Assembly: GCF_900182935.1 (NCBI RefSeq) | Contig: NZ_FXUE01000001.1 | Span: 372,001 to 436,000, forward strand | DNA from: Fibrobacter sp. UWB10 | Lineage (GTDB): Bacteria; Fibrobacterota; Fibrobacteria; Fibrobacterales; Fibrobacteraceae | Direction: 5' to 3' | Length of the DNA: 64,000 nt | Shown: one piece after another, positions 1 through 64,000 of the stretch | How positions within the stretch are numbered: the first letter of the stretch is position 1 | How the letters are laid out: every line of letters begins with the position of its first letter | The notes under the pieces: model-generated | What the model saw: only the letters and a program-made list of their open reading frames with translations | What the model was told of the DNA's origin: nothing | Databases searched by the model: none | Program-made: the position numbers and the translations under genes

Positions 1-2
1 CA

Positions 3-47
3 CTTATTGGTGCTGAAGAAGATCTAAAAAAAATGTGTAATGTGTGA
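3..47 (+). CDS. C-terminal end of a gene entering from the left edge (uncertain)
   Basis: The third frame reads LIGAEEDLKKMCNV and then a TGA stop. It looks like a plausible protein end and is followed by a good rho-independent terminator at 112-139. Only 14 residues are visible, so no function can be given. Frame 1 also stops early (TAA at 25-27), so the frame choice is a guess. Confidence 0.3.
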   Translation, partial: LIGAEEDLKKMCNV

Positions 48-74
48 TGTGAAATGACATTCTCATACATCACA
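43..74. repeat. Inverted repeat TGTGATGT ... ACATCACA
   Basis: Perfect 8-bp arms at 43-50 and 67-74 are separated by 16 nt. The left arm overlaps the stop of the putative partial gene. It could be an operator or part of a 3' hairpin; there is no T-run directly after it. Confidence 0.4.
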
Positions 75-111
75 ACTTAATAAGCACAAAGCTCTGCACG
101 TATAAAATATT

Positions 112-139
112 GGAAGTTGTCCCCGCAACTTCCTTTTTT
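112..139 (+). terminator. Rho-independent terminator
   Basis: Stem GGAAGTTG (112-119) pairs with CAACTTCC (126-133), with a six-base loop and a run of six T. It ends the gene entering from the left and lies just before the thioesterase start, so the thioesterase needs its own promoter. Confidence 0.8.
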
Positions 140-144
140 CTTTA

Positions 145-150
145 TATATT
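145..150 (+). promoter_or_regulatory. Putative -10 element of the thioesterase gene
   Basis: TATATT lies six bases before the ATG at 157, immediately after the upstream terminator. If it is the -10 box, transcription would begin at or next to the start codon (leaderless). The intervening GAAGGC could instead be a weak ribosome-binding site for a transcript starting further upstream. Confidence 0.35.
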
Positions 151-156
151 GAAGGC

Positions 157-912
157 ATGATCGATATTTATTCGCTTGCTAAGAATCCACTGGTTTTCCA
201 GAAACAACGCACCATCACCTCGGCCTACATCGATGTTTCAGGCAAGATGGGCATCGCGCAGACTGTGCTCATGGTTCAGGACAACCTCACCGAAAATTTC
301 GGCGCGCTCAAGATGGACAATTTTTGCGTAAACGAAAAGGGCGGTTACTGGGCAATCTATAAAGCAAAATTCAAGTTTTTCAAGCGTCCGTTCTGGCGCG
401 ACAAAGTCATCACGACTTCTTTCCCCACGGACAACGCCCCGATTCGCACACACGTTAACACCTCCATTACAACCGTTGAAGGTGAACCGATTATTCTTGC
501 CGTGCAAGAAGCCTGCTGCCTCGACTTGGAACGTCACCGTCCCATGAAGCTAGAAGCTGTCGACTTTCCGGCAGAAGGCGCTCCGGAACACTTTATGGAC
601 AACAAATTTTCGAGGTTCCCCGTGGAATCCGAAGAATACCAAGAAGTGTACCGCCAGAAGGTGTTGCCGCAGCATATCGACATGTCGCACCACATGAACA
701 ACATCGAATACGTGAAACTCGCCTTGAACGTATTCAGCGCTACCGACTTGGAACTTTGCATTCCTGCAATGCTTGAATTGCATTTCATGGGCGAAACCCG
801 CGAAGGCCAAGAAGTCAAGATTTTCCGCGCCGACAAAATGGGTGCGACCTACATGAAGATTGAAGACGACACCGGTCGCCAAGTCTTCGAAATGAAAATC
901 AAGATGAAGTAA
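157..912 (+). CDS. Acyl-ACP thioesterase (FatA/FatB family)
   Basis: A 251-residue cytosolic enzyme predicted to release fatty acids from acyl carrier protein. Two hotdog-like halves are visible. The second half carries the run HIDMSHHMNN (about residues 173-182), followed by IEYVKL. This matches the conserved Asp/Asn/His active-site region of plant and bacterial acyl-ACP thioesterases. Length is normal for bacterial members (about 240-260). There is no signal peptide. It stands alone between a terminator and a convergent CBM9-like gene whose stop is six bases away. Chain-length specificity cannot be read from the sequence. In a fermentative gut bacterium the likely role is supplying free fatty acids or adjusting lipid chain length, which is inference. 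Confidence 0.88.
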   Translation: MIDIYSLAKNPLVFQKQRTITSAYIDVSGKMGIAQTVLMVQDNLTENFGALKMDNFCVNEKGGYWAIYKAKFKFFKRPFWRDKVITTSFPTDNAPIRTHVNTSITTVEGEPIILAVQEACCLDLERHRPMKLEAVDFPAEGAPEHFMDNKFSRFPVESEEYQEVYRQKVLPQHIDMSHHMNNIEYVKLALNVFSATDLELCIPAMLELHFMGETREGQEVKIFRADKMGATYMKIEDDTGRQVFEMKIKMK

Positions 913-917
913 CCGAA

Positions 918-1466
918 TTAAAATTCGCGAAAATATTCAGGCCGGTGAAAATCCGGCTTTTCTGTTTCGATTTCAAAGGCGCTCAAGTAATGGGGCGTCT
1001 TTGCCTTATCGGCACACTTGTAAAGGTTCCCCCGAAGAGTCACCCCTTCAAAGGTCCGCATACCAAAGAGTGAAGGCGGAATTTGGACCGTCATTCCCCA
1101 ACATACAAGATTGCCAGCGACACTGGCAAGTTGCTTGGTGCGAATAACTGAATCGATTTCGGATTGCGTCAGCTTGGTGCGCGAATTGCGATCGGGCCCA
1201 CGGGCTGCCAACAAGTAGCCGCGGCAAGTCGTTTCGAAGTTGAAGTACTCAGCAGGGTTCGCCGGATTCTGCAAGAAAATTTCGACGCAGGAATCTTCCC
1301 AGCTAGAGCCGTTGTCTTCCATGACTTCAGCACGAAAGCAGTCTGAAGGTTCTTCGACAACAAAATTCACCGTAAAATAATCCGGCGAAACATCGACTTC
1401 GGCAAGCACCGACGGAAGAGTCTTTCCCTGGTTTGCCGCCCAATTCATATTCGGTTTCAAGAGCAT
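918..1466 (-). CDS. CBM9-like carbohydrate-binding family protein, no signal peptide
   Basis: A 182-residue protein resembling the CBM9-like/DOMON beta-sandwich domains. The run WEDSCVEIFLQNP (about residues 56-68) is the characteristic motif, with FNFETTCRG after it and a C-terminal aromatic/charged stretch. The usual copies are attached to secreted xylanases. Here the domain is the whole protein and no signal peptide or lipobox is seen, so it may act in the cytoplasm or use an unrecognised export route. The start at 1466 has no strong ribosome-binding site. Its upstream side holds the triple palindrome at 1481-1520, which separates it from divergent spoVG. Ligand unknown. Confidence 0.7.
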   Translation of the reverse strand: MLLKPNMNWAANQGKTLPSVLAEVDVSPDYFTVNFVVEEPSDCFRAEVMEDNGSSWEDSCVEIFLQNPANPAEYFNFETTCRGYLLAARGPDRNSRTKLTQSEIDSVIRTKQLASVAGNLVCWGMTVQIPPSLFGMRTFEGVTLRGNLYKCADKAKTPHYLSAFEIETEKPDFHRPEYFREF

Positions 1467-1480
1467 GATTAAAAGGTAGT

Positions 1481-1520
1481 AAAGTGATTAATCACTGATT
1501 AATCAGTGATTAATCACTTT
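1481..1520. promoter_or_regulatory. 40-bp perfect palindrome: three TGATTAATCA operators phased at 11 bp
   Basis: The whole 40-bp segment is its own reverse complement. It contains three copies of the 10-bp palindrome TGATTAATCA, at 1485-1494, 1496-1505 and 1507-1516, so the period is exactly 11 bp, one helical turn. AAAG and CTTT flank the array. It lies 14 bp before the CBM9-like start and about 130 bp before spoVG. That is the geometry expected for a cooperative dimeric repressor or activator of one or both divergent genes. The factor is unknown. Confidence 0.65.
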
Positions 1521-1647
1521 GCCAACGTTGTGCCCCTTTCAGAAAACAGCGTTTCTGCGCGAAATTCGCCAATTTTGATTATTGGCATGCTATTTGCATT
1601 TAGAGGTTCGCTCACAAAGCATAAACACTAACAAATAGGAGACCTCT

Positions 1648-1977
1648 ATGGTTACCAAAAACAAAATGCCTGAAAAAGAAACTGAGGCTAGTTCCGCATT
1701 CGATTGCCTCGCTGTCACCAACGTTCAAGTCTATCCTTTTCAAGAAGGTCCCTCAATGGGACACACCAAGGGAATCGCATCGATTGTATTGAACGATCAG
1801 TTCATGATTCGCGGGCTGCGCGTCATGGATGGCGAAAACGGCTTGTTCGTGGGCTACCCCATCGACCCGTTTTTCAAGGGCGAAACCTACCGTTCGATTT
1901 GCAACCCGGTAACGCGACAGCTTCGAGAACACATCGAAAATTGCATTCTTGAAAAATACCAAGCCTCCATCGTGTAG
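1648..1977 (+). CDS. spoVG: SpoVG family nucleic-acid-binding protein
   Basis: A 109-residue protein whose core matches SpoVG: a TNVQVYPF strand near the N-terminus, ASIVLNDQFMIRGLRVMDG in the middle, and GYPIDPFFKGETYRSICNPVT before the C-terminal helix. In Firmicutes and spirochaetes SpoVG is a small site-specific DNA/RNA-binding regulator; the role here is unknown. A first 18-residue polar extension precedes the core. The ribosome-binding site is AGGAG, eight bases before the ATG. yifB follows after an eight-base gap, so the two are probably cotranscribed. Candidate regulation is through the palindrome array at 1481-1520; a possible promoter is the TGCTATTTG stretch near 1589. Confidence 0.9.
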   Translation: MVTKNKMPEKETEASSAFDCLAVTNVQVYPFQEGPSMGHTKGIASIVLNDQFMIRGLRVMDGENGLFVGYPIDPFFKGETYRSICNPVTRQLREHIENCILEKYQASIV

Positions 1978-1985
1978 GGGTTAGC

Positions 1986-3521
1986 ATGTTCCGTCGAATC
2001 CGCTCTTATTGTTTGCTCGGAATCAAGGCCGTCCCTGTAAGCGTCGAAGTAGACGCTTCACAGGGGTTGCCCGGATTCACCTTGGTTGGTTTGCCTGACA
2101 ATGCCGTAAGAGAATCTAGGGAGCGAGTGGTTTCAGCCATTCGTTCCGTAGATAAAGTGGTGACAGGATTCCGTACTACAGTAAACCTGTCACCCGCGGA
2201 TTTGCGGAAAGAAGGGAGCGCCCTGGACTTACCCCTTGCTTTTGGGCTTTTATGTGCGACCGGAGAAATCGACGTTCCCGACTTGGAGCATCTCGTTTTT
2301 GTCGGAGAACTTTCGCTCGATGGTCAACTAAAGCCTGTCCGGGGCGTTCTTTCCATTGCAATGAGTTTGTCTGAAAAATCAAAAGACATCCTTGTGATCC
2401 CGAGAGCAAACGAACAAGAAGCGTCGCTTGTCGAAGGAATCCGCTACGTTTGCGCCGACACACTCAGGGAATGTGTCGAAAAGATGGAAGCCGGAGCAGA
2501 ACACCACGCAAAACATGCCGCCGGCTTTAAGAACCAAATGTATTCTAAACCCGCCGACCGAGACATTCCCGATTTCAAGAATGTGGTCGGCATGGAAAGC
2601 GTGAAACGCGCGCTCGAAGTCGCCGCCGCTGGAGCCCACAATTTCCTTATGGTAGGCTCGCCCGGAGCGGGCAAGACCTTATGCGCAAAATGCATACCGG
2701 GCATTCTGCCCGAAATGACCGAGCTTGAAATTCTCGAAACGACCCGAATCCATTCGTGTGCAAGAACTGCGGGAGACTCCGAAGAATTCAAGCCGGTCAT
2801 GGTCCGCCCGTTCCGTACCCCCCACCACAGCGCATCCATGGTGTCGCTGGTGGGGGGGGGCACCCGGCTAAAGCCGGGTGAGGCGAGCCTCGCCCACAAT
2901 GGAGTCCTGTTTCTCGACGAACTGCCGGAATTCAACCGCAGCGTTCTGGAAGCTTTGCGCGAACCCATGGAAGAGGGCGAAATCTCGATTAGCCGCGCCA
3001 GCGGGACTGTCACTTGGCCCGCGAGATTCATGATGGGAGCGGCCATGAATCCTTGCCCTTGCGGGTATGCCATGGACCCGAAACGTGCCTGCTCTTGCCT
3101 GCCCGAAGCACGCAAGCGCTACCAAGAAAAAATATCCGGCCCGCTCCTTGACCGCATCGATATCCAAGTGAGCGTCCCGCCCGTCGAAGCCTCGCAATTC
3201 GGCCGCAAGGGCACCGCCGAGTCTTCGGCCGAGATTCGCAAGCGAATCTGCGCCGCCCGAGAAATTCAACGCAAGCGATTCAAGGGTACACCCTTCAAGA
3301 CGAACGCCGAGATGTCTTCGGACCTAGCCAAAAAGAGTTGCAATCTTTCGGCGGAAACCGAACAGTTCGCCATCAACGCCGCCGACAGAATGGGACTTAG
3401 TGCCCGCGGCTTCTATAGACTATTAAAGGTCGGGCGAACTATCGCCGACCTTCGAAATTCCGATTCTGTTGAAATTATAGACCTTTCCGAGGCCCTGCGC
3501 TACCGCGCCTTCCGTAGCTAG
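1986..3521 (+). CDS. comM: YifB/ComM family Mg-chelatase-like AAA+ ATPase
   Basis: A 511-residue protein of normal family length. An N-terminal Lon-protease-like fold (about 1-170) precedes the Mg-chelatase AAA+ domain, which has a Walker A GSPGAGKT near residue 225, a Walker B VLFLDELPEF near 310, and a C-terminal Mg_chelatase_C helical domain (about 405-505). A cysteine cluster, NPCPCGY ... ACSCLP, sits between them as in other family members. ComM is a branch-migration helicase promoting integration of transforming DNA in Vibrio and Haemophilus; by homology this protein may act in recombination. A nine-G tract (2852-2860) followed by a perfect hairpin lies in the ATPase coding region. It converges on folB with one base between the stops. 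Confidence 0.92.
   Translation: MFRRIRSYCLLGIKAVPVSVEVDASQGLPGFTLVGLPDNAVRESRERVVSAIRSVDKVVTGFRTTVNLSPADLRKEGSALDLPLAFGLLCATGEIDVPDLEHLVFVGELSLDGQLKPVRGVLSIAMSLSEKSKDILVIPRANEQEASLVEGIRYVCADTLRECVEKMEAGAEHHAKHAAGFKNQMYSKPADRDIPDFKNVVGMESVKRALEVAAAGAHNFLMVGSPGAGKTLCAKCIPGILPEMTELEILETTRIHSCARTAGDSEEFKPVMVRPFRTPHHSASMVSLVGGGTRLKPGEASLAHNGVLFLDELPEFNRSVLEALREPMEEGEISISRASGTVTWPARFMMGAAMNPCPCGYAMDPKRACSCLPEARKRYQEKISGPLLDRIDIQVSVPPVEASQFGRKGTAESSAEIRKRICAAREIQRKRFKGTPFKTNAEMSSDLAKKSCNLSAETEQFAINAADRMGLSARGFYRLLKVGRTIADLRNSDSVEIIDLSEALRYRAFRS
2852..2880 (+). repeat. Nine-G homopolymer followed by a 9-bp hairpin inside yifB
   Basis: G9 at 2852-2860 encodes part of the family-conserved VGGGT stretch. 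It is followed directly by CACCCGGCT (2861-2869), AA, and AGCCGGGTG (2872-2880), a perfect inverted repeat. The frame is intact in this sequence. Confidence 0.8.
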
Positions 3522-3522
3522 T

Positions 3523-3888
3523 CTACCGAATCACCTTGATACTGGATTCTGCGCCAGCACTTTGCGGAATAGCCAAGGGCTTGCGGACAGAGACTTCTGC
3601 AGCAACCGTCTTCGGGTAGTGGTTCAAGATATACTTGGCTGTTTCAAGCACCAAGGTTTCTTCTAACTGGAAAGACGACCTGCAGACAAAGTCCTGCACG
3701 TCGTCAGCAAGTTGCACATAATCAATGGAATGGGCAAGATCTTCATTTCGGGCAGCAAGAGTAAAATCAAGCCACACCGAAATATTCAATACAACCGGCT
3801 GCACATTTTCGCGCTCATAAGGGAGCGTTCCAATAATGCAGTTGAATTCCAAATCACGTATTGTGATTTTTCCGGTTTCAATTACCAT
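3523..3888 (-). CDS. folB: Dihydroneopterin aldolase-like protein
   Basis: A 121-residue protein of the FolB/FolX T-fold family, predicted to convert dihydroneopterin to hydroxymethyl-dihydropterin in folate synthesis. Diagnostic stretches are ITIRDLEFNCIIGTLPYERE (residues about 7-26), the SIDYVQLADDV helix region with the substrate-binding Tyr, and LVLETAKYIL. The C-terminal VSVRKPLAIP matches the family's V.v.KP.ai motif. I chose the ATG at 3888 over an upstream in-frame ATG at 3939 because the family starts here and because it overlaps the stop of the upstream gene (ATGGTAA), which suggests translational coupling. The converging yifB stop is one base away. Confidence 0.85.
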   Translation of the reverse strand: MVIETGKITIRDLEFNCIIGTLPYERENVQPVVLNISVWLDFTLAARNEDLAHSIDYVQLADDVQDFVCRSSFQLEETLVLETAKYILNHYPKTVAAEVSVRKPLAIPQSAGAESSIKVIR

Positions 3889-4898
3889 ACGAAGAGAACG
3901 ACAGCGCCAGCAATGGAGGCCGCAGAAACACCGAACCAAATGTTACGAGCAGTCGTGTAAGAATCCTGCGTTTCCTTGTTTTCGTCCATACGTCTCTGCA
4001 TGTCACGCAAAGTCCAATTGTCTTTAGCGAACTGCGAAGACATCAATTCTTCGCACTGGGCATTGCCTCCGCAAGTAGCGAGGATATTGGAATTGATGGA
4101 ATGGAGGTCGTCGTAAGCATCCTTAGCTTCGTTAGCCTTGCTGTGCTGCACAATACCAATCACAGCAGAAGTAACAGCGAGAGCGGAAAGACCGACAGCC
4201 GTCCAGAAACGGACTTCGTCAGCAATACCGAAACGGTCACCGACATCACTTGCAGCATCACTTGCAGCATAATCACGATCGTCATCAGCAACCGGAGCGG
4301 AAGTCTTGTAAGAAGAGTAATCTTCATCATCGTCATCGCAATCCGGATCGTATTCGTCACATTCGTCACCCTTGCTGCTCGGAACTGCCGGAGCGGCAGC
4401 AACAGATTCTTCTTCCTCTTCTTCAGCAACAGGAGCGGTTCCCTTCAAGTCAACAGGCTTGCCATCGATATAGGCGACTGCACTCGAAAGACCGGGGGCA
4501 TAAACAGCCTGACCGTCAAAGTAAACCTTTTCGACATCCTTGTCAGCACCCTGGCCGCGGCGAGTATAAAGCTTAGCCTTAACGAGTTTGGAGTAATCAA
4601 CGCCTTCGGCAGTCAAAGCAGTCATCGAAGAAAGGTCACCCTTGGCACCCTGGTAGAGCTGGTAAGAGGTTTCAGATTCGCCAAACGGGTCTTCGAACTT
4701 TTGACGTACGACAATACGACCTTTCTGAAGAGTTGCAACTTCATCAGCCGGAGCAACCTTGAGTTCGCCGCCAAATTCAGCAACAATGTAATCGTCAGGT
4801 GTGCCAGCATCCTTGGCAGTAAATTCATCGATATCGTATATTCCGGCGAAGGCGGATACGACAGAGAGGCAAAGTGCCATCAAAAGTGAACGTTTCAT
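3882..4898 (-). CDS. Exported membrane protein of unknown function, C-terminal helix pair
   Basis: A 338-residue protein with a clear signal peptide (MKRSLLMALCLSVVSAFAG). A mixed middle region follows (about 20-190), then a very acidic, low-complexity stretch rich in D and E (around KGDECDEYDPDCDDDDEDY), and two hydrophobic helices near residues 245-268 and 315-338; the second ends the protein. No family is recognised. The start at 4898 has a GGAG ribosome-binding site six bases upstream; a longer frame begins at 4961 but lacks one. It overlaps folB by seven bases and is its only apparent operon partner. The exported 6662-7375 protein has the same plan (signal peptide, disordered region, C-terminal helix pair). 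Confidence 0.7.
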   Translation of the reverse strand: MKRSLLMALCLSVVSAFAGIYDIDEFTAKDAGTPDDYIVAEFGGELKVAPADEVATLQKGRIVVRQKFEDPFGESETSYQLYQGAKGDLSSMTALTAEGVDYSKLVKAKLYTRRGQGADKDVEKVYFDGQAVYAPGLSSAVAYIDGKPVDLKGTAPVAEEEEEESVAAAPAVPSSKGDECDEYDPDCDDDDEDYSSYKTSAPVADDDRDYAASDAASDVGDRFGIADEVRFWTAVGLSALAVTSAVIGIVQHSKANEAKDAYDDLHSINSNILATCGGNAQCEELMSSQFAKDNWTLRDMQRRMDENKETQDSYTTARNIWFGVSAASIAGAVVLFVW

Positions 4899-5097
4899 TT
4901 GAACTCCAAAAAATCTAATTTTTGTTGGAAATATATAAAAAAATGCGAATAATGGTATCAAAAATAATTCTTTTGTAATATACGGCCGTGCACATAGTGT
5001 TCACCACAAGTTCTTTGTTTACCAATGTTTACATAAGGATTGTTCGGTTCCATTGATTACAGCCGTAATACAGTCAATCACCAATTGCCTATTAAAA

Positions 5098-5107
5098 TTG
5101 CTATATT
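5098..5107 (+). promoter_or_regulatory. Putative extended -10 promoter of pgk
   Basis: TTGCTATATT lies seven bases before the shared pgk/glgP motif at 5115. The identical decamer precedes the ferredoxin gene at 28350. With normal spacing, transcription would start at or near 5114-5115, placing the shared motif at the very 5' end of the mRNA. Confidence 0.5.
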
Positions 5108-5114
5108 TTCCCGC

Positions 5115-5132
5115 GTAAAATTTTAACCCTAA
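5115..5132 (+). promoter_or_regulatory. 18-bp leader motif shared with glgP
   Basis: GTAAAATTTTAACCCTAA, followed by 16 nt and then the pgk ATG. The same 18 bases stand before glgP at 31722-31739, also with exactly 16 nt to the ATG. It contains the palindrome TAAAATTTTA. Confidence 0.6.
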
Positions 5133-5148
5133 AAAGAGGATTGCTACA

Positions 5149-6405
5149 ATGGCAAAGCTTTCTATCGAAGATCTCGAACTCGCCGGCAAGCGCGTGTTCA
5201 TCCGTGTTGACTTCAACGTTCCGCAGGACAAGGTGACTGGCGAAATCACCAACACCAAGCGTATCGAAGCCGCTCTCCCGACCATCCAGTACGCTCTCGA
5301 CAAGGGTGCAGCCGTCGTGCTCGCTTCCCACCTCGGCCGTCCGAATGGCGAAAAGAACATGAAGTACACGCTCGCTCCGGTTGCAAAGAAGCTCGAAGAA
5401 CTCATCAAGAAGCCGGTGAAGTTCCTCGCTGACTGCGTGGGTCCGGAAGTTGAAGCTGCCTGCGCCGCTATCAAGCCGGGTGAAATCATCCTCCTCGAAA
5501 ACCTCCGCTTCCACATCGAAGAAGAAGGCAAGCGCAAGATCAAGAACGCCGATGGCACCGAAACTAAGGAAAAGGCCGACAAGGAAGCCGTGAAGGCATT
5601 CCGCGCAAGCCTCACCAAGCTCGCTGACGTTTACGTGAACGACGCTTTCGGTACCGCTCACCGCGATCACTCTTCCATGACTGGTGTTGAACTTCCGCAG
5701 CGTGCTGCCGGCTTCCTCATGAACAAGGAACTCAAGGCATTCGACCAGGTGCTCAACAATCCTCCGCGTCCGTTCCTCGCCATCCTCGGCGGTGCAAAGG
5801 TCGCTGACAAGATCCAGCTCATCAACAACCTCCTCGACAAGGCTGACAAGATCATCATCGGCGGTGGCATGGCTTTCACCTTCAAGAAGGTTCTCAACAA
5901 CATCGAAATCGGTTCTTCTCTGTTTGACGAAGAAGGCGCCAAGCTCGTTCCGGATCTGATGGCCAAGGCTAAGGCTGCTGGCAAGGAAATCATCCTCCCG
6001 GTCGACTACATCGCTGCTGACAAGTTCGCTGCCGACGCTGCTACCAAGGCTGTTTCTGACGCCGAAGGCATTCCGGCTGGCTGGATGGGCCTCGATGTGG
6101 GCGCTGAATCCACCAAGCTCTTCGTGAACGCTATCAAGTCCGCTAAGACCATCGTTTGGAACGGTCCTGCAGGCGTGTTCGAATTCGAAGCCTTCGAAAA
6201 GGCTACCAAGGCTATGGCCGACGCTATCGTCGAAGCTACCGCTGCTGGCGCAATCACCGTTATCGGTGGTGGCGATACCGCTACGGCTGCCAAGAAGTAC
6301 GGCGCTGACAAGAAGGTGACCCACACCTCTACGGGTGGTGGCGCATCTCTCGAACTGCTCGAAGGTAAAGTCCTCCCGGGCGTCGCAGTGCTCACTGATA
6401 AGTAA
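5149..6405 (+). CDS. pgk: Phosphoglycerate kinase
   Basis: A 418-residue glycolytic enzyme interconverting 1,3-bisphosphoglycerate and 3-phosphoglycerate with ATP formation. The N-terminal signature [12 protein letters not shown] (about 14-25), the substrate-loop SHLGRPNG, the LENLRFH region, the hinge [10 protein letters not shown] and the C-terminal nucleotide loop GGGDTATA are all present. Length is close to the usual 390-420. Codon use is strongly biased (CTC, AAG, GAA, GCT), as expected of a highly expressed gene. AGAGGA, nine bases upstream of the ATG, is the ribosome-binding site. It is monocistronic: a candidate promoter at 5098 and a terminator at 6432-6461 bracket it. The leader motif shared with glgP suggests common control of central carbohydrate metabolism. 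Confidence 0.98.
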
Positions 6406-6407
6406 TT

Positions 6408-6428
6408 AAAATCTAAATTTTAGATTTT
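6408..6428 (+). repeat. Short inverted repeat after pgk
   Basis: AAAATCTAAA (6408-6417) pairs with TTTAGATTTT (6419-6428). It is a weak A/T stem directly before the stronger pgk terminator and may stabilise the transcript end. Confidence 0.4.
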
Positions 6429-6431
6429 AGA

Positions 6432-6461
6432 ACCCTGCAAGTTTTTGCAGGGTCTTTTTTT
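6432..6461 (+). terminator. Rho-independent terminator of pgk
   Basis: ACCCTGCAA (6432-6440) pairs perfectly with TTGCAGGGT (6445-6453), with a four-base loop, then C and seven T. Confidence 0.92.
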
Positions 6462-6661
6462 CATGTCCTATTATATTAAGTGAATTTTTTGGAGTTTTTC
6501 GTTTTTTAGGCGTTTTATAAGCGTGCCAAAAGTATTTAAATGGAGTATATTTCGGGTTTTCGTGCAAAAAAGTGTGATTTAAAAGGGATGTCATACATTT
6601 AGCAAAACTTTTTTCACTCTAGGGATTCTTCATTTGCACAAAATAAGTTATCTTTAGTATT

Positions 6662-7375
6662 ATGAAACATATTATTTACTTTCTTGTCGTTTTTGGGGCT
6701 CTCTTGGCTCATGCCCAGGAGATGGACACAACCTTTTTCGTGAACGAGCAGGGTCAAACCATCGGCATCGTCAAGCCGAAGGAAGAGCAGCCCGCTCCTG
6801 CTCCGGCACCCGTTGCAGTTCAGCAGCCTCAGCAGAACACAGACGGATCTTCGTGGAACAGCTCTCCGTTCGAAAAGCCGGTTCAGCAGCAAAGTGCCGC
6901 TTCTTACGGTACACAGGCTAGACCTGCAGCTTATTACGCTTTCGACAGCACGTTCTACTACCAGGATAAAATCGATCGTTTCACTAAGAGTGGTGAATCC
7001 AAACGCAGCACCGGTAGCGGTTTGATGATTGGTGGCGCAATCGGCACTGCAGTCGGTATCGCCCTTATGGTTGCTGGCGCAGATGGGTTGGAATGCGAAG
7101 AACATTACAACGGCTATTCCTATGAAGAAACTTGCGATGACGACGCTGGGACATTTGTTGCAGGTTACCTGCTTACTCTTGGTGGTGTAACCGTATTCTC
7201 GACGGGTCTTATCGTGAGAATCGTCGGCGGTTCTAAGCTGCGCAAAGCCGAACGATACAAAGAAATGCTTAACCGTTACAACATGTACAAGCCTCAAGCC
7301 GCCGTTCTTCAGATCAAGCCGGTTTGGTCTCCGCTTAAGGGTACTGTTGGCGGCGAAATGTCCTTGGGATTCTAA
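6662..7375 (+). CDS. Exported membrane protein of unknown function, Pro/Gln-rich
   Basis: A 237-residue protein with a signal peptide (MKHIIYFLVVFGALLAHAQ), a proline/glutamine/alanine-rich region (about 40-80, EEQPAPAPAPVAVQQPQQN), then two glycine-rich hydrophobic helices (about 119-142 and 160-190) separated by a short loop with two Cys (ECEEHYNGYSYEETCDDD). The C-terminus is basic (GGSKLRKAERYKEMLNRY) and presumably faces the cytoplasm or packs on the membrane. No known family is recognised. Its architecture parallels the 3882-4898 product. No Shine-Dalgarno is visible; TATCTT lies seven bases before the ATG, as in the possible leaderless genes. A terminator follows at 7401. Confidence 0.7.
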   Translation: MKHIIYFLVVFGALLAHAQEMDTTFFVNEQGQTIGIVKPKEEQPAPAPAPVAVQQPQQNTDGSSWNSSPFEKPVQQQSAASYGTQARPAAYYAFDSTFYYQDKIDRFTKSGESKRSTGSGLMIGGAIGTAVGIALMVAGADGLECEEHYNGYSYEETCDDDAGTFVAGYLLTLGGVTVFSTGLIVRIVGGSKLRKAERYKEMLNRYNMYKPQAAVLQIKPVWSPLKGTVGGEMSLGF

Positions 7376-7400
7376 CCTAATTCCAACATTTACAAATTAC

Positions 7401-7425
7401 GCGAGCTACATGGCTCGCTTTTTTT
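7401..7425 (+). terminator. Rho-independent terminator
   Basis: GCGAGC (7401-7406) pairs with GCTCGC (7413-7418) around a six-base loop, followed by seven T. Confidence 0.85.
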
Positions 7426-7523
7426 ATACCTGCGTAATTTCTGATTTTGCAACCTACTGATTGCACGCTTTGATTTTAAGTTTTGTATATTGCATTTAAA
7501 AGTCTTTATCAAGGGAACATCTT

Positions 7524-7874
7524 ATGTCTATTGCAGAAATTTCGAAACAGTTCCATGCGGAGCATCGCGGAAATTGCGCGATGGCTGTAGCGTACGGTTA
7601 CGCACGTGCAACAGGCAAGTCCGAAGTCGATGCAGTTGCCTCTGCCGAGATGTTCCGTAATTTCGGTGGCGGAAAGGCCCCGAACGGTTCCTGCGGTGCA
7701 CTCTATGCAGCCAAAATGATGCAGCCGGACCATGCCGAAGCCATTGAGGACTTTTTCAAACGTGGTGCGCAGAATTTCACCAAATGCAGTGAAATACGCC
7801 CGAACAAGATCATCCCCTGCAACCGCTGCGTGGAACTCGCCGGCGAGGCCCTAGATTTTTTAGAGGCTAAGTAA
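7524..7874 (+). CDS. C_GCAxxG_C_C family small redox-like protein
   Basis: A 116-residue cytosolic protein of the family named for its cysteine pattern. Seen here: GNCAMAVAYGYA near residue 17, NGSCGALYAAK near residue 58, then single Cys residues in FTKCSEI and IPCNRCVEL. The family is common in anaerobes and is thought to bind a metal or act in redox chemistry; the function is not established. The usual GCA is replaced by SCGA in the second motif. An AAGGGAA ribosome-binding site lies ahead of the ATG and TTGTATATT upstream (about 7483-7491) resembles the -10 of pgk. Monocistronic, closed by a terminator shared with the convergent gene. Confidence 0.75.
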   Translation: MSIAEISKQFHAEHRGNCAMAVAYGYARATGKSEVDAVASAEMFRNFGGGKAPNGSCGALYAAKMMQPDHAEAIEDFFKRGAQNFTKCSEIRPNKIIPCNRCVELAGEALDFLEAK

Positions 7875-7892
7875 ATCCAAAAAGATTCTATA

Positions 7893-7926
7893 TAAAAAAC
7901 TCCGCAAATCAGCGGAGTCTTTTTTT
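7893..7926. terminator. Bidirectional terminator
   Basis: ACTCCGC (7899-7905) pairs with GCGGAGT (7912-7918). T-runs follow on the plus strand (7920-7926) and, on the complement, after the left arm (AAAAAA at 7893-7898). It serves both the C_GCAxxG_C_C gene and the convergent Ser-rich protein gene. Confidence 0.88.
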
Positions 7927-7965
7927 GCAAAAACACAATTTCGCGAAGTTATATAGGCCTTCGCC

Positions 7966-9273
7966 TTACTTCACAGCAATTCTAGCCATACGCATTTGGC
8001 TATCGCTTTCGACGCGCACAAGGAAATTGCCCCTGTTCAAATGAGCGAGGCTAAAGCTTTTGGTGCCCATAACAGGTTCTACAAAAGATTCAACCAAATG
8101 GCCAGTCAAGTCGAACACTTGCACGCGCACCATTGAAGATGCAGGCATCGCGACAGTCAGCATATTATTCACATAGCCAAACTTCACATCATTCATTGCC
8201 TCAGCCACAATCTTCGTAGTTACTTCGCTCGAAGACGACTCAGCGGAGCTGCTAGACACAGCAGAGCTAGAAGACGCCTCGGAGCTTGAAGATGCCACAA
8301 CGCTAGACGATGAAACAACTACAGGCTTATGAGCCACTTCAACACTTGCAAAAGCCGTATCATTGTTTTTTTCGCCCTTTGCGATAACTTTTATTGAATA
8401 AGTACCATCCTTCGCATTTTCCGCGACAATTCCATTTATAGTCAAAACATCGTTCTCGACACTTATTCTAAGCGAGCCGGGCAAAGTTTGTTCAAATTTA
8501 AAATTGTCCATGTTCTCAGTGACATTCACATTTGCGAACTTGAACACAATCGGCTTTATCGAATCACCTGCAGTAACCTTCTGCTTTTCATTTTCAACAA
8601 TACTTATCGATGCAACATTCGGGAGACCTTCCACAGAGATTGTCCCTGACAACGAATGTTCTTTCGAATTTTTGTCTTTAACAGTTACCTTATAATCATA
8701 ATCACCAGACACAACAGTTTCACCCACCGTGCCAGCAATGATTATTGCATGCTCATCTTCATCAATATCGCCTTTAAGGCCGGAAGGCAGTCCACTCACG
8801 CCCCATACAGAAATTGCCTCATAATCGAAAACGATCGGCACCATAGTTTCGCCCGCCTTGACACTTTGGTTCATTTCACCGCCAGCCTCATTCCAAGCAA
8901 ACTTAAATTTTTGTTCTTCCACCTCAAATGTAATTTCCGTCTTCGCGAACTTGCCTTCATCATCTTGAACTAAAATATACGCATCTACCGTTTGGGCAGC
9001 GACATTTCTGCTAATCTTCCCAAAAATTTCACAAACCGGCCCCGTCCATTTTTCAGCCAAGCCAAGTTCAGAAATGTTACCAGATTGGTGTTTCGTTTCT
9101 TCTATATTTTCATATAAAATTCTGATCGGCGCAATCTCATCGCCCGCAGCCACAGTCTGGGTAAGGCTGCCAGCCAGAACCTGTTGCGTAATCTTTTCCG
9201 AAGCCACAAACGATTCCGCGACAGCCGCAGTAGCAAAGAATAAGGCAAAAACCAACGCTATAAACTTTTTCAT
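7966..9273 (-). CDS. Secreted Ser-rich protein with Por/T9SS-type C-terminal sorting domain
   Basis: A 435-residue protein. The signal peptide is MKKFIALVFALFFATAAVA. Residues about 20-320 form three or four repeated beta-rich modules with a recurring opening of the type VTAGDSIKPIVFKF / VKAGETMVPIVFDY / VAAGDEIAPIRILY and a closing I.G.....G.Y.. stretch, resembling Ig-like or putative-adhesin repeats. A poly-serine linker follows (about 323-353). The last about 75 residues (VFDLTGHLVESFV ... NRGNFLVRVESDSQ) resemble type IX secretion sorting domains, matching the SprA gene in this window. I chose the ATG at 9273 because the signal peptide begins there and AAGGAC lies before it. Role: cell-surface adhesin or fibre-binding protein is a guess. 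Confidence 0.72.
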   Translation of the reverse strand: MKKFIALVFALFFATAAVAESFVASEKITQQVLAGSLTQTVAAGDEIAPIRILYENIEETKHQSGNISELGLAEKWTGPVCEIFGKISRNVAAQTVDAYILVQDDEGKFAKTEITFEVEEQKFKFAWNEAGGEMNQSVKAGETMVPIVFDYEAISVWGVSGLPSGLKGDIDEDEHAIIIAGTVGETVVSGDYDYKVTVKDKNSKEHSLSGTISVEGLPNVASISIVENEKQKVTAGDSIKPIVFKFANVNVTENMDNFKFEQTLPGSLRISVENDVLTINGIVAENAKDGTYSIKVIAKGEKNNDTAFASVEVAHKPVVVSSSSVVASSSSEASSSSAVSSSSAESSSSEVTTKIVAEAMNDVKFGYVNNMLTVAMPASSMVRVQVFDLTGHLVESFVEPVMGTKSFSLAHLNRGNFLVRVESDSQMRMARIAVK

Positions 9274-9375
9274 ATAGTCCTTCTTATTTTTGACGCAAAT
9301 ATAAAAATAATGTGTAACGCAGAATTGCAACCCTTATTATCAAAATTCATCTAGAAACGAGCAAGGTCCTAATCT

Positions 9376-9529
9376 ATATCTTGAAACGGAAACAAGTTTC
9401 CGACAAGATATGATTACGACATCCTTCGACGAACAATGGGCAAAGCCCATTTCCCGCGCTAAAAGCGCGGAGTCTCAGTAACAAAGAACGCGAGCCGAAG
9501 CTGTATAAAACATACAGCGAGAGCTCGCG
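9376..9529. ncRNA. Array of four strong hairpins between two genes (unknown element or RNA)
   Basis: Four perfect or near-perfect stem-loops follow one another. 1: ATATCTTG (9376-9383) with CAAGATAT (9404-9411), enclosing CGGAAAC/GTTTCCG (9387-9402). 2: ATGGGC/GCCCAT (9436-9450). 3: CCGCGCT/AGCGCGG (9454-9470). 4: outer CGCGAGC/GCTCGCG (9489-9529), enclosing GCTGTAT/ATACAGC (9500-9518). No convincing open frame covers the region. It lies downstream of the Na/phosphate symporter and upstream of the Ser-rich protein, both on the minus strand. None of the hairpins has a T-run, so simple termination does not explain it. It could be a structured RNA, an mRNA 3' protective element or a dispersed palindromic repeat. 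Confidence 0.45.
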
Positions 9530-9564
9530 TGATGCAGTATGACGAAGTTTATAGGCGAATTCTC

Positions 9565-11271
9565 TTAGGTCGAGAATTTCTTGTTTGTGTGAGCCTCGAC
9601 CACGTTCACCACATAGTCGCCGAGTTTTTCGCAATCGTTCACCACATCCATGTAGTGCACACCCATCTGGTAGCTGTACTTCTGCGATTCGATATCGGCA
9701 ATATTTTTCTCCTTGAGGAGCTTGCGGTAATCGTTGATCTCATTCTCCATATTCAGCGTACGGTTTGCGTCGGCAGTCACAGCATCGCTAATGACATCGA
9801 TCATGTTCGTGAGCGCCTTGTCGCAAAGCTGCATCATGTGCTTGATGCGGTTGTACTGCTCTTCGGTAAAGTCGTCGGTGCTCCTAAACTTGCGGTTAAT
9901 GGCACGCGCCATATTGTAGCAGGAGTCGCCGATACTTTCAATTTCAGAAATTTCGCGGAGCATCGACTGGATGTTCGTCTTACTTTCGGGACTCAGGCGA
10001 CCTTCAGAGACCTGGTTCAGGTACTTGGCAATTTCGATTTCCATGTTGTCGCTAATGCCTTCGTACTTCTCGATGCGGGCAAAGAGCTTCACGAAATCGT
10101 TTTCGTCCTTCATTTCGAGCAGCTCAGGCACCATGCGGAACATCTTCTGCGTGCGGGTTGCAAACAAGTTAATTTCCTTGCGGGCTTCGAAGAGCGAAAG
10201 TTCTGCGGTACTCATGAGACCTGCGCTGATAAACTTGACCTTGAAATCCTCGCCGTCTTCCTTCTCGCGGATAATCTTGCAGATGATTTTTTCCATCGGC
10301 TTGATGAACCAGATGAGGATCAGCACGTTGCAGAGGTTGAATGCCGTATGGAAGGCCGAAAGCGCATAAGTCACACGCACGCCTGCCTGCGCAATTTCTT
10401 CTTCGGTATGCGGCACGAAGGTCGGATCGAACCCTACGATGCTACACACCATGTTCACGAACGGGCGGAATACAATCAGAATCCACACCACGCCGAACAC
10501 GTTGAACAGCATGTGGGCCAAGGCGGCGCGCCTTGCCTGCGTACTTGCCGAAAGGGCAGCCAGGTTCGAAGTGACTGTCGTTCCAATGTTTTCACCCATC
10601 ACGAGCGCAATGCCCTGGTAAATCGGAAGAACTCCGCTACTGCAGAGCAAGAGCGTGATTGCCATGATGGCCGCAGACGACTGCACGCACATCGTAAGGA
10701 CGCTACCCAGCAACAAGAACAAGAGCGTGCTGAAGATTCCCCAACCGCCGGTCGTCGCAAAGAAGTTGATGACCGTCTGGTTATGTGCCAAGTCCATGGC
10801 CACCGCATTTTCACGCAGCGTGGTAAGACCGAGGAACATAAACGCGAAACCGAACACGAATTCGCCGATACTCTTGGTCGAATTCTTCTTGGTGTAAGAA
10901 AGGATGATGCCGAGGGCGAAGAAGGGCCACACCACCGAGCTCATATTGAACTGGAAGCCGAATATGGACATGATCCAGGCCGTGGCCGTTGTACCGATGT
11001 TTGCGCCCATGATAACAGGAATGGCCTGACTCAATGTGAGCAGGCCAGCGTTAACGAAGCTTACGGTAAGGACGGTGGTTGCGGTAGAAGACTGCACCGA
11101 GGCCGTCACAAATGTACCCGTGAGAAGGCCTCCGATACGGTGCTTGGTCATAGTGCCAAGGACTGCGCGGAGGTGACCGCCGGTGAGTTTCTGCAAGCCT
11201 TCACTCATCGTCTTCATGCCGAACATGAGGAGCGCAAGGCAACCGATCATTTTAAGAATCATAAGTGTCAT
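9565..11271 (-). CDS. Na/Pi cotransporter family protein with PhoU-like C-terminus
   Basis: A 568-residue inner-membrane protein. The N-terminal half holds two inverted Na_Pi_cotrans repeats with the QSS signature in each: TASVQSSTATTVLTVSF near residue 58 and TMCVQSSAAIMAITLLL near residue 205, and the paired GANIGTTATAW and GENIGTTVTSN loops. About eight hydrophobic segments precede a cytosolic helical PhoU-like region (about 350-560), which includes SEIESIGDSCYNMARAINRK. The family (NptA/YjbB) moves phosphate with sodium; bacterial members may export or import. The ATG at 11271 is used, with a possible alternative three codons later. There is no pst or pho neighbour. Confidence 0.88.
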   Translation of the reverse strand: MTLMILKMIGCLALLMFGMKTMSEGLQKLTGGHLRAVLGTMTKHRIGGLLTGTFVTASVQSSTATTVLTVSFVNAGLLTLSQAIPVIMGANIGTTATAWIMSIFGFQFNMSSVVWPFFALGIILSYTKKNSTKSIGEFVFGFAFMFLGLTTLRENAVAMDLAHNQTVINFFATTGGWGIFSTLLFLLLGSVLTMCVQSSAAIMAITLLLCSSGVLPIYQGIALVMGENIGTTVTSNLAALSASTQARRAALAHMLFNVFGVVWILIVFRPFVNMVCSIVGFDPTFVPHTEEEIAQAGVRVTYALSAFHTAFNLCNVLILIWFIKPMEKIICKIIREKEDGEDFKVKFISAGLMSTAELSLFEARKEINLFATRTQKMFRMVPELLEMKDENDFVKLFARIEKYEGISDNMEIEIAKYLNQVSEGRLSPESKTNIQSMLREISEIESIGDSCYNMARAINRKFRSTDDFTEEQYNRIKHMMQLCDKALTNMIDVISDAVTADANRTLNMENEINDYRKLLKEKNIADIESQKYSYQMGVHYMDVVNDCEKLGDYVVNVVEAHTNKKFST

Positions 11272-11375
11272 AGGACATTCCTACGGAACGCCACTACCGG
11301 ATCATCGTCGCTGCCTTTCAGCTAGTTCGGGCTCATGGCGGTGAATTGTTTGTTGTAAAGACTACGTAAAATATA

Positions 11376-11397
11376 GAAAAAGCGCCGTAAAGGCGCT
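11376..11397 (-). terminator. Rho-independent terminator of ispF
   Basis: On the minus strand AGCGCC, a five-base loop and GGCGCT are followed by TTTTTC. It lies 34 bases past the ispF stop. Confidence 0.75.
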
Positions 11398-11430
11398 GTA
11401 AAAATTTTCTTCTTTCGATATTACAAACAC

Positions 11431-11916
11431 TTACAGGCTACGAACCATGGCAACCGCTTGGCTAGCAATGCCTTCACCACGACCCGTGAAACCGAGTTTT
11501 TCGGTCGTCGTACCCTTAATGCCAATCTGCTTGATATCGAGACCAAGCACGCGGGCAATGTTTGCCTTCATGGCGTCCTTGTGCGGATTCACCTTCGGGC
11601 GCTCGCACATCACGATGCTGTCGATGTTGATAATCTCGTAACCGGCTTTACGGACTTCTTCGCCCACCTTGCGCAGAAGTTCCAGACTGTCGGCTCCCTT
11701 GAAAGCCGGGTCCGTATCCGGGAAGTACGTGCCGATATCGCCGAGGCCAGCAGCCCCAAGCAATGCATCGCTAATAGCGTGCAAAAGCACATCAGCATCA
11801 CTGTGACCGAGCAGTCCCTTTTCGTACGGGATGTCTACCCCGCCAATAATGCACTTGCGGCCTTCCACCAACTTGTGAACATCAAAACCGATGCCCGAAC
11901 GATAAATCTTATCCAT
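11431..11916 (-). CDS. ispF: 2-C-methyl-D-erythritol 2,4-cyclodiphosphate synthase
   Basis: A 161-residue enzyme of the non-mevalonate isoprenoid pathway that cyclises CDP-methylerythritol phosphate to MEcPP. Family marks are all present: GIGFDVHKL with the zinc-binding Asp and His (residues 9-17), the [19 protein letters not shown] helix with the third metal ligand, [10 protein letters not shown], and the nucleotide-contacting [17 protein letters not shown] near the C-terminus. Length is exactly typical (about 155-165). AAGGAAC before the ATG is the ribosome-binding site. It is separated from the nuo operon by that operon's terminator and has its own terminator at 11376, so it is monocistronic. 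It would supply the prenyl chains relevant to the ferredoxin/reductase pair at 28.4 kb. Confidence 0.96.
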
Positions 11917-11948
11917 AATTTGTTCCTTTTTTATTCCTTCGCAAATTT

Positions 11949-11976
11949 AAAAAAAAGGAATGTCTTGCGACATTCC
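11949..11976 (-). terminator. Rho-independent terminator of the nuo operon
   Basis: On the minus strand GGAATGTC, a four-base loop and GACATTCC are followed by eight T. It lies 30 bases after the nuoN stop. Confidence 0.88.
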
Positions 11977-12006
11977 CCTAAAATCAAATACCTGTAACCT
12001 AAAGCC

Positions 12007-13479
12007 TTACACAATCAGTGCAAACTTCGGGAAGAGGCCGACAACAATCAGAGCGATTGCTGCAAGCGTCACCGCAAAGCGAAGCAAGTAAGCAAAAGCC
12101 GTATTCTTGCCGCAGCAGCACTTGCACTGGCATTCAGCCTTGAGCGGCATGAAGAGCACAAAGGCAATGCGCAAGTAAAACACCGCAGCCACGAGCGAAA
12201 GGGCAAAGGCAATTGCCGCAACCACGCCAAGTCCACCGGCCAAAGCGTCGGTAAACAGCGTGAACTTGGCAAGGAAGCCTGCCACAGGCGGCATACCGGC
12301 GAGGCTAGCCAAGCAAACCGTCGTAGCAACAGCCACATACGGGCGCTTGCGACCGCGACCCTGGATATCTTCGAGAGTCTCGTTCTTGTCGTCTTTGCCA
12401 GCGAGGTAAGCGATACCAGCGAGGGCACCTGCGCTACCAATGGCGTAAGTAATCAAGAAGTAGTACATGGCCCCCATCTGCACCGTACCTTCTGCCGCAT
12501 AGTTCGGAAGCAACAGGCCAATCACAATGAAGCCTGCGTTCATCACGGCAGAGTATGCCATAATGCGACGGATGGACTTTTGAGCGAGACCACCGAAAGC
12601 GCCGAACACCATCGAAAGGATAGACACCACGATAATCACGTAGAAAAGGCTCTTGTTTTCGCTAGGAATCGTCACCTGTTCGGCCAAGTTCCAAGCCGGA
12701 GCGGAACCGATGCGGGTAACGAGCGAACCCAGCCAAAGGGTACCGAGAGCAGCAAGGGCACCGACCTTGACAACAGCGGCCATAAAGCCGGTCACTGCGA
12801 CAGAAGCACCCGTATAGACGTCAGCCACCCAGAAGTGCACCGGAGCAGCACCAGCCTTGAAGAGCAAGGCAAAGAGAGCGAGCAAAACGCCCAAGCCGTA
12901 AAGCAAGCCACGGCCAGCAATCACAGAAGCAAAGATATGGGTAGAACCGGTAGCACCGTAAATGAGCGCGACACCATAAAGGAAGATAACGCTAAAGACG
13001 GCACCCGAAACGAAATACTTGAAAGCACCTTCGCTTGCGTTCACGTCTTTGCGACGCAGGCCCACCAAGGCGTAAATCGGGAAGCTCGAAAGTTCCATAC
13101 CCAAATAAAGGGAAAGGAAGTCAATTGATTGGGTCATCAAAAGCGCGCCGCAAGTAGCAAGCAGCATCAGGCCGTAAGCTTCGCCACCCTTGAACTTTTC
13201 ATGACCGAGAGTCCACTGAAGACCCGCGACACCGAGGAAAGTGCACAGGAGAATCGAAACGCCAAGCACGCGGCGAATCGGATCCATGGCATACAAGTCC
13301 ATGAACGTATCGTTTGTCGTCAGGTAAAAAGCCCCTGCAGCAAGAGCGATAAAGAAGCTTGCTACCCAAGGAAGAATCTTGTGCTTGTTTTCGTCTTTAA
13401 TGAACGGTTCTGCAGCAAGCGATGCGAGCGCACCGACTGCAATCAGAATTACCGGCAAGAGATTCACAATATTACTCAT
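12007..13479 (-). CDS. nuoN: NADH-quinone oxidoreductase subunit N
   Basis: A 490-residue antiporter-like membrane subunit of complex I, the last gene of the operon. About fourteen hydrophobic segments are visible. Family marks include LLATCGALLMTQSIDFLSLYLGMELSS with its conserved glutamate, the lysine/proline-containing LFKAGAAPVHFWVADVY, and SIRRIMAYSAVMNAGFI. A Cys-rich stretch near residue 455 (AECQCKCCCGKNTAF) between the last helices is unusual for NuoN. The start at 13479 is preferred over a longer frame because the protein then begins MSNIVNLLPVILIA and overlaps the nuoM stop by eight bases. The operon terminator follows. Confidence 0.93.
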   Translation of the reverse strand: MSNIVNLLPVILIAVGALASLAAEPFIKDENKHKILPWVASFFIALAAGAFYLTTNDTFMDLYAMDPIRRVLGVSILLCTFLGVAGLQWTLGHEKFKGGEAYGLMLLATCGALLMTQSIDFLSLYLGMELSSFPIYALVGLRRKDVNASEGAFKYFVSGAVFSVIFLYGVALIYGATGSTHIFASVIAGRGLLYGLGVLLALFALLFKAGAAPVHFWVADVYTGASVAVTGFMAAVVKVGALAALGTLWLGSLVTRIGSAPAWNLAEQVTIPSENKSLFYVIIVVSILSMVFGAFGGLAQKSIRRIMAYSAVMNAGFIVIGLLLPNYAAEGTVQMGAMYYFLITYAIGSAGALAGIAYLAGKDDKNETLEDIQGRGRKRPYVAVATTVCLASLAGMPPVAGFLAKFTLFTDALAGGLGVVAAIAFALSLVAAVFYLRIAFVLFMPLKAECQCKCCCGKNTAFAYLLRFAVTLAAIALIVVGLFPKFALIV

Positions 13480-15205
13480 GTTTAGAAGCCTCCTCGTTTG
13501 CTGTGGCCTCGTTAGATTCAGATGCGTTTTCCGCATCGGCAACTTCAGATTCGCTCATGTTCTTGAGCTGGGCAATCAGCGAAGCACGTTCTTCGTCTGT
13601 AAAGCCGTTTGCCTTCAGGTTGGAATCCAGCTGACGCAATTCATCTTCGGTCATGGGCTGAGCCACGGCGGCAATGTTTTCGTCGACAACAGATTCACCC
13701 GTCGTATCGGCAGAAGCTTCAACGGTTGCATCGCTAGTCACTTCAGTCTGGTGCGAAATCTTGTTCATTTCTTGAACAGCGTTTTCGTCAAAGAGCTGGA
13801 GAGCATTCGTAATGAAGGCCGGATGCATACCGAACACCAACAGGAGCACACCCATGATGCCAATCGAAGAACCTTCGAGAGCGGTCATACGCTTGCCATC
13901 GGTGTATTCACGGGCAGGCTTACCGAAGATAACCTTCTGTACAAAGCGGAGCATGTAAGAGGCAGAAAGAATCAGGCAAAGGCCTGCGGCAAGTGCCGGA
14001 ATCGGGCCCATATCCCACAAGGACATGAGCACCGTGAATTCGCCAACGAATCCGGCAGTACCCGGAACAGCGAGCGAAAGAACTGCAACAAAGCCAAACA
14101 GGGAACTGAACACCGGATTCTTTGCAGCAAGGCCACCCAGCTTATCAAGGTCGCGAGATCCGGCAAAGCGTTCTGCAATACCCATCAGGTAGAACTGGGC
14201 GCCAGCGCTAAGACCGTGAGCAACCAAGAGTACGAGCACAGCCGGGAGCATCGATTCAGACAAGCTGAACACGCCTGCCACAGCAAGGCCCAAGTGACCC
14301 ATGGAGCTGTAAGCCAAAAGTTTCTTGCCGTCGTTAGCACGGAGGGCCATCAAAGCGCCATAAATCGCCGTGAACAAGCCAAGCCACATCATGCAATCGA
14401 CCATTTCCATCGAGAGCGGGAAAATCGGAAGAATCCAAGCAATGAATCCGAACACGCCAGCCTTACTCATGGCACCCGTAAGGATAGCCGAAAGCGGAGC
14501 CGGAGCTTCAGCATAAGTAATTGCCTGCCAGCCGTGGAACGGGAAAATCGGAGTCTTCACAAGGAATGCGAGCAAGAAGCAAAGCAAAAGCGTCTTCTGC
14601 ACCGACGGATCCAAAGTTTGGAGCGCCACAGCCAAAGAAAGCACCAGGGAATTATCTGCCTTCGTAATCAGGTACCAAAGGGCAACCATCATCGGGGCAG
14701 AACCAACCAAGGTGTAAATCGCAAACGTCATGGCGGCCTTCTTGCGGTCAGCACCACCAAAGCCAGCGATAAGCACTGCGGCAGGGAAAACCATTGCTTC
14801 GAAGAAGAAGAAGAACAGCACCGCATCTGCAGCAAGGAAGGTACCATTCATGGCACCCATCAAGGCAAATATTGCGATTGCAAAGTTGCGATAATCCTTT
14901 TCGAAGGAATTGCGACCCGTAATCAAAGCAACCAAGGAAAGTCCCGTGGAAAGGAACACCATCCAAGCGCCAAGACCATGGCTATACAGATAATAGTAGA
15001 CAGAACCCTTCGCGCCCGGAATACGGAACCATTCGATAGCTTCGGTCGCCTGGTTGCCAGCGGCAATCAAGGCAATCGACATAGCCACAAAGGCGATACC
15101 GAACAAGAAGGCAAGTCTAGAAGAAGACTTAGGATCTTCCTTGGAAGTTGCCATCATCAAAATGGCAGCGGCAAAAGGAGCTAAGACGAGGAGATGTAAA
15201 AGCAT
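13472..15205 (-). CDS. nuoM: NADH-quinone oxidoreductase subunit M with acidic C-terminal tail
   Basis: A 577-residue proton-pumping subunit. The membrane part (about 1-470) carries the usual marks: the glutamate helix ALMGAMNGTFLAADAVLFFFFFEAM, the lysine-bearing LAFLVKTPIFPFHGW and KKLLAYSSMGHLGLAVAG. After GMHPAFITNALQLF about 106 extra residues follow. They are hydrophilic and acidic (TEDELRQLDSNLKANGFTDEERASL..., then a run rich in E, S, A), and most NuoM proteins (about 490-520 residues) have no such tail. It would project from the distal end of the membrane arm. It starts inside the nuoL stop (TAATG) and ends inside the nuoN start. Confidence 0.95.
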   Translation of the reverse strand: MLLHLLVLAPFAAAILMMATSKEDPKSSSRLAFLFGIAFVAMSIALIAAGNQATEAIEWFRIPGAKGSVYYYLYSHGLGAWMVFLSTGLSLVALITGRNSFEKDYRNFAIAIFALMGAMNGTFLAADAVLFFFFFEAMVFPAAVLIAGFGGADRKKAAMTFAIYTLVGSAPMMVALWYLITKADNSLVLSLAVALQTLDPSVQKTLLLCFLLAFLVKTPIFPFHGWQAITYAEAPAPLSAILTGAMSKAGVFGFIAWILPIFPLSMEMVDCMMWLGLFTAIYGALMALRANDGKKLLAYSSMGHLGLAVAGVFSLSESMLPAVLVLLVAHGLSAGAQFYLMGIAERFAGSRDLDKLGGLAAKNPVFSSLFGFVAVLSLAVPGTAGFVGEFTVLMSLWDMGPIPALAAGLCLILSASYMLRFVQKVIFGKPAREYTDGKRMTALEGSSIGIMGVLLLVFGMHPAFITNALQLFDENAVQEMNKISHQTEVTSDATVEASADTTGESVVDENIAAVAQPMTEDELRQLDSNLKANGFTDEERASLIAQLKNMSESEVADAENASESNEATANEEASKHE

Positions 15206-17160
15206 TAGAACAATCCTCCAGTCAAAAGAACAACAGCGACTAAGGCGACGACACCCAGCAAGCTAAGCGTAAGTTGCACACGCACCTTGCGCACCTGGAA
15301 GGCGCTCACGCCATCACCCAAGATTTCGACAATGGCACCAATGGTCCACTGGGCCGCTTGCAGAATCTTGTCGATAATTACGTCGGCAACAAAAGCGAAT
15401 GCCTTCGTAATGACAATGAAAATTTCGTGGATGTAGTCAAAGAAGAACGTCCAGTTGGCCTTGAAGCCTTCGGGAACGCTGCTTTCCTTTTCATTAATAC
15501 GCGGCACGCGCTTCATGCCGTAAACGGCGTAAGCAATAATCATACCGAGAACTGCGGCAGCCGTACCGAAGCAAGCAAATGCCATCGGGTTCACGTGAGC
15601 AAGTTCAAGATTGCCAACCAGGTAATTCTGGGCATTGCCCACCACCGGAGCAAGCGTCTGTTCGAAGAACTTGATGCCCAAGGAGTCGGCCCACAGGTAA
15701 CCGGCAAAGACGGCACCGAAGGCGAGAATCACCATCGGGATAAGCATGCTGGCCGGAGCTTCATGAATGTGAGCTTCACTTTCCTTGGAACCGCGGTATT
15801 CGCCGAAGAAGGTCATGATAATCAGGCGGCCCATGTAAACAGCCGTAATGACAGCCGTCAAGAGGCCAACGCCGTAGAAGAATTCACCATACGGAGCATT
15901 CGTGAAAATGCGTTCCAGAATCAAGTCCTTGGACCAGAAACCTGCAAAGCCCGGGAATCCGATAATGGCGAGGAATGCAAAAATCATAACGCAAGCCGTT
16001 ACAGGAGTCTTCTTGATGAGGCCACCCATACGACGCATATCCTGTTCGCCAGCGAGCGCGTGAATCACGGCACCGGCACCCAAGAAGAGAGCGGCCTTGA
16101 AGAAGGCGTGGGTGAACACATGAAAAATCGAAGCGTCGAAGGCGAAAACGCCTGCGGCCATGAACATGTAACCGAGCTGAGAGATAGTCGAGTAAGCGAG
16201 CACCTTCTTGATGTCGTTCTGGAAGAGGCCTGCGACCGCTGCCCAGAAGGCAGTGAGCATACCCACAATCAGAATAATCACCAGCACTTCCGGAATCACC
16301 GAGAACATGCGGCTAAGGCGAGCAAGCAGGTAAACGCCCGAAGTCACCATGGTAGCGGCATGGATAAGGGCAGACACAGGAGTCGGACCCGCCATAGCAT
16401 CCGGGAGCCAGGTGAGGAGCGGAATCTGAGCAGACTTACCGGTGCAGCCCACGAAGAACAAGAGGCCCGCAATCATAAGAATCGGAGCAGCGAGTTCCAC
16501 ATGGCCACCAGCAATCAGCATTTCAATGAACTTGTTCAATGCATCGTAATTGAGGATTGCAGAGCCACCCAAGGTAGCCAAGCAAAGCATGCCGAGCAAG
16601 AATCCGATATCGCCCACGCGGTTCACAATGAAGGCCTTGTTTGCAGCCTTGCAGTTGTTCAAGTCGTGGTTCCAGAAACCAATGAGCAAGTAAGAGCAGA
16701 GACCCACGCCTTCCCAACCGAGGAAGGTCAGGAGCAAGCTGTCGGAGAGCACGAGCACGATCATGCTGAACAAGAAGAGGTTGATGTAGGCGAAGAAGCG
16801 GGTAAAGCCGCGGTCACCGTGCATGTAACCAATCGAGTAAAGAGCAATGAGAGAGCCAATGCCTGTCACGAACAGGAGCATCACGCGGGAAAGGCCATCG
16901 AACAGGAATCCGATATCGACCTTGAGCAACGGGATATCGATCCAGTTGCAAAGCGTCTGGCGGACACCTTCTTCAGGCATGCCGAAAGCGAGCAGGACAA
17001 CACTCACGAACGAAAGCACCGGGAAAAGCACCGAGAGTGCGCCCACGAAGCCTTCGGAAGGTCCCTTCTTGCTACCCGAAGAGACAATCGCAATCGTTGC
17101 CAAGAGAATCGTTCCCAGGAGCGGGAAAAGAGGTACAAACCAAAGCGGTAAATTTGTCAT
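15205..17160 (-). CDS. nuoL: NADH-quinone oxidoreductase subunit L
   Basis: A 651-residue, largest antiporter-like subunit of complex I. Marks seen: the LLTFLGWEGVGLCSYLLIGFW helix with the conserved Glu near residue 140, GKSAQIPLLTWLPDAMAGPTPVSALIHAATMVTSGVYL, and KKVLAYSTISQLGYMFMAAG. The last 100 residues are the lateral-helix region, ending in an extra hydrophobic segment (LTLSLLGVVALVAVVLLTGGLF). Length fits the family (600-680). It overlaps nuoM by one base, and nuoK precedes it with a three-base gap. Confidence 0.97.
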   Translation of the reverse strand: MTNLPLWFVPLFPLLGTILLATIAIVSSGSKKGPSEGFVGALSVLFPVLSFVSVVLLAFGMPEEGVRQTLCNWIDIPLLKVDIGFLFDGLSRVMLLFVTGIGSLIALYSIGYMHGDRGFTRFFAYINLFLFSMIVLVLSDSLLLTFLGWEGVGLCSYLLIGFWNHDLNNCKAANKAFIVNRVGDIGFLLGMLCLATLGGSAILNYDALNKFIEMLIAGGHVELAAPILMIAGLLFFVGCTGKSAQIPLLTWLPDAMAGPTPVSALIHAATMVTSGVYLLARLSRMFSVIPEVLVIILIVGMLTAFWAAVAGLFQNDIKKVLAYSTISQLGYMFMAAGVFAFDASIFHVFTHAFFKAALFLGAGAVIHALAGEQDMRRMGGLIKKTPVTACVMIFAFLAIIGFPGFAGFWSKDLILERIFTNAPYGEFFYGVGLLTAVITAVYMGRLIIMTFFGEYRGSKESEAHIHEAPASMLIPMVILAFGAVFAGYLWADSLGIKFFEQTLAPVVGNAQNYLVGNLELAHVNPMAFACFGTAAAVLGMIIAYAVYGMKRVPRINEKESSVPEGFKANWTFFFDYIHEIFIVITKAFAFVADVIIDKILQAAQWTIGAIVEILGDGVSAFQVRKVRVQLTLSLLGVVALVAVVLLTGGLF

Positions 17161-17163
17161 TGC

Positions 17164-17478
17164 TTACCCCTTCATATTGGAATAGTTGTCGGAATCGACA
17201 CTTTCGCGGTTACGGAAAATGAGGATTACGAGTGCAAGGCCTACGCAAGCTTCGGCAGCGGCAACAGCAATCGAGAACAGCGGCACAATCTGGCCAGCCA
17301 CACTCAAATCAGCAGGAAGCGTTTTTGCAAAGCCCACGAAAGAAAGGTTCACCGCATTCAGCGCAAGTTCGACACCCATGAGCACGAAGAACACGTTGCG
17401 ACGAGCAAGAGCCGTCACAAGGCCAAGGGTAAAGAGCACCAAGGCGAGAATCTGAACATAAATCGGCTGGAGTTCCAT
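17164..17478 (-). CDS. nuoK: NADH-quinone oxidoreductase subunit K
   Basis: A 104-residue, three-helix subunit. The second helix GVELALNAVNLSFVGFA has the conserved proton-path glutamate and the third AVAAAEACVGLALVILIF the second conserved glutamate. Length is exactly typical (about 100). It overlaps the nuoJ stop by one base. Confidence 0.97.
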   Translation of the reverse strand: MELQPIYVQILALVLFTLGLVTALARRNVFFVLMGVELALNAVNLSFVGFAKTLPADLSVAGQIVPLFSIAVAAAEACVGLALVILIFRNRESVDSDNYSNMKG

Positions 17479-18023
17479 TACTTTTCCTCCTTTTCTTCGG
17501 CGGCAGCATCGTCAGTACCCAAGCGCTTCTTAGCCATAAGCACGGCAGCACCCATCGAAGAAAGCAGCAACAGGCCAAGCACTTCGAACAGCACGAAGTA
17601 ACCCGGGCCCGTCTGAGCGGTATTGAACAAGTTCGAAGAAGTCATTTCGACAGAGCCGCGAAGCGTCGATGCATCGAAGCCCATGGGAGAAAGCACCAGG
17701 GCAAAGCCGACGAGACCTGCGAGAGCAAGCACGCCGACAATCACGAAGAACGACACACCATCGAACATGGGAGTCTTGTTGTCCTTTGCCGCGTTCAAGA
17801 CCGAAATCACGAACACGAGGAGCATCATAATGGCACCTGCATAAACCATGATCTGAACCACACCAATGAAGGGGCTACCCAGCAGGCCGTAAATGCCAGC
17901 GAGCGAGAGCATGGTAAGCACAAGAGAAAGACCACCGTAAAGCGGATGCTTGGACAGGAGCACGCAAGCGGCAGCGCCCACAGCAATCACGGCAAGAATG
18001 ATAAAGTAAATCAAGGCTAGCAT
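17478..18023 (-). CDS. nuoJ: NADH-quinone oxidoreductase subunit J
   Basis: A 181-residue membrane subunit with five hydrophobic helices. The key third helix VVQIMVYAGAIMMLLVFVISVLN, which holds the pi-bulge Tyr/Gly region in known structures, is intact. The last 20 residues are charged (KKRLGTDDAAAEEKEEK). It overlaps nuoI and nuoK by one base each. Confidence 0.95.
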   Translation of the reverse strand: MLALIYFIILAVIAVGAAACVLLSKHPLYGGLSLVLTMLSLAGIYGLLGSPFIGVVQIMVYAGAIMMLLVFVISVLNAAKDNKTPMFDGVSFFVIVGVLALAGLVGFALVLSPMGFDASTLRGSVEMTSSNLFNTAQTGPGYFVLFEVLGLLLLSSMGAAVLMAKKRLGTDDAAAEEKEEK

Positions 18024-18595
18024 CAGTTTTTAACCTCCATTCCCCAGACCTTGCGGGCCTCGGCATTCTTGGTACCACCCGGAGCCATTTGACTCTGAGC
18101 GTCATCGGGGTAATCCTTCGGATTCCAGCTTGTAAGCGTCTGAAGGTTTGCCACGAATTCGTCACGGGTGCGGTGTTCAAAGATGATTTCCTTGGTATCC
18201 ATACGGAGTGCATCGACCGGGCAGGCTTCAACACAAAGGCCGCAGAACACGCAAGTCAAATGGTCGATATCAAAGCGCTTGACCTTCTTTTCGATACGCG
18301 GATCGTCACTGGCGGTAGCTTCGATAAAAATACAGTGGGCAGGGCAAGCCGCAGCGCACATGCCACAGGCAACGCAACGGGGCGTGCCGTCAGCACGGAG
18401 CATCAGGCGGTGCTTTGCACGGTAGGTTCTACGAACTTCAGGCTGACCTTCCGGATAAGAAATCGTCGGAAGTTCTTCGTAGCGGAACAGACCGCGGGCA
18501 GCGTGCTTGAGTGTTGTCCACAAGCCGCGAATAGCCTCGAAAATGTAGAGGCGTTCTACCCAGTTCATGGGTCTTTGTCTAATAACGCGGGCCAT
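18023..18595 (-). CDS. nuoI: NADH-quinone oxidoreductase subunit I (2x 4Fe-4S)
   Basis: A 190-residue peripheral-arm ferredoxin subunit carrying clusters N6a and N6b. Two full motifs are present, CVACGMCAAACPAHCI (about residues 76-91) and CVFCGLCVEACPVDAL (about 115-130). The N-terminal amphipathic region that contacts the membrane arm is present. Length fits (160-190). It lies between nuoH and nuoJ with one-base overlaps. Confidence 0.96.
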   Translation of the reverse strand: MARVIRQRPMNWVERLYIFEAIRGLWTTLKHAARGLFRYEELPTISYPEGQPEVRRTYRAKHRLMLRADGTPRCVACGMCAAACPAHCIFIEATASDDPRIEKKVKRFDIDHLTCVFCGLCVEACPVDALRMDTKEIIFEHRTRDEFVANLQTLTSWNPKDYPDDAQSQMAPGGTKNAEARKVWGMEVKN

Positions 18596-19950
18596 TAGTT
18601 ACCTCCCATCAACTTTGCAACCACAGCGGTCACAACGAGGTTCAAAATAGCGATGTTCAGAATAATCTTCCAACCAAGGTGCATCACGTGGTCATAGCGG
18701 AAGCGCGGCAGAGTCCAGCGGACCCAAATCCACACCCAGCAGAAGAACACGCTCTTTGCAAGGAGCACCAGCAGGTGAATTGCAGCGGTACCGAGAGCGG
18801 CACCCAGGCTATTCACCATAACACCGTTCACCATGGAGTATTCCGGATTATAGAACAACCAGGAAGCGACACCGGCGCCAATCAGCACGAGGGTTGCAAT
18901 CCAAGCGACACCCTTGTAAAGCTTGTATTCCTGCAGGATTTCCATCTTGTTGGCCTGAGCAGAAGCACGAAGCTTGCGGGAGTAACGGTAAATCATATGG
19001 AGGAAAGCGAGAGCGAAGAAGGCAAGCACCCAGCAGAGAATGGCAAGAGAGCCACCCATATGAGCCTGGATGGTTTCGGTCGTCACAAACGGAACCGAGT
19101 AGCCGCCCAAGAAGAGCGTTGCAACCAAAAGGCTGCTGATGCAAATGTGGGAGTATTCACCCATGTAGAACAGACCGAACTGCATAGCACCATATTCAGT
19201 ATGGTAACCGGCAACGAGTTCAGGTTCACCTTCGGCGACGTCGAACGGAGCGCGGCCCGTTTCAGCAATCGTTGCAATCAAGAAGCAGAAGAAGGCCACC
19301 GGCTGGGCGACAATGCCCCACACGTGGTGTTCCTGCCAGCTCACGATATCGGTGAGGCTGAAGGAGCCCGCGAGCACCAAGAGCCCCATCATCGAAAGGC
19401 CCTGGCAGACTTCGTAGCTAATCGTCATTGCAGTCGTACGCAAAGAACCGAGGTAGCTGTACTTGGAACGGGAGCTAAGACCGGCAAGCACGGCACCGTA
19501 GGCAGAAAGCGAACTGAAACCGAACAGGAGCAGAATACCCACTTCGGAATCAAGAATCGGACCTGCAATGCGGACAACCTTGTCGCCCCATTCAAAGACC
19601 ATCGGGCCAAACCAAGGAATCACGCAAGGGCTAAGGAACACGATTGCAAACGGAATGGCAGGAGCCACATAGTAAAGGAACTTCTTGGAACCCTTCGGCG
19701 CAAACATTTCCTTGAAGAAAAGCTTGGTACCGTCGCACATGTTCTGCACATAGCCAAACAGGCGAACCTTACCGAAGAACGGAACCTTAATGTAAGAGCG
19801 GTTCGGACCCTGACGGTCCTGCATAAAGCCCGCACCACGGCGTTCCATAGGAATCAACAACAGGATGTACAGGACAGGCACAAAGCAGAAGCCGAACTTC
19901 GCGATGGTAATGACCCATTCCACCCAGGTTTTGGATTCGATGATATCCAT
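18595..19950 (-). CDS. nuoH: NADH-quinone oxidoreductase subunit H, long form
   Basis: A 451-residue membrane subunit that lines the quinone chamber. The quinone-site loop AETGRAPFDVAEGEPELVAGYHTEYGAMQFGLFYMGEY (about residues 233-270) and the N-terminal ERRGAGFMQDRQGPNR are conserved. It is about 100 residues longer than the common 325-350 form. The extra length lies between about 310 and 400 and includes additional hydrophobic helices (WIATLVLIGAGVASWLFY, SLGAALGTAAIHLLVLLAKSVFF). Comparable long NuoH proteins occur in other phyla, so this may be a known variant. It overlaps nuoG and nuoI by one base. Confidence 0.95.
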   Translation of the reverse strand: MDIIESKTWVEWVITIAKFGFCFVPVLYILLLIPMERRGAGFMQDRQGPNRSYIKVPFFGKVRLFGYVQNMCDGTKLFFKEMFAPKGSKKFLYYVAPAIPFAIVFLSPCVIPWFGPMVFEWGDKVVRIAGPILDSEVGILLLFGFSSLSAYGAVLAGLSSRSKYSYLGSLRTTAMTISYEVCQGLSMMGLLVLAGSFSLTDIVSWQEHHVWGIVAQPVAFFCFLIATIAETGRAPFDVAEGEPELVAGYHTEYGAMQFGLFYMGEYSHICISSLLVATLFLGGYSVPFVTTETIQAHMGGSLAILCWVLAFFALAFLHMIYRYSRKLRASAQANKMEILQEYKLYKGVAWIATLVLIGAGVASWLFYNPEYSMVNGVMVNSLGAALGTAAIHLLVLLAKSVFFCWVWIWVRWTLPRFRYDHVMHLGWKIILNIAILNLVVTAVVAKLMGGN

Positions 19951-21569
19951 TAGGCGTTACCTCCTTCGAGCAACTTGCCTGTATTCTTGATGGTATCGTA
20001 AGAAAGTCCTGCAAGCACGCTTGCGTACTCACCCGCCTTCTTAAAGGCATCGAATGCGGTTTCGAACTTGCTTCCGGCAAGTTCAGAAAGCACTTCATAA
20101 GCCGGGCGAAGTTTTTCGTCGGGGCATACCGGGCAAGCGGAGAGTTTCTGCAGAATGTTCAAGCTATTCACCATGGTACCCTGAATTTCGCTCCAGTGGC
20201 GGATACCGAAGGCAAGCGTAGCCTTGTTTGCAGTCGCATCGTTGAACGGAGTGAAAGCGATGCGGGTCGGAATCTTTTCGAGGGCAGAAGCAGCAGCGCC
20301 ACCTTCGCCAAAGACATCGTTATTCACAGTGACAAGCACCTTGAATTCGGAAGCACGCTTCACGAGGTCTTCAAGATTATTGTCGGCAATACCGAGCAGC
20401 TTGAAACCAGCGCGGTTTGCAAGCGGGTCGCCACTCATGGCGATACCGTCGGGGGCACCGACCTTCTTGAAGGTCCCGCCGAAAAGTTCGGCGGAGTCGC
20501 CCAAGCTTTCCTTGAGCATGCGGAGTGCTGCGAGATCTTCGTTCGTGCAAGAGCCACCAGCGACAAGGGCGATCTTGCCCCCGCTCTTCTTTGCTTCGGC
20601 AAGAGCTTCTTGAATCACGTGGAAGCCCATAGCCGGAAGGCGATTCTTGTCGAAGTTCTGGAACGCAAGGCGGCTCGTGTTAGAAAGCCAGCTGCGGTTC
20701 ACTTCGGGGTTGCAACGGGGCATCACGCGGTAGATGTGACCGTCGGCGTGATCAAGCCAAATATTTGCACCCAGGGAGTCGTCCATCGAAATCGTCGGCG
20801 TGTGAGACAAGAGCCAAACACGCTTCTGGAAACGGAAGTACTTCGCGGTCATAGCGCCCACGGGGCAAACGTCAGTCACGCACAAGTCATATTCGTGATC
20901 CAGCTTTTCGCCCGGGAACGTGGTAATGTAAGTATGGTCGGCGCGGCCGGCAAGCTGCAGCTGTTCGGAACCGGCAATGGTACGCATAAAGCGCACGCAA
21001 CGGTCGCACTGCACGCAACGTTCTTCGTCGAGCAAAACACGGGGACCGAGGTCCACGTGCTTACCGCCACGGAGCTGACCCTTGGCATCAATGAACTGGT
21101 GTGCCGGATTGCCGTGGTAGTTCTTGCCGTATTCGGGGCGCATGCGGGATTCGTTCTGGCCCGCTTCCATAAAGTTTTCCTGCAAGGTGCATTCACCGGC
21201 CTTGTCGCAAATCGGGCAATCGAGCGGGTGGTTCACCAGCATGAATTCCTGCGTTGCCTTGCGGGCATTCTTCACACGGGCAGAGGATGCCGGCGTGTAA
21301 ATCTTCATACCCGGCATAACCGGCGTGTAGCAGGCAATCACGAGCATACGGCCACGCGGGCCTTCTTGCTCCACCAAGCACTGGCGGCAGTTACCGGACA
21401 CCGGCAAATACGGGTGGTAACAGACGTGAGGAGTTTCAATCCCGACAGCCTTGAGGGCTTCGAGCAGGTTCGTATCGCCAGGAACCATCACGGCCTTGTC
21501 GTCCACGAAGATTTCCACCTTCGGGCTATTCTCGGTCGGGAGTTTCGGCATGTTGTAGAAGTTACTCAT
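19950..21569 (-). CDS. nuoG: NADH-quinone oxidoreductase subunit G, short form
   Basis: A 539-residue peripheral-arm iron-sulfur subunit. The N-terminal 2Fe-2S domain (HVCYHPYLPVSGNCRQCLVEQ), the His/Cys 4Fe-4S motif (HPLDCPICDKAGECTLQ), the second 4Fe-4S motif (CVQCDRCVRFMR, then CVTDVCPVGA) and a molybdopterin-like domain (about 215-500) are present. It is far shorter than the 780-910 residues common elsewhere, so the molybdopterin-like part is reduced. I chose the ATG at 21569 (MSNFYNMPKLPT), four bases after the nuoF stop; a longer frame to 21611 would overlap nuoF and adds no homologous sequence. Confidence 0.93.
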   Translation of the reverse strand: MSNFYNMPKLPTENSPKVEIFVDDKAVMVPGDTNLLEALKAVGIETPHVCYHPYLPVSGNCRQCLVEQEGPRGRMLVIACYTPVMPGMKIYTPASSARVKNARKATQEFMLVNHPLDCPICDKAGECTLQENFMEAGQNESRMRPEYGKNYHGNPAHQFIDAKGQLRGGKHVDLGPRVLLDEERCVQCDRCVRFMRTIAGSEQLQLAGRADHTYITTFPGEKLDHEYDLCVTDVCPVGAMTAKYFRFQKRVWLLSHTPTISMDDSLGANIWLDHADGHIYRVMPRCNPEVNRSWLSNTSRLAFQNFDKNRLPAMGFHVIQEALAEAKKSGGKIALVAGGSCTNEDLAALRMLKESLGDSAELFGGTFKKVGAPDGIAMSGDPLANRAGFKLLGIADNNLEDLVKRASEFKVLVTVNNDVFGEGGAAASALEKIPTRIAFTPFNDATANKATLAFGIRHWSEIQGTMVNSLNILQKLSACPVCPDEKLRPAYEVLSELAGSKFETAFDAFKKAGEYASVLAGLSYDTIKNTGKLLEGGNA

Positions 21570-21573
21570 ATTA

Positions 21574-22881
21574 TTACCAGAAAATTCCAGGACGATAGTT
21601 ATCCTGAACACGCGGCTTGGCGTGGTCGGGGTTCTTTGCGATTAATTCATCAAAGTCGGCTCTGAACTTTGCAGTGTAGCTAGACACCGGGCCGCCGAGC
21701 GAGATAGACAGCGGGCAAATCGTCACGCCGCCAAATCCGCCAGAAAGGCTCTGCATCAGTTCCACGTCGCCATCGTGACCCTTGCCGTCGACAATCTGAT
21801 TCAGAATGCGATGCAGAAGGCCCGTACCTTCGCGGCACGGAGTGCACTGGCCGCAAGATTCGTGGCTGTAGAAGTTGCCGAGCACGTTCAGGAGTTCAGC
21901 CATGTTGTGCGTATCGTTAATCACAATCATGGCGCCCGAACCGAACATAGTCTTCATCGAGGCGAGGCATTCATAGTCCATGGTGGCTACGGCACATTCG
22001 CCTGCGTTCAGCGGAGCGCAAGAAGAACCACCCGGAAGCACAGCCTTCAGGTTTCCGCCCACGACACCGCCGGCATAATCGTTAATCATCGTCATCATCG
22101 GAGTGCCAAGCGGAGCTTCGTACACGCCCGGATTCTTCACGTCGCCCGAGATGCAGAACACCTTGGTACCGCCAGCACGGGGCGTCCCCATCTTGGCGTA
22201 TTCTTCGGGTTCATGCTGGAAAATCCACGGGAGAGCCATAATAGTTTCGACGTTGTTCACGCAAGTCGGAGACTTCCATGCACCGCTCACCGCCGGGAAA
22301 GGCGGCTTCAAGCGGGGCTGACCCTTCTGGCCTTCGAGCGAGTTAATAAGAGCAGTTTCTTCACCGCAAATGTAGGCGCCAGCGCCACGGTGAACAAAGA
22401 TATCGAAACTGAACTTGGTTCCGCAAATGTTTTCGCCGAGGTAACCGGCGGCGTATGCCTGGTTCAAAGCCTTATTGAGGCTTTCGATGCAGGGCAGGAA
22501 TTCGCCACGGCAGTAGATGTAAGCAGCGCGGCTACCGAGAGCCCAAGCAGCAATAATCAAGCCTTCGATCAAACGGTGCGGATCTTCCATCATCAGGAAG
22601 TGATCCTTAAACGTACCGCCTTCACCTTCGTCAGCGTTCACTACGATGTACACAGGCTTGCCGGAATTGCGCGGAACAAAGCTCCACTTCATACCGGTCG
22701 GGAAGCCAGCACCACCACGGCCACGGAGACCGGAGCGTTGCACGTAGTCAATCACTTCGAACTGGCTCATGTTGAACAAGCGTTCCGAAATGTTTGCGTA
22801 GCCGCCCAGTTTCTTGTAGACTTCAATGTCCTGGGCGCCCTTGCCAAAATTTCCTGTACAAACTTTTACTACTTCAGCCAT
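21574..22881 (-). CDS. nuoF: NADH-quinone oxidoreductase subunit F
   Basis: A 435-residue NADH- and FMN-binding subunit, the electron entry point. Marks: RGRGGAGFPTGMKWSFVP (NADH/FMN loop), NADEGEGGTFKDHFLMMEDPH, the FMN-region GAGAYICGEETALINSLEG, and the N3 4Fe-4S motif CGQCTPCREGTG with the final Cys in VTICPLSISLGGP. Length fits (420-450). It follows nuoE by two bases and precedes nuoG by four. Confidence 0.98.
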   Translation of the reverse strand: MAEVVKVCTGNFGKGAQDIEVYKKLGGYANISERLFNMSQFEVIDYVQRSGLRGRGGAGFPTGMKWSFVPRNSGKPVYIVVNADEGEGGTFKDHFLMMEDPHRLIEGLIIAAWALGSRAAYIYCRGEFLPCIESLNKALNQAYAAGYLGENICGTKFSFDIFVHRGAGAYICGEETALINSLEGQKGQPRLKPPFPAVSGAWKSPTCVNNVETIMALPWIFQHEPEEYAKMGTPRAGGTKVFCISGDVKNPGVYEAPLGTPMMTMINDYAGGVVGGNLKAVLPGGSSCAPLNAGECAVATMDYECLASMKTMFGSGAMIVINDTHNMAELLNVLGNFYSHESCGQCTPCREGTGLLHRILNQIVDGKGHDGDVELMQSLSGGFGGVTICPLSISLGGPVSSYTAKFRADFDELIAKNPDHAKPRVQDNYRPGIFW

Positions 22882-22883
22882 AA

Positions 22884-23945
22884 TTACTTAGCCTCCTCTA
22901 CGGTCGCGGGCTTCTGAGTGGTAACCGCTTCCTTGGAAGGTTTTGCAGTGCGTTCGCCCGAAGTGGCAATCATGCGGTACACATCGCCGACCTTACCGGC
23001 AGCATCCACAAAAGCCTTGTCCTTCACGCCGGGTTCACCGACAGCGACCCAGTTGCTGCCGTCCTTCTTTTCGACGACAATCTTCGTGAATTCGGGAGCG
23101 CCCTTCCAAGTGAGGGTAGCACCATTTTCGTCAGCTTCAGCCTTCACGTTCAAAACCGGAGAAGGCGGAGCATAGTCAGCAACCTGCGGCTTGGCAGTTG
23201 CGCCCGGAGCACCGGGGTGGCCGCCGTGGCCCTTCACGATTCCGCCAAGCACATCGTGCTTCGGAACATCGTTCGCATGAGCCTTGCACCATTCAATAAT
23301 GCGGTCAATGCTGACTTCCGTAAGCGTCGAGCCACGCTTCATTTTGAGTTCGCCATCGACCACGTCGGTCGCAAAGTCATCGTTCACAAGCATCATCGGG
23401 CCATTGCCGCAGCTACCGAGGCATTCCACCTGGAGCACGGTAAACAGGCCATCGGGAGTCGTTTCGCCAGACTTAACGCCGAGTTTGTTTTCGACATACT
23501 TGATAAGCGGCTGAGCACCCTTGATAGCGCAGCTGATGTTGCGGCAGAACTGCAACAGGAACTTGCCCTTGGGAGCGTGATTATACATGGTATAGAAAGT
23601 GGCAACGCCGAGAGCATGAGCCGGAGCGCAACCGCAAACGTTTGCAGCCCAGCGGATACCTTCGGTCGGAACCCAACCGAACACACCCTGCACAAGCCAA
23701 AGGACTTCGAGCAAAGCGCCCTGGCCCACCGGATAACGGCTGAGCAAGTCGGCGCAACGTTCCTTGATTTCAGGAGTGTCGAGCTTTGCGAGCACTTCCT
23801 TCGGAGCGGGCTGCGGAACAGCCTTGTTCACGTAGCCAAAAGTCTGACCCGGATCCGGAAGAGCGGGAATGGCTTCGCTCGGACCGTCGAACTTCAAATG
23901 GTTATTCGATACAAACTGAACTGCACCTTGAATATGTTGTGTCAT
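22884..23945 (-). CDS. nuoE: NADH-quinone oxidoreductase subunit E with fibronectin-III-like C-terminal domain
   Basis: A 353-residue protein, twice the usual size (about 160-180). Residues about 50-225 are the thioredoxin-like 2Fe-2S domain, with cysteines at 134, 139, 175 and 179 in the standard spacing. A Gly/His/Pro-rich linker (about 232-258) follows. Residues about 260-333 (PPSPVLNVKAEADENGATL..., then W280, KIVVEKKDGSNWVAVG, FVDAAG, GDVYRMIAT) read as a fibronectin type III module. The first 45 residues are also extra. Complex I is cytosolic on this side, so an FN3 domain is unexpected. It overlaps nuoD by four bases. Confidence 0.93.
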   Translation of the reverse strand: MTQHIQGAVQFVSNNHLKFDGPSEAIPALPDPGQTFGYVNKAVPQPAPKEVLAKLDTPEIKERCADLLSRYPVGQGALLEVLWLVQGVFGWVPTEGIRWAANVCGCAPAHALGVATFYTMYNHAPKGKFLLQFCRNISCAIKGAQPLIKYVENKLGVKSGETTPDGLFTVLQVECLGSCGNGPMMLVNDDFATDVVDGELKMKRGSTLTEVSIDRIIEWCKAHANDVPKHDVLGGIVKGHGGHPGAPGATAKPQVADYAPPSPVLNVKAEADENGATLTWKGAPEFTKIVVEKKDGSNWVAVGEPGVKDKAFVDAAGKVGDVYRMIATSGERTAKPSKEAVTTQKPATVEEAK

Positions 23946-25135
23946 CGGTCAAGTTCTCCAGCAATCATGTTAAGGCCAGGCAGTGTTGCCATAGAGTCGG
24001 CAAGGGTAAGGCCTTCGACCAGTTCGTTAAATGCAGACACATGGGCAAACGACGGGGAACGCACCTTGATACGGTACGGATGGCCAGAACCATCAGAAAC
24101 GATGGTAAAGCCGAGTTCGCCGTTAGCGCATTCGCTTGCGCAGTAGTATTCGCCTTCGGGCACGCGGATGCCTTCGTACACGCTCTTAAAGCGGCCGATA
24201 AGAGCTTCCATGTCCTGGTAGGCAAGCTTGTGTGCGGGCACGCGGATGCGTGGGTCGACAATGTCGACCGGGCCCGGAGCGAGGCGCTTCAGGGCCTGGC
24301 GCACAATCTTCACAGATTCTTCGATTTCAGCAAGACGCACCTGCAGACGGTCGTTGGCGTCGCCCTGCGTGCCGACCACGACTTCCCAGTCGTAGGTTTC
24401 GTAGTCGTAGTAAGGTTCATCCTTGCGGAGGTCGCTTTCGACACCCGTCGCACGCAGACACGGCCCTGTCCAGCCGTAGCTGATAGCGCGTTCGGCAGAG
24501 ATCTTGCCAACGCCCACGGTACGGTCAAGGAAGATACGGTTACGGTCCAAGCAGGCATGCAGATCCTTGAGGGCCTTTTCCACCGACTTGCAAGCAGCCA
24601 AGACGTCTTCTTCGAAGCCATCGTAGCTGTCGCGGTAGAGGCCACCGATACGGGCAAAGCTGTTCGTAAGGCGTGCGCCCGTGAGCTTTTCCCAAATCAG
24701 CATGATTTCTTCACGCGGGTTAAAGGCGTACATGAACGGAGTCGTACCGCCCAAATCCTGGAATGCGGCAGCCACGCAAATAAAGTGGTCGTTGATACGA
24801 GAGAGTTCGTTCACAATCACGCGGAGCACCTTGGTGCGTTCCGGGATTTCGATACCGTACATGTTTTCCACAGCGCGGCAGAATGCAATGTTGTTCATCA
24901 TTGCAGAGCAGTAGTTCAAGCGGTCGGTGTAAGGAATCACCTGCTGCCAGGTGCCGCGTTCGACCATCTTTTCAAAGCCACGGTGCATAAAGCCAATTTC
25001 ATGGACACCGGCCACGATGGTTTCGCCATCGAGGGCAGCCAGCAAGCGCACGCAGTGGTGGGTCGCCGGATGCGTCGGGCCCACGTTCAGGGCCATCAGG
25101 TTTACTTTTTCGCCATTCGGGTCAAGTACGATCAT
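23942..25135 (-). CDS. nuoD: NADH-quinone oxidoreductase subunit D
   Basis: A 397-residue peripheral subunit forming part of the quinone site. Marks: MALNVGPTHPATHHCVRL (the quinone-site His loop), EIGFMHRGFEKMVERGTWQQVIPYTDRLNYCS, and a C-terminal end with YRIKVRSPSFAHVSAFNELVEG and LPGLNMIAGELDR. Length fits. It is a separate gene from nuoC, which it overlaps by four bases. Confidence 0.97.
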   Translation of the reverse strand: MIVLDPNGEKVNLMALNVGPTHPATHHCVRLLAALDGETIVAGVHEIGFMHRGFEKMVERGTWQQVIPYTDRLNYCSAMMNNIAFCRAVENMYGIEIPERTKVLRVIVNELSRINDHFICVAAAFQDLGGTTPFMYAFNPREEIMLIWEKLTGARLTNSFARIGGLYRDSYDGFEEDVLAACKSVEKALKDLHACLDRNRIFLDRTVGVGKISAERAISYGWTGPCLRATGVESDLRKDEPYYDYETYDWEVVVGTQGDANDRLQVRLAEIEESVKIVRQALKRLAPGPVDIVDPRIRVPAHKLAYQDMEALIGRFKSVYEGIRVPEGEYYCASECANGELGFTIVSDGSGHPYRIKVRSPSFAHVSAFNELVEGLTLADSMATLPGLNMIAGELDR

Positions 25136-25731
25136 TCTCTGATACTCCCTTCAAGGTATTCTTCTTCGACAGGCATGATTTCCTTAGAACGCTGGACAAT
25201 CTTGTAGCCCTTGGATTCCAAGCGCTTTTCGAGTTCCGGAACCAAGAAATCGGTCGTCGAGAGCCACTGGCGCTTCTGGGCAGGATAATCCTTACGGAGC
25301 GGGTGGCCCACAAATTCAACATGGTTCAAAATGCGGCGCAGGTCCGGGTGGCCCGAGAACACGATACCGTACTGGTCATAAACTTCGCGTTCAAGCCAGT
25401 TGGCACTTGCATACAGGTCAGTCACGGTCGGCACCTTCAAGTCGGCTTCGCTGACTAGCACCTTAAGACGGACGCGGCGACCCGGGTTCTTCATGCTCTT
25501 AAAGGCGTAGCTCACCGCGAAACGGGGGCCTTCGTAATTGGGGTAAGTGAGGTAATCGATACCAGCGAGATCGAGGAGCATGTCCATCTGCATCGAGGGA
25601 TCGTTCTTCAAGAATTCGACAGCGTTGTGCAGGTATTCCTTCGGGATTACCACGCAGGTATCCCATTTGGCCTTATTGTCACGCTTGCCACCAAATTTGG
25701 ATTCAAGGACGTCAATCACGGATTCCATCAT
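25132..25731 (-). CDS. nuoC: NADH-quinone oxidoreductase subunit C
   Basis: A 199-residue peripheral subunit. The diagnostic C-terminal part is intact: VTDLYASANWLEREVYDQYGIVFSGHPDLRRIL and FVGHPLRKDYP. It has a short charged extension at the end. It overlaps nuoB by one base and nuoD by four. Confidence 0.95.
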   Translation of the reverse strand: MMESVIDVLESKFGGKRDNKAKWDTCVVIPKEYLHNAVEFLKNDPSMQMDMLLDLAGIDYLTYPNYEGPRFAVSYAFKSMKNPGRRVRLKVLVSEADLKVPTVTDLYASANWLEREVYDQYGIVFSGHPDLRRILNHVEFVGHPLRKDYPAQKRQWLSTTDFLVPELEKRLESKGYKIVQRSKEIMPVEEEYLEGSIRE

Positions 25732-26366
25732 TACTCCTTCCAGAACTGGGCTTTTTTGACAAGTTCCTGTTCTTTTTCAGCCACAAATTCCTTGATTTCG
25801 GCAGTCTTTTCACGGGCAAACTCGCGGGCTTCCGCCTTCGCCTGTTCGGTCTTTGCCTTGATCATTTCGAGCTGATCTTTCACGCGTTCGGCGCGCTGCT
25901 TCATATAAGATTCGTCCTTGATCTTCTTCTGCAGGTCAAACATGGCCTCGAAGAATGCTTCCGGACGGCTGGGGCAACCACCGATATACACGTCCACCGG
26001 GATAATATGGTCGATACCCGGCACAGTGCAGTAACAGTCATAAAAACCACCCGAACTAGCGCAAGCACCCATGGCGATCACCCAGCGGGGTTCTGCCATC
26101 TGTTCGTACATGCGCTTCAGAATCGGAGCCTGCTTATAAGAAATAGTACCTGCGACCAGCAACACATCGGACTGACGCGGCGTAAAACGCACGTATTCAG
26201 AACCGATACGAGACAAGTCGTAGCGACCCACTTCGGTACTCATGAATTCGATTGCACAGCAAGCGGTTCCGTAAGGAAACGGCCACAGGGAGTTGGTACG
26301 GCCCCAATTGACTAGAAAATCAAGAGAAGTCGTAATGAAATTCGGCTTTTCTGCCTCATTACTCAT
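25731..26366 (-). CDS. nuoB: NADH-quinone oxidoreductase subunit B with coiled-coil tail
   Basis: A 211-residue subunit carrying cluster N2. ACCAIEFMST with the tandem cysteines, MGACASSGGFYDCY and VDVYIGGCPSRPEAFFEAMFDLQ supply the four ligands. From about residue 144 to the end is a highly charged helical stretch rich in K, E, A (AERVKDQLEMIKAKTEQAKAEAREFAREKTAEIKEF, about 70 residues), probably coiled coil, which exceeds the usual 160-180-residue NuoB. It is the first gene of the operon. AGAGG precedes the ATG by about nine bases. nuoA, which normally precedes nuoB, is not found upstream. Confidence 0.95.
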   Translation of the reverse strand: MSNEAEKPNFITTSLDFLVNWGRTNSLWPFPYGTACCAIEFMSTEVGRYDLSRIGSEYVRFTPRQSDVLLVAGTISYKQAPILKRMYEQMAEPRWVIAMGACASSGGFYDCYCTVPGIDHIIPVDVYIGGCPSRPEAFFEAMFDLQKKIKDESYMKQRAERVKDQLEMIKAKTEQAKAEAREFAREKTAEIKEFVAEKEQELVKKAQFWKE

Positions 26367-26610
26367 AGGAGATTACCTCTTTAAATGCGGGGTAAAAGAT
26401 AGAATTTTCAGGCCACGGGTTTTGCGATTCTGGCCCTAGGTATCAAAAAAAAAGCAATAATCTTTATTAGCTAAATCTAACTTTTTAAAAAGGATTTTTT
26501 TGTGACAGGTCGCACATTTTCCCCCGAAATAGGGTATATTCATAAGGTATACTTGAAACCCCCGCCATTTTTTTGTAGTTTTGGCGCGGTTTTGGTATGT
26601 TGAGGCAGTA
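26367..26610. promoter_or_regulatory. Divergent promoter region of nuo operon and EAL-domain gene
   Basis: These 244 bases hold no convincing gene. Reading toward nuoB, TTCTATCTTTTACC (near 26396-26409) is a possible -10 region. Reading toward the EAL gene, GGGTATATT near 26531 and GGTATGTT near 26593 are candidates. The stretch has several A/T homopolymers. No nuoA-like frame is present on either strand. Confidence 0.4.
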
Positions 26611-28299
26611 ATGGATATTGCGCTGTACAATAGTATTTATCTTGATTTTAGGTCCAAACTCCTGGGCCCTATTTTCAGTACAGAAGAAATATTCGCCACT
26701 TTAGCAAGAAACCTGGCTCCCCTAGCAAAAATCGCAAATATCGGCTACATCAACTGCTTGTATTACGCACCGGTCAGCCAATTTGCCCCTAACGGGATTT
26801 CCGGGGAATTCACTGCCTTCCACGACAAGCAAAATCTGCCGGAAAAGCCTACCAACCCCGACTTTTCCGAAACCATGACCACGGGCGAACAGGGATCCTT
26901 CACCTTCCAGGCCCACCCCATCCAAGGACACGCCTTTACCGACGACGAAAGACAGGTCGTCCAACTCCTCAGTTGGGACTTCTTTATTCTTTCGGGCCGG
27001 GCACGGCTCATGGGCAACACCCGCAAGGCGGCCATTTCGGATCCCATGACCGGGGCATACAACCAGGCAGGTATTTTCGCTTTCACGCAGCAGTTTATTG
27101 GCGACAACCTCAAAGATTATACCGGCCACTTTATTAACCTCAAGAATTTTAGGTACATCAACAAGGCCTTGGGCAACAATATGGGTGACCTCGCCCTTAA
27201 GATGTATGTCAAGCAGATTCTTCTGTTCCTTGACAATGCCGAAATGATTGCCCGACTCGGTGGCGACAACTTCTTTGTTTTGACCAAGAAAAGCCACCAT
27301 CAAGAATTTATCGACAAGTTTACCGTTTGCGAATTGACTGCAAGCCAGGGACCAAAGCCTCTGAATATTCGCCTGCAGACACGCATTGGCGTATACCATA
27401 TCGAAGACAACGTGATTGTCGGTGACGCCCTGAACAATTGCGCCATCGCTATGCAGGCTGCAAGAATCATCAAAACTCGCGACGTGGTATACTTTACCAA
27501 GGAAATGCAAATTCAGTCCATTCACCAGAGAGAAATCTCGACTGAATTCCATAACGCCATGCGTAACCGCGAACTGGTCGTGTTCTACCAGCCCAAAGTC
27601 TGCCTCGAAAACAACCGCATCAATGGCGCCGAAGCCTTGGCTCGTTGGGTCCGCCACAAGACCATCATTCCGCCCATGGACTTCATTCCGGTTCTAGAAC
27701 GCGAAGGCACCATTTGCGAATTGGACTTTTACGTTTTCGAAACGGCCTGCAACGACATCAGCGAATGGCTCAAAGCAGGCATTACGCCCGTGTGCATTTC
27801 TTCAAACTTCTCGAAGCTGCACTTGCGCAACGAAAACTTTGCCGACCGCATTCTCGAAATCCTGCGTAAGTACGAAATCGAAGGCAAGTACATCGAAGTG
27901 GAACTGACCGAAGTGTCCGACTTTGATGACACGATTGCCATGCAGAAATTCATCGACATCATGCGCAAGAATGGCATCGGAGTTGCCATCGATGACTTTG
28001 GCACCGGCTATTCTACCCTGAATGTGCTCAAGGATTACAACATCAGCGTTGTAAAAATTGACAAGTCGCTGTTGAATAACATCGGTAAAGAAAACTCCCA
28101 CGACGAAATCGTCCTGAGAAACGTGGTCAAAATGGCCAGCGAACTAAACAAGGACGTAATCGCTGAAGGTGTAGAAACTCAAGAACAGGCTGATTACCTA
28201 AAGCGAATCAACTGCGGCAGCGCCCAGGGCTTCCTTTTCGACAAGCCGTTGGTCCGCGACGATTTCTTAAAGCGTCTCGTTGACGGATATATTTACTAA
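26611..28299 (+). CDS. Degenerate GGDEF plus EAL domain protein (c-di-GMP phosphodiesterase)
   Basis: A 562-residue soluble protein. Residues 1-140 are an unassigned N-terminal region, possibly a GAF-like sensor. About 145-290 form a GGDEF domain whose signature is GGDNF (217-221), so cyclase activity is doubtful. About 310-555 form an EAL domain with EALAR (341-345), the SSNFS Asn, VELTEV, the DDFGTGYS pair of aspartates (from 461), VVKIDKS, AEGVET and SAQGFLF: all the metal and catalytic positions known for active EAL enzymes. Predicted to hydrolyse cyclic di-GMP. The ATG at 26611 with GAGG eight bases upstream is preferred to 26581. No terminator is seen after it. Confidence 0.88.
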   Translation: MDIALYNSIYLDFRSKLLGPIFSTEEIFATLARNLAPLAKIANIGYINCLYYAPVSQFAPNGISGEFTAFHDKQNLPEKPTNPDFSETMTTGEQGSFTFQAHPIQGHAFTDDERQVVQLLSWDFFILSGRARLMGNTRKAAISDPMTGAYNQAGIFAFTQQFIGDNLKDYTGHFINLKNFRYINKALGNNMGDLALKMYVKQILLFLDNAEMIARLGGDNFFVLTKKSHHQEFIDKFTVCELTASQGPKPLNIRLQTRIGVYHIEDNVIVGDALNNCAIAMQAARIIKTRDVVYFTKEMQIQSIHQREISTEFHNAMRNRELVVFYQPKVCLENNRINGAEALARWVRHKTIIPPMDFIPVLEREGTICELDFYVFETACNDISEWLKAGITPVCISSNFSKLHLRNENFADRILEILRKYEIEGKYIEVELTEVSDFDDTIAMQKFIDIMRKNGIGVAIDDFGTGYSTLNVLKDYNISVVKIDKSLLNNIGKENSHDEIVLRNVVKMASELNKDVIAEGVETQEQADYLKRINCGSAQGFLFDKPLVRDDFLKRLVDGYIY

Positions 28300-28349
28300 C
28301 ACCCAAAGTGCTAATTTAGTTGGCAGAACTTAGCTAGTAGAGATTCTAT

Positions 28350-28359
28350 TTGCTATATT
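28350..28359 (+). promoter_or_regulatory. Putative extended -10 of the ferredoxin/reductase pair
   Basis: TTGCTATATT is identical to the decamer before pgk. Its last base is nine bases before the ferredoxin ATG at 28369 and no Shine-Dalgarno intervenes, so the transcript may be leaderless or nearly so. Confidence 0.45.
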
Positions 28360-28368
28360 CATTCTATA

Positions 28369-28560
28369 ATGAAGAATCTCGTTCACGATAGAAAGATATG
28401 CCTTGCCTGTGCAGGCTGTGTAGGGACTTGCCCTAAAATGGCGCTCGACATGTACGGGCTTGATTTGCAGATTGATCACGAAAAATGCATCAAGTGCGGC
28501 ATTTGCACTAGAACATGCCCCGTAGGCGCATTAAAAATCGTGGAGGTGAACGATGCTTGA
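28369..28560 (+). CDS. Small 2x[4Fe-4S] ferredoxin
   Basis: A 63-residue soluble electron carrier with two cluster motifs: CLACAGCVGTCPKMAL (residues 11-26) and CIKCGICTRTCPVGAL (residues 41-56). It overlaps the following flavoprotein by eight bases, so it is very likely its electron donor. No ribosome-binding site is seen. The pairing resembles archaeal and bacterial geranylgeranyl reductases that draw electrons from a ferredoxin. Confidence 0.93.
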   Translation: MKNLVHDRKICLACAGCVGTCPKMALDMYGLDLQIDHEKCIKCGICTRTCPVGALKIVEVNDA

Positions 28561-29755
28561 TTCCCGTTACGATGTCGTAGTCATTGGTGCCGGCCCCGGC
28601 GGTTGTGTTGCAGCCCGCAATTTGGCTCGCGCAGGCCACAAGGTGCTGTTGCTCGAAAAGCGCGAAAAGATTGGTTATCCCGTGCGCTGTGGCGAAGCGA
28701 GCACGACGCTTGCCGACTTGAAGACTTACGGTCCGATTGACGACAGCTGTATTGAAAGCATTATTAACGGGCTCTACATTTATGGCCCTGGTGGCGTGAA
28801 CATCGAAGTTCCAAAGCCCGCCACCGGCATCATGCTCAATCGTGAAATTTTTGACCCGTGGCTAGCAAAGCTTGCCGCCGACGATGGCGTCCAAGTAGAG
28901 ACATGCGCCCGCGCCGAATTCGTAAGCGATGTCGAAGGCGATGAACGCATGGTCCGCGTTGTCCTCGGTAAAGGCGACGGAAATGGGTCGGTTACGACAA
29001 CGAGCACGCAAGAAATTTATGCAAAGATGGTCATCGCCGCCGATGGAGTCGAAAGCCGTATCGGTCGTATCGTCGGTCTGGACTGCGGACAAAAAGTAAT
29101 GCAGACCTGCACAGGCGTCGACATTCAGGTGCAAGGTCTCTTGACCAGGCCCGATTACTTGACCTTCTGGCAGGGCCACGACTTTATTAACGACGGCTAC
29201 ATCTGGAGTTTCCCGAAACAGAAGTCTAACGTCACAAACTTCGGCGCAGGTTTCTTGATAACTAACAAGAACCGTCCGAACATTCTCGAAGTCACCATGG
29301 ATTGGCTCGAAAAGCTTTTCCCGGGTGCAAAAATCAATCATACCGTCGGCGGAGTCATTCCTGTTTCGAGCGTTCTCAAGAATTATACGCTTGACCGTTT
29401 CGCCCTCGTGGGCGATGCCGCCCACCACACCAACCCGCTCACGGGTGGTGGCATTGCTGCCGCAATGAGGGCGGGCAGATTCTGCGCCGAATACGTCGAC
29501 CAAGGTCTTAAGGCGAACAACCTCTCGAAGGAATTCTTGAAGCAGTACGAAAACCGTTGCTACGGTTACTTCGGCAAGATGCACGACTTCGAATACAAGT
29601 TCCGCAGGTTCCTGCTCGCGATTAACCGCGCAGACCAAATCGAACTTTACAAGGTCCTGCAAGGTTTCGCTCTTAGTGGATACAAAAAGAGCGCCTTCCT
29701 CAAGACGCCCATTAAGACAACCAAGTTCCTGTACAAGTTCTGGAAGTTCAAGTAG
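28553..29755 (+). CDS. Geranylgeranyl reductase family FAD-dependent oxidoreductase
   Basis: A 400-residue flavoprotein. The N-terminal FAD-binding fold has VVVIGAGPGGCVAARNLARAGHKVLLLEK (residues 7-35), followed by the family's substrate/redox segment IGYPVRCGEAS. The second FAD motif is FALVGDAAHHTNPLTGGGIAAAMRAG near residue 280. This places it in the family of (di)geranylgeranylglycerophospholipid, chlorophyll-side-chain and menaquinone-side-chain reductases. The substrate here is open: a menaquinone or polyprenyl chain is most likely in a bacterium with the MEP pathway gene ispF. GGAGG precedes the ATG by about seven bases, inside the ferredoxin gene. It ends three bases from the convergent reductase gene. 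Confidence 0.85.
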   Translation: MLDSRYDVVVIGAGPGGCVAARNLARAGHKVLLLEKREKIGYPVRCGEASTTLADLKTYGPIDDSCIESIINGLYIYGPGGVNIEVPKPATGIMLNREIFDPWLAKLAADDGVQVETCARAEFVSDVEGDERMVRVVLGKGDGNGSVTTTSTQEIYAKMVIAADGVESRIGRIVGLDCGQKVMQTCTGVDIQVQGLLTRPDYLTFWQGHDFINDGYIWSFPKQKSNVTNFGAGFLITNKNRPNILEVTMDWLEKLFPGAKINHTVGGVIPVSSVLKNYTLDRFALVGDAAHHTNPLTGGGIAAAMRAGRFCAEYVDQGLKANNLSKEFLKQYENRCYGYFGKMHDFEYKFRRFLLAINRADQIELYKVLQGFALSGYKKSAFLKTPIKTTKFLYKFWKFK

Positions 29756-29758
29756 TCG

Positions 29759-30484
29759 CTAAAACAATTCGTCTACTTTTGTTTTGGCAAGCACGCGGTT
29801 GTAAATAATCCGCTTGCCTTTTACGCCATCGGTAGCGCACACATGATCTGTGGGCGGTTTCAAAATTGAAGTCACCAAATGAGCGGCCACCGTTTCGGCA
29901 TGAACCGGGCGCACGTAGGCCGGAATCCATTCAGGATGTCTCCCGATTGTCTTTTGCAACAATTCTTCGCCAAAGCGCTTGTCCTTATGTTTGCCAAGCA
30001 ACAATGACGGGCGAACAAGCGTAAGCGTTTCAAAGCCCATCATGTCAAGGCCTTCTTCCAATTGCCCCTTAAGGCGATTGTAGAAGTACGGCGAATGACT
30101 GTCGGCACCCATGGCACTCACGCACAAGAAGTTTTTCACCCCCGCCTTTTTGGCAATGGCAGCAAGCTTGAGCGGAAGCCTCAAGTCAATTTTTTCTTGA
30201 GCGGCCTTGCTCCCCGCCTGTTTCCTTGTTGTACCCAAGCAACAGACGACTGCATCACAACCGACAAAGCCCGCATAGAAAAACATTCGCAAAGCATCGT
30301 TATCTTGTTCAAAATCAACTTGCTTAAAGTCTAATTTCGATGTCCCTTCAAGAATTCCAAGATCGTTCAAATCAGGGATCTTCCTTACAGGGCAAAAAAC
30401 TCGCACGACCTGCGGGAGGCGCACGAGTAATTTCAAGACATTTTTGCCAACAAGGCCCGTAGAGCCTAAAACAGCAATTTTCAT
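29759..30484 (-). CDS. NAD(P)-binding atypical short-chain reductase (HTATIP2/YbjT-like)
   Basis: A 241-residue Rossmann-fold protein: N-terminal MKIAVLGSTGLVGKNVLKLL (the GxxGxxG nucleotide loop), CDAVVCCLGTTRK, VKNFLCVSAMGAD, the YFYNRLKGQLEE catalytic-like Tyr...Lys pair, and LTLVRPSLLLGKH. These are the marks of the NAD(P)H-binding family related to HTATIP2 and bacterial nucleoside-diphosphate-sugar epimerase-like proteins. Substrate unknown. It starts eight bases after the stop of the upstream lipoprotein gene, so the two probably form an operon. Confidence 0.8.
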   Translation of the reverse strand: MKIAVLGSTGLVGKNVLKLLVRLPQVVRVFCPVRKIPDLNDLGILEGTSKLDFKQVDFEQDNDALRMFFYAGFVGCDAVVCCLGTTRKQAGSKAAQEKIDLRLPLKLAAIAKKAGVKNFLCVSAMGADSHSPYFYNRLKGQLEEGLDMMGFETLTLVRPSLLLGKHKDKRFGEELLQKTIGRHPEWIPAYVRPVHAETVAAHLVTSILKPPTDHVCATDGVKGKRIIYNRVLAKTKVDELF

Positions 30485-30492
30485 TGTATTAT

Positions 30493-31635
30493 CTACGGAT
30501 TCTGCAGAGCGGCAAGAGAATCAAGCGTAGCCTGATGCTTTTCGGTATACATATAACCTAATTCGATTCCACGAACCGGGAGCAATGTCACGAGGTTTGC
30601 TTCATCTACGACCACGGCCATACCAGACAGGTAGTTTGCCCACTTGCCACTTTCATAGAACTTCAGGTCAACCGTTCTATTAGAAGCATAGGCAACCAGC
30701 GGTTCAATCAGAAGGTCATGAGAGATAAGAACGTTCACGCGCTTCCAGTTCGGCAGATTTGCCAAGATGACTTCGTTCACGAACTGGTCACCACGCGGCA
30801 TCAGTTCATACAAGTATTCAGGAATCTTGTCCTTGGTGAATCGAGACGGATTCGGATCGTCATAAGCCCAAGAAGAAATGAACTTCCAGGAACCGCCACG
30901 GTTTCTCACAAAGGCATCCATCGTATCTGTCGGCACCTTCAAGAAGTAGCCGCCATTGATGCCTTCCCAAGTAACCACTTCAACGCCTGTTTCACCGCGA
31001 CCCTTGGCAATGTTTTCAGCCGTCGTGCGGGTGCGGATAAAATCAGTCGAAGAGTAATAGAAAGATTCATCGCCACCGGCAAGCTTGGCACCGACACTCA
31101 AAGCCTGCTGCACACCCTTTTCAGTCAAAAGGGATTCCTGACCTTCGCTCGTTTCGCGTTCGGCATGACGCATCACAAATACCAACTTAGAGGTCACCGG
31201 CACGGCATTGTAGACATCGCCCACATCGTAGAAGCCCGTGCTATCCGGAGCAACAGCCAAGCCAGCAGCAGCCGGGTCACGGTTGAACGAAGACACCGTT
31301 GTTGCAGGGTCCGGGTTGACAACAGGATCCGTCGAAGTTACAGTCGTATCCGTCGGGGTTTCCGGGTTCGTTACAGGGTCGGTCGGATTAGTGGACGGGT
31401 CGGTCGAAGGGTCGGTAGTCGGGTTCGTTGCCGGATCAGTCGAAGGATCCGTCGTAGGATTAGTAGCGGGATCGGTCGTAGTCGAAGGATCAGTCGGGGT
31501 ACCTTGTTCGGGAACATCGGTAGATGTCGGCGTAGAATTAGAAGAATCGTCACCACAACCAGCAATAATAACCGTAATAAATGCCGCGCAAATCATGAGA
31601 AAAGCCTTGCGAGCAACAAACTTTTTCATATTCAT
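30493..31635 (-). CDS. Histidine phosphatase superfamily lipoprotein with TDP/TNP repeats
   Basis: A 380-residue lipoprotein. The signal peptide ends in the lipobox IIAG-C27. Residues 47-111 are a low-complexity spacer of repeated TDPSTDP/ATNPTTDP units, a probable stalk. The catalytic domain (about 145-375) starts with VFVMRHAERE (RHAE at 156-159), with SHDLLIEPL as the second His motif, so a 2H phosphatase or phosphoglycerate-mutase-like fold is expected. The substrate is unknown; surface location suggests release of phosphate from organic esters. GAGG lies about nine bases before the ATG at 31635. It lies upstream of the short-chain reductase gene on the same strand. Confidence 0.82.
   Translation of the reverse strand: MNMKKFVARKAFLMICAAFITVIIAGCGDDSSNSTPTSTDVPEQGTPTDPSTTTDPATNPTTDPSTDPATNPTTDPSTDPSTNPTDPVTNPETPTDTTVTSTDPVVNPDPATTVSSFNRDPAAAGLAVAPDSTGFYDVGDVYNAVPVTSKLVFVMRHAERETSEGQESLLTEKGVQQALSVGAKLAGGDESFYYSSTDFIRTRTTAENIAKGRGETGVEVVTWEGINGGYFLKVPTDTMDAFVRNRGGSWKFISSWAYDDPNPSRFTKDKIPEYLYELMPRGDQFVNEVILANLPNWKRVNVLISHDLLIEPLVAYASNRTVDLKFYESGKWANYLSGMAVVVDEANLVTLLPVRGIELGYMYTEKHQATLDSLAALQNP
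31303..31497 (-). repeat. Tandem repeat coding the TDPSTDP/ATNPTTDP stalk
   Basis: Imperfect repeats of about 12-24 bases encode a Thr/Asp/Pro/Asn-only segment, 65 residues long, in the histidine-phosphatase lipoprotein. Such repeats often differ in number among strains. Confidence 0.8.
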
Positions 31636-31721
31636 CGTTTTTTCCTCTAGTTTATTATCTATTCCCCTAATTTAACTATTTGCTCCACACAAAACCCGTA
31701 AATATTTCTAAACTTAATGGT

Positions 31722-31739
31722 GTAAAATTTTAACCCTAA
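31722..31739 (+). promoter_or_regulatory. 18-bp leader motif shared with pgk
   Basis: GTAAAATTTTAACCCTAA, identical to 5115-5132 and likewise exactly 16 nt before the ATG. TAAACT at 31709-31714 is a possible -10, which would again place the motif at the 5' end of the mRNA. Confidence 0.6.
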
Positions 31740-31755
31740 CCCATAGGACCGTCTT

Positions 31756-34230
31756 ATGGCAAAAACATTCAAAAAAGCAGAAGAAGTGACCGTGCTCGGC
31801 AACGACGCGGAATCATTCCGTAAGGCCTTTACCGACCACATCCACCACACGCTCGCCCGTAACAGTGCGACCGTGACCGACCACGAAAAGTTCTTGGCCG
31901 TCGCTTACGCCGTGCGCGACCGTCTCGTGGACCGCTGGATCAAGACGCAGGAAACCTACTACCAGAAAGACGTAAAGCGCGTCTACTATCTGTCCCTCGA
32001 ATTTTTGATTGGCCGTACCCTCGGCAACTCCGTTCTGAACCTCGACGTCGAAAGCGCCGTGACTGAAGCTCTTGACGAACTCGGCATGACTCTCGAAGAA
32101 CTCCGCGAACAGGAAGTCGACGCCGGTCTCGGTAACGGTGGCCTCGGCCGCTTGGCCGCTTGCTTCCTCGATTCCATGGCAACGCTCGAACTCCCGGCTA
32201 CCGGTATGGGTATTCGCTATGAATACGGTATGTTCAGCCAGAAGATCGTGAACGGCGAACAAGAAGAACAGCCGGATAACTGGCTGCGCCTCACCAACCC
32301 GTGGGAAATCGCCCGTCCGTCGAACGAAGTCAAGGTGCCCATGTACGGCTACGTGGTCAGCTGGATGGACGAAAAGGGCAAGCTCCGCAATCGTTGGGAA
32401 ACCAAGGACTACGTGCTCGCTCTCCCCTACGACACTCCGATTCCGGGTTACAAGAACAACACCGTGAACAACCTGCGCCTCTGGAGCGCCAAGTCTACCG
32501 ACGACTTCGGCCTCAGCTACTTCAACAACGGTGACTACATCGCCGCTGTGCAGGACATGGAACTTTCTGAAACCATTTCCAAGGTGCTCTACCCCAACGA
32601 TGCTTCCATGAACGGTAAGGAACTGCGCCTCAAACAGCAGTACTTCCTCTGCTCTGCATCTCTGCAGGACATCATCCGCCGCTTCAAGAAGCTCCATGAA
32701 GGTGAATGGAAGGTGTTCCCTGAAAAGGTCGCCATCCAGTTGAACGACACGCACCCGGCAATCTCTATCGCCGAAATGATGCGCATCTTGCTCGACGAAG
32801 AAAACCTGGAATGGGACGAAGCATGGGAAATCGTGACACACACGTTTGCCTACACGAACCACACCTTGATGCCCGAAGCTCTTGAAAAGTGGCCGGTCAG
32901 CCTCTTCGAAAAGCTGTTGCCGCGTCACCTCCAGATCATTTACGAAATCAACGCACGCTTCCTGCGTCAGGTGTCCCTCAAGTGGCCCGGCGACAACGCT
33001 CGCCTCGCCCGCATGAGCCTCATCGAAGAAGGCGGCTGCAAGATGGTCCGCATGGCTTACCTCTCCATCGTGGGTTCGTTTGCCGTGAACGGTGTGGCAG
33101 CCCTCCACTCCGACCTCTTGAAGACCACGCTCTTCAAGGACTTCTACGAACTGTGGCCTGAAAAGTTCAACAACAAGACGAACGGCGTGACGCCGCGTCG
33201 CTGGGTCCGCAAGGCTAACCCGGCTATGTCCGAACTCATTTCTTCCAAGATCGGCGAAGGCTGGGTCAAGGACCTCGACGAACTCAAGAAGCTCGAAAAG
33301 TTTGCGAAGGACGCCAAGTTCCAGAAGGAATTCATGGCTGTCAAGAAGCAGAACAAGGAACGCCTCGCCAAGTACCTCAAGGCAACGCAGGGCGTCGATG
33401 TCGACGTGAACACGTTCTTCGACGTGCAGGTCAAGCGTATCCACGAATACAAGCGCCAGCTCCTGAACATTCTGCATGCCATTCACCTGTACATCCAGCT
33501 GAAGGACGGCAAGGAAATCATGCCGCGTACCATCATGATCGGTGGTAAGGCCGCTCCGGGTTACTGGATGGCAAAGCAGATCATCCGCCTCGCTAACGCC
33601 GTGGCCGCAATCATCGATGCTGACCCGATTTGTAAGGGCAAGCTCAAGATGGTGTTCCTCGAAAACTACCGCGTGTCCTTCGCCGAAAAGATTATTCCGG
33701 CTGCAGACCTCTCCGAACAGATTTCGACCGCAGGCACCGAAGCCTCTGGTACCGGCAACATGAAGTTCGCCTTGAACGGCGCACTCACCATCGGTACGCT
33801 CGACGGCGCTAACGTTGAAATGAAGGAAGAAGTCGGCGACGACAACATCTTCATCTTCGGCCTCACCGTGGAAGAAGTCACCGACTTGCTCGCCAAGGGT
33901 TACCGTCCGCGCGACTTCTACGAACACGACGACGATCTTCGCCGCGTAATCGACCTGATCGCATCCGGCTTCTTCAGCCCCGATCGTCCGGAACTCTTCA
34001 AGCACATTGCCGACAAGCTCCTCACCAACGACAACTACCTGCTCTGCGCAGACTTCCGCAGCTACATTGACATGCAGAAGAAGGTCGCCGAGGAATACCA
34101 GGACAAGAAGACTTGGGCAGAAAAGGCAATCCTGAACGTCGCTCGCATGGGCAAGTTCAGTTCCGACCGTACCATCAAGCAGTACGCCGAAGAAATCTGG
34201 AACGCCAAGGGCTGCAGCATCAAGCTGTAA
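31756..34230 (+). CDS. glgP: Glycogen/alpha-glucan phosphorylase
   Basis: An 824-residue cytosolic enzyme that releases glucose-1-phosphate from glycogen or maltodextrin. Marks: YYLSLEFLIGRTLGNSVLNL, EVDAGLGNGGLGRLAACFLDSMATL, VQLNDTHPAI-type segment (IQLNDTHPAISIAEMMRIL), FDVQVKRIHEYKRQLLN, GKAAPGYWMAK, and the PLP-lysine segment EASGTGNMKFALNGALTIGTLDGANVE (about residues 660-690). Length is typical (about 800-840). Codon use is strongly biased, as in pgk. It fits a genus known to store and recycle glycogen. Monocistronic: the promoter with the shared motif precedes it and a terminator follows at 34257. Confidence 0.98.
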   Translation: MAKTFKKAEEVTVLGNDAESFRKAFTDHIHHTLARNSATVTDHEKFLAVAYAVRDRLVDRWIKTQETYYQKDVKRVYYLSLEFLIGRTLGNSVLNLDVESAVTEALDELGMTLEELREQEVDAGLGNGGLGRLAACFLDSMATLELPATGMGIRYEYGMFSQKIVNGEQEEQPDNWLRLTNPWEIARPSNEVKVPMYGYVVSWMDEKGKLRNRWETKDYVLALPYDTPIPGYKNNTVNNLRLWSAKSTDDFGLSYFNNGDYIAAVQDMELSETISKVLYPNDASMNGKELRLKQQYFLCSASLQDIIRRFKKLHEGEWKVFPEKVAIQLNDTHPAISIAEMMRILLDEENLEWDEAWEIVTHTFAYTNHTLMPEALEKWPVSLFEKLLPRHLQIIYEINARFLRQVSLKWPGDNARLARMSLIEEGGCKMVRMAYLSIVGSFAVNGVAALHSDLLKTTLFKDFYELWPEKFNNKTNGVTPRRWVRKANPAMSELISSKIGEGWVKDLDELKKLEKFAKDAKFQKEFMAVKKQNKERLAKYLKATQGVDVDVNTFFDVQVKRIHEYKRQLLNILHAIHLYIQLKDGKEIMPRTIMIGGKAAPGYWMAKQIIRLANAVAAIIDADPICKGKLKMVFLENYRVSFAEKIIPAADLSEQISTAGTEASGTGNMKFALNGALTIGTLDGANVEMKEEVGDDNIFIFGLTVEEVTDLLAKGYRPRDFYEHDDDLRRVIDLIASGFFSPDRPELFKHIADKLLTNDNYLLCADFRSYIDMQKKVAEEYQDKKTWAEKAILNVARMGKFSSDRTIKQYAEEIWNAKGCSIKL

Positions 34231-34256
34231 TCCTCACGCTCACAAAGCATTCGAAA

Positions 34257-34281
34257 GTCCGCGAGCAATCGCGGGCTTTTT
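34257..34281 (+). terminator. Rho-independent terminator of glgP
   Basis: GTCCGCGA (34257-34264) pairs with TCGCGGGC (34269-34276, one G-T pair), followed by five T. The ybaK start is only 11 bases beyond. Confidence 0.85.
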
Positions 34282-34286
34282 ATATT
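34281..34286 (+). promoter_or_regulatory. Putative -10 element of ybaK
   Basis: TATATT lies six bases before the ATG at 34293, directly after the glgP terminator, the same arrangement as before the thioesterase gene. No Shine-Dalgarno is seen; leaderless transcription is possible. Confidence 0.35.
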
Positions 34287-34292
34287 TGGGCT

Positions 34293-34793
34293 ATGGAAAT
34301 CAAGAAGACGAATGCGGCGAGAATTTTAGACCGCCAGAAAATTTCTTACGAGCTTATCCCCTACAAGGTTGACGAAAACGACCTGGGTGCGCAACATGTC
34401 GCCGACAGTCTCGGCGAAGATATCAACCAAGTTTTCAAGACGATTCTCGTTCACGGAGACAAGATTGGCTACCTCGTATGCGTGGTGCCGGGGAACCTCG
34501 AAGTGGACTTGAAAGGTGCCGCCAAGGTGAGCGGCAACAAAAAGATTGACACTGTTCCGCTCAAGGATTTGACGCCGCTGACCGGTTACATTCGTGGCGG
34601 TTGCAGTCCGCTCGGTCTCAAGAAGAATTTCCCGATTTTCATTCACGAAACTGCGATGCAGTTCCCTTACATTTACGTGAGTGCAGGCGAGCGCGGCTTG
34701 CAACTGAAAGTTGCACCCGCCGACCTTGTGAAGGCGATACGCGCCACCGTGGGCGTGATCGCGCGAGTCCCGCCTGAAGCTCCGCAAGATTAA
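34293..34793 (+). CDS. ybaK: YbaK/EbsC family Cys-tRNA(Pro)/Cys-tRNA(Cys) deacylase
   Basis: A 166-residue editing enzyme that removes cysteine mischarged on tRNA-Pro. Marks: KTNAARILDRQKISYELIPY, FKTILVHGD, VVPGNLEVDLKGAAKVSGNKKI (with the catalytic-region Lys), GYIRGGCSPLGLKKNFPIFI (the GxxxGGxSP segment, with Cys for Ser variation around it), and VSAGERGLQLKVAPADL. Length is typical (155-165). The ATG at 34293 is used; a longer frame runs back through glgP and its terminator and is not credible. Confidence 0.92.
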   Translation: MEIKKTNAARILDRQKISYELIPYKVDENDLGAQHVADSLGEDINQVFKTILVHGDKIGYLVCVVPGNLEVDLKGAAKVSGNKKIDTVPLKDLTPLTGYIRGGCSPLGLKKNFPIFIHETAMQFPYIYVSAGERGLQLKVAPADLVKAIRATVGVIARVPPEAPQD

Positions 34794-34801
34794 ATCAAAC
34801 T

Positions 34802-34835
34802 AAAAAGCCTCTCACAAAGGAGAGGCTTAAATTTT
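34802..34835. terminator. Bidirectional terminator between ybaK and the xylanase gene
   Basis: AAGCCTCTC (34805-34813) pairs perfectly with GAGAGGCTT (34820-34828) around a six-base loop. T-rich runs follow on both strands. It ends the plus-strand ybaK and the minus-strand sensor/xylanase operon. Confidence 0.85.
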
Positions 34836-34854
34836 TGCTTTGCGGCAAAGTGAA

Positions 34855-35856
34855 TTACTTCACCGAGATGCTACGGACAGCGCGGCCCTGCTTTACCATG
34901 TAAATGCCGGAATTGTACTTGGCCTTGATGGCTGCATTCAGGGATTCTGCGTCAGCCGTTTCAAAAGAGCCGAGGTACTTGCCTTGAGCGTCAAACACGA
35001 GCGACTTGCTGTTGTCGGCCGTCATAGAGCGAATACCCTTGATTGCATCCGTCGAGCTACTGGATTCAGGTTCAGCAGAAGAACTGGACTGTTCAGCGCC
35101 TTCGATATAGACCTTGGCATAGGGGAAGTCGTATTCGCCCTTGGCATTAGCACCGCTGTTGCTTCCGGCTTCGCCGAGAATCTTGGCTTCGTGCATCTTA
35201 CCCATCTTCATGCCAAGTTCTTCCCACTTCTTGAAGTGAGCGGTAATGTCGATAGTACCGCAATCACGCTTACTCTTACGCACGCTGAAATACTGCTTAA
35301 AGTATTTATTGTCACCATCGATGGAATAAGAGGTGCGGTCACCTTCGTAAACCGTATACTGGGCACCATCGATTTCAAAATCGCCGTGATTCTTTGCAGA
35401 AGCACCCTGAGCAACCCACGAGCCAGGCATATACTGGCTACCGGTGTTATCCACAATGTACCATTCCACTAGAGGTTCACGGGTCCAGCCATAAATGCCG
35501 ATGTAGGAATAGTCGATTCCAGAAAGACCGCTCTTGACCAGCTTGAAGTCCGCCTTCATGTGACCGATTTCTTCGTGAGTCTTATCGCTATTGAAAGCAA
35601 GACCCGTACGGCACAGGTAGTCCTTGGCACCTGTCATCTTGCAGTTAAGGGAGCCGTCGGAATAGAACGTCGCAGAACCACCGTTGCCGCCTTCGTTCCA
35701 AAGTTCGTAACCAACGTCGCCGATAGTTCCGACCTTGTTCGTAGACACTTCCACGGATTCACCGCTATGGGTTGTCGTATTGCAGAAATCCTGAGCAAAA
35801 ACATTTGCAGTCAGGGAACAAGCGGCGATTAAGCCGAATTTAAGAATTGTTCTCAT
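34855..35856 (-). CDS. Secreted GH11 endo-1,4-beta-xylanase with C-terminal sorting-like domain
   Basis: A 333-residue secreted protein. Signal peptide about 1-21 (MRTILKFGLIAACSLTANVFA). The GH11 jelly roll spans about 22-250: GGSATFYSDGSLNCKMTG, YSYIGIYGWTREPLVEWYIVDN with the nucleophile E131, and EAKILGEAGSNSG with the acid/base E229. A Ser-rich linker (about 255-270) precedes a C-terminal about 60-residue domain ending GIYMVKQGRAVRSISVK, resembling type IX sorting domains. The start at 35856 has AAGGAAGG upstream. It begins 28 bases after the stop of the second hybrid kinase and may be the last gene of that operon, or have its own weak promoter in the gap. Confidence 0.9.
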   Translation of the reverse strand: MRTILKFGLIAACSLTANVFAQDFCNTTTHSGESVEVSTNKVGTIGDVGYELWNEGGNGGSATFYSDGSLNCKMTGAKDYLCRTGLAFNSDKTHEEIGHMKADFKLVKSGLSGIDYSYIGIYGWTREPLVEWYIVDNTGSQYMPGSWVAQGASAKNHGDFEIDGAQYTVYEGDRTSYSIDGDNKYFKQYFSVRKSKRDCGTIDITAHFKKWEELGMKMGKMHEAKILGEAGSNSGANAKGEYDFPYAKVYIEGAEQSSSSAEPESSSSTDAIKGIRSMTADNSKSLVFDAQGKYLGSFETADAESLNAAIKAKYNSGIYMVKQGRAVRSISVK

Positions 35857-35884
35857 ATACACCTTCCTTTGGTTTAAAAGCAAT

Positions 35885-38413
35885 TTAACAAAATTCTGTA
35901 CGAAGCAATCGAATCAACGCCGTATATTTCTGTATAAACGCTTCGTGATTCTTTTTCACAAAGTCAAAATCGCCTTCTTTGCAAGCCATTTCGAGCGCCT
36001 TGGCATCTTCTGACACTTTTATCGCTCCAATTGTAAGAGAAGTACTTTTTACAGCATGCACTGTAATACGGTAATATTCAAAATCTTCTTTACTAAAAGC
36101 CTCCATCAATTCTTCTGTTTTGTCTGCACTGACATATTCACCAAGCATTTCCTTATAAAATTTCTGATCATTCATGCAATAGGCAAGGCCTGTTGCCTCG
36201 TCCAAGAAATCGGACAACTTTGTTGAAGACTGCACCGCCGGCTTTTCGTTTTCAGCGTTCGCACTTTCTACAGCGGAATTCTTTGCAACAGACTTAACCA
36301 ATTCTTTAGGCAAGAACTTCTTGAGGCAAGAAAGCAAAACCTCTTCGCGAATCGGCTTTGCAATATAATCCGAGAAACCTTCATCCATGTACTGATTTTT
36401 GGCGTCGACCACAGCATTTGCGGTAAGCATCACGACAGGTGTATTCGTATTCGGACTCTTTGCAAGTTGTCTCATCTGGCGGAACGCTTCGATACCATCC
36501 ATCACAGGCATCATGTGATCCAAGAATACAACATCGTAGTGATTCTTTTCAATGAGTTTCAAGGCTTCGGCCCCATTGATTGCCGTATCAATCTGAATCT
36601 TGGTATCTTTGAGAAGGCCCGCAAAAACCTTCAGGTTCATTTGCATGTCGTCAGCCAAAAGAACTCTTGCATCAGGCGCAATAAACTTTTCGTGAGCAGC
36701 ATCCATAACATTCACCTGCTGCTTGTACAACTTATAAAAATCGCCTAGAGGTTTTTCATCGCTCACCTGTTGCATCAAATGGACCTTGAAGGTAGACCCT
36801 TCGCCATAAACACTGTCTACGCTTATAAAGCCGCCCATCATATCAACCAACTGCTTGGTCAGATTCAAACCAAGCCCCGTACCTTCAATGTTACGGTTTC
36901 GTTTTTCATCGAGGCGGACAAAGTCCCTGAAAAGTTTTCCGACATCCTTTTCACGAATACCGATGCCCGTATCCTTCACATGAATAAAGAGCTCCACCTG
37001 ATTGCCATTGTTTCCCTGCATCGGGTCGACATCAACTTTCTCAGTCCAAACAGAGAGCGTGACTGTACCTTCGTTCGTGTACTTGACCGCATTCGAAAGC
37101 AGATTGTTAATAATCTGCCTTATACGAACTTCATCGCCAAACAAAGCTGCCGGAATTTCAGGAGAAATATCCATCACCAATTCCAAGTTTTTATCTTTGG
37201 CACGAATGGCAACCATATTGTAGCAATCATTCAATACATTGAATACGCTATATGTTACCGGCAAAATTTCCATTTTGCCTGATTCAATTTTCGAAATATC
37301 CAAAATATCATTAACGAGCGAAAGCAGCGTCTGCCCAGCGCTCTGAATATTCAAGGCATAGTCACGCAACGATTCGTCTTTGCATTCCTTAAGGAGCATC
37401 GAATCCATACCCAAAATGCCATTAATCGGCGTACGAATTTCATGACTCATGTTGGCAAGGAATATACTTTTCGCCTTGCTCGCACTTTCGGCATTTTCTT
37501 TTTCGCGAAGCAGTTCCTTATTTTCACGAGCCTTCTTTTCTGACACAACCACATAGATCATGGCTATCGAGAACATGAATATCAAAAGGCCGAACACCCA
37601 GATAATCAAAAATGAAATATCATCTTTTTCAGACGCCACTACTTCCGCGGGCACCACCCCCGTCAAGACAACGCCCGGCAACTTGAGGTCTGCAACAAAG
37701 TAATAATATTCAACCCCATCAACCTCTAAATTTGCAGCCGAGGCAATAGATACATTCAAGCCGCTTGCAAGTTTTTCGCGAACCGCCTGGTAGCCTCTTT
37801 TGCCCCAGAGCAACGACTTCCCCAACGCCTCATTATCGGAATCAATAATGATTTCATCTTTTGAATCTCGCAAAACGGCATAACCCTTGCCGCCATATGA
37901 AACCACTCCAAAATTCTTGATAATGAATTCTTCCTTGAAAAGGCGGAACAACACATACTTGATATTTTTCCCGCTATACACCGGAACCGAGAACAAGAGT
38001 CCCTTTCCTTTGCAATAGCTGATATATTTGGCTCCGTGAAACGACTCGGAAAAGCCCTTGAAATCGGCAAAGCGAATATCATGATCGCCGCCCGAATAAA
38101 CAATCTTGTCATTTAAGGCCATTACACCGTAATAGAATTCCCCATTCGGATCTTCTAAAGTGGAAAGCATTCGATCAATATTATACATGTTGGCTGAAAG
38201 CCCCGCCGAAATTCCGACCAGGGATTTCAACTGTAGCACAAGCCTTTCACCGGTCGCTTCAGCATAGTTTTCCGCCTGGAAAGCAATCTGTTTTTCGACA
38301 TAGCTTTGAAACAGGCTCGAAAACTTAATGCGTAACAATCCCCCAACCAAAAGGAGAATCAACACAAAAAATAAAAGACCAATTAGAGGACGTACACCAA
38401 ATTTTTTAATCAT
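35885..38413 (-). CDS. Hybrid sensor histidine kinase with periplasmic Cache-like sensor, REC and Hpt domains
   Basis: An 842-residue inner-membrane kinase. Helix 1 spans about 8-30, a large periplasmic sensor about 31-265 (double-Cache-like), and helix 2 about 266-290. HisKA has [19 protein letters not shown] (H324). HATPase_c follows with NNLLSNAVKYT, DTGIGI and [11 protein letters not shown]. The REC domain has LLADDMQMNLK and [12 protein letters not shown] (phosphoacceptor Asp). A C-terminal Hpt domain has [14 protein letters not shown] with the phosphoacceptor His. It overlaps the stop of the anchored binding-protein gene by four bases. No dedicated DNA-binding regulator is adjacent, so the Hpt may feed the HD-GYP regulator at 42842. 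Confidence 0.93.
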   Translation of the reverse strand: MIKKFGVRPLIGLLFFVLILLLVGGLLRIKFSSLFQSYVEKQIAFQAENYAEATGERLVLQLKSLVGISAGLSANMYNIDRMLSTLEDPNGEFYYGVMALNDKIVYSGGDHDIRFADFKGFSESFHGAKYISYCKGKGLLFSVPVYSGKNIKYVLFRLFKEEFIIKNFGVVSYGGKGYAVLRDSKDEIIIDSDNEALGKSLLWGKRGYQAVREKLASGLNVSIASAANLEVDGVEYYYFVADLKLPGVVLTGVVPAEVVASEKDDISFLIIWVFGLLIFMFSIAMIYVVVSEKKARENKELLREKENAESASKAKSIFLANMSHEIRTPINGILGMDSMLLKECKDESLRDYALNIQSAGQTLLSLVNDILDISKIESGKMEILPVTYSVFNVLNDCYNMVAIRAKDKNLELVMDISPEIPAALFGDEVRIRQIINNLLSNAVKYTNEGTVTLSVWTEKVDVDPMQGNNGNQVELFIHVKDTGIGIREKDVGKLFRDFVRLDEKRNRNIEGTGLGLNLTKQLVDMMGGFISVDSVYGEGSTFKVHLMQQVSDEKPLGDFYKLYKQQVNVMDAAHEKFIAPDARVLLADDMQMNLKVFAGLLKDTKIQIDTAINGAEALKLIEKNHYDVVFLDHMMPVMDGIEAFRQMRQLAKSPNTNTPVVMLTANAVVDAKNQYMDEGFSDYIAKPIREEVLLSCLKKFLPKELVKSVAKNSAVESANAENEKPAVQSSTKLSDFLDEATGLAYCMNDQKFYKEMLGEYVSADKTEELMEAFSKEDFEYYRITVHAVKSTSLTIGAIKVSEDAKALEMACKEGDFDFVKKNHEAFIQKYTALIRLLRTEFC

Positions 38414-39516
38414 TGCTCAACCACGCCATTGATAAGCCATTCCATTTCACTACGCAAGGCGTCATCACTAATTGTTTCACCTTCTTCACAACGGACATGT
38501 CCCTTGTTATCGACAATCTTACCCGTGAAAACATGATAACCATCCTTAATTCTTTGAATGGTATTTTGAATCCGGACCTTAATGGAATCAGGAATTTCGT
38601 TCGAATAAAAAGCAAGACCTACAGCATCTTTATCAAGTCCAAACCAGTAATCCATATTTTCCGTATTTTTATTCTGGAAGAAATCCTGGAACACACCCTT
38701 GTAAATAATATTCCAATTAACATTTATAGAGCTCAACATTTTAGGAGAGTAATAATTTTTTTCAACGTGGTTTCCAATAGAATACACCCCTCGGGCTTCG
38801 GCAACCTCAACGACATGCGAACGATCCTGATGTAACGAAATCACGTCTACATTAAAACTATCGATTAACGCATTCGCAGCTTCAGTTTCAATTTCTTCAT
38901 TATCCCAGAAATGAGTCCAGCGCAAATACACCTGAACTTTCGGATTCACGCTTTGTGCGCCAATGGCAAATGCGTCGATTCCCCTATAGACTTCGCTATT
39001 TTTCATGGCAGCCACATAACCGACATGATTCGTCTTGGTCATGGCTCCCGCTATAATGCCCGCAAGGTACCTGGCTTGATAAGTTCGGGCAAAATAAGGC
39101 TTATAATTGGGCGCTTTAAATTTCCAATCACCACCATAGAATGTCACATCCGGATGCGCCCCGATAACGCCATCTATTTTCTTAGGATAATTATAGCTCG
39201 TCAGAACAATGATTTTGATACTGTCGGCAATCATGTCTTTTACGACTTTTGCAAGCGGCGCCGTTTCTTCGGGCACATCAATTGCCACAACCATTTGTGC
39301 GCCTAGGCTATCACATGCAATTTTTGCTCCCTTGTAATGAGCTTCATTCCAACCATTGTCAGCCGTATCGCTTAAAAGAATAAAACCTACGCGGAGTTTT
39401 TGAGCGACCGACTTCTGCATTTTTTTGTCGTTGCCAGCCTCTTCAAAGGTCATATACAGCAACGAAAAGAACGCTACAACCGCTATGATTGCAGCGACCG
39501 TAATTCTACTTTTCAT
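38410..39516 (-). CDS. Membrane-anchored BMP/Med-family substrate-binding protein (copy A)
   Basis: A 368-residue periplasmic-binding-fold protein. Residues 5-22 form an uncleaved-looking hydrophobic anchor (TVAAIIAVVAFFSLLYM) with no lipobox cysteine. The body matches the BMP/Med family: DTADNGWNEAHYKGAKIACD (ligand-loop), YFARTYQARYLAGIIAGAMTKTNHVGYVAAMKNSEVYRGIDAFAIGAQSVNP, and a C-terminal end FTGKIVDNKGHVRCEEGETISDDAL. Family members bind nucleosides or related ligands, or act as regulators (Med). No ABC permease or ATPase gene is near. It overlaps copy B by 11 bases and the following kinase by four, so it is translated with them. Ligand unknown. Confidence 0.88.
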   Translation of the reverse strand: MKSRITVAAIIAVVAFFSLLYMTFEEAGNDKKMQKSVAQKLRVGFILLSDTADNGWNEAHYKGAKIACDSLGAQMVVAIDVPEETAPLAKVVKDMIADSIKIIVLTSYNYPKKIDGVIGAHPDVTFYGGDWKFKAPNYKPYFARTYQARYLAGIIAGAMTKTNHVGYVAAMKNSEVYRGIDAFAIGAQSVNPKVQVYLRWTHFWDNEEIETEAANALIDSFNVDVISLHQDRSHVVEVAEARGVYSIGNHVEKNYYSPKMLSSINVNWNIIYKGVFQDFFQNKNTENMDYWFGLDKDAVGLAFYSNEIPDSIKVRIQNTIQRIKDGYHVFTGKIVDNKGHVRCEEGETISDDALRSEMEWLINGVVEQ

Positions 39517-40606
39517 CTATGGTTACCCCCTTCACAAACCAATTAAAATTATTCAGCATGTCCGTATCAGACATGGTCTCACCCTCGTTTATACGAATCA
39601 CTCCCGTATTGTCTTCTATAGGGCCATAAAAAACATCAAAAGATCCATTCTGGATTTTTTCTCGTTCGCTTTCAACTAACGCAATAGCCTCTGGATTCAC
39701 ATGACTAGTGAACGGCGATAAATCGATAATGCCAGAATTGATTCCTTCCCAATAGCGTTTGCTTACGAATCTCTTTTTGAGCACATCAAAGATATGCGGG
39801 ATATAAAATTTTTCCCAGCGCCATACCGGAGCCGTCAAAAAATGATCTGGATATAAATCCGCATTGTCCAAATTGTAGCCCACAATCCACACCCCAAGAG
39901 AATCGGCAATGCGCATGGGAGTTTGGCTATCGACATGTTTTGCAAGAACATCTATCGAATCGTTCGCCAAAAGAGCCCGCGTCGCTTGGGCGCAGACCTT
40001 GTCGTTATTCCAGGATTTTGTCCAACGCACAATCACGCTCGCATCGGGATTGGCCTTCTTGACGCCTAAGGTAAACGCATTGATTCCACGAATTACTTCA
40101 GGAATATCGTATGCGGCTACATAGCCTATTTTCCCGGTTTTACTTTGCATGCCGGCCACAATGCCCGAAAGGTAGCGCATTTGGTACATACGGCCAAAGA
40201 AAGTCGCCACATTCGGAGCCGTCTTTATACCGGACGCATGGAAAAATTTCACATCAGGGTGTCTGACAGCAACATTCTGAATATAGGGACCAAACTGGAA
40301 CGAATTGAGAATGAGCACCTTTACACCCGCAGCAATAAGGCCTTCCATAACCGCTTCAGACGTTCTATTGGTCGGAATCTGTTCACGGAACAAGACATCT
40401 AGATTCAATTTCTCAGCAGCCTTTTTCATGCCCTCGTAATGCGATTGTCCCCAACTATGGTCATCAATCGTGCCATGCATAATCATCGCGATTTTTGTCT
40501 TTTCGCGGGTGATATCGGTATTCTTCTTTTTCACATTGACGGTGAACAAACCGGCTAAAATAACGGCGATAATTACAGTCGGAATAACATAGATGAGTTT
40601 CATCAT
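39506..40606 (-). CDS. Membrane-anchored BMP/Med-family substrate-binding protein (copy B)
   Basis: A 366-residue paralogue of copy A with the same plan: N-terminal hydrophobic anchor ([20 protein letters not shown]), no lipobox, then the BMP/Med body ([113 protein letters not shown]). It is closer to the family consensus than copy A, so the two probably recognise different ligands. It overlaps the first hybrid kinase by four bases and copy A by 11. Confidence 0.88.
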
Positions 40607-42819
40607 GCACCTCCTGCAAGGTACTCAGAAAGCTTATCTAAAATTTTCTTATAGTCCGCCATGCATATTTCATGCTGTTCGCGAACAAAGTCAAAATTTC
40701 CTTCTTTGCAAGCATTTTCGAGAGCCTTGGACATTTCCGAAAGTTTCACCGCCCCAATCGTAAGAGATGTGCTCTTGAGCGAATGAATGACTATGCGATA
40801 ATGATCGAAATCACTTCTAGAAAAAGACTTTTCCAAATCAGAACGGCGGTCATTTTTCACATATTCCAAAAGCATTTCATGGTAGAACTTTTTGTCGTTC
40901 ATACAATAGCCAAGCCCTGTCGCCACATCTAGAATTTCAGAAAGCCCGCCCACGGTTCGTGGGCTTTCAACGGTCTCAGCAGCCTTGCTATCCGAACTTT
41001 CACTTTCGACAATCAAATTTTGCGGCAAGTATTTCTTTACTATCGAAAGCAACACTTCTTCACGAATAGGCTTTGTAATGTAGTCAGTAAAGCCCGCCTG
41101 CATATAGGAATCCTTCGCGCCGACAACCGCATTGGCCGTAAGCATGACCACAGGCGTTTTATTGATATCAAAGTCCTTCAATTCCCTCATGCACTGAAGC
41201 GTTTCGATGCCGTCCATCACGGGCATCATGTGGTCCAAGAGAATCAAGTCGTAACGATTTTCTTCGACAAGCGTAAGAGCGTCTTCGCCATTCGTCGCAG
41301 TGTCAATATTTATTTCAGTTTCCTTAAGGAGTCCGCTGACAACTTTCAGATTCATAGCCACATCGTCAACCACCAAAAGTTTGGCCTTACTCGCCTTAAA
41401 CTTTTTCGCACCCGAAGTGACCGAAATAAATTCCTTATGGCGTTCCATAAAGTTGCCAATAGGAGTATCATCCTTGACCACCTGCGGAATATGGACCTCG
41501 AACACGGAGCCAGAACCGTACACGCTCTTGACCAAAATACGGCCACCCATCATTTCAACCAATTTCTTGGTCAGATTCAGTCCAAGGCCCGTTCCCTCAA
41601 TATTTCTATTACGATCCAAATCAATTCGTTCAAAGCTCTGGAACAATTTATCACGGTCCACAGAACGAATGCCGATTCCGGTATCCGCCACCACAATTAC
41701 AAGCTCAATCTTGTGTACATCATCTTCGTCCGGCAAATTTCTGAAATCAACCGACAAATCTACCGTTCCCTTGGGCGTGTACTTGATAGCGTTCGAAAGC
41801 AGATTGTTCACTATCTGGCGCAAGCGAACTTCGTCGCCTTCAAGCATCGACGGAATTTTCGGGCTCACGTTGACATCGAATTCCAGATTCTTACTCTGGG
41901 CGCGCGGATTTGCAACACAATAGCAATCGTTCAATACAGCAAACAAATCGTACTCGCCCACCAGAAGTTCCATTTTGCCCGATTCAATTTTCGTGATATC
42001 CAAAACATCGTTCACCAGCGAAAGAAGCGTGTGTCCTGCATTCTGAATATTCTGGGCATAATCGCGCAAGGTTTCGTCTTTGCATTCCTTCAGCAACATG
42101 GTGTTCATGCCCAAAATGCCATTAATCGGCGTTCGAATTTCATGACTCATATTGGCAAGGAAAAAGCTCTTGGCCATATTCGCAGACTCCGCATTCTTTC
42201 TCGCCGCTTCAGCCTCGGCCCATGCCTTGCTCAATTCATCGGAACGTTGCGCTTTTTCACGAGCGTTATTCAAATTTTCTAGCATGGTATGCGTTAAGCG
42301 CGCAATCACGATACACAGAATCGTCATCACAATAGATTCTATCAAAAATCCCGCACACCTCGACACCCACCAAAGCGTATCTGTTTCAAACTCACCATGG
42401 TTTGCACCATGCGCTCTAAAATAAAGCGAAACAACAATCAATAAGTAGCTAACAATCGAAATCTTGAGCGTAAAAGCCGCATTAAAAAACAACAGGCTTG
42501 TCACCATGGCAAGAGTGTATGTCATGTATATGCCAATATTTTCATTGGTTGCAAGCATCGCGATAATACTTGCCATTCCAAGCACGCAAAAATACCGGCG
42601 CAACGTGAGCGGAGCGTTCATGCGTTCGGTAAAAGTGGGAAGCCACAAAATCACGAACGCAATACCTGTTAAAACGTTCAACTCAAAATAATCGATTTTA
42701 AACAAATGAACAATATTTCCCAAATAAATCAAAGGAAACATCGCCCAAAGCCAGCGCATTACTCGCGTGAGTTTCTTTAAGACTCGGCGGTCATTCTCTT
42801 CAAAAATATCATTACCCAT
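40603..42819 (-). CDS. Hybrid sensor histidine kinase with multi-helix membrane domain, REC and Hpt
   Basis: A 738-residue kinase. Residues about 20-175 form about six membrane helices with little periplasmic sequence, a MASE-like sensor. A coiled coil (about 178-215) leads to His[21 protein letters not shown] (H226), HATPase_c ([28 protein letters not shown]), REC ([24 protein letters not shown]) and a C-terminal Hpt ([15 protein letters not shown]). From HisKA onward it is closely similar to the 35885 kinase, so one arose by duplication with a swapped sensor. The ATG at 42819 follows GGGGAG and is preferred to 42891, which would overlap the preceding gene. It overlaps the next gene by four bases. 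Confidence 0.93.
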
Positions 42820-42841
42820 AGTCGGCTCCCCTCGACTAATT

Positions 42842-43912
42842 TTATACGGCGTGCCCGTCGTCCCGCATCTCGTAATGGGAATCGTCATCAATCATCTGGA
42901 GCATTATATCGGCAAAATCAGGATCAAATTGTAGACCGCGACCTTTCACGATTTCTTCGCGCACGACATTTTGCGGAAGCGCCGAACGATAACTGCGTCG
43001 ACTAGTCATGGCATCGTAGGCATCGGCCACGGCAATAATACGAGCAATTTCAGGAATGTTATAACCCGACAATCCTTCGGGGTAACCCTTGCCATCAAAG
43101 CGCTCATGGTGGTAATGCGCTCCGATTTCAATATTCGGCATTTCAGAAATGTTCTTCAAAATTTCAACACCGATACTCGGGTGCTGCTTGATTGTCTCGT
43201 ATTCCTCGTCGGTCAGTTTGGAACTCTTGTTCAGAATATTATCCGGAACTCCAATTTTTCCGATATCATGCAAAAGCGCCACGATGTAGATTTCGTCTTG
43301 GTACTCGATTGGCTTACCTGCACGGAGCGCAATTTCTCTGCTGTATTTAGCAACTCGGCTAGAATGACCATTCGTGTAGCGGTCTTTGGCATCGATTGTC
43401 GACGCAAGCGTTTTGACAACCTGCAACGAAAGCATTTGAAGCTTATGTTGACTTTCCTTAAGTTCAGCAGTGCGTCGCACCACTTCGCTTTCAAGAGAAT
43501 CCTGCAACTTTTGCAGAGACAGAATGCGTTTGATTCTTTCTAGAACAACTTCTGGAACCAAAGGCTTTTGGATATAGTCCTGAGCGCCTTCCTTAAACAC
43601 CCGGACCTCCGTCTCACGGTCGCTGTCCGCGGTCAAGAACACCACCGGCAAGCCATCACAGGTTTTAATCTTCCGTATTTCCAACAGAAGTTCAAACCCA
43701 TTCATGTCGGGCATGTGCACATCCAAAAGTGCTAGTGCAGGCCGTTCTTTCGAAAGGTATGCAAGCGCCTCTTTGTATGACTGAGCCAACACAACATTGT
43801 ACGCCGAGCTCAACATGTGCTCGGCGAACCTCAAGTTCATGCGGTCGTCATCAACCACCAAGACCGTTTCTTTGGTGCTGGGCGCCTCGTTATTGTTATA
43901 CGGAACCACCAT
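42842..43912 (-). CDS. Response regulator with HD-GYP phosphodiesterase output
   Basis: A 356-residue cytosolic protein. REC domain about 15-135: [11 protein letters not shown] and [12 protein letters not shown] with phosphoacceptor D64, and the switch Lys in YIQKPL. A linking coiled coil (about 136-165) precedes the HD-GYP domain (about 165-345): HD at 215-216 in [12 protein letters not shown] at 268-270, and GKGYPEGL with GYP at 276-278. All usual metal ligands appear present, so hydrolysis of cyclic di-GMP is predicted. First gene of the sensory operon; the first kinase starts 22 bases after its stop. Likely receives phosphate from one or both hybrid kinases. Confidence 0.92.
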
Positions 43913-43984
43913 GTTAAAATCCCTTTACACATACTAAATATATATTAGAATCGAGCCTTTCGGAGCCATGTGTTATAAAAATAT

Positions 43985-44018
43985 TGTGAAAATGTGACGA
44001 AATTATCACAATATCACA
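43985..44018. promoter_or_regulatory. Double-dyad operator-like site between the sensory operon and the GH16 gene
   Basis: TGTGA at 43985-43989 and 43993-43997 is mirrored by TCACA at 44006-44010 and 44014-44018, giving TGTGA, 3 nt, TGTGA, 8 nt, TCACA, 3 nt, TCACA. The half-sites resemble those of CRP/FNR-type factors, but the central spacing is eight rather than six. It lies 30 bases before the GH16 start and 73 bases before the HD-GYP regulator start. Confidence 0.5.
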
Positions 44019-44047
44019 CAAAATACCGATTTTTGAGGAATTTAGCC

Positions 44048-45142
44048 ATGTTTTTGTTACGCTTTAGACATTTCATTCTATGCGCAGGCACCATTTTTGC
44101 CGTCGCAGCCTGCTCCTCAGACTCCTCATCTAGCGCAGAATATCCTGATCAATGGGATCCATATCCCGAAACACCCTCCAGCAGTTCTTCGATTGCAACA
44201 GAAGATTCCGGCTCAAAGGTCGGAACGCAATCCTCTAGTTCCGCAGAACTGGTTGCAAGCTGTTCAAGTGATATCGCAACTAGCTCGAGCGATGCCTCAA
44301 GCAGTTCCAGCGAAGCGGCAAATTCTTACGCCGCAGACATCAACAGTTCTAGCGAAGCCGCTAGCAGTTCAAGTGAAACCGCGAACATCGCAAGTAGCTC
44401 CAGCGAGATCCTTTCAAGCGACAGCCAATACCTCTGGCACGACGAATTCGACGGCGACGGCGTCGATACCGACAAATGGACTTTTGAAATCGGCACAGGC
44501 GCAAGCGGCTGGGGCAACAACGAATGGGAATACTACACCAACCGCAAAGAAAACGCCTACGTGCAAGACGGCATTTTGCACATTCGCGCAAACAAAGAAG
44601 ACTACGAAGGCTCCAAGTACACCTCGGCCCGCATTATCACCAAGGACAAGTTTAGCTTCACCTACGGCACCGTAGAAGCCCGCATCGCACTCCCTGTGGG
44701 CAAAGGCATTTGGCCTGCCTTCTGGCTACTCGGCCAGAACATCGACGCCGTAAGCTGGCCCGCCTGCGGCGAAATCGACATCATCGAAACCGTGAACAGC
44801 GAAAACATTGTGTACGGCACAAACCATTGGGCAAACGGCACCGAATACGCGACTTACGGCAACAACACCGGCAATTATCGCGACCAAAAGTTCGAACTCG
44901 ACGTCACGCAATTCCACAATTACAAATTCACATGGGACGAAAAGTACATCCGCATGTTTGTGGATGACTTCATGTACCACGAGATTTTAATTGAAAATAA
45001 CACCGGCGACACCGAAGAATTCCACAAGCCGTTCTTCTTTATCTTGAATGTCGCCGTTGCAGGTAACTGGCCCGGATTCGAAGTAGACGACGCTCAATTC
45101 CCGAACGAAATGCTCGTCGACTACATTCGAGTTTCCAAATAA
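44048..45142 (+). CDS. GH16 family beta-glucanase lipoprotein
   Basis: A 364-residue exported protein. The signal peptide ends in a lipobox (FAVAA-C22). A long Ser-rich linker spans about 23-130 with repeated SSSSEAASSSS-like units. The GH16 domain (about 135-364) opens LWHDEFDGDGVDTDKW, has GWGNNEWEYYT, and the catalytic GEIDIIE run (about 241-247) with nucleophile and acid/base glutamates. It ends FILNVAVAGNWPGFEVDDAQFP, typical of laminarinase/lichenase members. Predicted to cut beta-1,3 or mixed-linkage beta-glucan at the cell surface. The ATG at 44048 has GAGGA upstream; the longer frame from 43994 runs through the operator. It converges with the GH5 gene two bases away. Confidence 0.92.
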   Translation: MFLLRFRHFILCAGTIFAVAACSSDSSSSAEYPDQWDPYPETPSSSSSIATEDSGSKVGTQSSSSAELVASCSSDIATSSSDASSSSSEAANSYAADINSSSEAASSSSETANIASSSSEILSSDSQYLWHDEFDGDGVDTDKWTFEIGTGASGWGNNEWEYYTNRKENAYVQDGILHIRANKEDYEGSKYTSARIITKDKFSFTYGTVEARIALPVGKGIWPAFWLLGQNIDAVSWPACGEIDIIETVNSENIVYGTNHWANGTEYATYGNNTGNYRDQKFELDVTQFHNYKFTWDEKYIRMFVDDFMYHEILIENNTGDTEEFHKPFFFILNVAVAGNWPGFEVDDAQFPNEMLVDYIRVSK

Positions 45143-45144
45143 TA

Positions 45145-47013
45145 TTACTTCACCATCACTTTCTGAGTCAGGTTGATTCCCTGGCCCTTGATTTTAACAA
45201 GGTACACGCCCTTTGCCGCATTCACCTTGAACTGGTGCGTGCCTGCAGAAAGTGTACCCTTGTGAAGCGTTACAACCTTGTGGCCCGTGACATCGAAGAG
45301 TTCCGCCGTCACGCCTTGTGTGCGACCCATCGAAAGAGTGAGCATGTCGCCACTTACACGCAGAGCCTTGGCACCTGCAACGTGCGGACGCATGCAAATT
45401 CCCGAGGGATCTCCGAACACGATTTTGATTTCGGGAATCATCTCTTCGGTGTTCTCGAAGCCGCGACTGAATGCGTCGTACTTGTCTTCGTTAAAGTCCC
45501 AGAGAACCTGGTCTCCAGCCTTGAAATTATCGTAGAAGATGGTGCCGGTATAGCCTGCGGCATAGTTTGCGATAACGACGCTCAAGGTCTTGTTACGGTC
45601 GGTATAGCTGGAAATATCGAACGAACAAGTCTTGGACTGGCCCGCGGCTACTTCGCAGGGGCCTTCCACTTCGGTCCATTTCCACGCATCCGTCAGCTTG
45701 AAAATCAAGTTCAGTTGCGCATCGCTTTCGCTCTTATTGGTAACCTCGAACGTAAACGTATTGGCCTTGCTCAAATCCCAAGTCTTCTGGTATTCAATCT
45801 GGGCATTGTCGCCGCCGTAAGTCACAGACATCTTGCCGTCACCGCCTTCCTGGCTGATGGCGACATCCTTGATCTTGATGCTTGCTTCTTCGGTAGCGGC
45901 AAGGGCCTTCATGGCATCAAGAGCCGGGTCAATGGTGTAAGTGTAACCGCCAAAGTTCGATTCGGTCTTGTCGCCAATATACTGCCAGGCAAGTGCGCCG
46001 GCATAACCGCCGTCAAAGGCCTTGCGGTAGCATTCTTCGGTAGAAATCTGGGTCTTGGCCGCCATGCTTGTAGTATAAGTATCGCCCTTCCAGCCGCTTG
46101 CCGGAAATTCACCGATAATCATGGGCTTGGAATCGTAGCCATACTTGGTCGCCATCTGGGCCGCCGTATTCACGAACGGAGACACGGCATCGTTCTGGTA
46201 GTACGGATAGTAATGCGTCTGGAAAAAGTCGAGCGTACCGTTCGCTTCGCCACCGGCGGCGATAAGTTCGGAATCGTTCCACCAGCTCTGATACTGAATA
46301 TTCACGCTACCGGTGGACACGAGCAATTCCGGGTTTGTGGTATGGATTGCCGCAGCAATCTTGTTCGTGAACTTCTGCAGCACAGCCTTGTCGAGTTTCT
46401 TGGTGGTCCAGCCTACACTTGTCATGCCTTCGGGTTCGTTGAACACTTCCCAAGTCATAAGCGCATTATGGTTACCGATTGCTTTTACTACCGGAACAAG
46501 CGCATTGTCGATAAAGGCTTTGGTGCCCGCGTCTTCAAAAAGCTGCGTGTTTGCGGTAATGTCCAGCTTTTCGTCGTATAGGCCCCACTGATTCGGTTCC
46601 ATCAGGTTGTGGCTGAAAAGGCACATCGAAACCATCACGCCGTATTCTTCGGCAATATCCAAAGCCTTCTTCATGTTGACGATGGTGTTTGCCTTGAGGC
46701 CCGAAACCAGATGCGTGCTCTGATCGATTTCGGGACTTTGGCTCATGTTGTTGAAGAGCCACCAGCGAATGGCGTTACCACCCGCAGCGCGCGTGCCTTC
46801 GACAGCCTTGCGCCAAGCGTTTTCGTTCAGCGGGGAATCGCCCACATCGGAGTTGTAGTCGCTCCAAGCGAGGTTCGTACCCGAGAAGAAAATCTTCTTG
46901 CCGTTGTACATGAGATCGGTGCCGCTTACGGTGAGTCCCGGGGCAGCGAAAGCAGAAACAGCTCCGCCGAGCAATAAAGCTCCGCTTAAAGCCTTGAAAC
47001 CATATTTTTTCAT
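45145..47013 (-). CDS. Secreted GH5-type glycoside hydrolase with CBM-like and sorting domains
   Basis: A 622-residue secreted protein with signal peptide MKKYGFKALSGALLLGGAVSAFA. The catalytic barrel (about 25-380) has GNAIRWWLF, the acid/base E193 in TWEVFNEPEG and the nucleophile E302 in PMIIGEFPASG, typical of clan GH-A, family 5 mannanases or glucanases (subfamily not resolvable by eye). A beta-sandwich (about 390-525; WDLSKANTFTFEVTNKSESDAQLNLIFKLTD) looks like a carbohydrate-binding module. The C-terminal about 80 residues (LFDVTGHKVVTLHKG ... KGVYLVKIKGQG) form a type IX-like sorting domain. The ATG at 47013 has GAGGAG upstream. Confidence 0.88.
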   Translation of the reverse strand: MKKYGFKALSGALLLGGAVSAFAAPGLTVSGTDLMYNGKKIFFSGTNLAWSDYNSDVGDSPLNENAWRKAVEGTRAAGGNAIRWWLFNNMSQSPEIDQSTHLVSGLKANTIVNMKKALDIAEEYGVMVSMCLFSHNLMEPNQWGLYDEKLDITANTQLFEDAGTKAFIDNALVPVVKAIGNHNALMTWEVFNEPEGMTSVGWTTKKLDKAVLQKFTNKIAAAIHTTNPELLVSTGSVNIQYQSWWNDSELIAAGGEANGTLDFFQTHYYPYYQNDAVSPFVNTAAQMATKYGYDSKPMIIGEFPASGWKGDTYTTSMAAKTQISTEECYRKAFDGGYAGALAWQYIGDKTESNFGGYTYTIDPALDAMKALAATEEASIKIKDVAISQEGGDGKMSVTYGGDNAQIEYQKTWDLSKANTFTFEVTNKSESDAQLNLIFKLTDAWKWTEVEGPCEVAAGQSKTCSFDISSYTDRNKTLSVVIANYAAGYTGTIFYDNFKAGDQVLWDFNEDKYDAFSRGFENTEEMIPEIKIVFGDPSGICMRPHVAGAKALRVSGDMLTLSMGRTQGVTAELFDVTGHKVVTLHKGTLSAGTHQFKVNAAKGVYLVKIKGQGINLTQKVMVK

Positions 47014-47142
47014 AATACTCCTCAAACACCACCCTCCTTTGGAGTGGTTATCTGAAAAATACACTAATAAGGCTTTAAACGATTATTTTTTATTTCAAGG
47101 CGTTGACATTCATCACGGAAAATGTCCACACCTGCAAAAAAA
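47014..47142. promoter_or_regulatory. Promoter region of the GH5 gene, with an inverted repeat
   Basis: The 129 bases between the mnmA stop and the GH5 start hold no gene. GACATT (about 47105-47110) and AATGTC form a six-base inverted repeat around a GC-rich loop. There is no T-run, so termination of mnmA here is unproved. Confidence 0.3.
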
Positions 47143-48237
47143 CTAGCGCACAATCCAGCCGCCGCCAACAACCATATCGCCGTCGTAAAACACGGCGCAC
47201 TGGCCAGGAGTGACTGCAAACTGGGGCTGTTCAAAGCTGGCGAGTGCGCAGCCGTCTTCTAGAATCTTGACCATGCAACGGGTCGGACGCTGGCGGTAAC
47301 GCACCATGCCCTCGCATTCAAACGTATCGCCCGCGGCATAGGCCACGCCTGTAGCCGGGTTTACGCCATGCCATTCGCAATTCTGGATGCGCACATCGCT
47401 TGCCGAGACGGCCGACTTGTCGGCGGTCACCAGAATATCGCCTGTTTCCGGATTCACGCTTTGCACGAATGCGGGAACGCCCAGCGCAACGCCAAGTCCC
47501 TTGCGTTGCCCCACCGTGTAACGGTGGTAACCTTCGTGACTATTCCAAATCTTACCGTCGGCGGTCACGAAGTTTCCTGGGCGTGTCATCGGGCCAAATT
47601 GCTCTTGCAAGAAGGCGGTATAATCATCGCCGTAAATATCAAAACAAATATCCTGGCTATCGCTTGCGCTCGCGTTTTCAAAGCCATGCTTTGCCGCCAT
47701 CGCGCGAACTTCGGGCTTTTCCATGCCACCCAGCGGAGTCATCACCCGCGCCATGGCGGAATCGGGCACCCCGAACAAAAAATAGCTCTGGTCTTTTGCG
47801 GCATCGCGGCCCTTAAAAAGCCTGCGCACGCCACCGACCTCCTTCACGTTCACATAATGCCCCGTCGAAAGGAAGTCTGCGCCGTGCTCTAGCACAAAGT
47901 CAAGCATCCAGCCGAACTTGATGTAGCGATTGCAATAACAGCAAGGATTCGGGGTACGCGCCCACGCAAAGTCCTCGTGACAGCGTTTCAGCACTCGGTC
48001 CGTGAAAGCATCGTCACACACCGCCACATAATGCTCTATACCCAAGCGCTTCGCGACCGCGCGGGCGCGCAAAACGCTTTCGTCTTTTTCGGAATCATAG
48101 GGATTCGCACCATTATTCGCAAGCGGCGGCAACACGCGAAGCGTCACGCCGAAAACGTCGTAGCCCTGCTCCAAGAGCAGGAGTGCCGCCACCGACGAAT
48201 CCACTCCCCCGCTCATGCCGACAGCGACTCTAGCCAC
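47143..48237 (-). CDS. mnmA: tRNA-specific 2-thiouridylase
   Basis: A 364-residue cytosolic enzyme that thiolates U34 of tRNA-Lys, -Glu and -Gln. Marks: the PP-loop VGMSGGVDSSVAALLL (residues 6-21), TPNPCCYCNRYIKFGWMLDF with the first catalytic cysteine region, STGHYVNV, KDQSYFLFGV, SDSQDICFDIYGD with the second cysteine, and HRYTVGQRKGLGVALG. Length is typical. It starts with GTG, whose G is the last base of the sprA TAG stop (TAGTG), so it is translationally coupled to sprA. Confidence 0.96.
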   Translation of the reverse strand: MARVAVGMSGGVDSSVAALLLLEQGYDVFGVTLRVLPPLANNGANPYDSEKDESVLRARAVAKRLGIEHYVAVCDDAFTDRVLKRCHEDFAWARTPNPCCYCNRYIKFGWMLDFVLEHGADFLSTGHYVNVKEVGGVRRLFKGRDAAKDQSYFLFGVPDSAMARVMTPLGGMEKPEVRAMAAKHGFENASASDSQDICFDIYGDDYTAFLQEQFGPMTRPGNFVTADGKIWNSHEGYHRYTVGQRKGLGVALGVPAFVQSVNPETGDILVTADKSAVSASDVRIQNCEWHGVNPATGVAYAAGDTFECEGMVRYRQRPTRCMVKILEDGCALASFEQPQFAVTPGQCAVFYDGDMVVGGGWIVR

Positions 48238-51200
48238 TAATCAAACCTCAGCATCAAAGCAATTTCAAATTGCAGAATCTGGCGCAAGTGCGGAGTTTCG
48301 TCATCCAGTTTTTCGTGAATCTGGCGGTATTCAATGTAACTGCTCATCGATGCAATCTTGTTGAATTGGTAGCCTGCGCTCGGGCGAATAAACCATTCAT
48401 GCGTACGCGAAGGCACCGTTCTGTCAACCAATTCTAGTTTCGGGCTATAGACTTCTGTCGGTCTATCCGCGAACAAGACATCATCAAAGCTCCACTGCTT
48501 AAAGACTCCGTCAGTACCGCTTTCCTTGTTCCATTTGTCGTAACCCTCTACTGGGTCATATTCCTTACGGATAGTCTTCTTGTAGTCGTAACCGGCCGTC
48601 AGCTTCAAGTCAACAGAATTCTTGAACTTGAAGAACCACTTGAAGAACTTGACCGCCTTGTCTATCTTGAGCGGGTAAGAAATCGTGAAGTCATCGCCGA
48701 TATTGAACATAAAGTCGTTATACAGCGACGTATGAATCCATGGAATTTCCCAGAAGTATTCCGTCGTATCGCGAATACTACCCGTAGAATCCGGCCAACT
48801 CGGAATACTGATTACTTCTTCCTTCGGGCGTCTGTCTGTGCTTTCAATCTTCATGCGCACGCTATTTTCAATGCGCATGCTGTTCTGGAGCAAGAACGTA
48901 ATACGAACAAGCGGGTTAAAGTTGATGCTATGCGCCCAAGAATCTTCGGCACTCTGGAACGGGTGAACCGTTGTCGTGTAAGAGTAATCGAAGCGGTGGA
49001 AAGTCGACACGCTGCGGAATCCATTCAAGAAAGAAATTCTCTGAGCAAAGTTCGGAACAGTCACACCGACACCAATCTTCGGCCACAACGTAGTCGTATC
49101 AATGTACATCGGGTATTCGCGAGCCTGCGCAAAGTCTTGTTTCCACTGCAAATCGCCAGTGACACCGATATCCCAAATCGGGAGCGTAATGCCCGTTCCC
49201 ACCTGGAACTGACGAGATACGGAGTGGCGGAAATTGCCCTGGTATACAAGCGTATCGACATGGCGGTTTCTGTACTGACCAAAGCGTTCATAGTCATCGC
49301 GATCGTCAAGTCCCATATCACCCGTGACAATGTTGAAGAATCCGCGGTTACGGTAGCCGTTACCAAGACCCAAGCCATACAAGTAATATTGTAGCGGAGT
49401 CACGCCCTGATCTTCATACAACTGAGCCAAGGTAAAGTTTTCGCCCACCGTATTGGTCGTTGCCGTCCAATTAAAGCGCACTTCACGCCACTTGATTTTA
49501 TCGAACGCTGTTGCCACCGGGTTTTCTTTACCGAAAGCACGAGCCAAATCAAGCACCTTCAAAGACGGAGCAAATTCAAAGCGGTTCGTTTGCGAAATGG
49601 TCCAGTAATTTTTCTCTATCGACGTTTCATCCATAAAGTCGAAATCGTCGGGAATAGTCTTTTGCTGGTTAAAGTCAGAACTAAAGTTCGTGCTGAACGG
49701 CAAGAACGGAATCAGTCTCGGGTTAAAGCCAATCTTGAACTGTTGAGAACGAGAACGTTCGTTACGCAGGATACCGAAAGACTTACCATACGTCTTGCTA
49801 CCCACGCTATCCACCTTGTAGAAGGTCGTGGTATCATAACGAATTTCATAAGAATTCGGATTCTGCATGTCAATGGCAAGCGTGTCTCCGTTTTCAGCAA
49901 TCTTCGGAATCGTATCACGCGGAATAGCCACCACGCTATCGCCAGATATATACACGCGGCGGTCCGTATGGTCATAATCAAAGATATAGTCGCTTGCAAA
50001 AAGACCACCATCACGCGAGGTAAAGAAGTTCTTCTTCACAAACGCTTCGCGGTCGCCACCACCATACATATCACGCTTGATATTCAACGAATAGCTTGTG
50101 GTAAGGAACGAGAAAATGTTCCAGCGCATGTTCAACTTATGGCTAAGTTCCGTCGTGTACGTGACAATCTTATCAACCTGCGGTTCCACGAAATCCGGGT
50201 CGCGGCTCTGGTTCACATAGCGGACATAGTTCAAATCGAAAATCGTAAGGTCAAAGGTCTGCGGCCAGGGTTCAAATTCAGCCTTCGACAACGGCTTCAA
50301 CCATTCAAACTTCGACAAACCTTCGAGCGGTCGGAACTTGAACATGCTGAACGTTCCCAACTTATATTCGAGCACCGTGTGGTAAGAATAAGTCGAGTCA
50401 GACGATGTTGTAGAACGGCCTTCAGATTCATTATAGGAATAGCTCAAAGCCGGACGGTCAAGGAATATCTGAGACATGACTTCACCAAGCTTGGTTTCGC
50501 GAGCATGGTAGTCTTTACGGTAGCTAATGCCAAAGGACTTTTCTCGAGTATAAGACTGGAAGCCCTTCGATTCTGCATCGTCACGTAAGCGTTGTTCTTC
50601 CTTATCAGAATTCACTTCGAGCTTGTTTTCGAACATGTCGCCCGTCATGTCCACAAAGCTGCTACGATTCAGAATCATGTCATCCGTAGGCTTCATGTAG
50701 GGGCGCTTGGTAGAACTATGATAGCCGAGTGACAGCGGAATATGGAATCCAGAACTGTCATTCAAGAACTTGTTCAAGTTCATGGTGAAGTCGCCAGCCA
50801 CATCGAGCTGAGATGCCGCGGCAGAAGCCTTCGGCTTGGGAGATCCATTCGAAGTCGATAGCGTTGCAAAATTACCATCCTGGTAACGAACGGCACCCGA
50901 AATCGAGATGAAGTCAGCAAAATTTACCTGGCCACTTGTACGTGCCGCATAGCCCCATTCGGTATCCATATCCGAAAGGCGCAAGTCATCTAGCCAGAAA
51001 GCACCCTTAAGGTCTTCGGCCGAAGCACTAGAATCGGCAATAATCACAAAGCGCATCCAGTCAATGCTGGTAATGGAGGGGTTACCCACCAAGCGCAGCT
51101 TTTCTTCACGTTCACCGCCCAAATCCTTTTCAACGGCATTCAGGTAAGGCGGACGGCGACCACGCTTCAAGTCTGTAAAGTCTGCCAAGTCCATCGCAAA

Positions 51201-54200
51201 GGCGTTATCAAGCCAGTTACGTTCATGGCTATCTTGCAAGCGTTCGCCATCTTTGCGGGTAAACGATACCGGACGGAAGCTCCATTCGTAATAATCGTTG
51301 GAACCTTCAAGCGAACCTTCACCGAACTGAATTGCAAAACGAATCGGAACCGTTTCCGCCTTGGAACTATCCAAATAATGGATTTCCATTTTCAAGGAAC
51401 GATAGCTAGAGAAATCCTTTACGTCGGTTTCAAAAATACGTGTGACACCCACTTCTTGTCCCGGGCTCATGTCATGGTATTCAAGAACGAGAGCGGTTTC
51501 TTTCAGCGGGGCATTCGAATCAGAATCGCGTTCGGTACGAGTATTCGGCGATTTATGATACTTGTTTGAATTTTCGCGATTATTAATGGTCGAAACGCTA
51601 ATGTAGGTATTGTCTCTCGTGGCCACATTTTCAGACACATTCATTTCGACGCCATTCACTTCGACAACCTGAGAATGTTCCGTCGAAGAAGTCTTGTAGA
51701 GATCAGCAACAGTCTTTTCTTCCCATGCGTTACCGACCACAGCCAGGTTTACAATCTGCACCTTGGCTTCAGCCACGCCGTTGTTCAGTTTACCCAACCA
51801 GAGCCTACTGTACTGCGCTTCCGAAAGAATCGCCTTGTAATCGCTACTCGTCTGAGAAACAATAGTATCATACTGGTCCAAATAGATACGCCACTTGCGC
51901 CAGCCATTCTTCAGCTTTTCAAGTTGTGCCGTCGTATCGGACAGGTCAATGCGGTAACGGACAAAGCTAATATCCTTATCCAAAGAACCGTTCTTGTTAA
52001 TATCTTCGGTATCGTAAGCACGTTCACCCGAGTTGTTTTCGGTTCCGTTAATATTGATCGACGGGTCACTTTCATTTTCCAAATCATCGTCGTAATTATC
52101 GCGGGCAATATCAGTCGTCGAACCGTCCGTATTCAAAGTGCTGTGGTGCTTTTTGATCTTACAGTTCTCGCCTTGGCAAATCCATTCTATGCGTTCTTCT
52201 TCAGTACCGCTCCTGTTATCCAAGCCCTTGTCGTGCAGGGCTGTTGTCGTACCCAAATCGTTTTCACCATTATACAGACCGTTCGGGGCCTCACCGTTAA
52301 TCGAAAGGTCTTCACTCACCAAACCGAGATCAAGATAAATGGAGCCCACATTACCGCGCGCCACCACTTCGATGTATTTCATGTCGCTCAAGTCTTGGTA
52401 GTAGCTACTGTTCGGGCGCATAATACCACCCCAAGAATTACCCGCCAAGTTGTCATTGGCACGCAAGGTCATCTTGAGAACGGTCAGGTGCTGGTTATCG
52501 ACATCGGAATTACCCACCGACGGATAAATATTCTTGTACAGTTCCGTATTGTTACTGTGCCAAATAAATTCGCCCTGGTGCTGGTAGTCCAAGCTCCTAA
52601 TATAAGTCAACGCATTCGATTCAACACCACCCGGAGGCGATGCTTGGTACCAAGAAAGTCTAGTCAGCGGATACGTAAGGCCCGAAGCAGTCGCTTCAAA
52701 ATCTTCGACCAACGCAGACTGTTCATCGCTCGTGTTCGCATTATGGCGGCTAGCCGCAAATTCAGCCTCGAAACGCCAGCTGGACTGCGCTGTCGTGTTG
52801 ATACCCGGAATAAAATTCACCAATTCAGTCAAAGCAGGCACGGTATCCTGCAAGCGGAGGTTCATTCCCCACAGCACGCTAGAATAAGGTTCGTTACCGA
52901 GAGTCGGGGTCTTTGCCGTCGTGCTCTGGCTCTTGTACAAAGCGGTAATACCGAACACAGAACCTGCGCCCAAGCCATACAAGTCAAGCGGAAGTTCAGC
53001 GCGAGCACCCAGCAAAAGCTTGTTGTCAATTTCGAACAGAGGTTCGCATTCGTAAGTGACCTTAATTTCCTTGTTCGGGTCAAGAGCGCGTTCGCTCAAA
53101 AGTTCAATCTGGCCAAGTTCATAGTTGACTTCGTAGTCCGTACCGCGAATAAGGGTTGTAGAACCCGCCGTCACCTTTTCAGTACCCGGCGAAATATCCA
53201 TACAGGAACTACCGCTCACAGAATAGCTAGAGCTCGGATCACGAACACTCAACGTCGAGCTACGGCGCTTACCCACCGATTCGAAATAGAAACGGTTCGT
53301 GTAGCGGGAAAGGTTATAGACCGGCAACGTATACAATTGAGCCATCGCTGCGGTGGTATCCAAGTTACGCAACGGCTCCAAGCAGTTCTGCTTGGCCAAA
53401 TCTCTTGGGTTCTTCTTGTCTTTATAAACAGGATCTTCTGGCAATTTACACGGGAGCCACATTTCACCGGTATAGTTACCCGAAGCATCTTTCTTAAAAA
53501 TTGTTGCGTCATTTACTAAAGGCGTGCCAGTCGTTGAATCAACCAAGCCAAGCTTTTTGAGATAGTCCCCAGAAATGCCCGACTTGTTTTTCATACGCAA
53601 CACAAAATTCGAAGAACTTGCATCCGAAATGCCAATCGAATACACATTACGCAACATCAACTTATCAATATCGGTAAGTTCCGAAAGCGTAGCATCCCAC
53701 TGGATAAGCACGACACTGGAACCATTCTTGATGGTATTCCCTTTACGGCCCGTACCGTCACCATCCCAGCTAGCAGCAATCAAGGTATTGCGAGATACAC
53801 CATTAATCTTGACCACACCCGTCTTCATATCGTAGTCGAATTCCTCTTTCGGAATTTCAACTAGGCGATCAATATCCTTTATGATAGTCTTTCCATTTTC
53901 TGTGACATACCAAGCTTTCACATTGTCAAACACACCAGTCGTCTTAGTCGAGCTAGTTGCAGCACGCTTATAGAGCTTAAGTCCTTCAGCTCGGTAACTC
54001 CATTTTAAGTTATTATCAACCTTTGCATCAACATAATCCTTCCTGACTTTTTGACTCAAGAAGTAATAGCGGTAAGCAACAAACTGCTTATCCAAGACCT
54101 GAAATTCCGAGGTAGTCTCGTTCGCCTTCAGGCTGTATTCTTCCTGGTCGCCACCATCTTGCGAGGCAATCGTCGTGAGTCGCCAGTCGCCCAACTTCCA

Positions 54201-55097
54201 GTCAGCCTTGATACCGAACAGACCCTGGTGGTTCTCGGAATAACCCGTAAGTTCCGTACCCGTCAAAGCGAGGTTCGTGGTACCGGCTTCCACACGTTGC
54301 AGAATGTAGTCTTCGAATTCGTCCTTGTAAGATTCTTCGTAAACCACACGCACCTGGTTGCGGGCTCCAAGGCCTTCTTCAACGTTGTTAATTTCAACCG
54401 TGATATAAGGACCGATTTTACCCTTCACCATGAAGTTCGGCGTGTAGTTCAGTGTCGGGCTCGGCCACAGGCTCGTGTTCGTGCTACCCTCGGCATCGTC
54501 CTTTTCACCGTAACCCTTCAAGCGAATGTCCATGGTCCCCTGGAGCATCAGCTTCGGCTTGTCCAAGCCAAAGTCACGCATCCATGCTGGCATTGTCACC
54601 GGGATTGTAATATCGAACACCGAACCGGTCTCGGGAGTCTCGTAACCGTCGTTCGCCTTACCGACCAAATCGTTCAGCCATAGACTCTTTTGCCCAATGC
54701 TGTACATGTCAGACACGTAGTCCGCAAGTTCGGGATAATGCGCCGTCCACAATGTAGTGGTATCGCGCGAAACGGAGTTCACGCGTTTTTCGCTCACATC
54801 CATTTCACGGGTCGAAACATCGATGTCGTGGCTAAAGACCTGCCCCTTGCTCGTACTCATGAGCGTAGGCGAAGACCCAATACCCCCGAACGGCAAAAGC
54901 CCGTTCAAAGGTGTTACAGACGGCGGGAGCGATATGTACTGGTAAGTCGGCTGCCATTCCGTCTCTGCCGGATCAGGTGCAGATTCAGCATCGCTTGCAG
55001 ATACAACCGAAACAGAATCGCTCTGGGACCAGGCGATTCCTACGGCAAGGGCGACAGTCGCCACCGGCCACAAGCGTTTTAGACCTTCAAAAAACAC
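48237..55097 (-). CDS. sprA: SprA-family outer-membrane translocon protein of the type IX secretion system
   Basis: A 2286-residue outer-membrane protein. After an N-terminal hydrophobic export segment (LWPVATVALAVGIAWSQ) the sequence has the SprA pattern: an early region with FDITIPVTMPAWMRDFGLDKPKLMLQGTMDIRLKGYG, the RNQVRVVYEESYKDEFEDYILQRVEAG segment, a long middle with the EFAASRHNANTSDEQSALVEDFEATASGLTYPL stretch, and many amphipathic strands rich in aromatic residues through the C-terminus, ending in IALMLRFD. SprA forms the giant barrel through which sorting-domain proteins exit, consistent with the sorting-like tails on proteins at 7966, 34855 and 45145. Length is close to family values (about 2300-2500). 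Promoter presumably in 55098-55321. Confidence 0.94.
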   Translation of the reverse strand: MFFEGLKRLWPVATVALAVGIAWSQSDSVSVVSASDAESAPDPAETEWQPTYQYISLPPSVTPLNGLLPFGGIGSSPTLMSTSKGQVFSHDIDVSTREMDVSEKRVNSVSRDTTTLWTAHYPELADYVSDMYSIGQKSLWLNDLVGKANDGYETPETGSVFDITIPVTMPAWMRDFGLDKPKLMLQGTMDIRLKGYGEKDDAEGSTNTSLWPSPTLNYTPNFMVKGKIGPYITVEINNVEEGLGARNQVRVVYEESYKDEFEDYILQRVEAGTTNLALTGTELTGYSENHQGLFGIKADWKLGDWRLTTIASQDGGDQEEYSLKANETTSEFQVLDKQFVAYRYYFLSQKVRKDYVDAKVDNNLKWSYRAEGLKLYKRAATSSTKTTGVFDNVKAWYVTENGKTIIKDIDRLVEIPKEEFDYDMKTGVVKINGVSRNTLIAASWDGDGTGRKGNTIKNGSSVVLIQWDATLSELTDIDKLMLRNVYSIGISDASSSNFVLRMKNKSGISGDYLKKLGLVDSTTGTPLVNDATIFKKDASGNYTGEMWLPCKLPEDPVYKDKKNPRDLAKQNCLEPLRNLDTTAAMAQLYTLPVYNLSRYTNRFYFESVGKRRSSTLSVRDPSSSYSVSGSSCMDISPGTEKVTAGSTTLIRGTDYEVNYELGQIELLSERALDPNKEIKVTYECEPLFEIDNKLLLGARAELPLDLYGLGAGSVFGITALYKSQSTTAKTPTLGNEPYSSVLWGMNLRLQDTVPALTELVNFIPGINTTAQSSWRFEAEFAASRHNANTSDEQSALVEDFEATASGLTYPLTRLSWYQASPPGGVESNALTYIRSLDYQHQGEFIWHSNNTELYKNIYPSVGNSDVDNQHLTVLKMTLRANDNLAGNSWGGIMRPNSSYYQDLSDMKYIEVVARGNVGSIYLDLGLVSEDLSINGEAPNGLYNGENDLGTTTALHDKGLDNRSGTEEERIEWICQGENCKIKKHHSTLNTDGSTTDIARDNYDDDLENESDPSININGTENNSGERAYDTEDINKNGSLDKDISFVRYRIDLSDTTAQLEKLKNGWRKWRIYLDQYDTIVSQTSSDYKAILSEAQYSRLWLGKLNNGVAEAKVQIVNLAVVGNAWEEKTVADLYKTSSTEHSQVVEVNGVEMNVSENVATRDNTYISVSTINNRENSNKYHKSPNTRTERDSDSNAPLKETALVLEYHDMSPGQEVGVTRIFETDVKDFSSYRSLKMEIHYLDSSKAETVPIRFAIQFGEGSLEGSNDYYEWSFRPVSFTRKDGERLQDSHERNWLDNAFAMDLADFTDLKRGRRPPYLNAVEKDLGGEREEKLRLVGNPSITSIDWMRFVIIADSSASAEDLKGAFWLDDLRLSDMDTEWGYAARTSGQVNFADFISISGAVRYQDGNFATLSTSNGSPKPKASAAASQLDVAGDFTMNLNKFLNDSSGFHIPLSLGYHSSTKRPYMKPTDDMILNRSSFVDMTGDMFENKLEVNSDKEEQRLRDDAESKGFQSYTREKSFGISYRKDYHARETKLGEVMSQIFLDRPALSYSYNESEGRSTTSSDSTYSYHTVLEYKLGTFSMFKFRPLEGLSKFEWLKPLSKAEFEPWPQTFDLTIFDLNYVRYVNQSRDPDFVEPQVDKIVTYTTELSHKLNMRWNIFSFLTTSYSLNIKRDMYGGGDREAFVKKNFFTSRDGGLFASDYIFDYDHTDRRVYISGDSVVAIPRDTIPKIAENGDTLAIDMQNPNSYEIRYDTTTFYKVDSVGSKTYGKSFGILRNERSRSQQFKIGFNPRLIPFLPFSTNFSSDFNQQKTIPDDFDFMDETSIEKNYWTISQTNRFEFAPSLKVLDLARAFGKENPVATAFDKIKWREVRFNWTATTNTVGENFTLAQLYEDQGVTPLQYYLYGLGLGNGYRNRGFFNIVTGDMGLDDRDDYERFGQYRNRHVDTLVYQGNFRHSVSRQFQVGTGITLPIWDIGVTGDLQWKQDFAQAREYPMYIDTTTLWPKIGVGVTVPNFAQRISFLNGFRSVSTFHRFDYSYTTTVHPFQSAEDSWAHSINFNPLVRITFLLQNSMRIENSVRMKIESTDRRPKEEVISIPSWPDSTGSIRDTTEYFWEIPWIHTSLYNDFMFNIGDDFTISYPLKIDKAVKFFKWFFKFKNSVDLKLTAGYDYKKTIRKEYDPVEGYDKWNKESGTDGVFKQWSFDDVLFADRPTEVYSPKLELVDRTVPSRTHEWFIRPSAGYQFNKIASMSSYIEYRQIHEKLDDETPHLRQILQFEIALMLRFD

Positions 55098-55321
55098 AAT
55101 ATTCTTCTATACAGGTGCCCCATAAAATACTGAATTTGCATACCGCAAAACCACCTATAATATGGGATTTTCCCGCAATTTGTGCGAAATTAGCAATTTT
55201 TCGACAATTTGTACGGCTTTATGGCCATCATAACATTAATTTAGACCATTCTGCTCAACAAAGACGCCCCCGACAAAACAGCCGAGAGCATCTCTACATC
55301 AGAAAGAGTTTGCGCTACGAG
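55098..55321. promoter_or_regulatory. Intergenic region upstream of sprA
   Basis: 224 A/T-rich bases between the protease stop and sprA. I see no terminator, open frame or strong repeat; an own promoter for sprA is expected here but cannot be pinned down. Confidence 0.3.
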
Positions 55322-57175
55322 TTAGTCAACACGCACAAAGCTATAGGCCAAATAAAGCGGATAGTTCGGATAATCATTCCTGTAATTGATAATTCTAATC
55401 TCAGCCTGACCAGTAGCCTTTGCAACAAAATCAACAACTTCAAAGTTATTCAACAAACTCTGAGATCGAATGCCATTGGAACCAAGACCGGCTCCATAAA
55501 CAGCCAAGTCAAAGTCATGCGGAATTACACGTGTCGCACGGAACTCTGTAGGTGGCACCATCCACGCAATTGCAACCCTATAGCGTTTACCCTTTTGAAC
55601 ATTTTCCTTTTTAACTTTATACACATTGGTTCCATTAGCATTTGTTCCAAAAATTTCGTACTGGGTTTGTCCAGGCCAATAATCAATGCTGTTATAAGCA
55701 CTTGTAAACAACCTATACGAAGGAATGTGCGCCGTAAAACGAGAATCATCATAGTCAATATCTTCCGCGTTCACGACTTCAAGACCTTCAGATGCAATGA
55801 ACTGAGCTTTCACCAATTCAGGGTTATTTCTATAAGCTGAACGCTGAGACATCAATACCGCAGCCATGCCAGCCGTAAACGGGGTTGCCGCACTTGTTCC
55901 GTTAAAATGTTCTACCGTTTTACCAGGGAAGTGGAAATTTGTAAAATTCACAACTTCAGGTTTAGCAATGCCATCACCGCGACCATTCATATCAGGATTT
56001 ATATAAAAAGAATAGTCCAACAGCAAATATCCATTACGAGCGCCATAATTCTTTTTTTCAGGAACAGACGCACCAACCGTAATGGTATTAAACCCTCTTG
56101 CATTTATATTTACATTATACGTTAGGTCATCACTACGCTTATTTCCCGCAGCAACAAACTCAGATACGCGATAGTTGTACACATAGGCATCCAACGTATA
56201 ATCGTTATCATCATACGCCCGATCACTGGAATGATAGCCCCAAGAATGAGAGCCCACCATAATTCTAGGATTATATGCATTGGGATTAGACACGGTCAAA
56301 GCATCATTACCAGAAGCATCTTCCCAATCCATGCCATATATTTTGGCGCTAGGCGCCGTTGAATGAAGAACCTGGGCTACTCCTGTTGCATGGCTTTGCA
56401 CACCATAATAGCAATTTAGTCTTTGGTAGGACGATCCCAAATACGTCGGATCGGCACACCCACCATCAGAAAAATAGATTCCTACATTTTGTCCTTGATA
56501 TCCTTTATCATGGCCGTAAGTTTTTAATCCATTTGCATTCCACATTTCATCTGGAGTATACCACCAATCTCCATTGTAATATGTTTTTGAAGCAATGGTC
56601 TTGTTTTCACGAACTGGGGAAATAGTAACATCATCAGAAGAATTAAATTCATTTTCAATTTCTTCTGCAGTAAGATTTTTTACAACAGGCAGCGTTATTT
56701 TACCTGCTTTTTTGGCATAAGCCGTTTTCCATTTTTCTTCTTTTGCTTCAAATTCAGAAGCACTCACTTCTTTTCCATTGAAATAATAAACCGTTTTTTT
56801 CTTTGCTTCATCATAGCGAATTTCAGCATGATAGCCCTTTACCTTCGGAAAGTCTTTATGCAAGCGACCAACACGCACACGCATTCTTTCAGACGCACCA
56901 TCATTCACCATATAAACCACGGAGTCCTTCACACTAGCACTCTTGTTGGCTCCCTTACGGCCCAAAAGGTCGGATTTAACAACCTGTTTGCGGACCACCT
57001 TCTTAGACTTGTGTTCATTCACAAACTTGCGAACTTGCGGATCCATACGATCAACAGGTTGTCCCTGCGACAGCAATTCTTCCTTTGGCAAGTCACTATA
57101 CTTTTCAAGCAATTGTGCTTGAGAGGCAACACAGCAGGCCATTACAGCAGCTGCAATAACTTCTTTTGATCTCAT
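55322..57175 (-). CDS. Secreted S8 (subtilisin-family) serine protease
   Basis: A 617-residue exported protease. Signal peptide MRSKEVIAAAVMACCVASQAQ. A basic propeptide-like region (about 22-200, with VVRKQVVKSDLLGRKG) precedes the peptidase domain. The triad is visible: D237 in YFSDGGCAD, H262 in SHATGVAQVLH, S428 in FNGTSAATPFTAGMAAVL, with the oxyanion Asn in VAAGNKRSDD (345). A C-terminal beta-sandwich of about 120 residues (RVAIAWMVPPTEFRATR ... DFDLAVYGA) follows; no sorting tail is evident. The ATG at 57175 follows GGAG. The upstream region contains the 14-bp palindrome at 57211. Function as a surface or nutrient protease is inferred. Confidence 0.88.
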   Translation of the reverse strand: MRSKEVIAAAVMACCVASQAQLLEKYSDLPKEELLSQGQPVDRMDPQVRKFVNEHKSKKVVRKQVVKSDLLGRKGANKSASVKDSVVYMVNDGASERMRVRVGRLHKDFPKVKGYHAEIRYDEAKKKTVYYFNGKEVSASEFEAKEEKWKTAYAKKAGKITLPVVKNLTAEEIENEFNSSDDVTISPVRENKTIASKTYYNGDWWYTPDEMWNANGLKTYGHDKGYQGQNVGIYFSDGGCADPTYLGSSYQRLNCYYGVQSHATGVAQVLHSTAPSAKIYGMDWEDASGNDALTVSNPNAYNPRIMVGSHSWGYHSSDRAYDDNDYTLDAYVYNYRVSEFVAAGNKRSDDLTYNVNINARGFNTITVGASVPEKKNYGARNGYLLLDYSFYINPDMNGRGDGIAKPEVVNFTNFHFPGKTVEHFNGTSAATPFTAGMAAVLMSQRSAYRNNPELVKAQFIASEGLEVVNAEDIDYDDSRFTAHIPSYRLFTSAYNSIDYWPGQTQYEIFGTNANGTNVYKVKKENVQKGKRYRVAIAWMVPPTEFRATRVIPHDFDLAVYGAGLGSNGIRSQSLLNNFEVVDFVAKATGQAEIRIINYRNDYPNYPLYLAYSFVRVD

Positions 57176-57210
57176 CTTATCTCCAAAAATTAGATGTTTA
57201 ACATTTTTTA

Positions 57211-57224
57211 GTTTGTTAACAAAC
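57211..57224. promoter_or_regulatory. 14-bp palindrome upstream of the S8 protease gene
   Basis: GTTTGTTAACAAAC is a perfect palindrome 36 bases before the start codon. It is flanked at wider spacing by TTAGATGTT (57190-57198) and AACATCTAA (57259-57267), a second inverted pair. Possible operator; the surrounding 287 bases hold no gene. Confidence 0.35.
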
Positions 57225-57408
57225 ATTTAGTTTATTAAAAACAAACCACGTAAAAGATAACATCTAAAACACATTCATCTAGTTTATTCGTAAGATATTT
57301 TTAATTGTAAGAAAAATAAAATCAAAGTTATAATACAACAACAAAAAGAAGTAAAACCACATATAAAATAAGTAAACAAGAACAAAGTAATACATCTGCA
57401 ATCAACAA

Positions 57409-57437
57409 AAAAAACTCGTCTGGAAAGACGAGTTTTT
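57409..57437 (-). terminator. Rho-independent terminator of the carboxylase subunit gene
   Basis: AAAACTCGTCT (57411-57421) pairs perfectly with AGACGAGTTTT (57426-57436). On the minus strand a T-run follows. It lies 26 bases past the gene's stop. Confidence 0.85.
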
Positions 57438-57462
57438 CGTTATAAAAACAATTTGTTTTCTA

Positions 57463-59082
57463 TTACAGCGGAATGTTAGCGTGTTTCTTCCAGTGACGCT
57501 TTTGTTCCTTGGTCTTCAAGGCATCGAAAGCGGTAATCAGGCGCTTGCGAACATCGGCCGGGTGAATCACTTCGTCGACCACGCCCATAGAGGCGGCAAC
57601 GTAGGGGTTCATCAGTTCTTCTTCGTACTTGGCGATGCACTGGGCGCGAGCGGCCACCGGATCCGGAGCTGCAGCGATTTCCTTCTTGTTGATGATTTCC
57701 ACAGCACCTTCGGCACCCATCACGGCCACCTGAGCGATCGGGAGGGCGAACACGTAGTCGGCACCCACGTCCTTGCTGTTCATGGCGATGTAAGCACCAC
57801 CGAAAGCCTTACGCAAAATGAGCGTCACCTTCGGCACGGTTGCTTCGGCAAAGGCATAAAGGAGCTTTGCACCATGGCGGATAATGCCCGAGTATTCCTG
57901 CTTGGAACCTGGCATGTAACCCGGAACGTCAGCAAGGGCCAGCAGCGGAATGTTGAACGCATCGCAGAAGCGAACAAAGCGGCCTGCCTTGTCGGAACCG
58001 TCCACGTCCAAGGAACCGGCGAGCACCTTCGGCTGGTTAGCCACGATACCGATGGCTTCACCATTCAGGCGAGCAAATCCGATTACAACGTTCTTGCCCC
58101 AGTCGCTCTGCACTTCAAAGAAGCTGTCGGCATCGGCAAAGGCGGCAATCACAGCCTTCACATCGTAAGCCTGCTTATAGTTATCCGGAACAATGTCCTG
58201 GATAGCGGCGCTGTTATCAAAGGAAGCGGCAACTTCGTTCGATTCGGACTTGGAGAACAGCTTCTTGAAGAAGCCTTCGTCGTTCTTGGCGGCTTCGGCA
58301 ATCTTGCAGTTGCATTCGGCAGATTCCTTGCGGTTGCTCTGCGGCAAGTAGCTGAGGAGCTTGCGGACACCTTCAAGGCACTTCTTGTCATCTTCGTACA
58401 TGAAGTGAGCCACACCAGACTTTGCCATGTGCACCGGAGCGCCACCGAGTTCGGCAGCAGTGATGTTTTCGCCCATCACCTGCTTGACGACAGCCGGACC
58501 GGTAAGGAACATTTGGCTCGTGTTCTGGGTCATGAAAATGAAGTCGCTAAGAGCCGGAGAATAGCAGGCGCCACCAGCGCAGGGGCCCATGATCACGGCA
58601 ATCTGAGGAATCACGCCAGAAGCCCAAACGTTGCGGGCCATGATGGCGCTATAGCCAGCGAGCGAGAACACACCTTCGTCGATACGGGCTCCACCGCTAT
58701 CGTTCATGGCGACAAACGGAGCACCGGCTTCAACAGCCATGTCCATCACGCGGCAAATCTTTTCGGCGTGGCACTGGCCCAAGGAGCCGCCACCCACCGT
58801 AAAGTCCTGGGAAGATGCAAACACCAGACGGCCATTCACCTTGCCGTAACCGGTCACGACGCCGTCACCCAAGACGACTTTGCTTTCCTTGAGCACGCGG
58901 TTGCTCGACTTGCGGAGTGCACCGACTTCAACAAACGTACCTTCGTCGAACAGCATTTCCATGCGTTCGCGGGCAGTGCACTTTCCGGACTGGTGCTGCT
59001 TATCGACACGGGCAGCGCCACCAGCTGCCTGGGCCTGGGCCAGGTAGTTATCCAGCTTGGCGATATACTTTTCGTTCCACAT
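57463..59082 (-). CDS. Acyl-CoA carboxylase beta subunit / methylmalonyl-CoA decarboxylase alpha subunit
   Basis: A 539-residue carboxyltransferase-fold protein. N-terminal half: CTARERMEMLFDEGTFVEVG, VTGYGKVNGRLVFASSQDFTVGGGSLG, FVAMNDSGGARIDEGVFSLAGY, and the oxyanion GPCAGGACYSPALSDFIFM. C-terminal half: GEAIGIVANQPKVLAGSLDVDGSDKAGRFVRFCDAFNIPLLALADVPGYMPG and LRKAFGGAYIAMNSKDVGADYVFALPIAQVAVMGAEGAVEII. This fold serves propionyl-CoA carboxylase, methylmalonyl-CoA decarboxylase and similar enzymes; no biotin-carrier or decarboxylase partner is adjacent, so the reaction is not fixed. A charged insert near 255-310 is larger than usual. The ATG at 59082 follows AGGAG; the longer frame runs through the upstream terminator. 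Confidence 0.9.
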   Translation of the reverse strand: MWNEKYIAKLDNYLAQAQAAGGAARVDKQHQSGKCTARERMEMLFDEGTFVEVGALRKSSNRVLKESKVVLGDGVVTGYGKVNGRLVFASSQDFTVGGGSLGQCHAEKICRVMDMAVEAGAPFVAMNDSGGARIDEGVFSLAGYSAIMARNVWASGVIPQIAVIMGPCAGGACYSPALSDFIFMTQNTSQMFLTGPAVVKQVMGENITAAELGGAPVHMAKSGVAHFMYEDDKKCLEGVRKLLSYLPQSNRKESAECNCKIAEAAKNDEGFFKKLFSKSESNEVAASFDNSAAIQDIVPDNYKQAYDVKAVIAAFADADSFFEVQSDWGKNVVIGFARLNGEAIGIVANQPKVLAGSLDVDGSDKAGRFVRFCDAFNIPLLALADVPGYMPGSKQEYSGIIRHGAKLLYAFAEATVPKVTLILRKAFGGAYIAMNSKDVGADYVFALPIAQVAVMGAEGAVEIINKKEIAAAPDPVAARAQCIAKYEEELMNPYVAASMGVVDEVIHPADVRKRLITAFDALKTKEQKRHWKKHANIPL

Positions 59083-59129
59083 TTTGTAAAGAACTCCTGT
59101 ACTTGTAAGATTTTCGTAGCCAAAATTAG

Positions 59130-59156
59130 AAAAAGCCGTTGAGCTAGTCAACGACT
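59130..59156 (-). terminator. Rho-independent terminator of the duplicated-domain lipoprotein gene
   Basis: GCCGTTGA (59135-59142) pairs with TCAACGAC (59148-59155, one mismatch-like G-A/T position). On the minus strand a T-run follows. It lies 58 bases after the gene's stop and 48 bases before the carboxylase start. Confidence 0.7.
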
Positions 59157-59213
59157 TTTGTTTCTTTTTGTTTAAATAAGTAAGATGCAAGTAGTTTGTA
59201 GGAAGCCTCAACA

Positions 59214-60890
59214 TCAATATCCGGGGCCGCAACAAGCCACGCGTCCATGCTCTCCTACCTGCATAATATTGAATTCACCCGTAGAACCGGACTTCGCCTG
59301 AACCTTGACTCGGATTGAAGCTATAGATTTGACAGCTTCGTCCATGGAAATGCTCTGGTCGTCCTTAGCCCAGCTCGGTTGAGCAAACTTGGACCAAGGA
59401 ATGTCTACCGTCTTACCGGTAGCAGACTTGCCCATGTCATAGGCCGGGAGTGCATAACCGATTTTCTTATCCATTTCATCACCCAGGCTCAACTCAAGTA
59501 CAGCTGCATGCGTGACAGAAAAAGTAATCGCAATTCCCTTCATGCTAGAAGCGTCGACAGGGATGACGCGACCATCGGCACCCTTACCCGCAAGGTCGAA
59601 ACCGACAGCCACATACGGATCATAGTCCAAGGTGCCTTTTCCCAACTTGTACGTTCCACACATACCGTTACCGCAAGCTTCGAGCACAGGTTCAAGTCCA
59701 CCATATTCTTCATCTGGTTCGGCAGCCCATGTTATAATTGATTTTCCACCATCAAGGCTATCATTATAGGTATACCAATAACCGGAATTATTAAAACCGG
59801 CATCACAGCCCGTGTTTATTCGAGCTAGGCCATCGGCCCCATTCCAAGTTTCAAAATCGCAAGTCGCCAAACTGTTGCTTGATTTGGGAACAACACTGCT
59901 GCTAGACGGAGGCACTACACTACTGCTCGATTTCGGAACAATCGAACTCGAAGAAACGGGCGGCACATAATCGGGGCAATTTTTGAACGTGCTCCGATTT
60001 ACAGGTACAATCTTCATAATGTTAAATTCGCCATTATTGCCGTCCTTGGCTTGAATTCTAATTCTAACCGATGCAAGTTTTTTTACGACTTCTTCAGTTG
60101 ATATTTGGTTTTTGGCCCAACTCGGCTGGGCAAATTTGGTCCAGGGAATACGAACCGACTTACCAACAGTAGATGTACCCAGATCATAAGCAGGAAGTGC
60201 AAAGTCGATTTTCGCATCTTCTTCGTTACCCATGCTCAACTCAAGTGTAGCAGCCGCCGAGACAGCAAGACTAATCTCAAATCCTCCCAAGCCGGAAGCG
60301 TCGACCGGTATGACACGGCCATCAGCATCCTTACCCGCAAGGTCAAAAGCGACAACCACATACGGATCGTAGTCCAAGGTGCCTTTATCCAACTTATACG
60401 TTCCACAAAGGCCCGTAACACATTTCTCGAGAACCGGTTCCAAACCGCCATACACATCTGGCTCAGCAGCCCATTTTATGGTTGATTTTCCACCATCTTC
60501 GTTATCATTATAGGTATACCAATAGCCGGAATTATTAAAACCAGCGTCATACCCCGTATTTATTCGGGCTACACCATAGGGCCCCCAATCTTCAAAGCAA
60601 TGGTCATCCTTGAATGCCGACGGAGTACTCGACTGAACGCTCGACGAACTTCCATTTACCGATTGTACGCTCGACGAAGAACCCCGTTCTGCAACAGGAT
60701 CATCATCAACTGGTTCGGTCTTTGTAGGCTGATCAGAACCTTCCTCAACCGTACTTTCCGGTGCAACGGGCTGTTCCTCACTAGAATCCTTAGATTCGGA
60801 ACCAAAATCGCAAGCCACCACGGCAAACGTTGCAGACAGCAACGCCAAAGGCAACGCTTTTTTGAAAACGCGACTACATTTCATATTCAT
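59214..60890 (-). CDS. Lipoprotein with two tandem near-identical beta-sandwich domains (carbohydrate-binding-like)
   Basis: A 558-residue lipoprotein. Signal peptide with lipobox FAVVA-C27. A Ser/Pro/Glu-rich stalk follows (about 28-95). Domain 1 (about 98-295) and domain 2 (about 344-545) are clearly duplicates: both have ARINTG.DAGFNNSGYWYTYND..DGGKS, WAAEPD..YGGLEPVLE, GTLDYDPYV.V.FDLAGK.ADGRVIPVDAS, and KFAQPSWAK. Between them is a linker of SSSSVVP repeats. The fold pattern (GYWYTYND, DYDPYVVVAFDL, VRIRIQAK) resembles jelly-roll CBMs of the CBM11/CBM30 kind, but I cannot assign a family. The protein ends in VACCGPGY without a sorting domain. GGAGG precedes the ATG at 60890. Likely a surface fibre-binding protein (inference). 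Confidence 0.75.
   Translation of the reverse strand: MNMKCSRVFKKALPLALLSATFAVVACDFGSESKDSSEEQPVAPESTVEEGSDQPTKTEPVDDDPVAERGSSSSVQSVNGSSSSVQSSTPSAFKDDHCFEDWGPYGVARINTGYDAGFNNSGYWYTYNDNEDGGKSTIKWAAEPDVYGGLEPVLEKCVTGLCGTYKLDKGTLDYDPYVVVAFDLAGKDADGRVIPVDASGLGGFEISLAVSAAATLELSMGNEEDAKIDFALPAYDLGTSTVGKSVRIPWTKFAQPSWAKNQISTEEVVKKLASVRIRIQAKDGNNGEFNIMKIVPVNRSTFKNCPDYVPPVSSSSIVPKSSSSVVPPSSSSVVPKSSNSLATCDFETWNGADGLARINTGCDAGFNNSGYWYTYNDSLDGGKSIITWAAEPDEEYGGLEPVLEACGNGMCGTYKLGKGTLDYDPYVAVGFDLAGKGADGRVIPVDASSMKGIAITFSVTHAAVLELSLGDEMDKKIGYALPAYDMGKSATGKTVDIPWSKFAQPSWAKDDQSISMDEAVKSIASIRVKVQAKSGSTGEFNIMQVGEHGRVACCGPGY
59256..59861 (-). repeat. Coding duplication, copy 2 (C-terminal domain)
   Basis: Encodes residues about 344-545 of the lipoprotein. 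It aligns end to end with copy 1 at 60006-60599 with a high fraction of identical residues, showing a tandem domain duplication. Confidence 0.8.
60006..60599 (-). repeat. Coding duplication, copy 1 (N-terminal domain)
   Basis: Encodes residues about 98-295 of the lipoprotein. Partner of 59256-59861. Confidence 0.8.
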
Positions 60891-60966
60891 TGTAATACCT
60901 CCGGATTTATCCTTTTTGAATATACACAAAAAGAATTGGCTTGCGTACAAAAAAATTACGCATATC

Positions 60967-60992
60967 AAAAAAAGTCCCCGATGGGGGACTTT
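60967..60992 (-). terminator. Rho-independent terminator of the AIPR gene
   Basis: AAAGTCCCC (60971-60979) pairs with GGGGACTTT (60984-60992). On the minus strand seven T follow. It lies 31 bases after the AIPR stop. Confidence 0.85.
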
Positions 60993-61022
60993 CTGTAAAT
61001 TAAATCACTTTGTTTTGCAATA

Positions 61023-62915
61023 TTAAAGGAATACTTCGATACCACCGCGGCACTTTTCCCAAGTGCGGTTCTTCTTGCACAAAAGATCCATCATCTTGTC
61101 ATAAGTGGCGGTATTGGCAAAGCCCTTCCACAAGCGACGTTCAACAGATTCACCGCTATCCTTGTCAATCGTGGTAATGGTGTCGTAGTAAGACGGATTG
61201 TCCTTGAATTCAGAAATCAAGATTCCCTTCAGGTCTTCGGTGTAAATGCGCGAAGCATACTTGAGGATAGAATCGTTGAAGTTGAGTTCGTTTTCGACCA
61301 GCCATTCGAAGTCCTGAATCGGATCGCCGTAAATGAGCCAATGCTTAAGGGCAAGGGCCACCACCAAGTCCTTCACGGCGCTACGGAAGATAAACTTGTC
61401 TTCGAGGCGGCCGTTCCAGGTGATACGGGTCAGCGGGTTATCATCGTTCGCTTCGATAGACACGCCCTTACCCGGGGTCACGCGGCGAATCTTGATCGGC
61501 AGACGGCTAAGGAGCTGCCAGGCCTTGGTGAAGGCGATGGTCTTGCGGACAAAATCCTTTTCCTTATCCGGAGAAACACGCACGAACGCGCCGAAGCAAC
61601 GCTGGTACAGGGTTTCCTTATCGAAAATGCAGTCGCTAGAGCGGCATTCGCTGAGCTTGCCATCCATCATGAAGAGGGTCTTGGCCAGTTCGGGGCGCAT
61701 ACGCACTTCGAGCTTACGGGTACGTGCCTTCAGGCGCACGCCATCCTTATAAACGTAGGTAAAGCCTTCTTCCTGGTAACGCTGCCAAATAAAGAACTGC
61801 AGGTCATCAGCAGCACGCAGATGGTAGCTGAACACCGGGTTCTGGCGGTTGTTGGCCATAGTCACCTGGTTCAGGAAGTTGTCGGCACCAGGATACGGCA
61901 CCACGACCTTCACGAGCACCTGCGGGTTCACCGGCTTTTTGCTCTTCTTGGCGTACTGTTCATAGGTGAACAGAGACTGGGCACCGTTAATAATCTTCGG
62001 GCGTTCAATATAGAGCACCTTCTTGCCATCGCGTTCCTTGAGGCGCAGGTCATCACCGGTAAGGGTCATACCGTTGTGCAGGAACGGGAAGTCATCCACG
62101 TTCACGTTCTGGTCGTCGTTACGTTCCATGGTCTGGAAGGCATCGATCAAAGCAGCGTTCGTGTGAGTGAGGTTACCGAGGTAAGTACGAATGTTACTGG
62201 AGACGATAGCCATGTTGTGCTTCGTCTTGAGACGCTTACCCAGGTTCACGTGGTAGTCAAAAATCGTACGAATCGGGCAGAAACCGAGGAACAGTTCACC
62301 GTGATCAGAAGTCAGGTGGAGCGGATCGGAATCCATCACGATTTCAAGCTTGTCGTCGGCGCTGCGGAAGTCGCGGGTCAAGTCGTCATGTTCAGCAATG
62401 ATTTCGAGCTTAGCCTTGACTTCGTTCTTCCAGATGCCGAGCTTGCGGCGCATGTCCTTGAGGGTACGTTCCAGTTCGGAGTCGGTAATGTCGCGGGTCG
62501 CACGAGTACGGAGCACCGTAATTTCGAGCGTTTCCATGTAGGGGCGACTTGCCGGGGAATCGGAATCTTCCTCTTCTTCGTCGTCAGAAATCTTATTAAC
62601 AGCCCAAGGATCAGCTTCTTCGCGGAGCGACATGAAGAACGGATTAGGAGGGTCGCTGGTGCGGAAAACGGCAATCTGGAGCTGCTTCAGGTCGGAATTC
62701 AGGTGAGAAACGACCTTTTCGAGCGGAGTATCTTCATCGAGGAAGATGAAGAATTCCATAAAGCCTTGGGAATATTGGAAACCATGGAAGCAGCCGTTTT
62801 CATCAAGGTTTAGATGCCGGAGTGCCTTAATTCTGTCAGTAGGATCGTTCGGATTGAGACTCAAGAGGCTAGCCACAAATGCTAGACGGCGTTCCTGCGA
62901 TTTGGTTAGTTCCAT
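61023..62915 (-). CDS. AIPR-family protein (abortive-infection phage-resistance family)
   Basis: A 630-residue cytosolic protein. The central part matches the AIPR family: SSNIRTYLG (239-247), LIDAFQTM, PFLHNGMTLTGDDL (HNG at 280-282), PKIINGAQSLFTYEQY (INGAQS 309-314) and VTMANNRQNPV (about 351-361). N-terminal region (1-210) is mixed and includes a very acidic patch (SDDEEEEDSDS, about 110-120). Family members are linked to phage defence, often within restriction or abortive-infection loci; here it stands alone between a lipoprotein gene and an LRR gene. Codon use resembles its neighbours, so recent transfer is not obvious. Mechanism is not established; it may act on nucleic acid. Confidence 0.82.
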   Translation of the reverse strand: MELTKSQERRLAFVASLLSLNPNDPTDRIKALRHLNLDENGCFHGFQYSQGFMEFFIFLDEDTPLEKVVSHLNSDLKQLQIAVFRTSDPPNPFFMSLREEADPWAVNKISDDEEEEDSDSPASRPYMETLEITVLRTRATRDITDSELERTLKDMRRKLGIWKNEVKAKLEIIAEHDDLTRDFRSADDKLEIVMDSDPLHLTSDHGELFLGFCPIRTIFDYHVNLGKRLKTKHNMAIVSSNIRTYLGNLTHTNAALIDAFQTMERNDDQNVNVDDFPFLHNGMTLTGDDLRLKERDGKKVLYIERPKIINGAQSLFTYEQYAKKSKKPVNPQVLVKVVVPYPGADNFLNQVTMANNRQNPVFSYHLRAADDLQFFIWQRYQEEGFTYVYKDGVRLKARTRKLEVRMRPELAKTLFMMDGKLSECRSSDCIFDKETLYQRCFGAFVRVSPDKEKDFVRKTIAFTKAWQLLSRLPIKIRRVTPGKGVSIEANDDNPLTRITWNGRLEDKFIFRSAVKDLVVALALKHWLIYGDPIQDFEWLVENELNFNDSILKYASRIYTEDLKGILISEFKDNPSYYDTITTIDKDSGESVERRLWKGFANTATYDKMMDLLCKKNRTWEKCRGGIEVFL

Positions 62916-63181
62916 TTTTTCCTCAGTTCTGTTATCTTTACAATAGCAAAAGTCGGGTGCAATTGCAGCACCTTACCCTTAATATCGTATTTTGCACCTT
63001 AAAAATAGTTTCAAAATGCCGCTTTGTGGATAAAAAGCATACATTTTTTTCATTTTTTTTCAAAAGCACCCCCATTTGCAGTGAACATTTGTGCAAAAAT
63101 CATACTTTTTTACTTTTTTTGGATAAAGATTCATCTTTTCGGGGCAAAAATGCTATGATTTACACTATAGGAGATGTTCCC
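62916..63181. promoter_or_regulatory. Divergent promoter region of AIPR and LRR genes
   Basis: 266 bases with no credible gene. It includes the palindrome TGCAATTGCA (62958-62967) within a larger GGTGC...GCACC inverted repeat about 40 bases from the AIPR start, and many T-runs (63040-63120). Confidence 0.35.
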
Positions 63182-63934
63182 ATGAATTTGCTAGATATCA
63201 TTAATAAAGCCAAGGCCGAAAAAGCCACCTCGTTAGACCTTTCCCAAAAAGAACTGAGAATCCTTCCTCAGGAACTTTTCGAATTGGAAGACCTCGAAGA
63301 GCTCATCCTCGACCGCAACATGCTCGTGGAACTCCCCGATGACATTTCCAAGCTCAAGAAACTGAAAAAACTTTCCGTGAGCGAAAACGACCTGATGGAA
63401 CTCCCCGAAACCATCGGCGAACTTACAAATCTTGAACACCTGTACCTGGGTTACAACAGCCTTTCGGAACTTCCGGATTCCGTGGGTAACCTCAAGAAGC
63501 TCCAGACGGTGAACATCGCCAAGAACCAGCTTTTGGATCTGACTCTCGAAGTCGGCAAATGGGTAAACGTCACCAAGCTCTCCCTGCACGACAACATGCT
63601 GTCCGAAGTCCCGGCGACCCTCGGCAAGCTGAAAAAGCTCCGCAAACTCTACCTGGACAACAACGACCTCACTTCTATCCCGGCCAACCTTTCTCACCTG
63701 GAATCCCTGGAAGTCCTGATGGTGTCGGGCAACAACCTGGGTGCAATTCCCTCTGAATTTGGCAACCTGAAGAAGCTCAAGGAACTGGTGCTCGACGCCA
63801 ACCAGCTCGCCACCCTCCCCGAAAGCCTCGCCGAATGCGACAGCCTCGAAACGATTTCCGTGGTGGAAAACCCGCTCGAAGGCGGAATCCCCCGCGTGCT
63901 TTTGGACAAGAAAGGCCTGAGCATCGATCAGTAA
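63182..63934 (+). CDS. Leucine-rich-repeat protein
   Basis: A 250-residue protein without signal peptide, made of about nine LRR units of 23 residues with the pattern LKKLKKLSVSENDLMELPETIGEL (LxxLxxLxLxxNxLxxLPxxIxxL). The first unit starts near residue 17 (TSLDLSQKELRILPQELFEL) and the last ends near 235. Such cytosolic LRR proteins usually act by protein binding; the partner is unknown. I chose the ATG at 63182, with AGGAG nine bases upstream; an in-frame ATG at about 63155 and a much longer frame to 62879 lack support. No T-run terminator follows. Confidence 0.85.
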   Translation: MNLLDIINKAKAEKATSLDLSQKELRILPQELFELEDLEELILDRNMLVELPDDISKLKKLKKLSVSENDLMELPETIGELTNLEHLYLGYNSLSELPDSVGNLKKLQTVNIAKNQLLDLTLEVGKWVNVTKLSLHDNMLSEVPATLGKLKKLRKLYLDNNDLTSIPANLSHLESLEVLMVSGNNLGAIPSEFGNLKKLKELVLDANQLATLPESLAECDSLETISVVENPLEGGIPRVLLDKKGLSIDQ

Positions 63935-63951
63935 TTTTTAGACGAGAGAAC

Positions 63952-64000
63952 GGACCTCCGGTCCTACAGACGAAAGACGAAAGAGGTTTAAGGAGAATAC
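63952..64000 (+). promoter_or_regulatory. Leader and ribosome-binding site of a gene beginning beyond the right edge
   Basis: A small hairpin GGACC/GGTCC (63952-63964) and repeats of GACGAAA precede AAGGAG at 63990-63995. The next base of the genome is likely at or just before a start codon. Confidence 0.45.

Follow-up and report, generated by a model that had tools for sequence, protein, structure and literature searches.

What is the role of a perfect 40-bp palindrome that lies between two divergent genes of Fibrobacter sp. UWB10? Within the window, the stretch of 64,000 nucleotides that was analysed, the palindrome AAAGTGATTAATCACTGATTAATCAGTGATTAATCACTTT can be read directly from the sequence and contains three exact copies of the 10-bp palindrome TGATTAATCA at 11-bp steps, exactly as the original prediction had described. 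The divergent layout that it had proposed is also present, with a CBM9_2 gene on one side and spoVG on the other (Table 1). Such regularity had been called unlikely by chance, and the counts agree: three exact copies are seen in the window against 0.06 expected, and at least three were reached in none of 100 dinucleotide shuffles. The whole 3.48-Mb genome holds seven exact copies, namely the three in the window, two in a second array and two singles on contigs C4 and C5; the singles lie within coding sequence, their number is at chance level, and they were rejected as sites. Tandem copies are found at two loci, both of them before sigma-54 promoters.

The array and its sigma-54 promoter

The sigma-54 promoter of the window, which the original prediction had missed, lies about 62 bp beyond the array and matches TGGCAY-N5-TTGCA with GG-N10-GC. 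Transcription of the spoVG-comM operon is expected to start near position 1609. The array very probably serves as the docking site of a sigma-54 activator powered by ATP. We consider it likely that it acts as the UAS of the promoter driving spoVG-comM, with a short bEBP as the foremost candidate for the activator. The SpoVG protein is 98% identical to SpoVG of an F. succinogenes record. On the other side of the array, the start codon of the CBM9_2 gene is 15 bp away (1466-1481) and has no clear Shine-Dalgarno sequence. This gene is probably a bystander; since its start codon is so near the array, a bound activator could influence it.

Table 1. Features of the array and its neighbouring genes, in positions of the window
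Feature	Position	Strand	Basis
CBM9_2 gene, 182 aa, divergent	918..1466	-	Pfam
Whole enhancer (UAS) array, candidate	1481..1520	none	Palindrome; position relative to promoter kept in relatives
Array unit 1, TGATTAATCA	1485..1494	none	Exact sequence
Array unit 2, TGATTAATCA	1496..1505	none	Exact sequence
Array unit 3, TGATTAATCA, promoter-proximal	1507..1516	none	Exact sequence
A/T-tract element with inverted-repeat tendency, just 5' of -24, here GAAATTCGCCAATTTTGATTA	1554..1580	+	Conserved in many of 93 sites
Sigma-54 (-24/-12) promoter TTGGCATGCTATTTGCA, GG-N10-GC	1582..1598	+	Sequence; conserved in relatives
Shine-Dalgarno AGGAG of spoVG	1637..1641	+	By eye
spoVG, 109 aa, PF04026, first gene of driven operon	1648..1977	+	Pfam
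comM-like gene, 511 aa, Mg_chelatase, ChlI and C-terminal domains, second operon gene	1986..3521	+	Pfam; pair kept in relatives

The second array has the same layout. It consists of two exact copies of TGATTAATCA at C1:347494 and 347505 (to 347514), again with an 11-bp step, and a degenerate third copy, followed by the sigma-54 promoter TTGGCACAATTCTTGCA and then by a Gp49/HigB-like toxin gene and an HTH antitoxin-like gene. Exact matches to TTGGCAYN5TTGCA number 12 genome-wide, and only these two loci, spoVG-comM and the HigB-like one, carry an array. Some of the ten array-less matches (L075, L076, L079-L086) precede PII-like, gltB-like, urtA-like and ureG-like genes, and others precede dapF, htpG and Clp genes, so that chaperones and a protease appear beside nitrogen genes; these names come from reading the translations. 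Judged by such neighbours, the array-less sites look like typical sigma-54 targets that other activators serve.

Conservation within and beyond Fibrobacter

In multiple Fibrobacter genomes, spoVG-comM is preceded by a sigma-54 promoter, with phased TGATTAA units or variants of them upstream. Because the array is tied to gene starts and kept in relatives, it is neither peculiar to this genome nor scattered at random through coding regions, and the earlier view of a phased, multi-unit regulatory array stands. A search pattern of one half-site and the promoter, ATTAATCR-N48-78-TTGGCAYN5TTGC, was found in 56 of 80 Fibrobacter genomes, and its reversed control in none of the 80. Altogether 93 distinct array-promoter sites were collected in the genus, 47 before spoVG and 46 before other genes; many of these sites are orthologous, so the counts are not independent. 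Three of the 46 (L116, L147 and L148, all from one genome) carry one half-site only and are doubtful members.

The distance between array and promoter is phase-locked. In 65 of the 93 sites the proximal unit begins 61-63 bp ahead of TTGGCA, and in another 17 it begins 69-73 bp ahead, about one helical turn further, giving peaks at -62 and -72/-73 in counts that share common descent. The promoter itself is invariant or almost so in the 93 sites, which were selected for it, and is also kept at spoVG in unselected genomes. What relatives retain of the array is the half-sites and their phase, not the perfect palindrome: many arrays can be read as TGATT...AATCA dyads about 20 bp wide, and others as compact 10-bp palindromes. 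The canonical half-site is GTGATTA; GTGTTTA is mixed in in G004, G009, G029 and G067, and further types are TGTTTGA (G031), GTGTCTA (G006) and GTGTCCA (G011, G014, G020, G022, G025 and G090). In many of the 93 sites, the spacer between array and promoter has conserved A/T tracts (TTT, AAA, TTTT) spaced by about 9-10 bp and is enriched in inverted repeats of the GCCGTTTT..AAAACGGC type, possibly marking a DNA bend or a site for a second protein.

Outside the genus, other families of the class mostly have a -24/-12 promoter before spoVG, sometimes degenerate, and show no TGATTAA array by eye. Such array-less, sigma-54-like promoters (L212, L220, L224, L226) indicate that sigma-54 control of spoVG predates the enhancer. 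SpoVG homologues in other gene contexts (L059, L063, L066, L072, L215) have neither the array nor a sigma-54 promoter; they are possibly phage or plasmid copies. Viral contigs gave 26 matches to the pattern and none with a tandem array, and thus no sign of phage carriage.

Candidate activators and rival readings

Which protein would bind the array? The genome encodes seven bEBPs. Orthologues of all seven were found in G003 and G025, and in G011 of all but the short bEBP. The short bEBP (G000:C7:81693-82592; L109:5694-6593) has 299 aa, an AAA+ domain with GAFTGA and a C-terminal Fis-type HTH, and no sensory domain; PF00158 scores 205 bits, GAFTGA and GESGSGKE are both readable, and HTH_8 reaches 19.5 bits, just below the cut-off of 22. 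Its gene is divergent from an aspartokinase gene, and no PspA-like partner gene or psp-like neighbour was seen in the neighbourhood read beside it. The protein evolves fast, with 54-67% identity to many genus members, and in canonical genomes its helix keeps the form ISRG(C/S)L.YQIKK.

The recognition helix of this protein varies together with the half-site. In 11 genomes, Tyr occupies the fourth helix position after ISR, and the half-sites of all 11 are of the TGTTT, GTGTC or GGAC type; the other 34 genomes have a different residue there, and in none of them does the array region contain two or more TGTTT/GTGTC half-sites. All 45 genomes are consistent with this correspondence, which spans about four independent changes: Tyr requires four on a tree built without the HTH. 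Fisher's test gives p 4e-8 with relatedness ignored, and a test of independent pairs has too few pairs for significance. The short bEBP was found in 74 of 80 genomes and in 39 of the 40 good ones. Two genomes fit less well: G011 (96% complete) has a diverged GTGTCCA-type array, yet its assembly shows no short bEBP, and in G006 the array is clearly changed and the helix only slightly.

The same enhancer could in principle serve another activator, an NtrC-like response regulator relaying a phosphorylation signal (L107:5830-7302), whose gene has as neighbours those of another receiver protein and of a large protein that is probably a histidine kinase. In the clade whose arrays are of GTGTC type, which includes G006, the helix of the regulator reads SRSTLWRKxKAL in place of SRATLWRKLKEL, and the regulator shows the highest Mantel correlation with the array, r 0.74 against 0.65 for the short bEBP, because this helix change marks one clade. 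However, its helix is the same in G004 and G009, and differs by just one flanking residue in G031, despite their GTGTTTA/TGTTTGA arrays, and it is there that the short bEBP changes. Likewise, between G009 and G000, and between G004 and G013 or G063, both the short bEBP residue and the half-site differ while the response-regulator helix, where read, is identical. We therefore regard control by this regulator as unlikely. If the array is taken to be a bEBP site, the covariation makes the short bEBP the probable activator and leaves the response regulator a small chance. Three further bEBPs (L024, L025, L029) were rejected, since their recognition helices are unchanged in the GTGTCCA genomes tested; L030 shows small helix changes in those genomes. 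A response regulator on C2 (L027 family) was also rejected, its helix varying among genomes with the same array and its Mantel r being about 0.

Readings without a sigma-54 activator fare less well. SpoVG autoregulation, raised in the original prediction, supposes that SpoVG binds ATTAAT cores and controls its own promoter. It merited a test because S. aureus SpoVG binds ATTAA(T/A) (PMC3688583), a sequence that occurs in each Fibrobacter unit, ATTAAT being present in every one, and the array does stand before spoVG. On the other hand, the array is not confined to spoVG but also precedes dozens of other genes (46 of 93 sites), diverged GTGTCCA arrays lack ATTAA, and array distance follows the short bEBP helix (r 0.66) and not the SpoVG specificity region (r 0.06, region placed by eye). 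Unlike the S. aureus case, the Fibrobacter array is tied to many sigma-54 promoters, a coupling that autoregulation leaves unexplained, and varies independently of SpoVG. The non-spoVG sites, the ATTAA-less arrays and the low correlation thus make autoregulation very unlikely; SpoVG may have a secondary role in canonical arrays. An ordinary repressor or activator operator for the CBM9_2 gene, or for both genes, would suit the closeness of the array to the CBM9_2 start codon and the palindromic form that is also typical of repressor operators. In other genomes, however, the array holds its position relative to sigma-54 promoters, of spoVG or of other genes, next to differing upstream neighbours, and a site 61-73 bp before -24 is placed as an enhancer would be and not as an operator overlapping the promoter, which renders an operator extremely unlikely. 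As for an RNA hairpin, terminator or cruciform, the strand does fold at -17.8 kcal/mol (z -9) and has a terminator-like match on the minus strand, but the array is upstream of both transcription units and no clean T run follows the stem. Such a role fails, and its probability is next to nil, because half-sites and phase are the conserved part and the perfect palindrome is not.

Binding, looping and ATP-driven remodelling of the polymerase form the standard mechanism of bEBPs. From the array, promoter, spacing, conservation, targets and covariation observed here, we infer a similar course for activation by the short bEBP. Its dimers would bind the TGATTAATCA-type units, all on one face of the helix, and binding to the phased units is likely to be cooperative. 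Units on one face would raise the local concentration and favour assembly of the ATPase ring, and looping of the DNA would then let the ring meet the RNA polymerase-sigma-54 waiting at 1582-1598, where ATP hydrolysis would remodel the polymerase and open the promoter. Since the short bEBP has no sensory domain, its amount or a partner protein would have to provide control, as for PspF. Two sites with one mismatch, each within a few kb of a bEBP gene (C1:478049 and C4:289075), were rejected; both lie within open frames and thus give no sign of bEBP autoregulation.

Array-linked genes and comparison with known systems

The array accompanies sigma-54 promoters of unrelated genes in Fibrobacter genomes. 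At about 23 of the 46 non-spoVG sites, the genes that follow are of toxin-antitoxin or abortive-infection type: Gp49/HigB with an HTH partner (about 13), ToxN (2), PIN (2), YafQ with RelB (1), a weak DUF4258 match with a BrnA/CopG-type antitoxin (1), DUF4160/DUF2442 (3) and Abi_2 (1). Other array-linked genes encode DUF3800 proteins (5), PDDEXK_2 or YhgA-like (Rpn-type) nucleases (about 5), GIY-YIG (1) and DUF6169 (1), and the remaining sites were left without a family. These family counts are approximate, because representatives were assigned by Pfam and the others by visible likeness, and related genomes in part contribute the same locus. In G008 (L113, G008:C73, about 1500-1620), the array, its promoter and a DUF2442 gene are flanked by thiG-like and thiH-like genes, as though a single insertion into a thiamine operon had brought in module and promoter at once.

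Tentatively, and with somewhat more doubt than confidence, these targets may be read as a genus-wide conflict regulon run by the sensor-less sigma-54 activator, in which spoVG-comM (recombination or DNA uptake) is joined by varying toxin-antitoxin, abortive-infection and Rpn-type nuclease modules that have repeatedly acquired the same enhancer-promoter. If this is true, one signal would switch on the operon and these modules together, and accessory modules would have been drawn into a host-controlled, ATP-dependent switch. The usual picture of toxin-antitoxin genes is that they repress themselves. In Fibrobacter, several unrelated families of them lie downstream of what looks like a single ATP-dependent activator switch, which a conserved operon of recombination type shares, so that the timing and purpose of their expression can be tested by studying one protein.

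Enhancers of sigma-54 promoters and bEBPs that lack a sensor are both familiar. Examples of sigma-54 enhancer-promoters with more than one activator site are that of NtrC at glnA and that of NorR, which has three sites at norVW. The Fibrobacter locus resembles these systems in its -24/-12 promoter and in having multiple dyad sites 60-110 bp upstream whose phasing suits looping and ring assembly, and differs in its GTGATTA half-site, its compact one-turn spacing and its targets, spoVG-comM and toxin-antitoxin-like genes. PspF, HrpR and HrpS are bEBPs without an N-terminal sensory domain, and the short bEBP is likewise an AAA+ domain with a Fis-type HTH and no regulatory domain. By sequence, however, its AAA+ domain is nearer to the solved NtrC/FleQ (E 5e-65) than to PspF (E about 1e-44), and its regulon is different, the array targets being genes other than a psp operon. 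RtcR is a sigma-54 activator of RNA repair and is comparable in its connection with stress and RNA damage (PMC9879122, PMC9650030); it differs in that none of the seven Fibrobacter bEBPs has a CARF domain and in that toxin-antitoxin genes themselves are the apparent targets here. Titles and abstracts of the open-access literature yielded no earlier description of a sigma-54 regulon joining spoVG-comM to toxin-antitoxin or defence-like modules, and no paper treating Fibrobacter succinogenes and sigma 54 together was found in that literature. A regulon of spoVG-comM and toxin-antitoxin or phage-defence-like genes in rumen Fibrobacter thus appears to be new. In addition, the half-sites GTGATTA, GTGTTTA, GTGTCTA and GTGTCCA, with their matching helix residues, form a natural series in which specificity change of a Fis-type HTH can be tested.

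Follow-up and report, generated by a model that had tools for sequence, protein, structure and literature searches.

Organization of the gene cluster in the window

Two binding proteins of the BMP (PnrA) family are encoded between two hybrid histidine kinases in Fibrobacter sp. UWB10, beside a gene for an HD-GYP protein and a gene for a GH11 xylanase. This locus raises the question of whether such binding proteins serve transport or signalling, which of the two kinases is their partner, and whether xylan has any part in what is sensed.

The genes lie on the minus strand of the window, which is the whole stretch of 64,000 nucleotides that was analyzed (NZ_FXUE01000001.1, positions 372,001 to 436,000). 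The gene of a REC-HD-GYP response regulator (42842-43912; Pfam Response_reg and HD_5), a predicted cyclic-di-GMP phosphodiesterase, is followed after 22 nt by the gene of the hybrid kinase HK1 (40603-42819), for which a TTG-started open reading frame extends to 42891. HK1 overlaps by 4 nt the gene of BMP1, a membrane-anchored binding protein of the PnrA/BMP type (39506-40606; Pfam Bmp, 2.6e-49), and BMP1 overlaps by 11 nt the gene of BMP2, a second membrane-anchored BMP and an anciently diverged paralogue (38410-39516; Pfam Bmp, 7.6e-34). BMP2 in turn overlaps by 4 nt the gene of the hybrid kinase HK2 (35885-38413), and the GH11 xylanase gene, which has an ATG start (34855-35856; Pfam Glyco_hydro_11, 2.8e-33), begins 28 nt past HK2. 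The gene order, gaps, and overlaps given in the original prediction, which was made from the letters of this DNA, proved exact. Congeners share the order and the overlaps, and the BMP-BMP-kinase core recurs in other phyla; therefore, the operon arrangement is not due to chance. Divergently oriented to the HD-GYP gene is a gene for a GH16 enzyme that contains a serine-rich linker, and the protein encoded next to it gave a weak match to a Por secretion tail (genes at 43994-45142, plus strand, and 45145-47064, minus strand).

HK1 matched HisKA, HATPase_c, Response_reg, and Hpt in Pfam. HK2 matched HisKA, HATPase, and the receiver domain; its Hpt domain was not listed by Pfam, but the Hpt histidine motif is present. 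Both kinases have every catalytic motif (the phospho-acceptor His, the N and G boxes, the receiver Asp, and the Hpt His), and their cores show 60% identity over 531 amino acids. The membrane domain of HK1 has approximately six hydrophobic helices, as judged by eye (a simple scan flags only some of them), and a large extracytoplasmic domain is absent. In HK2, two hydrophobic helices at residues 9-27 and 268-286 flank an extracytoplasmic domain of approximately 240 residues (sensor at 37595-38341, minus strand). The two kinases thus share a core and differ in their sensors, as had been proposed.

Three types of cassette in Fibrobacter

Any Bmp gene was found in 16 of 61 genomes, the source genome included, and 11 of these 16 belong to the genus Fibrobacter (37 genomes). 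Throughout the genus, every Bmp gene adjoins hybrid kinase genes and none adjoins ABC genes. Type A cassettes have the order HDGYP-HK1-BMP1-BMP2-HK2 (the window, L035, L037, L039, L042, L044, L046, and L049). Type B cassettes have the order HKa-BMP-HKb (L034, in the same genome as the window, and L036, L040, L043, L045, L047, and L050). In type C cassettes (L038, L041, L048, and L095), the order is HKa-BMP1-BMP2-HK2, which may or may not be preceded by an HD-GYP gene and an additional kinase gene. Genes for NUDIX, patatin (DUF6363), and GGDEF proteins come after the type C cassette (L038, 14783-15946; L095, 12789-16400), so that its neighborhood holds a cyclase and, in some cases, also an HD-GYP phosphodiesterase.

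L037 (7282-13512) is a type A cassette without HK1, in which BMP1 starts 48 nt after the HD-GYP gene. HK1, which has been seen only in Fibrobacter so far, is an accessory component that can be absent, as in L037. The idea that two BMPs gate two kinases was not supported, since among the kinases only HK2 is an invariant partner, HK1 being missing from L037 and devoid of a large extracytoplasmic domain.

Conservation of a type B cassette with two pseudokinases

The second cassette of the source genome, L034 (G000:C1:934000-951000), carries on its minus strand HKa (8675-11347), a single BMP between HKa and HKb (7581-8678), the hybrid kinase HKb (5096-7597), and then NUDIX (4579-5112) and patatin (3710-4600) genes. 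It is kept in six more Fibrobacter genomes, seven in total. Both HKa and HKb of type B lack the phospho-acceptor His and retain the receiver Asp. At the His position, HKa has N, R, or S and HKb has Q, K, or T. HKa has kept its ATP-binding boxes; HKb no longer has the Hpt His and is devoid of G boxes. The HKb sensor falls into the family of HK2 sensors (probability 100, E value of 1.3e-51).

In the closest pairs, dN/dS was approximately 0.06-0.10 in type B genes and 0.05-0.09 in type A genes; dS was saturated in the other pairs. Pseudogene decay of type B was rejected because its dN/dS is as low as that of the active cassette. Type B was found only in genomes that also carry type A and in seven of the eight such genomes, a count that is uncorrected for shared ancestry. 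A pseudokinase variant of ChrS forms pairs with HrrS, its active paralogue (PMC9491836), and DivL regulates CckA (PMC9430884). By analogy with ChrS, we propose that the type B pseudokinases may pair with active kinases. A dead kinase working through an active one is common to the ChrS variant, DivL, and this proposal; here, however, two pseudokinases flank one BMP and are conserved across seven Fibrobacter genomes.

Kinase-linked and ABC-linked BMPs beyond the genus

The BMP alignment was scanned against one genome per species (84,980 species), and the best 80 loci were retained. Because this first search selected by BMP, the counts describe BMP-containing loci among the best 80: 47 were kinase-linked, 32 were ABC-linked, one lay at a contig end, and none was both. 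The kinase-linked loci came from Lachnospiraceae, Oscillospiraceae, Selenomonas (two named isolates), Treponema, and Fibrobacter; Selenomonas ruminantium ATCC 12561 (L097) and S137 (L096) and Lachnospiraceae bacterium C10 (L091) are carriers that can be cultivated. In all 47, a binding-protein gene adjoins a transmembrane kinase gene in the same orientation, mostly in overlapping frames, and the HK2 start mostly lies inside the last BMP gene or a few bases past it. Two BMPs were present in 42 of the 47, and the single-BMP forms include Treponema. A compact form, HDGYP-BMP-HK, was seen in Selenomonas (L156 and L157), followed in L156 by a Na+/H+ antiporter gene. The BMPs of L061 (titled Thermoflexaceae) and L093 (Synergistales) lie near those of Lachnospiraceae and Selenomonas, and the phylum labels of both loci are doubtful.

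On a BMP tree of 108 rows, the ABC and kinase states were separated by one change with a support of 100, and BMP2 formed a single clade with a support of 99. Since BMP2 is one clade on this tree, the duplication that gave rise to BMP1 and BMP2 is older than the spread of the cassette. The Fibrobacter BMPs branch among Lachnospiraceae-type sequences, a position that suggests horizontal transfer. The conserved core is BMP1-BMP2-HK2 and not the six-gene stretch of the window.

Association of the HK2 sensor with BMPs

In Fibrobacterota, the HK2-sensor family and kinase-linked BMPs were found in the same 11 genomes, all of them Fibrobacter, with 18 sensors for 18 BMP loci. A profile search for this sensor gave no match in the 26 other congeners or in the 24 other Fibrobacterota; the sensor-negative genomes include five non-Fibrobacter genomes with Bmp genes, among which L051 and L053 were confirmed to be ABC-linked. 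In other phyla, an HK2-type sensor was present in 34 of 34 cassette genomes, and among 16 genomes with ABC-type BMPs it was absent from 14 and weakly matched in two. The Selenomonas-type genomes had 10 extra strong sensors with a readable context, eight of which come after a BMP. The other two, divergent sensor kinases of one Selenomonas genome (L159 and L162), have no adjoining BMP. The pairwise distances of BMP1, BMP2, and the HK2 sensor were correlated at 0.82-0.90, a correlation that mirrors shared history as well as contact.

The predicted structure of the HK2 sensor has an alpha/beta double-Cache (PDC) fold (pLDDT 89.9, pTM 0.84). The PDB matches listed for this model were mostly double-Cache domains of chemoreceptors and kinases; the best of them were Cache chemoreceptors that bind their ligands directly, and McpH, a receptor for uric acid, was also listed. 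A search of the sensor profile against PDB sequences gave no significant match. Double-Cache domains can themselves bind small molecules. HK2 might accordingly sense a ligand of its own, with the BMPs forming a separate scavenging or ligand-buffering layer that merely shares the operon. The fold matches, weak dCache_1 matches in five of the 29 sensors of the alignment, and the two Selenomonas kinases without a BMP speak for direct sensing. However, the sensor family almost never occurs without a BMP, no permease for scavenging was found, and the pseudokinase cassette retains precisely an HK2-type sensor and a BMP. Furthermore, RxWY, the direct-ligand motif of dCache_1, was found in none of the 29 HK2 sensors (an RxW string occurs anywhere in three), whereas nine of 10 Fibrobacter HKa sensors carry it; comparison of the HK2 and HKa sensor profiles gave a probability of 5.6 and no convincing relation. 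We consider direct sensing by HK2 unlikely, although it is the strongest of the competing explanations, and favor a sensor in which the BMPs report to HK2.

Ligand-binding pocket and likely ligand of the BMPs

In AtzT, guanine is contacted by Y45, S97, the F98 backbone, E165, W194, N218, and N220 (PMC6834077). The corresponding pocket consists of W52, S102, F103, E170, W199, H224, and D226 in BMP1 and of W56, S107, Y108, E175, W204, H229, and D231 in BMP2. The H-x-D pair of both proteins agrees with the adenine-bound structure 3S99, which matched BMP1 at 1.2e-55. Since these purine-pocket residues are largely conserved through the cassette family, a purine base or a close analogue of one is the best prediction of the ligand; the pocket points to such a compound and not to a xylan product. 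The original prediction had left the ligand open as a nucleoside or something similar, and the conserved AtzT and 3S99 contacts narrow it to a purine base as the best candidate. The conservation of the pocket is common to the ABC-linked BMPs, so that it predicts the ligand class and not the function.

The pocket residues are changed in the divergent Selenomonas-type copies L160, L161, L163, and L164, whose ligands may differ. In these copies, a gene for a PTS_EIIC-like membrane protein stands directly before the BMP and the HK2-type kinase.

Relation of the xylanase gene to the cassette

GH11 follows the kinase only in a subset of Fibrobacter, namely in the window, L035, L039, and L044 and in the MAGs L058 and L059. 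In whole genomes it was found in four of eight type A operons, and it was absent from the loci of all other phyla. A tool scan detected no terminator-like hairpin between HK2 and GH11 and one 3' of GH11 (34805-34828, minus strand), in a scan that overall was not above chance. Promoter-like sites in the window were approximately as frequent as in shuffled sequences. A promoter-like element, TTGCAA-16-TTAAAT, was recognized by eye before GH11 in five relatives and is weaker in the window.

A six-gene operon that includes GH11 could in principle sense a hemicellulose product and drive xylanase expression. The short gap, the lack of a terminator-like hairpin in it, the recurrence of the linkage, and the sugar-sensing analogues XylFII-LytS and CuaD (PMC6321045, PMC10384115) are in line with this explanation. 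It is nevertheless improbable: GH11 is missing from half of the operons of the same type, the pocket is of the purine type, the output gene next to the kinases encodes an HD-GYP protein instead of a transcription factor, and the element before GH11 stands against it. GH11 is a local add-on, a neighbor in one subclade and not a member of the cassette. A xylan-sensing unit was therefore rejected as the core idea, and the earlier notion of a closed unit tied to xylan degradation was not supported.

Membrane anchors and absence of transport genes

BMP1 and BMP2 both have an N-terminal hydrophobic anchor that looks uncleaved, and neither has a lipobox. A lipobox was found in 25 of 32 ABC-linked BMPs, compared with none of 52 first BMPs and five of 52 second BMPs of kinase-linked loci, and a hydrophobic N-terminal segment is present in all kinase-linked BMP1 and BMP2 proteins. 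By these sequence features, the kinase-linked BMPs have exchanged a lipoprotein signal for a predicted transmembrane anchor.

No ABC genes were found near kinase-linked BMPs (0 of 47 loci). The only PF02653 permease genes of the source genome are a urea-type ABC transporter pair beside urease with its own binding protein (L056, G000:C4:262000-270000), so no permease matching the BMPs was found in this genome. BMP/PnrA proteins normally serve ABC importers (as in L051 and L053, and by their NCBIfam name), but that these BMPs are ordinary importer proteins with a permease in trans is hardly credible and was rejected, because the only candidate permeases are those urea transporter genes, no kinase-linked locus carries ABC genes, the kinase-linked clade is distinct, and the lipobox is lost. 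The kinase-linked BMPs look sensory and not transport-related, and the original prediction to this effect was borne out when relatives were checked for ABC genes.

HD-GYP proteins and cyclic-di-GMP turnover

The HD-GYP protein of the window has intact receiver residues and, behind the receiver domain, the HD motif HDIGK and an 11-residue HHExxDGxGYP motif, in keeping with a predicted phosphodiesterase. The protein has one receiver in the GH11 clade, and a REC-REC-HD-GYP form of approximately 475 amino acids is found in the congeners without GH11 (L037, L041, L042, L046, L048, and L049). An HD-GYP gene was located near 23 of the 47 cassettes, on the upstream side in Fibrobacter and on the downstream side in many Lachnospiraceae; none was seen near approximately half of the cassettes, several of which lie on short contigs. 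This repeated association suggests a connection of the cassettes with cyclic-di-GMP turnover. The source genome (3.48 Mb) has 32 GGDEF matches, seven HD-GYP matches, and one PilZ match, and cyclic-di-GMP has been measured in F. succinogenes grown on cellulose and glucose (PMC6851124).

Discussion

We think it probable that the cassette encodes a periplasmic three-component sensor in which BMP1 and BMP2 report an external purine-like ligand to HK2, which signals to the HD-GYP protein. In this scheme, the two BMPs, fixed to the inner membrane and free of an importer, would bind a small molecule from outside, in all likelihood a purine base or an analogue. They would contact HK2 at its double-Cache domain and, on binding the ligand, alter its kinase activity. 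Within the hybrid kinase, phosphate would then pass from His to Asp to His; from there it would reach the receiver of the HD-GYP protein encoded alongside, whose hydrolysis of cyclic-di-GMP would change. In most Fibrobacter copies, HK1 would feed a further signal, sensed at the membrane, into this output.

In LuxP-LuxQ, TorT-TorS, XylFII-LytS, and CuaD-CuaSR, a binding protein passes its ligand state to a kinase sensor, and its gene often adjoins that of the kinase (PMC6321045, PMC10384115, PMC11113362). The cassette shares with such three-component systems a binding-protein gene that stands beside a kinase gene and is not part of an importer at the locus. It differs from them in that the binding proteins belong to the BMP/PnrA family (PF02608), occur as two diverged tandem copies, are membrane-anchored, and have a purine-type pocket, and in that an HD-GYP protein often takes the place of a transcription factor as the regulator encoded nearby. 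In the open-licence literature, no paper was found that describes a BMP-family member in this role or a BMP together with a kinase, HD-GYP, or Fibrobacter.

LuxP is an AI-2-binding protein of PF13407, whereas both binding proteins here match PF02608 Bmp and no other Pfam family; the sensor of LuxQ is a double PDC (PMC8534201), the fold modeled for HK2. The sensor of TorS is all-helical, unlike the alpha/beta Cache domain of HK2. AtzT, Brucella 3S99, and Borrelia BmpD, which represent BMP/PnrA ABC importers, are of the same family with the same purine contacts, but the cassette has neither a permease nor an ATPase, a transmembrane anchor stands in place of the lipoprotein signal, and its BMPs form a separate clade. 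The CahR-type dCache_1 domains are AI-2 sensors of rumen bacteria, found on histidine kinases and cyclic-di-GMP enzymes (PMC9540692). They have in common with the HK2 sensors the niche, several of the genera in which they occur, and a double-Cache sensor on a kinase. However, the HK2 sensors lack RxWY, while the upstream HKa kinases of other Fibrobacter cassettes carry RPWY. The R-x-W pair (R126 and W128 in PctA), looked for as the RxWY string, was likewise not found in the HK2 sensors.

A broader proposal is that the kinase-linked BMPs make up a distinct class of purine receptors, shared by gut anaerobes of several phyla, with control over cyclic-di-GMP, and that the dead version in Fibrobacter, with its BMP between two pseudokinases, tunes the active cassette by forming mixed complexes. 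We put this forward tentatively, as a possibility that is on balance doubtful. The pseudokinase version provides a natural test of dead kinases modulating live ones.

The recurrence of the cassette across phyla in gut anaerobes looks like that of a widespread and previously undescribed chemical sensor. If the three-component reading is true, a whole branch of the purine- and nucleoside-binding BMP family has left transport for signalling, and a likely ligand class can be assigned to an orphan kinase family that is widespread in rumen and gut bacteria. External purines from cell turnover and digestion would then be a testable input to cyclic-di-GMP in fiber degraders.
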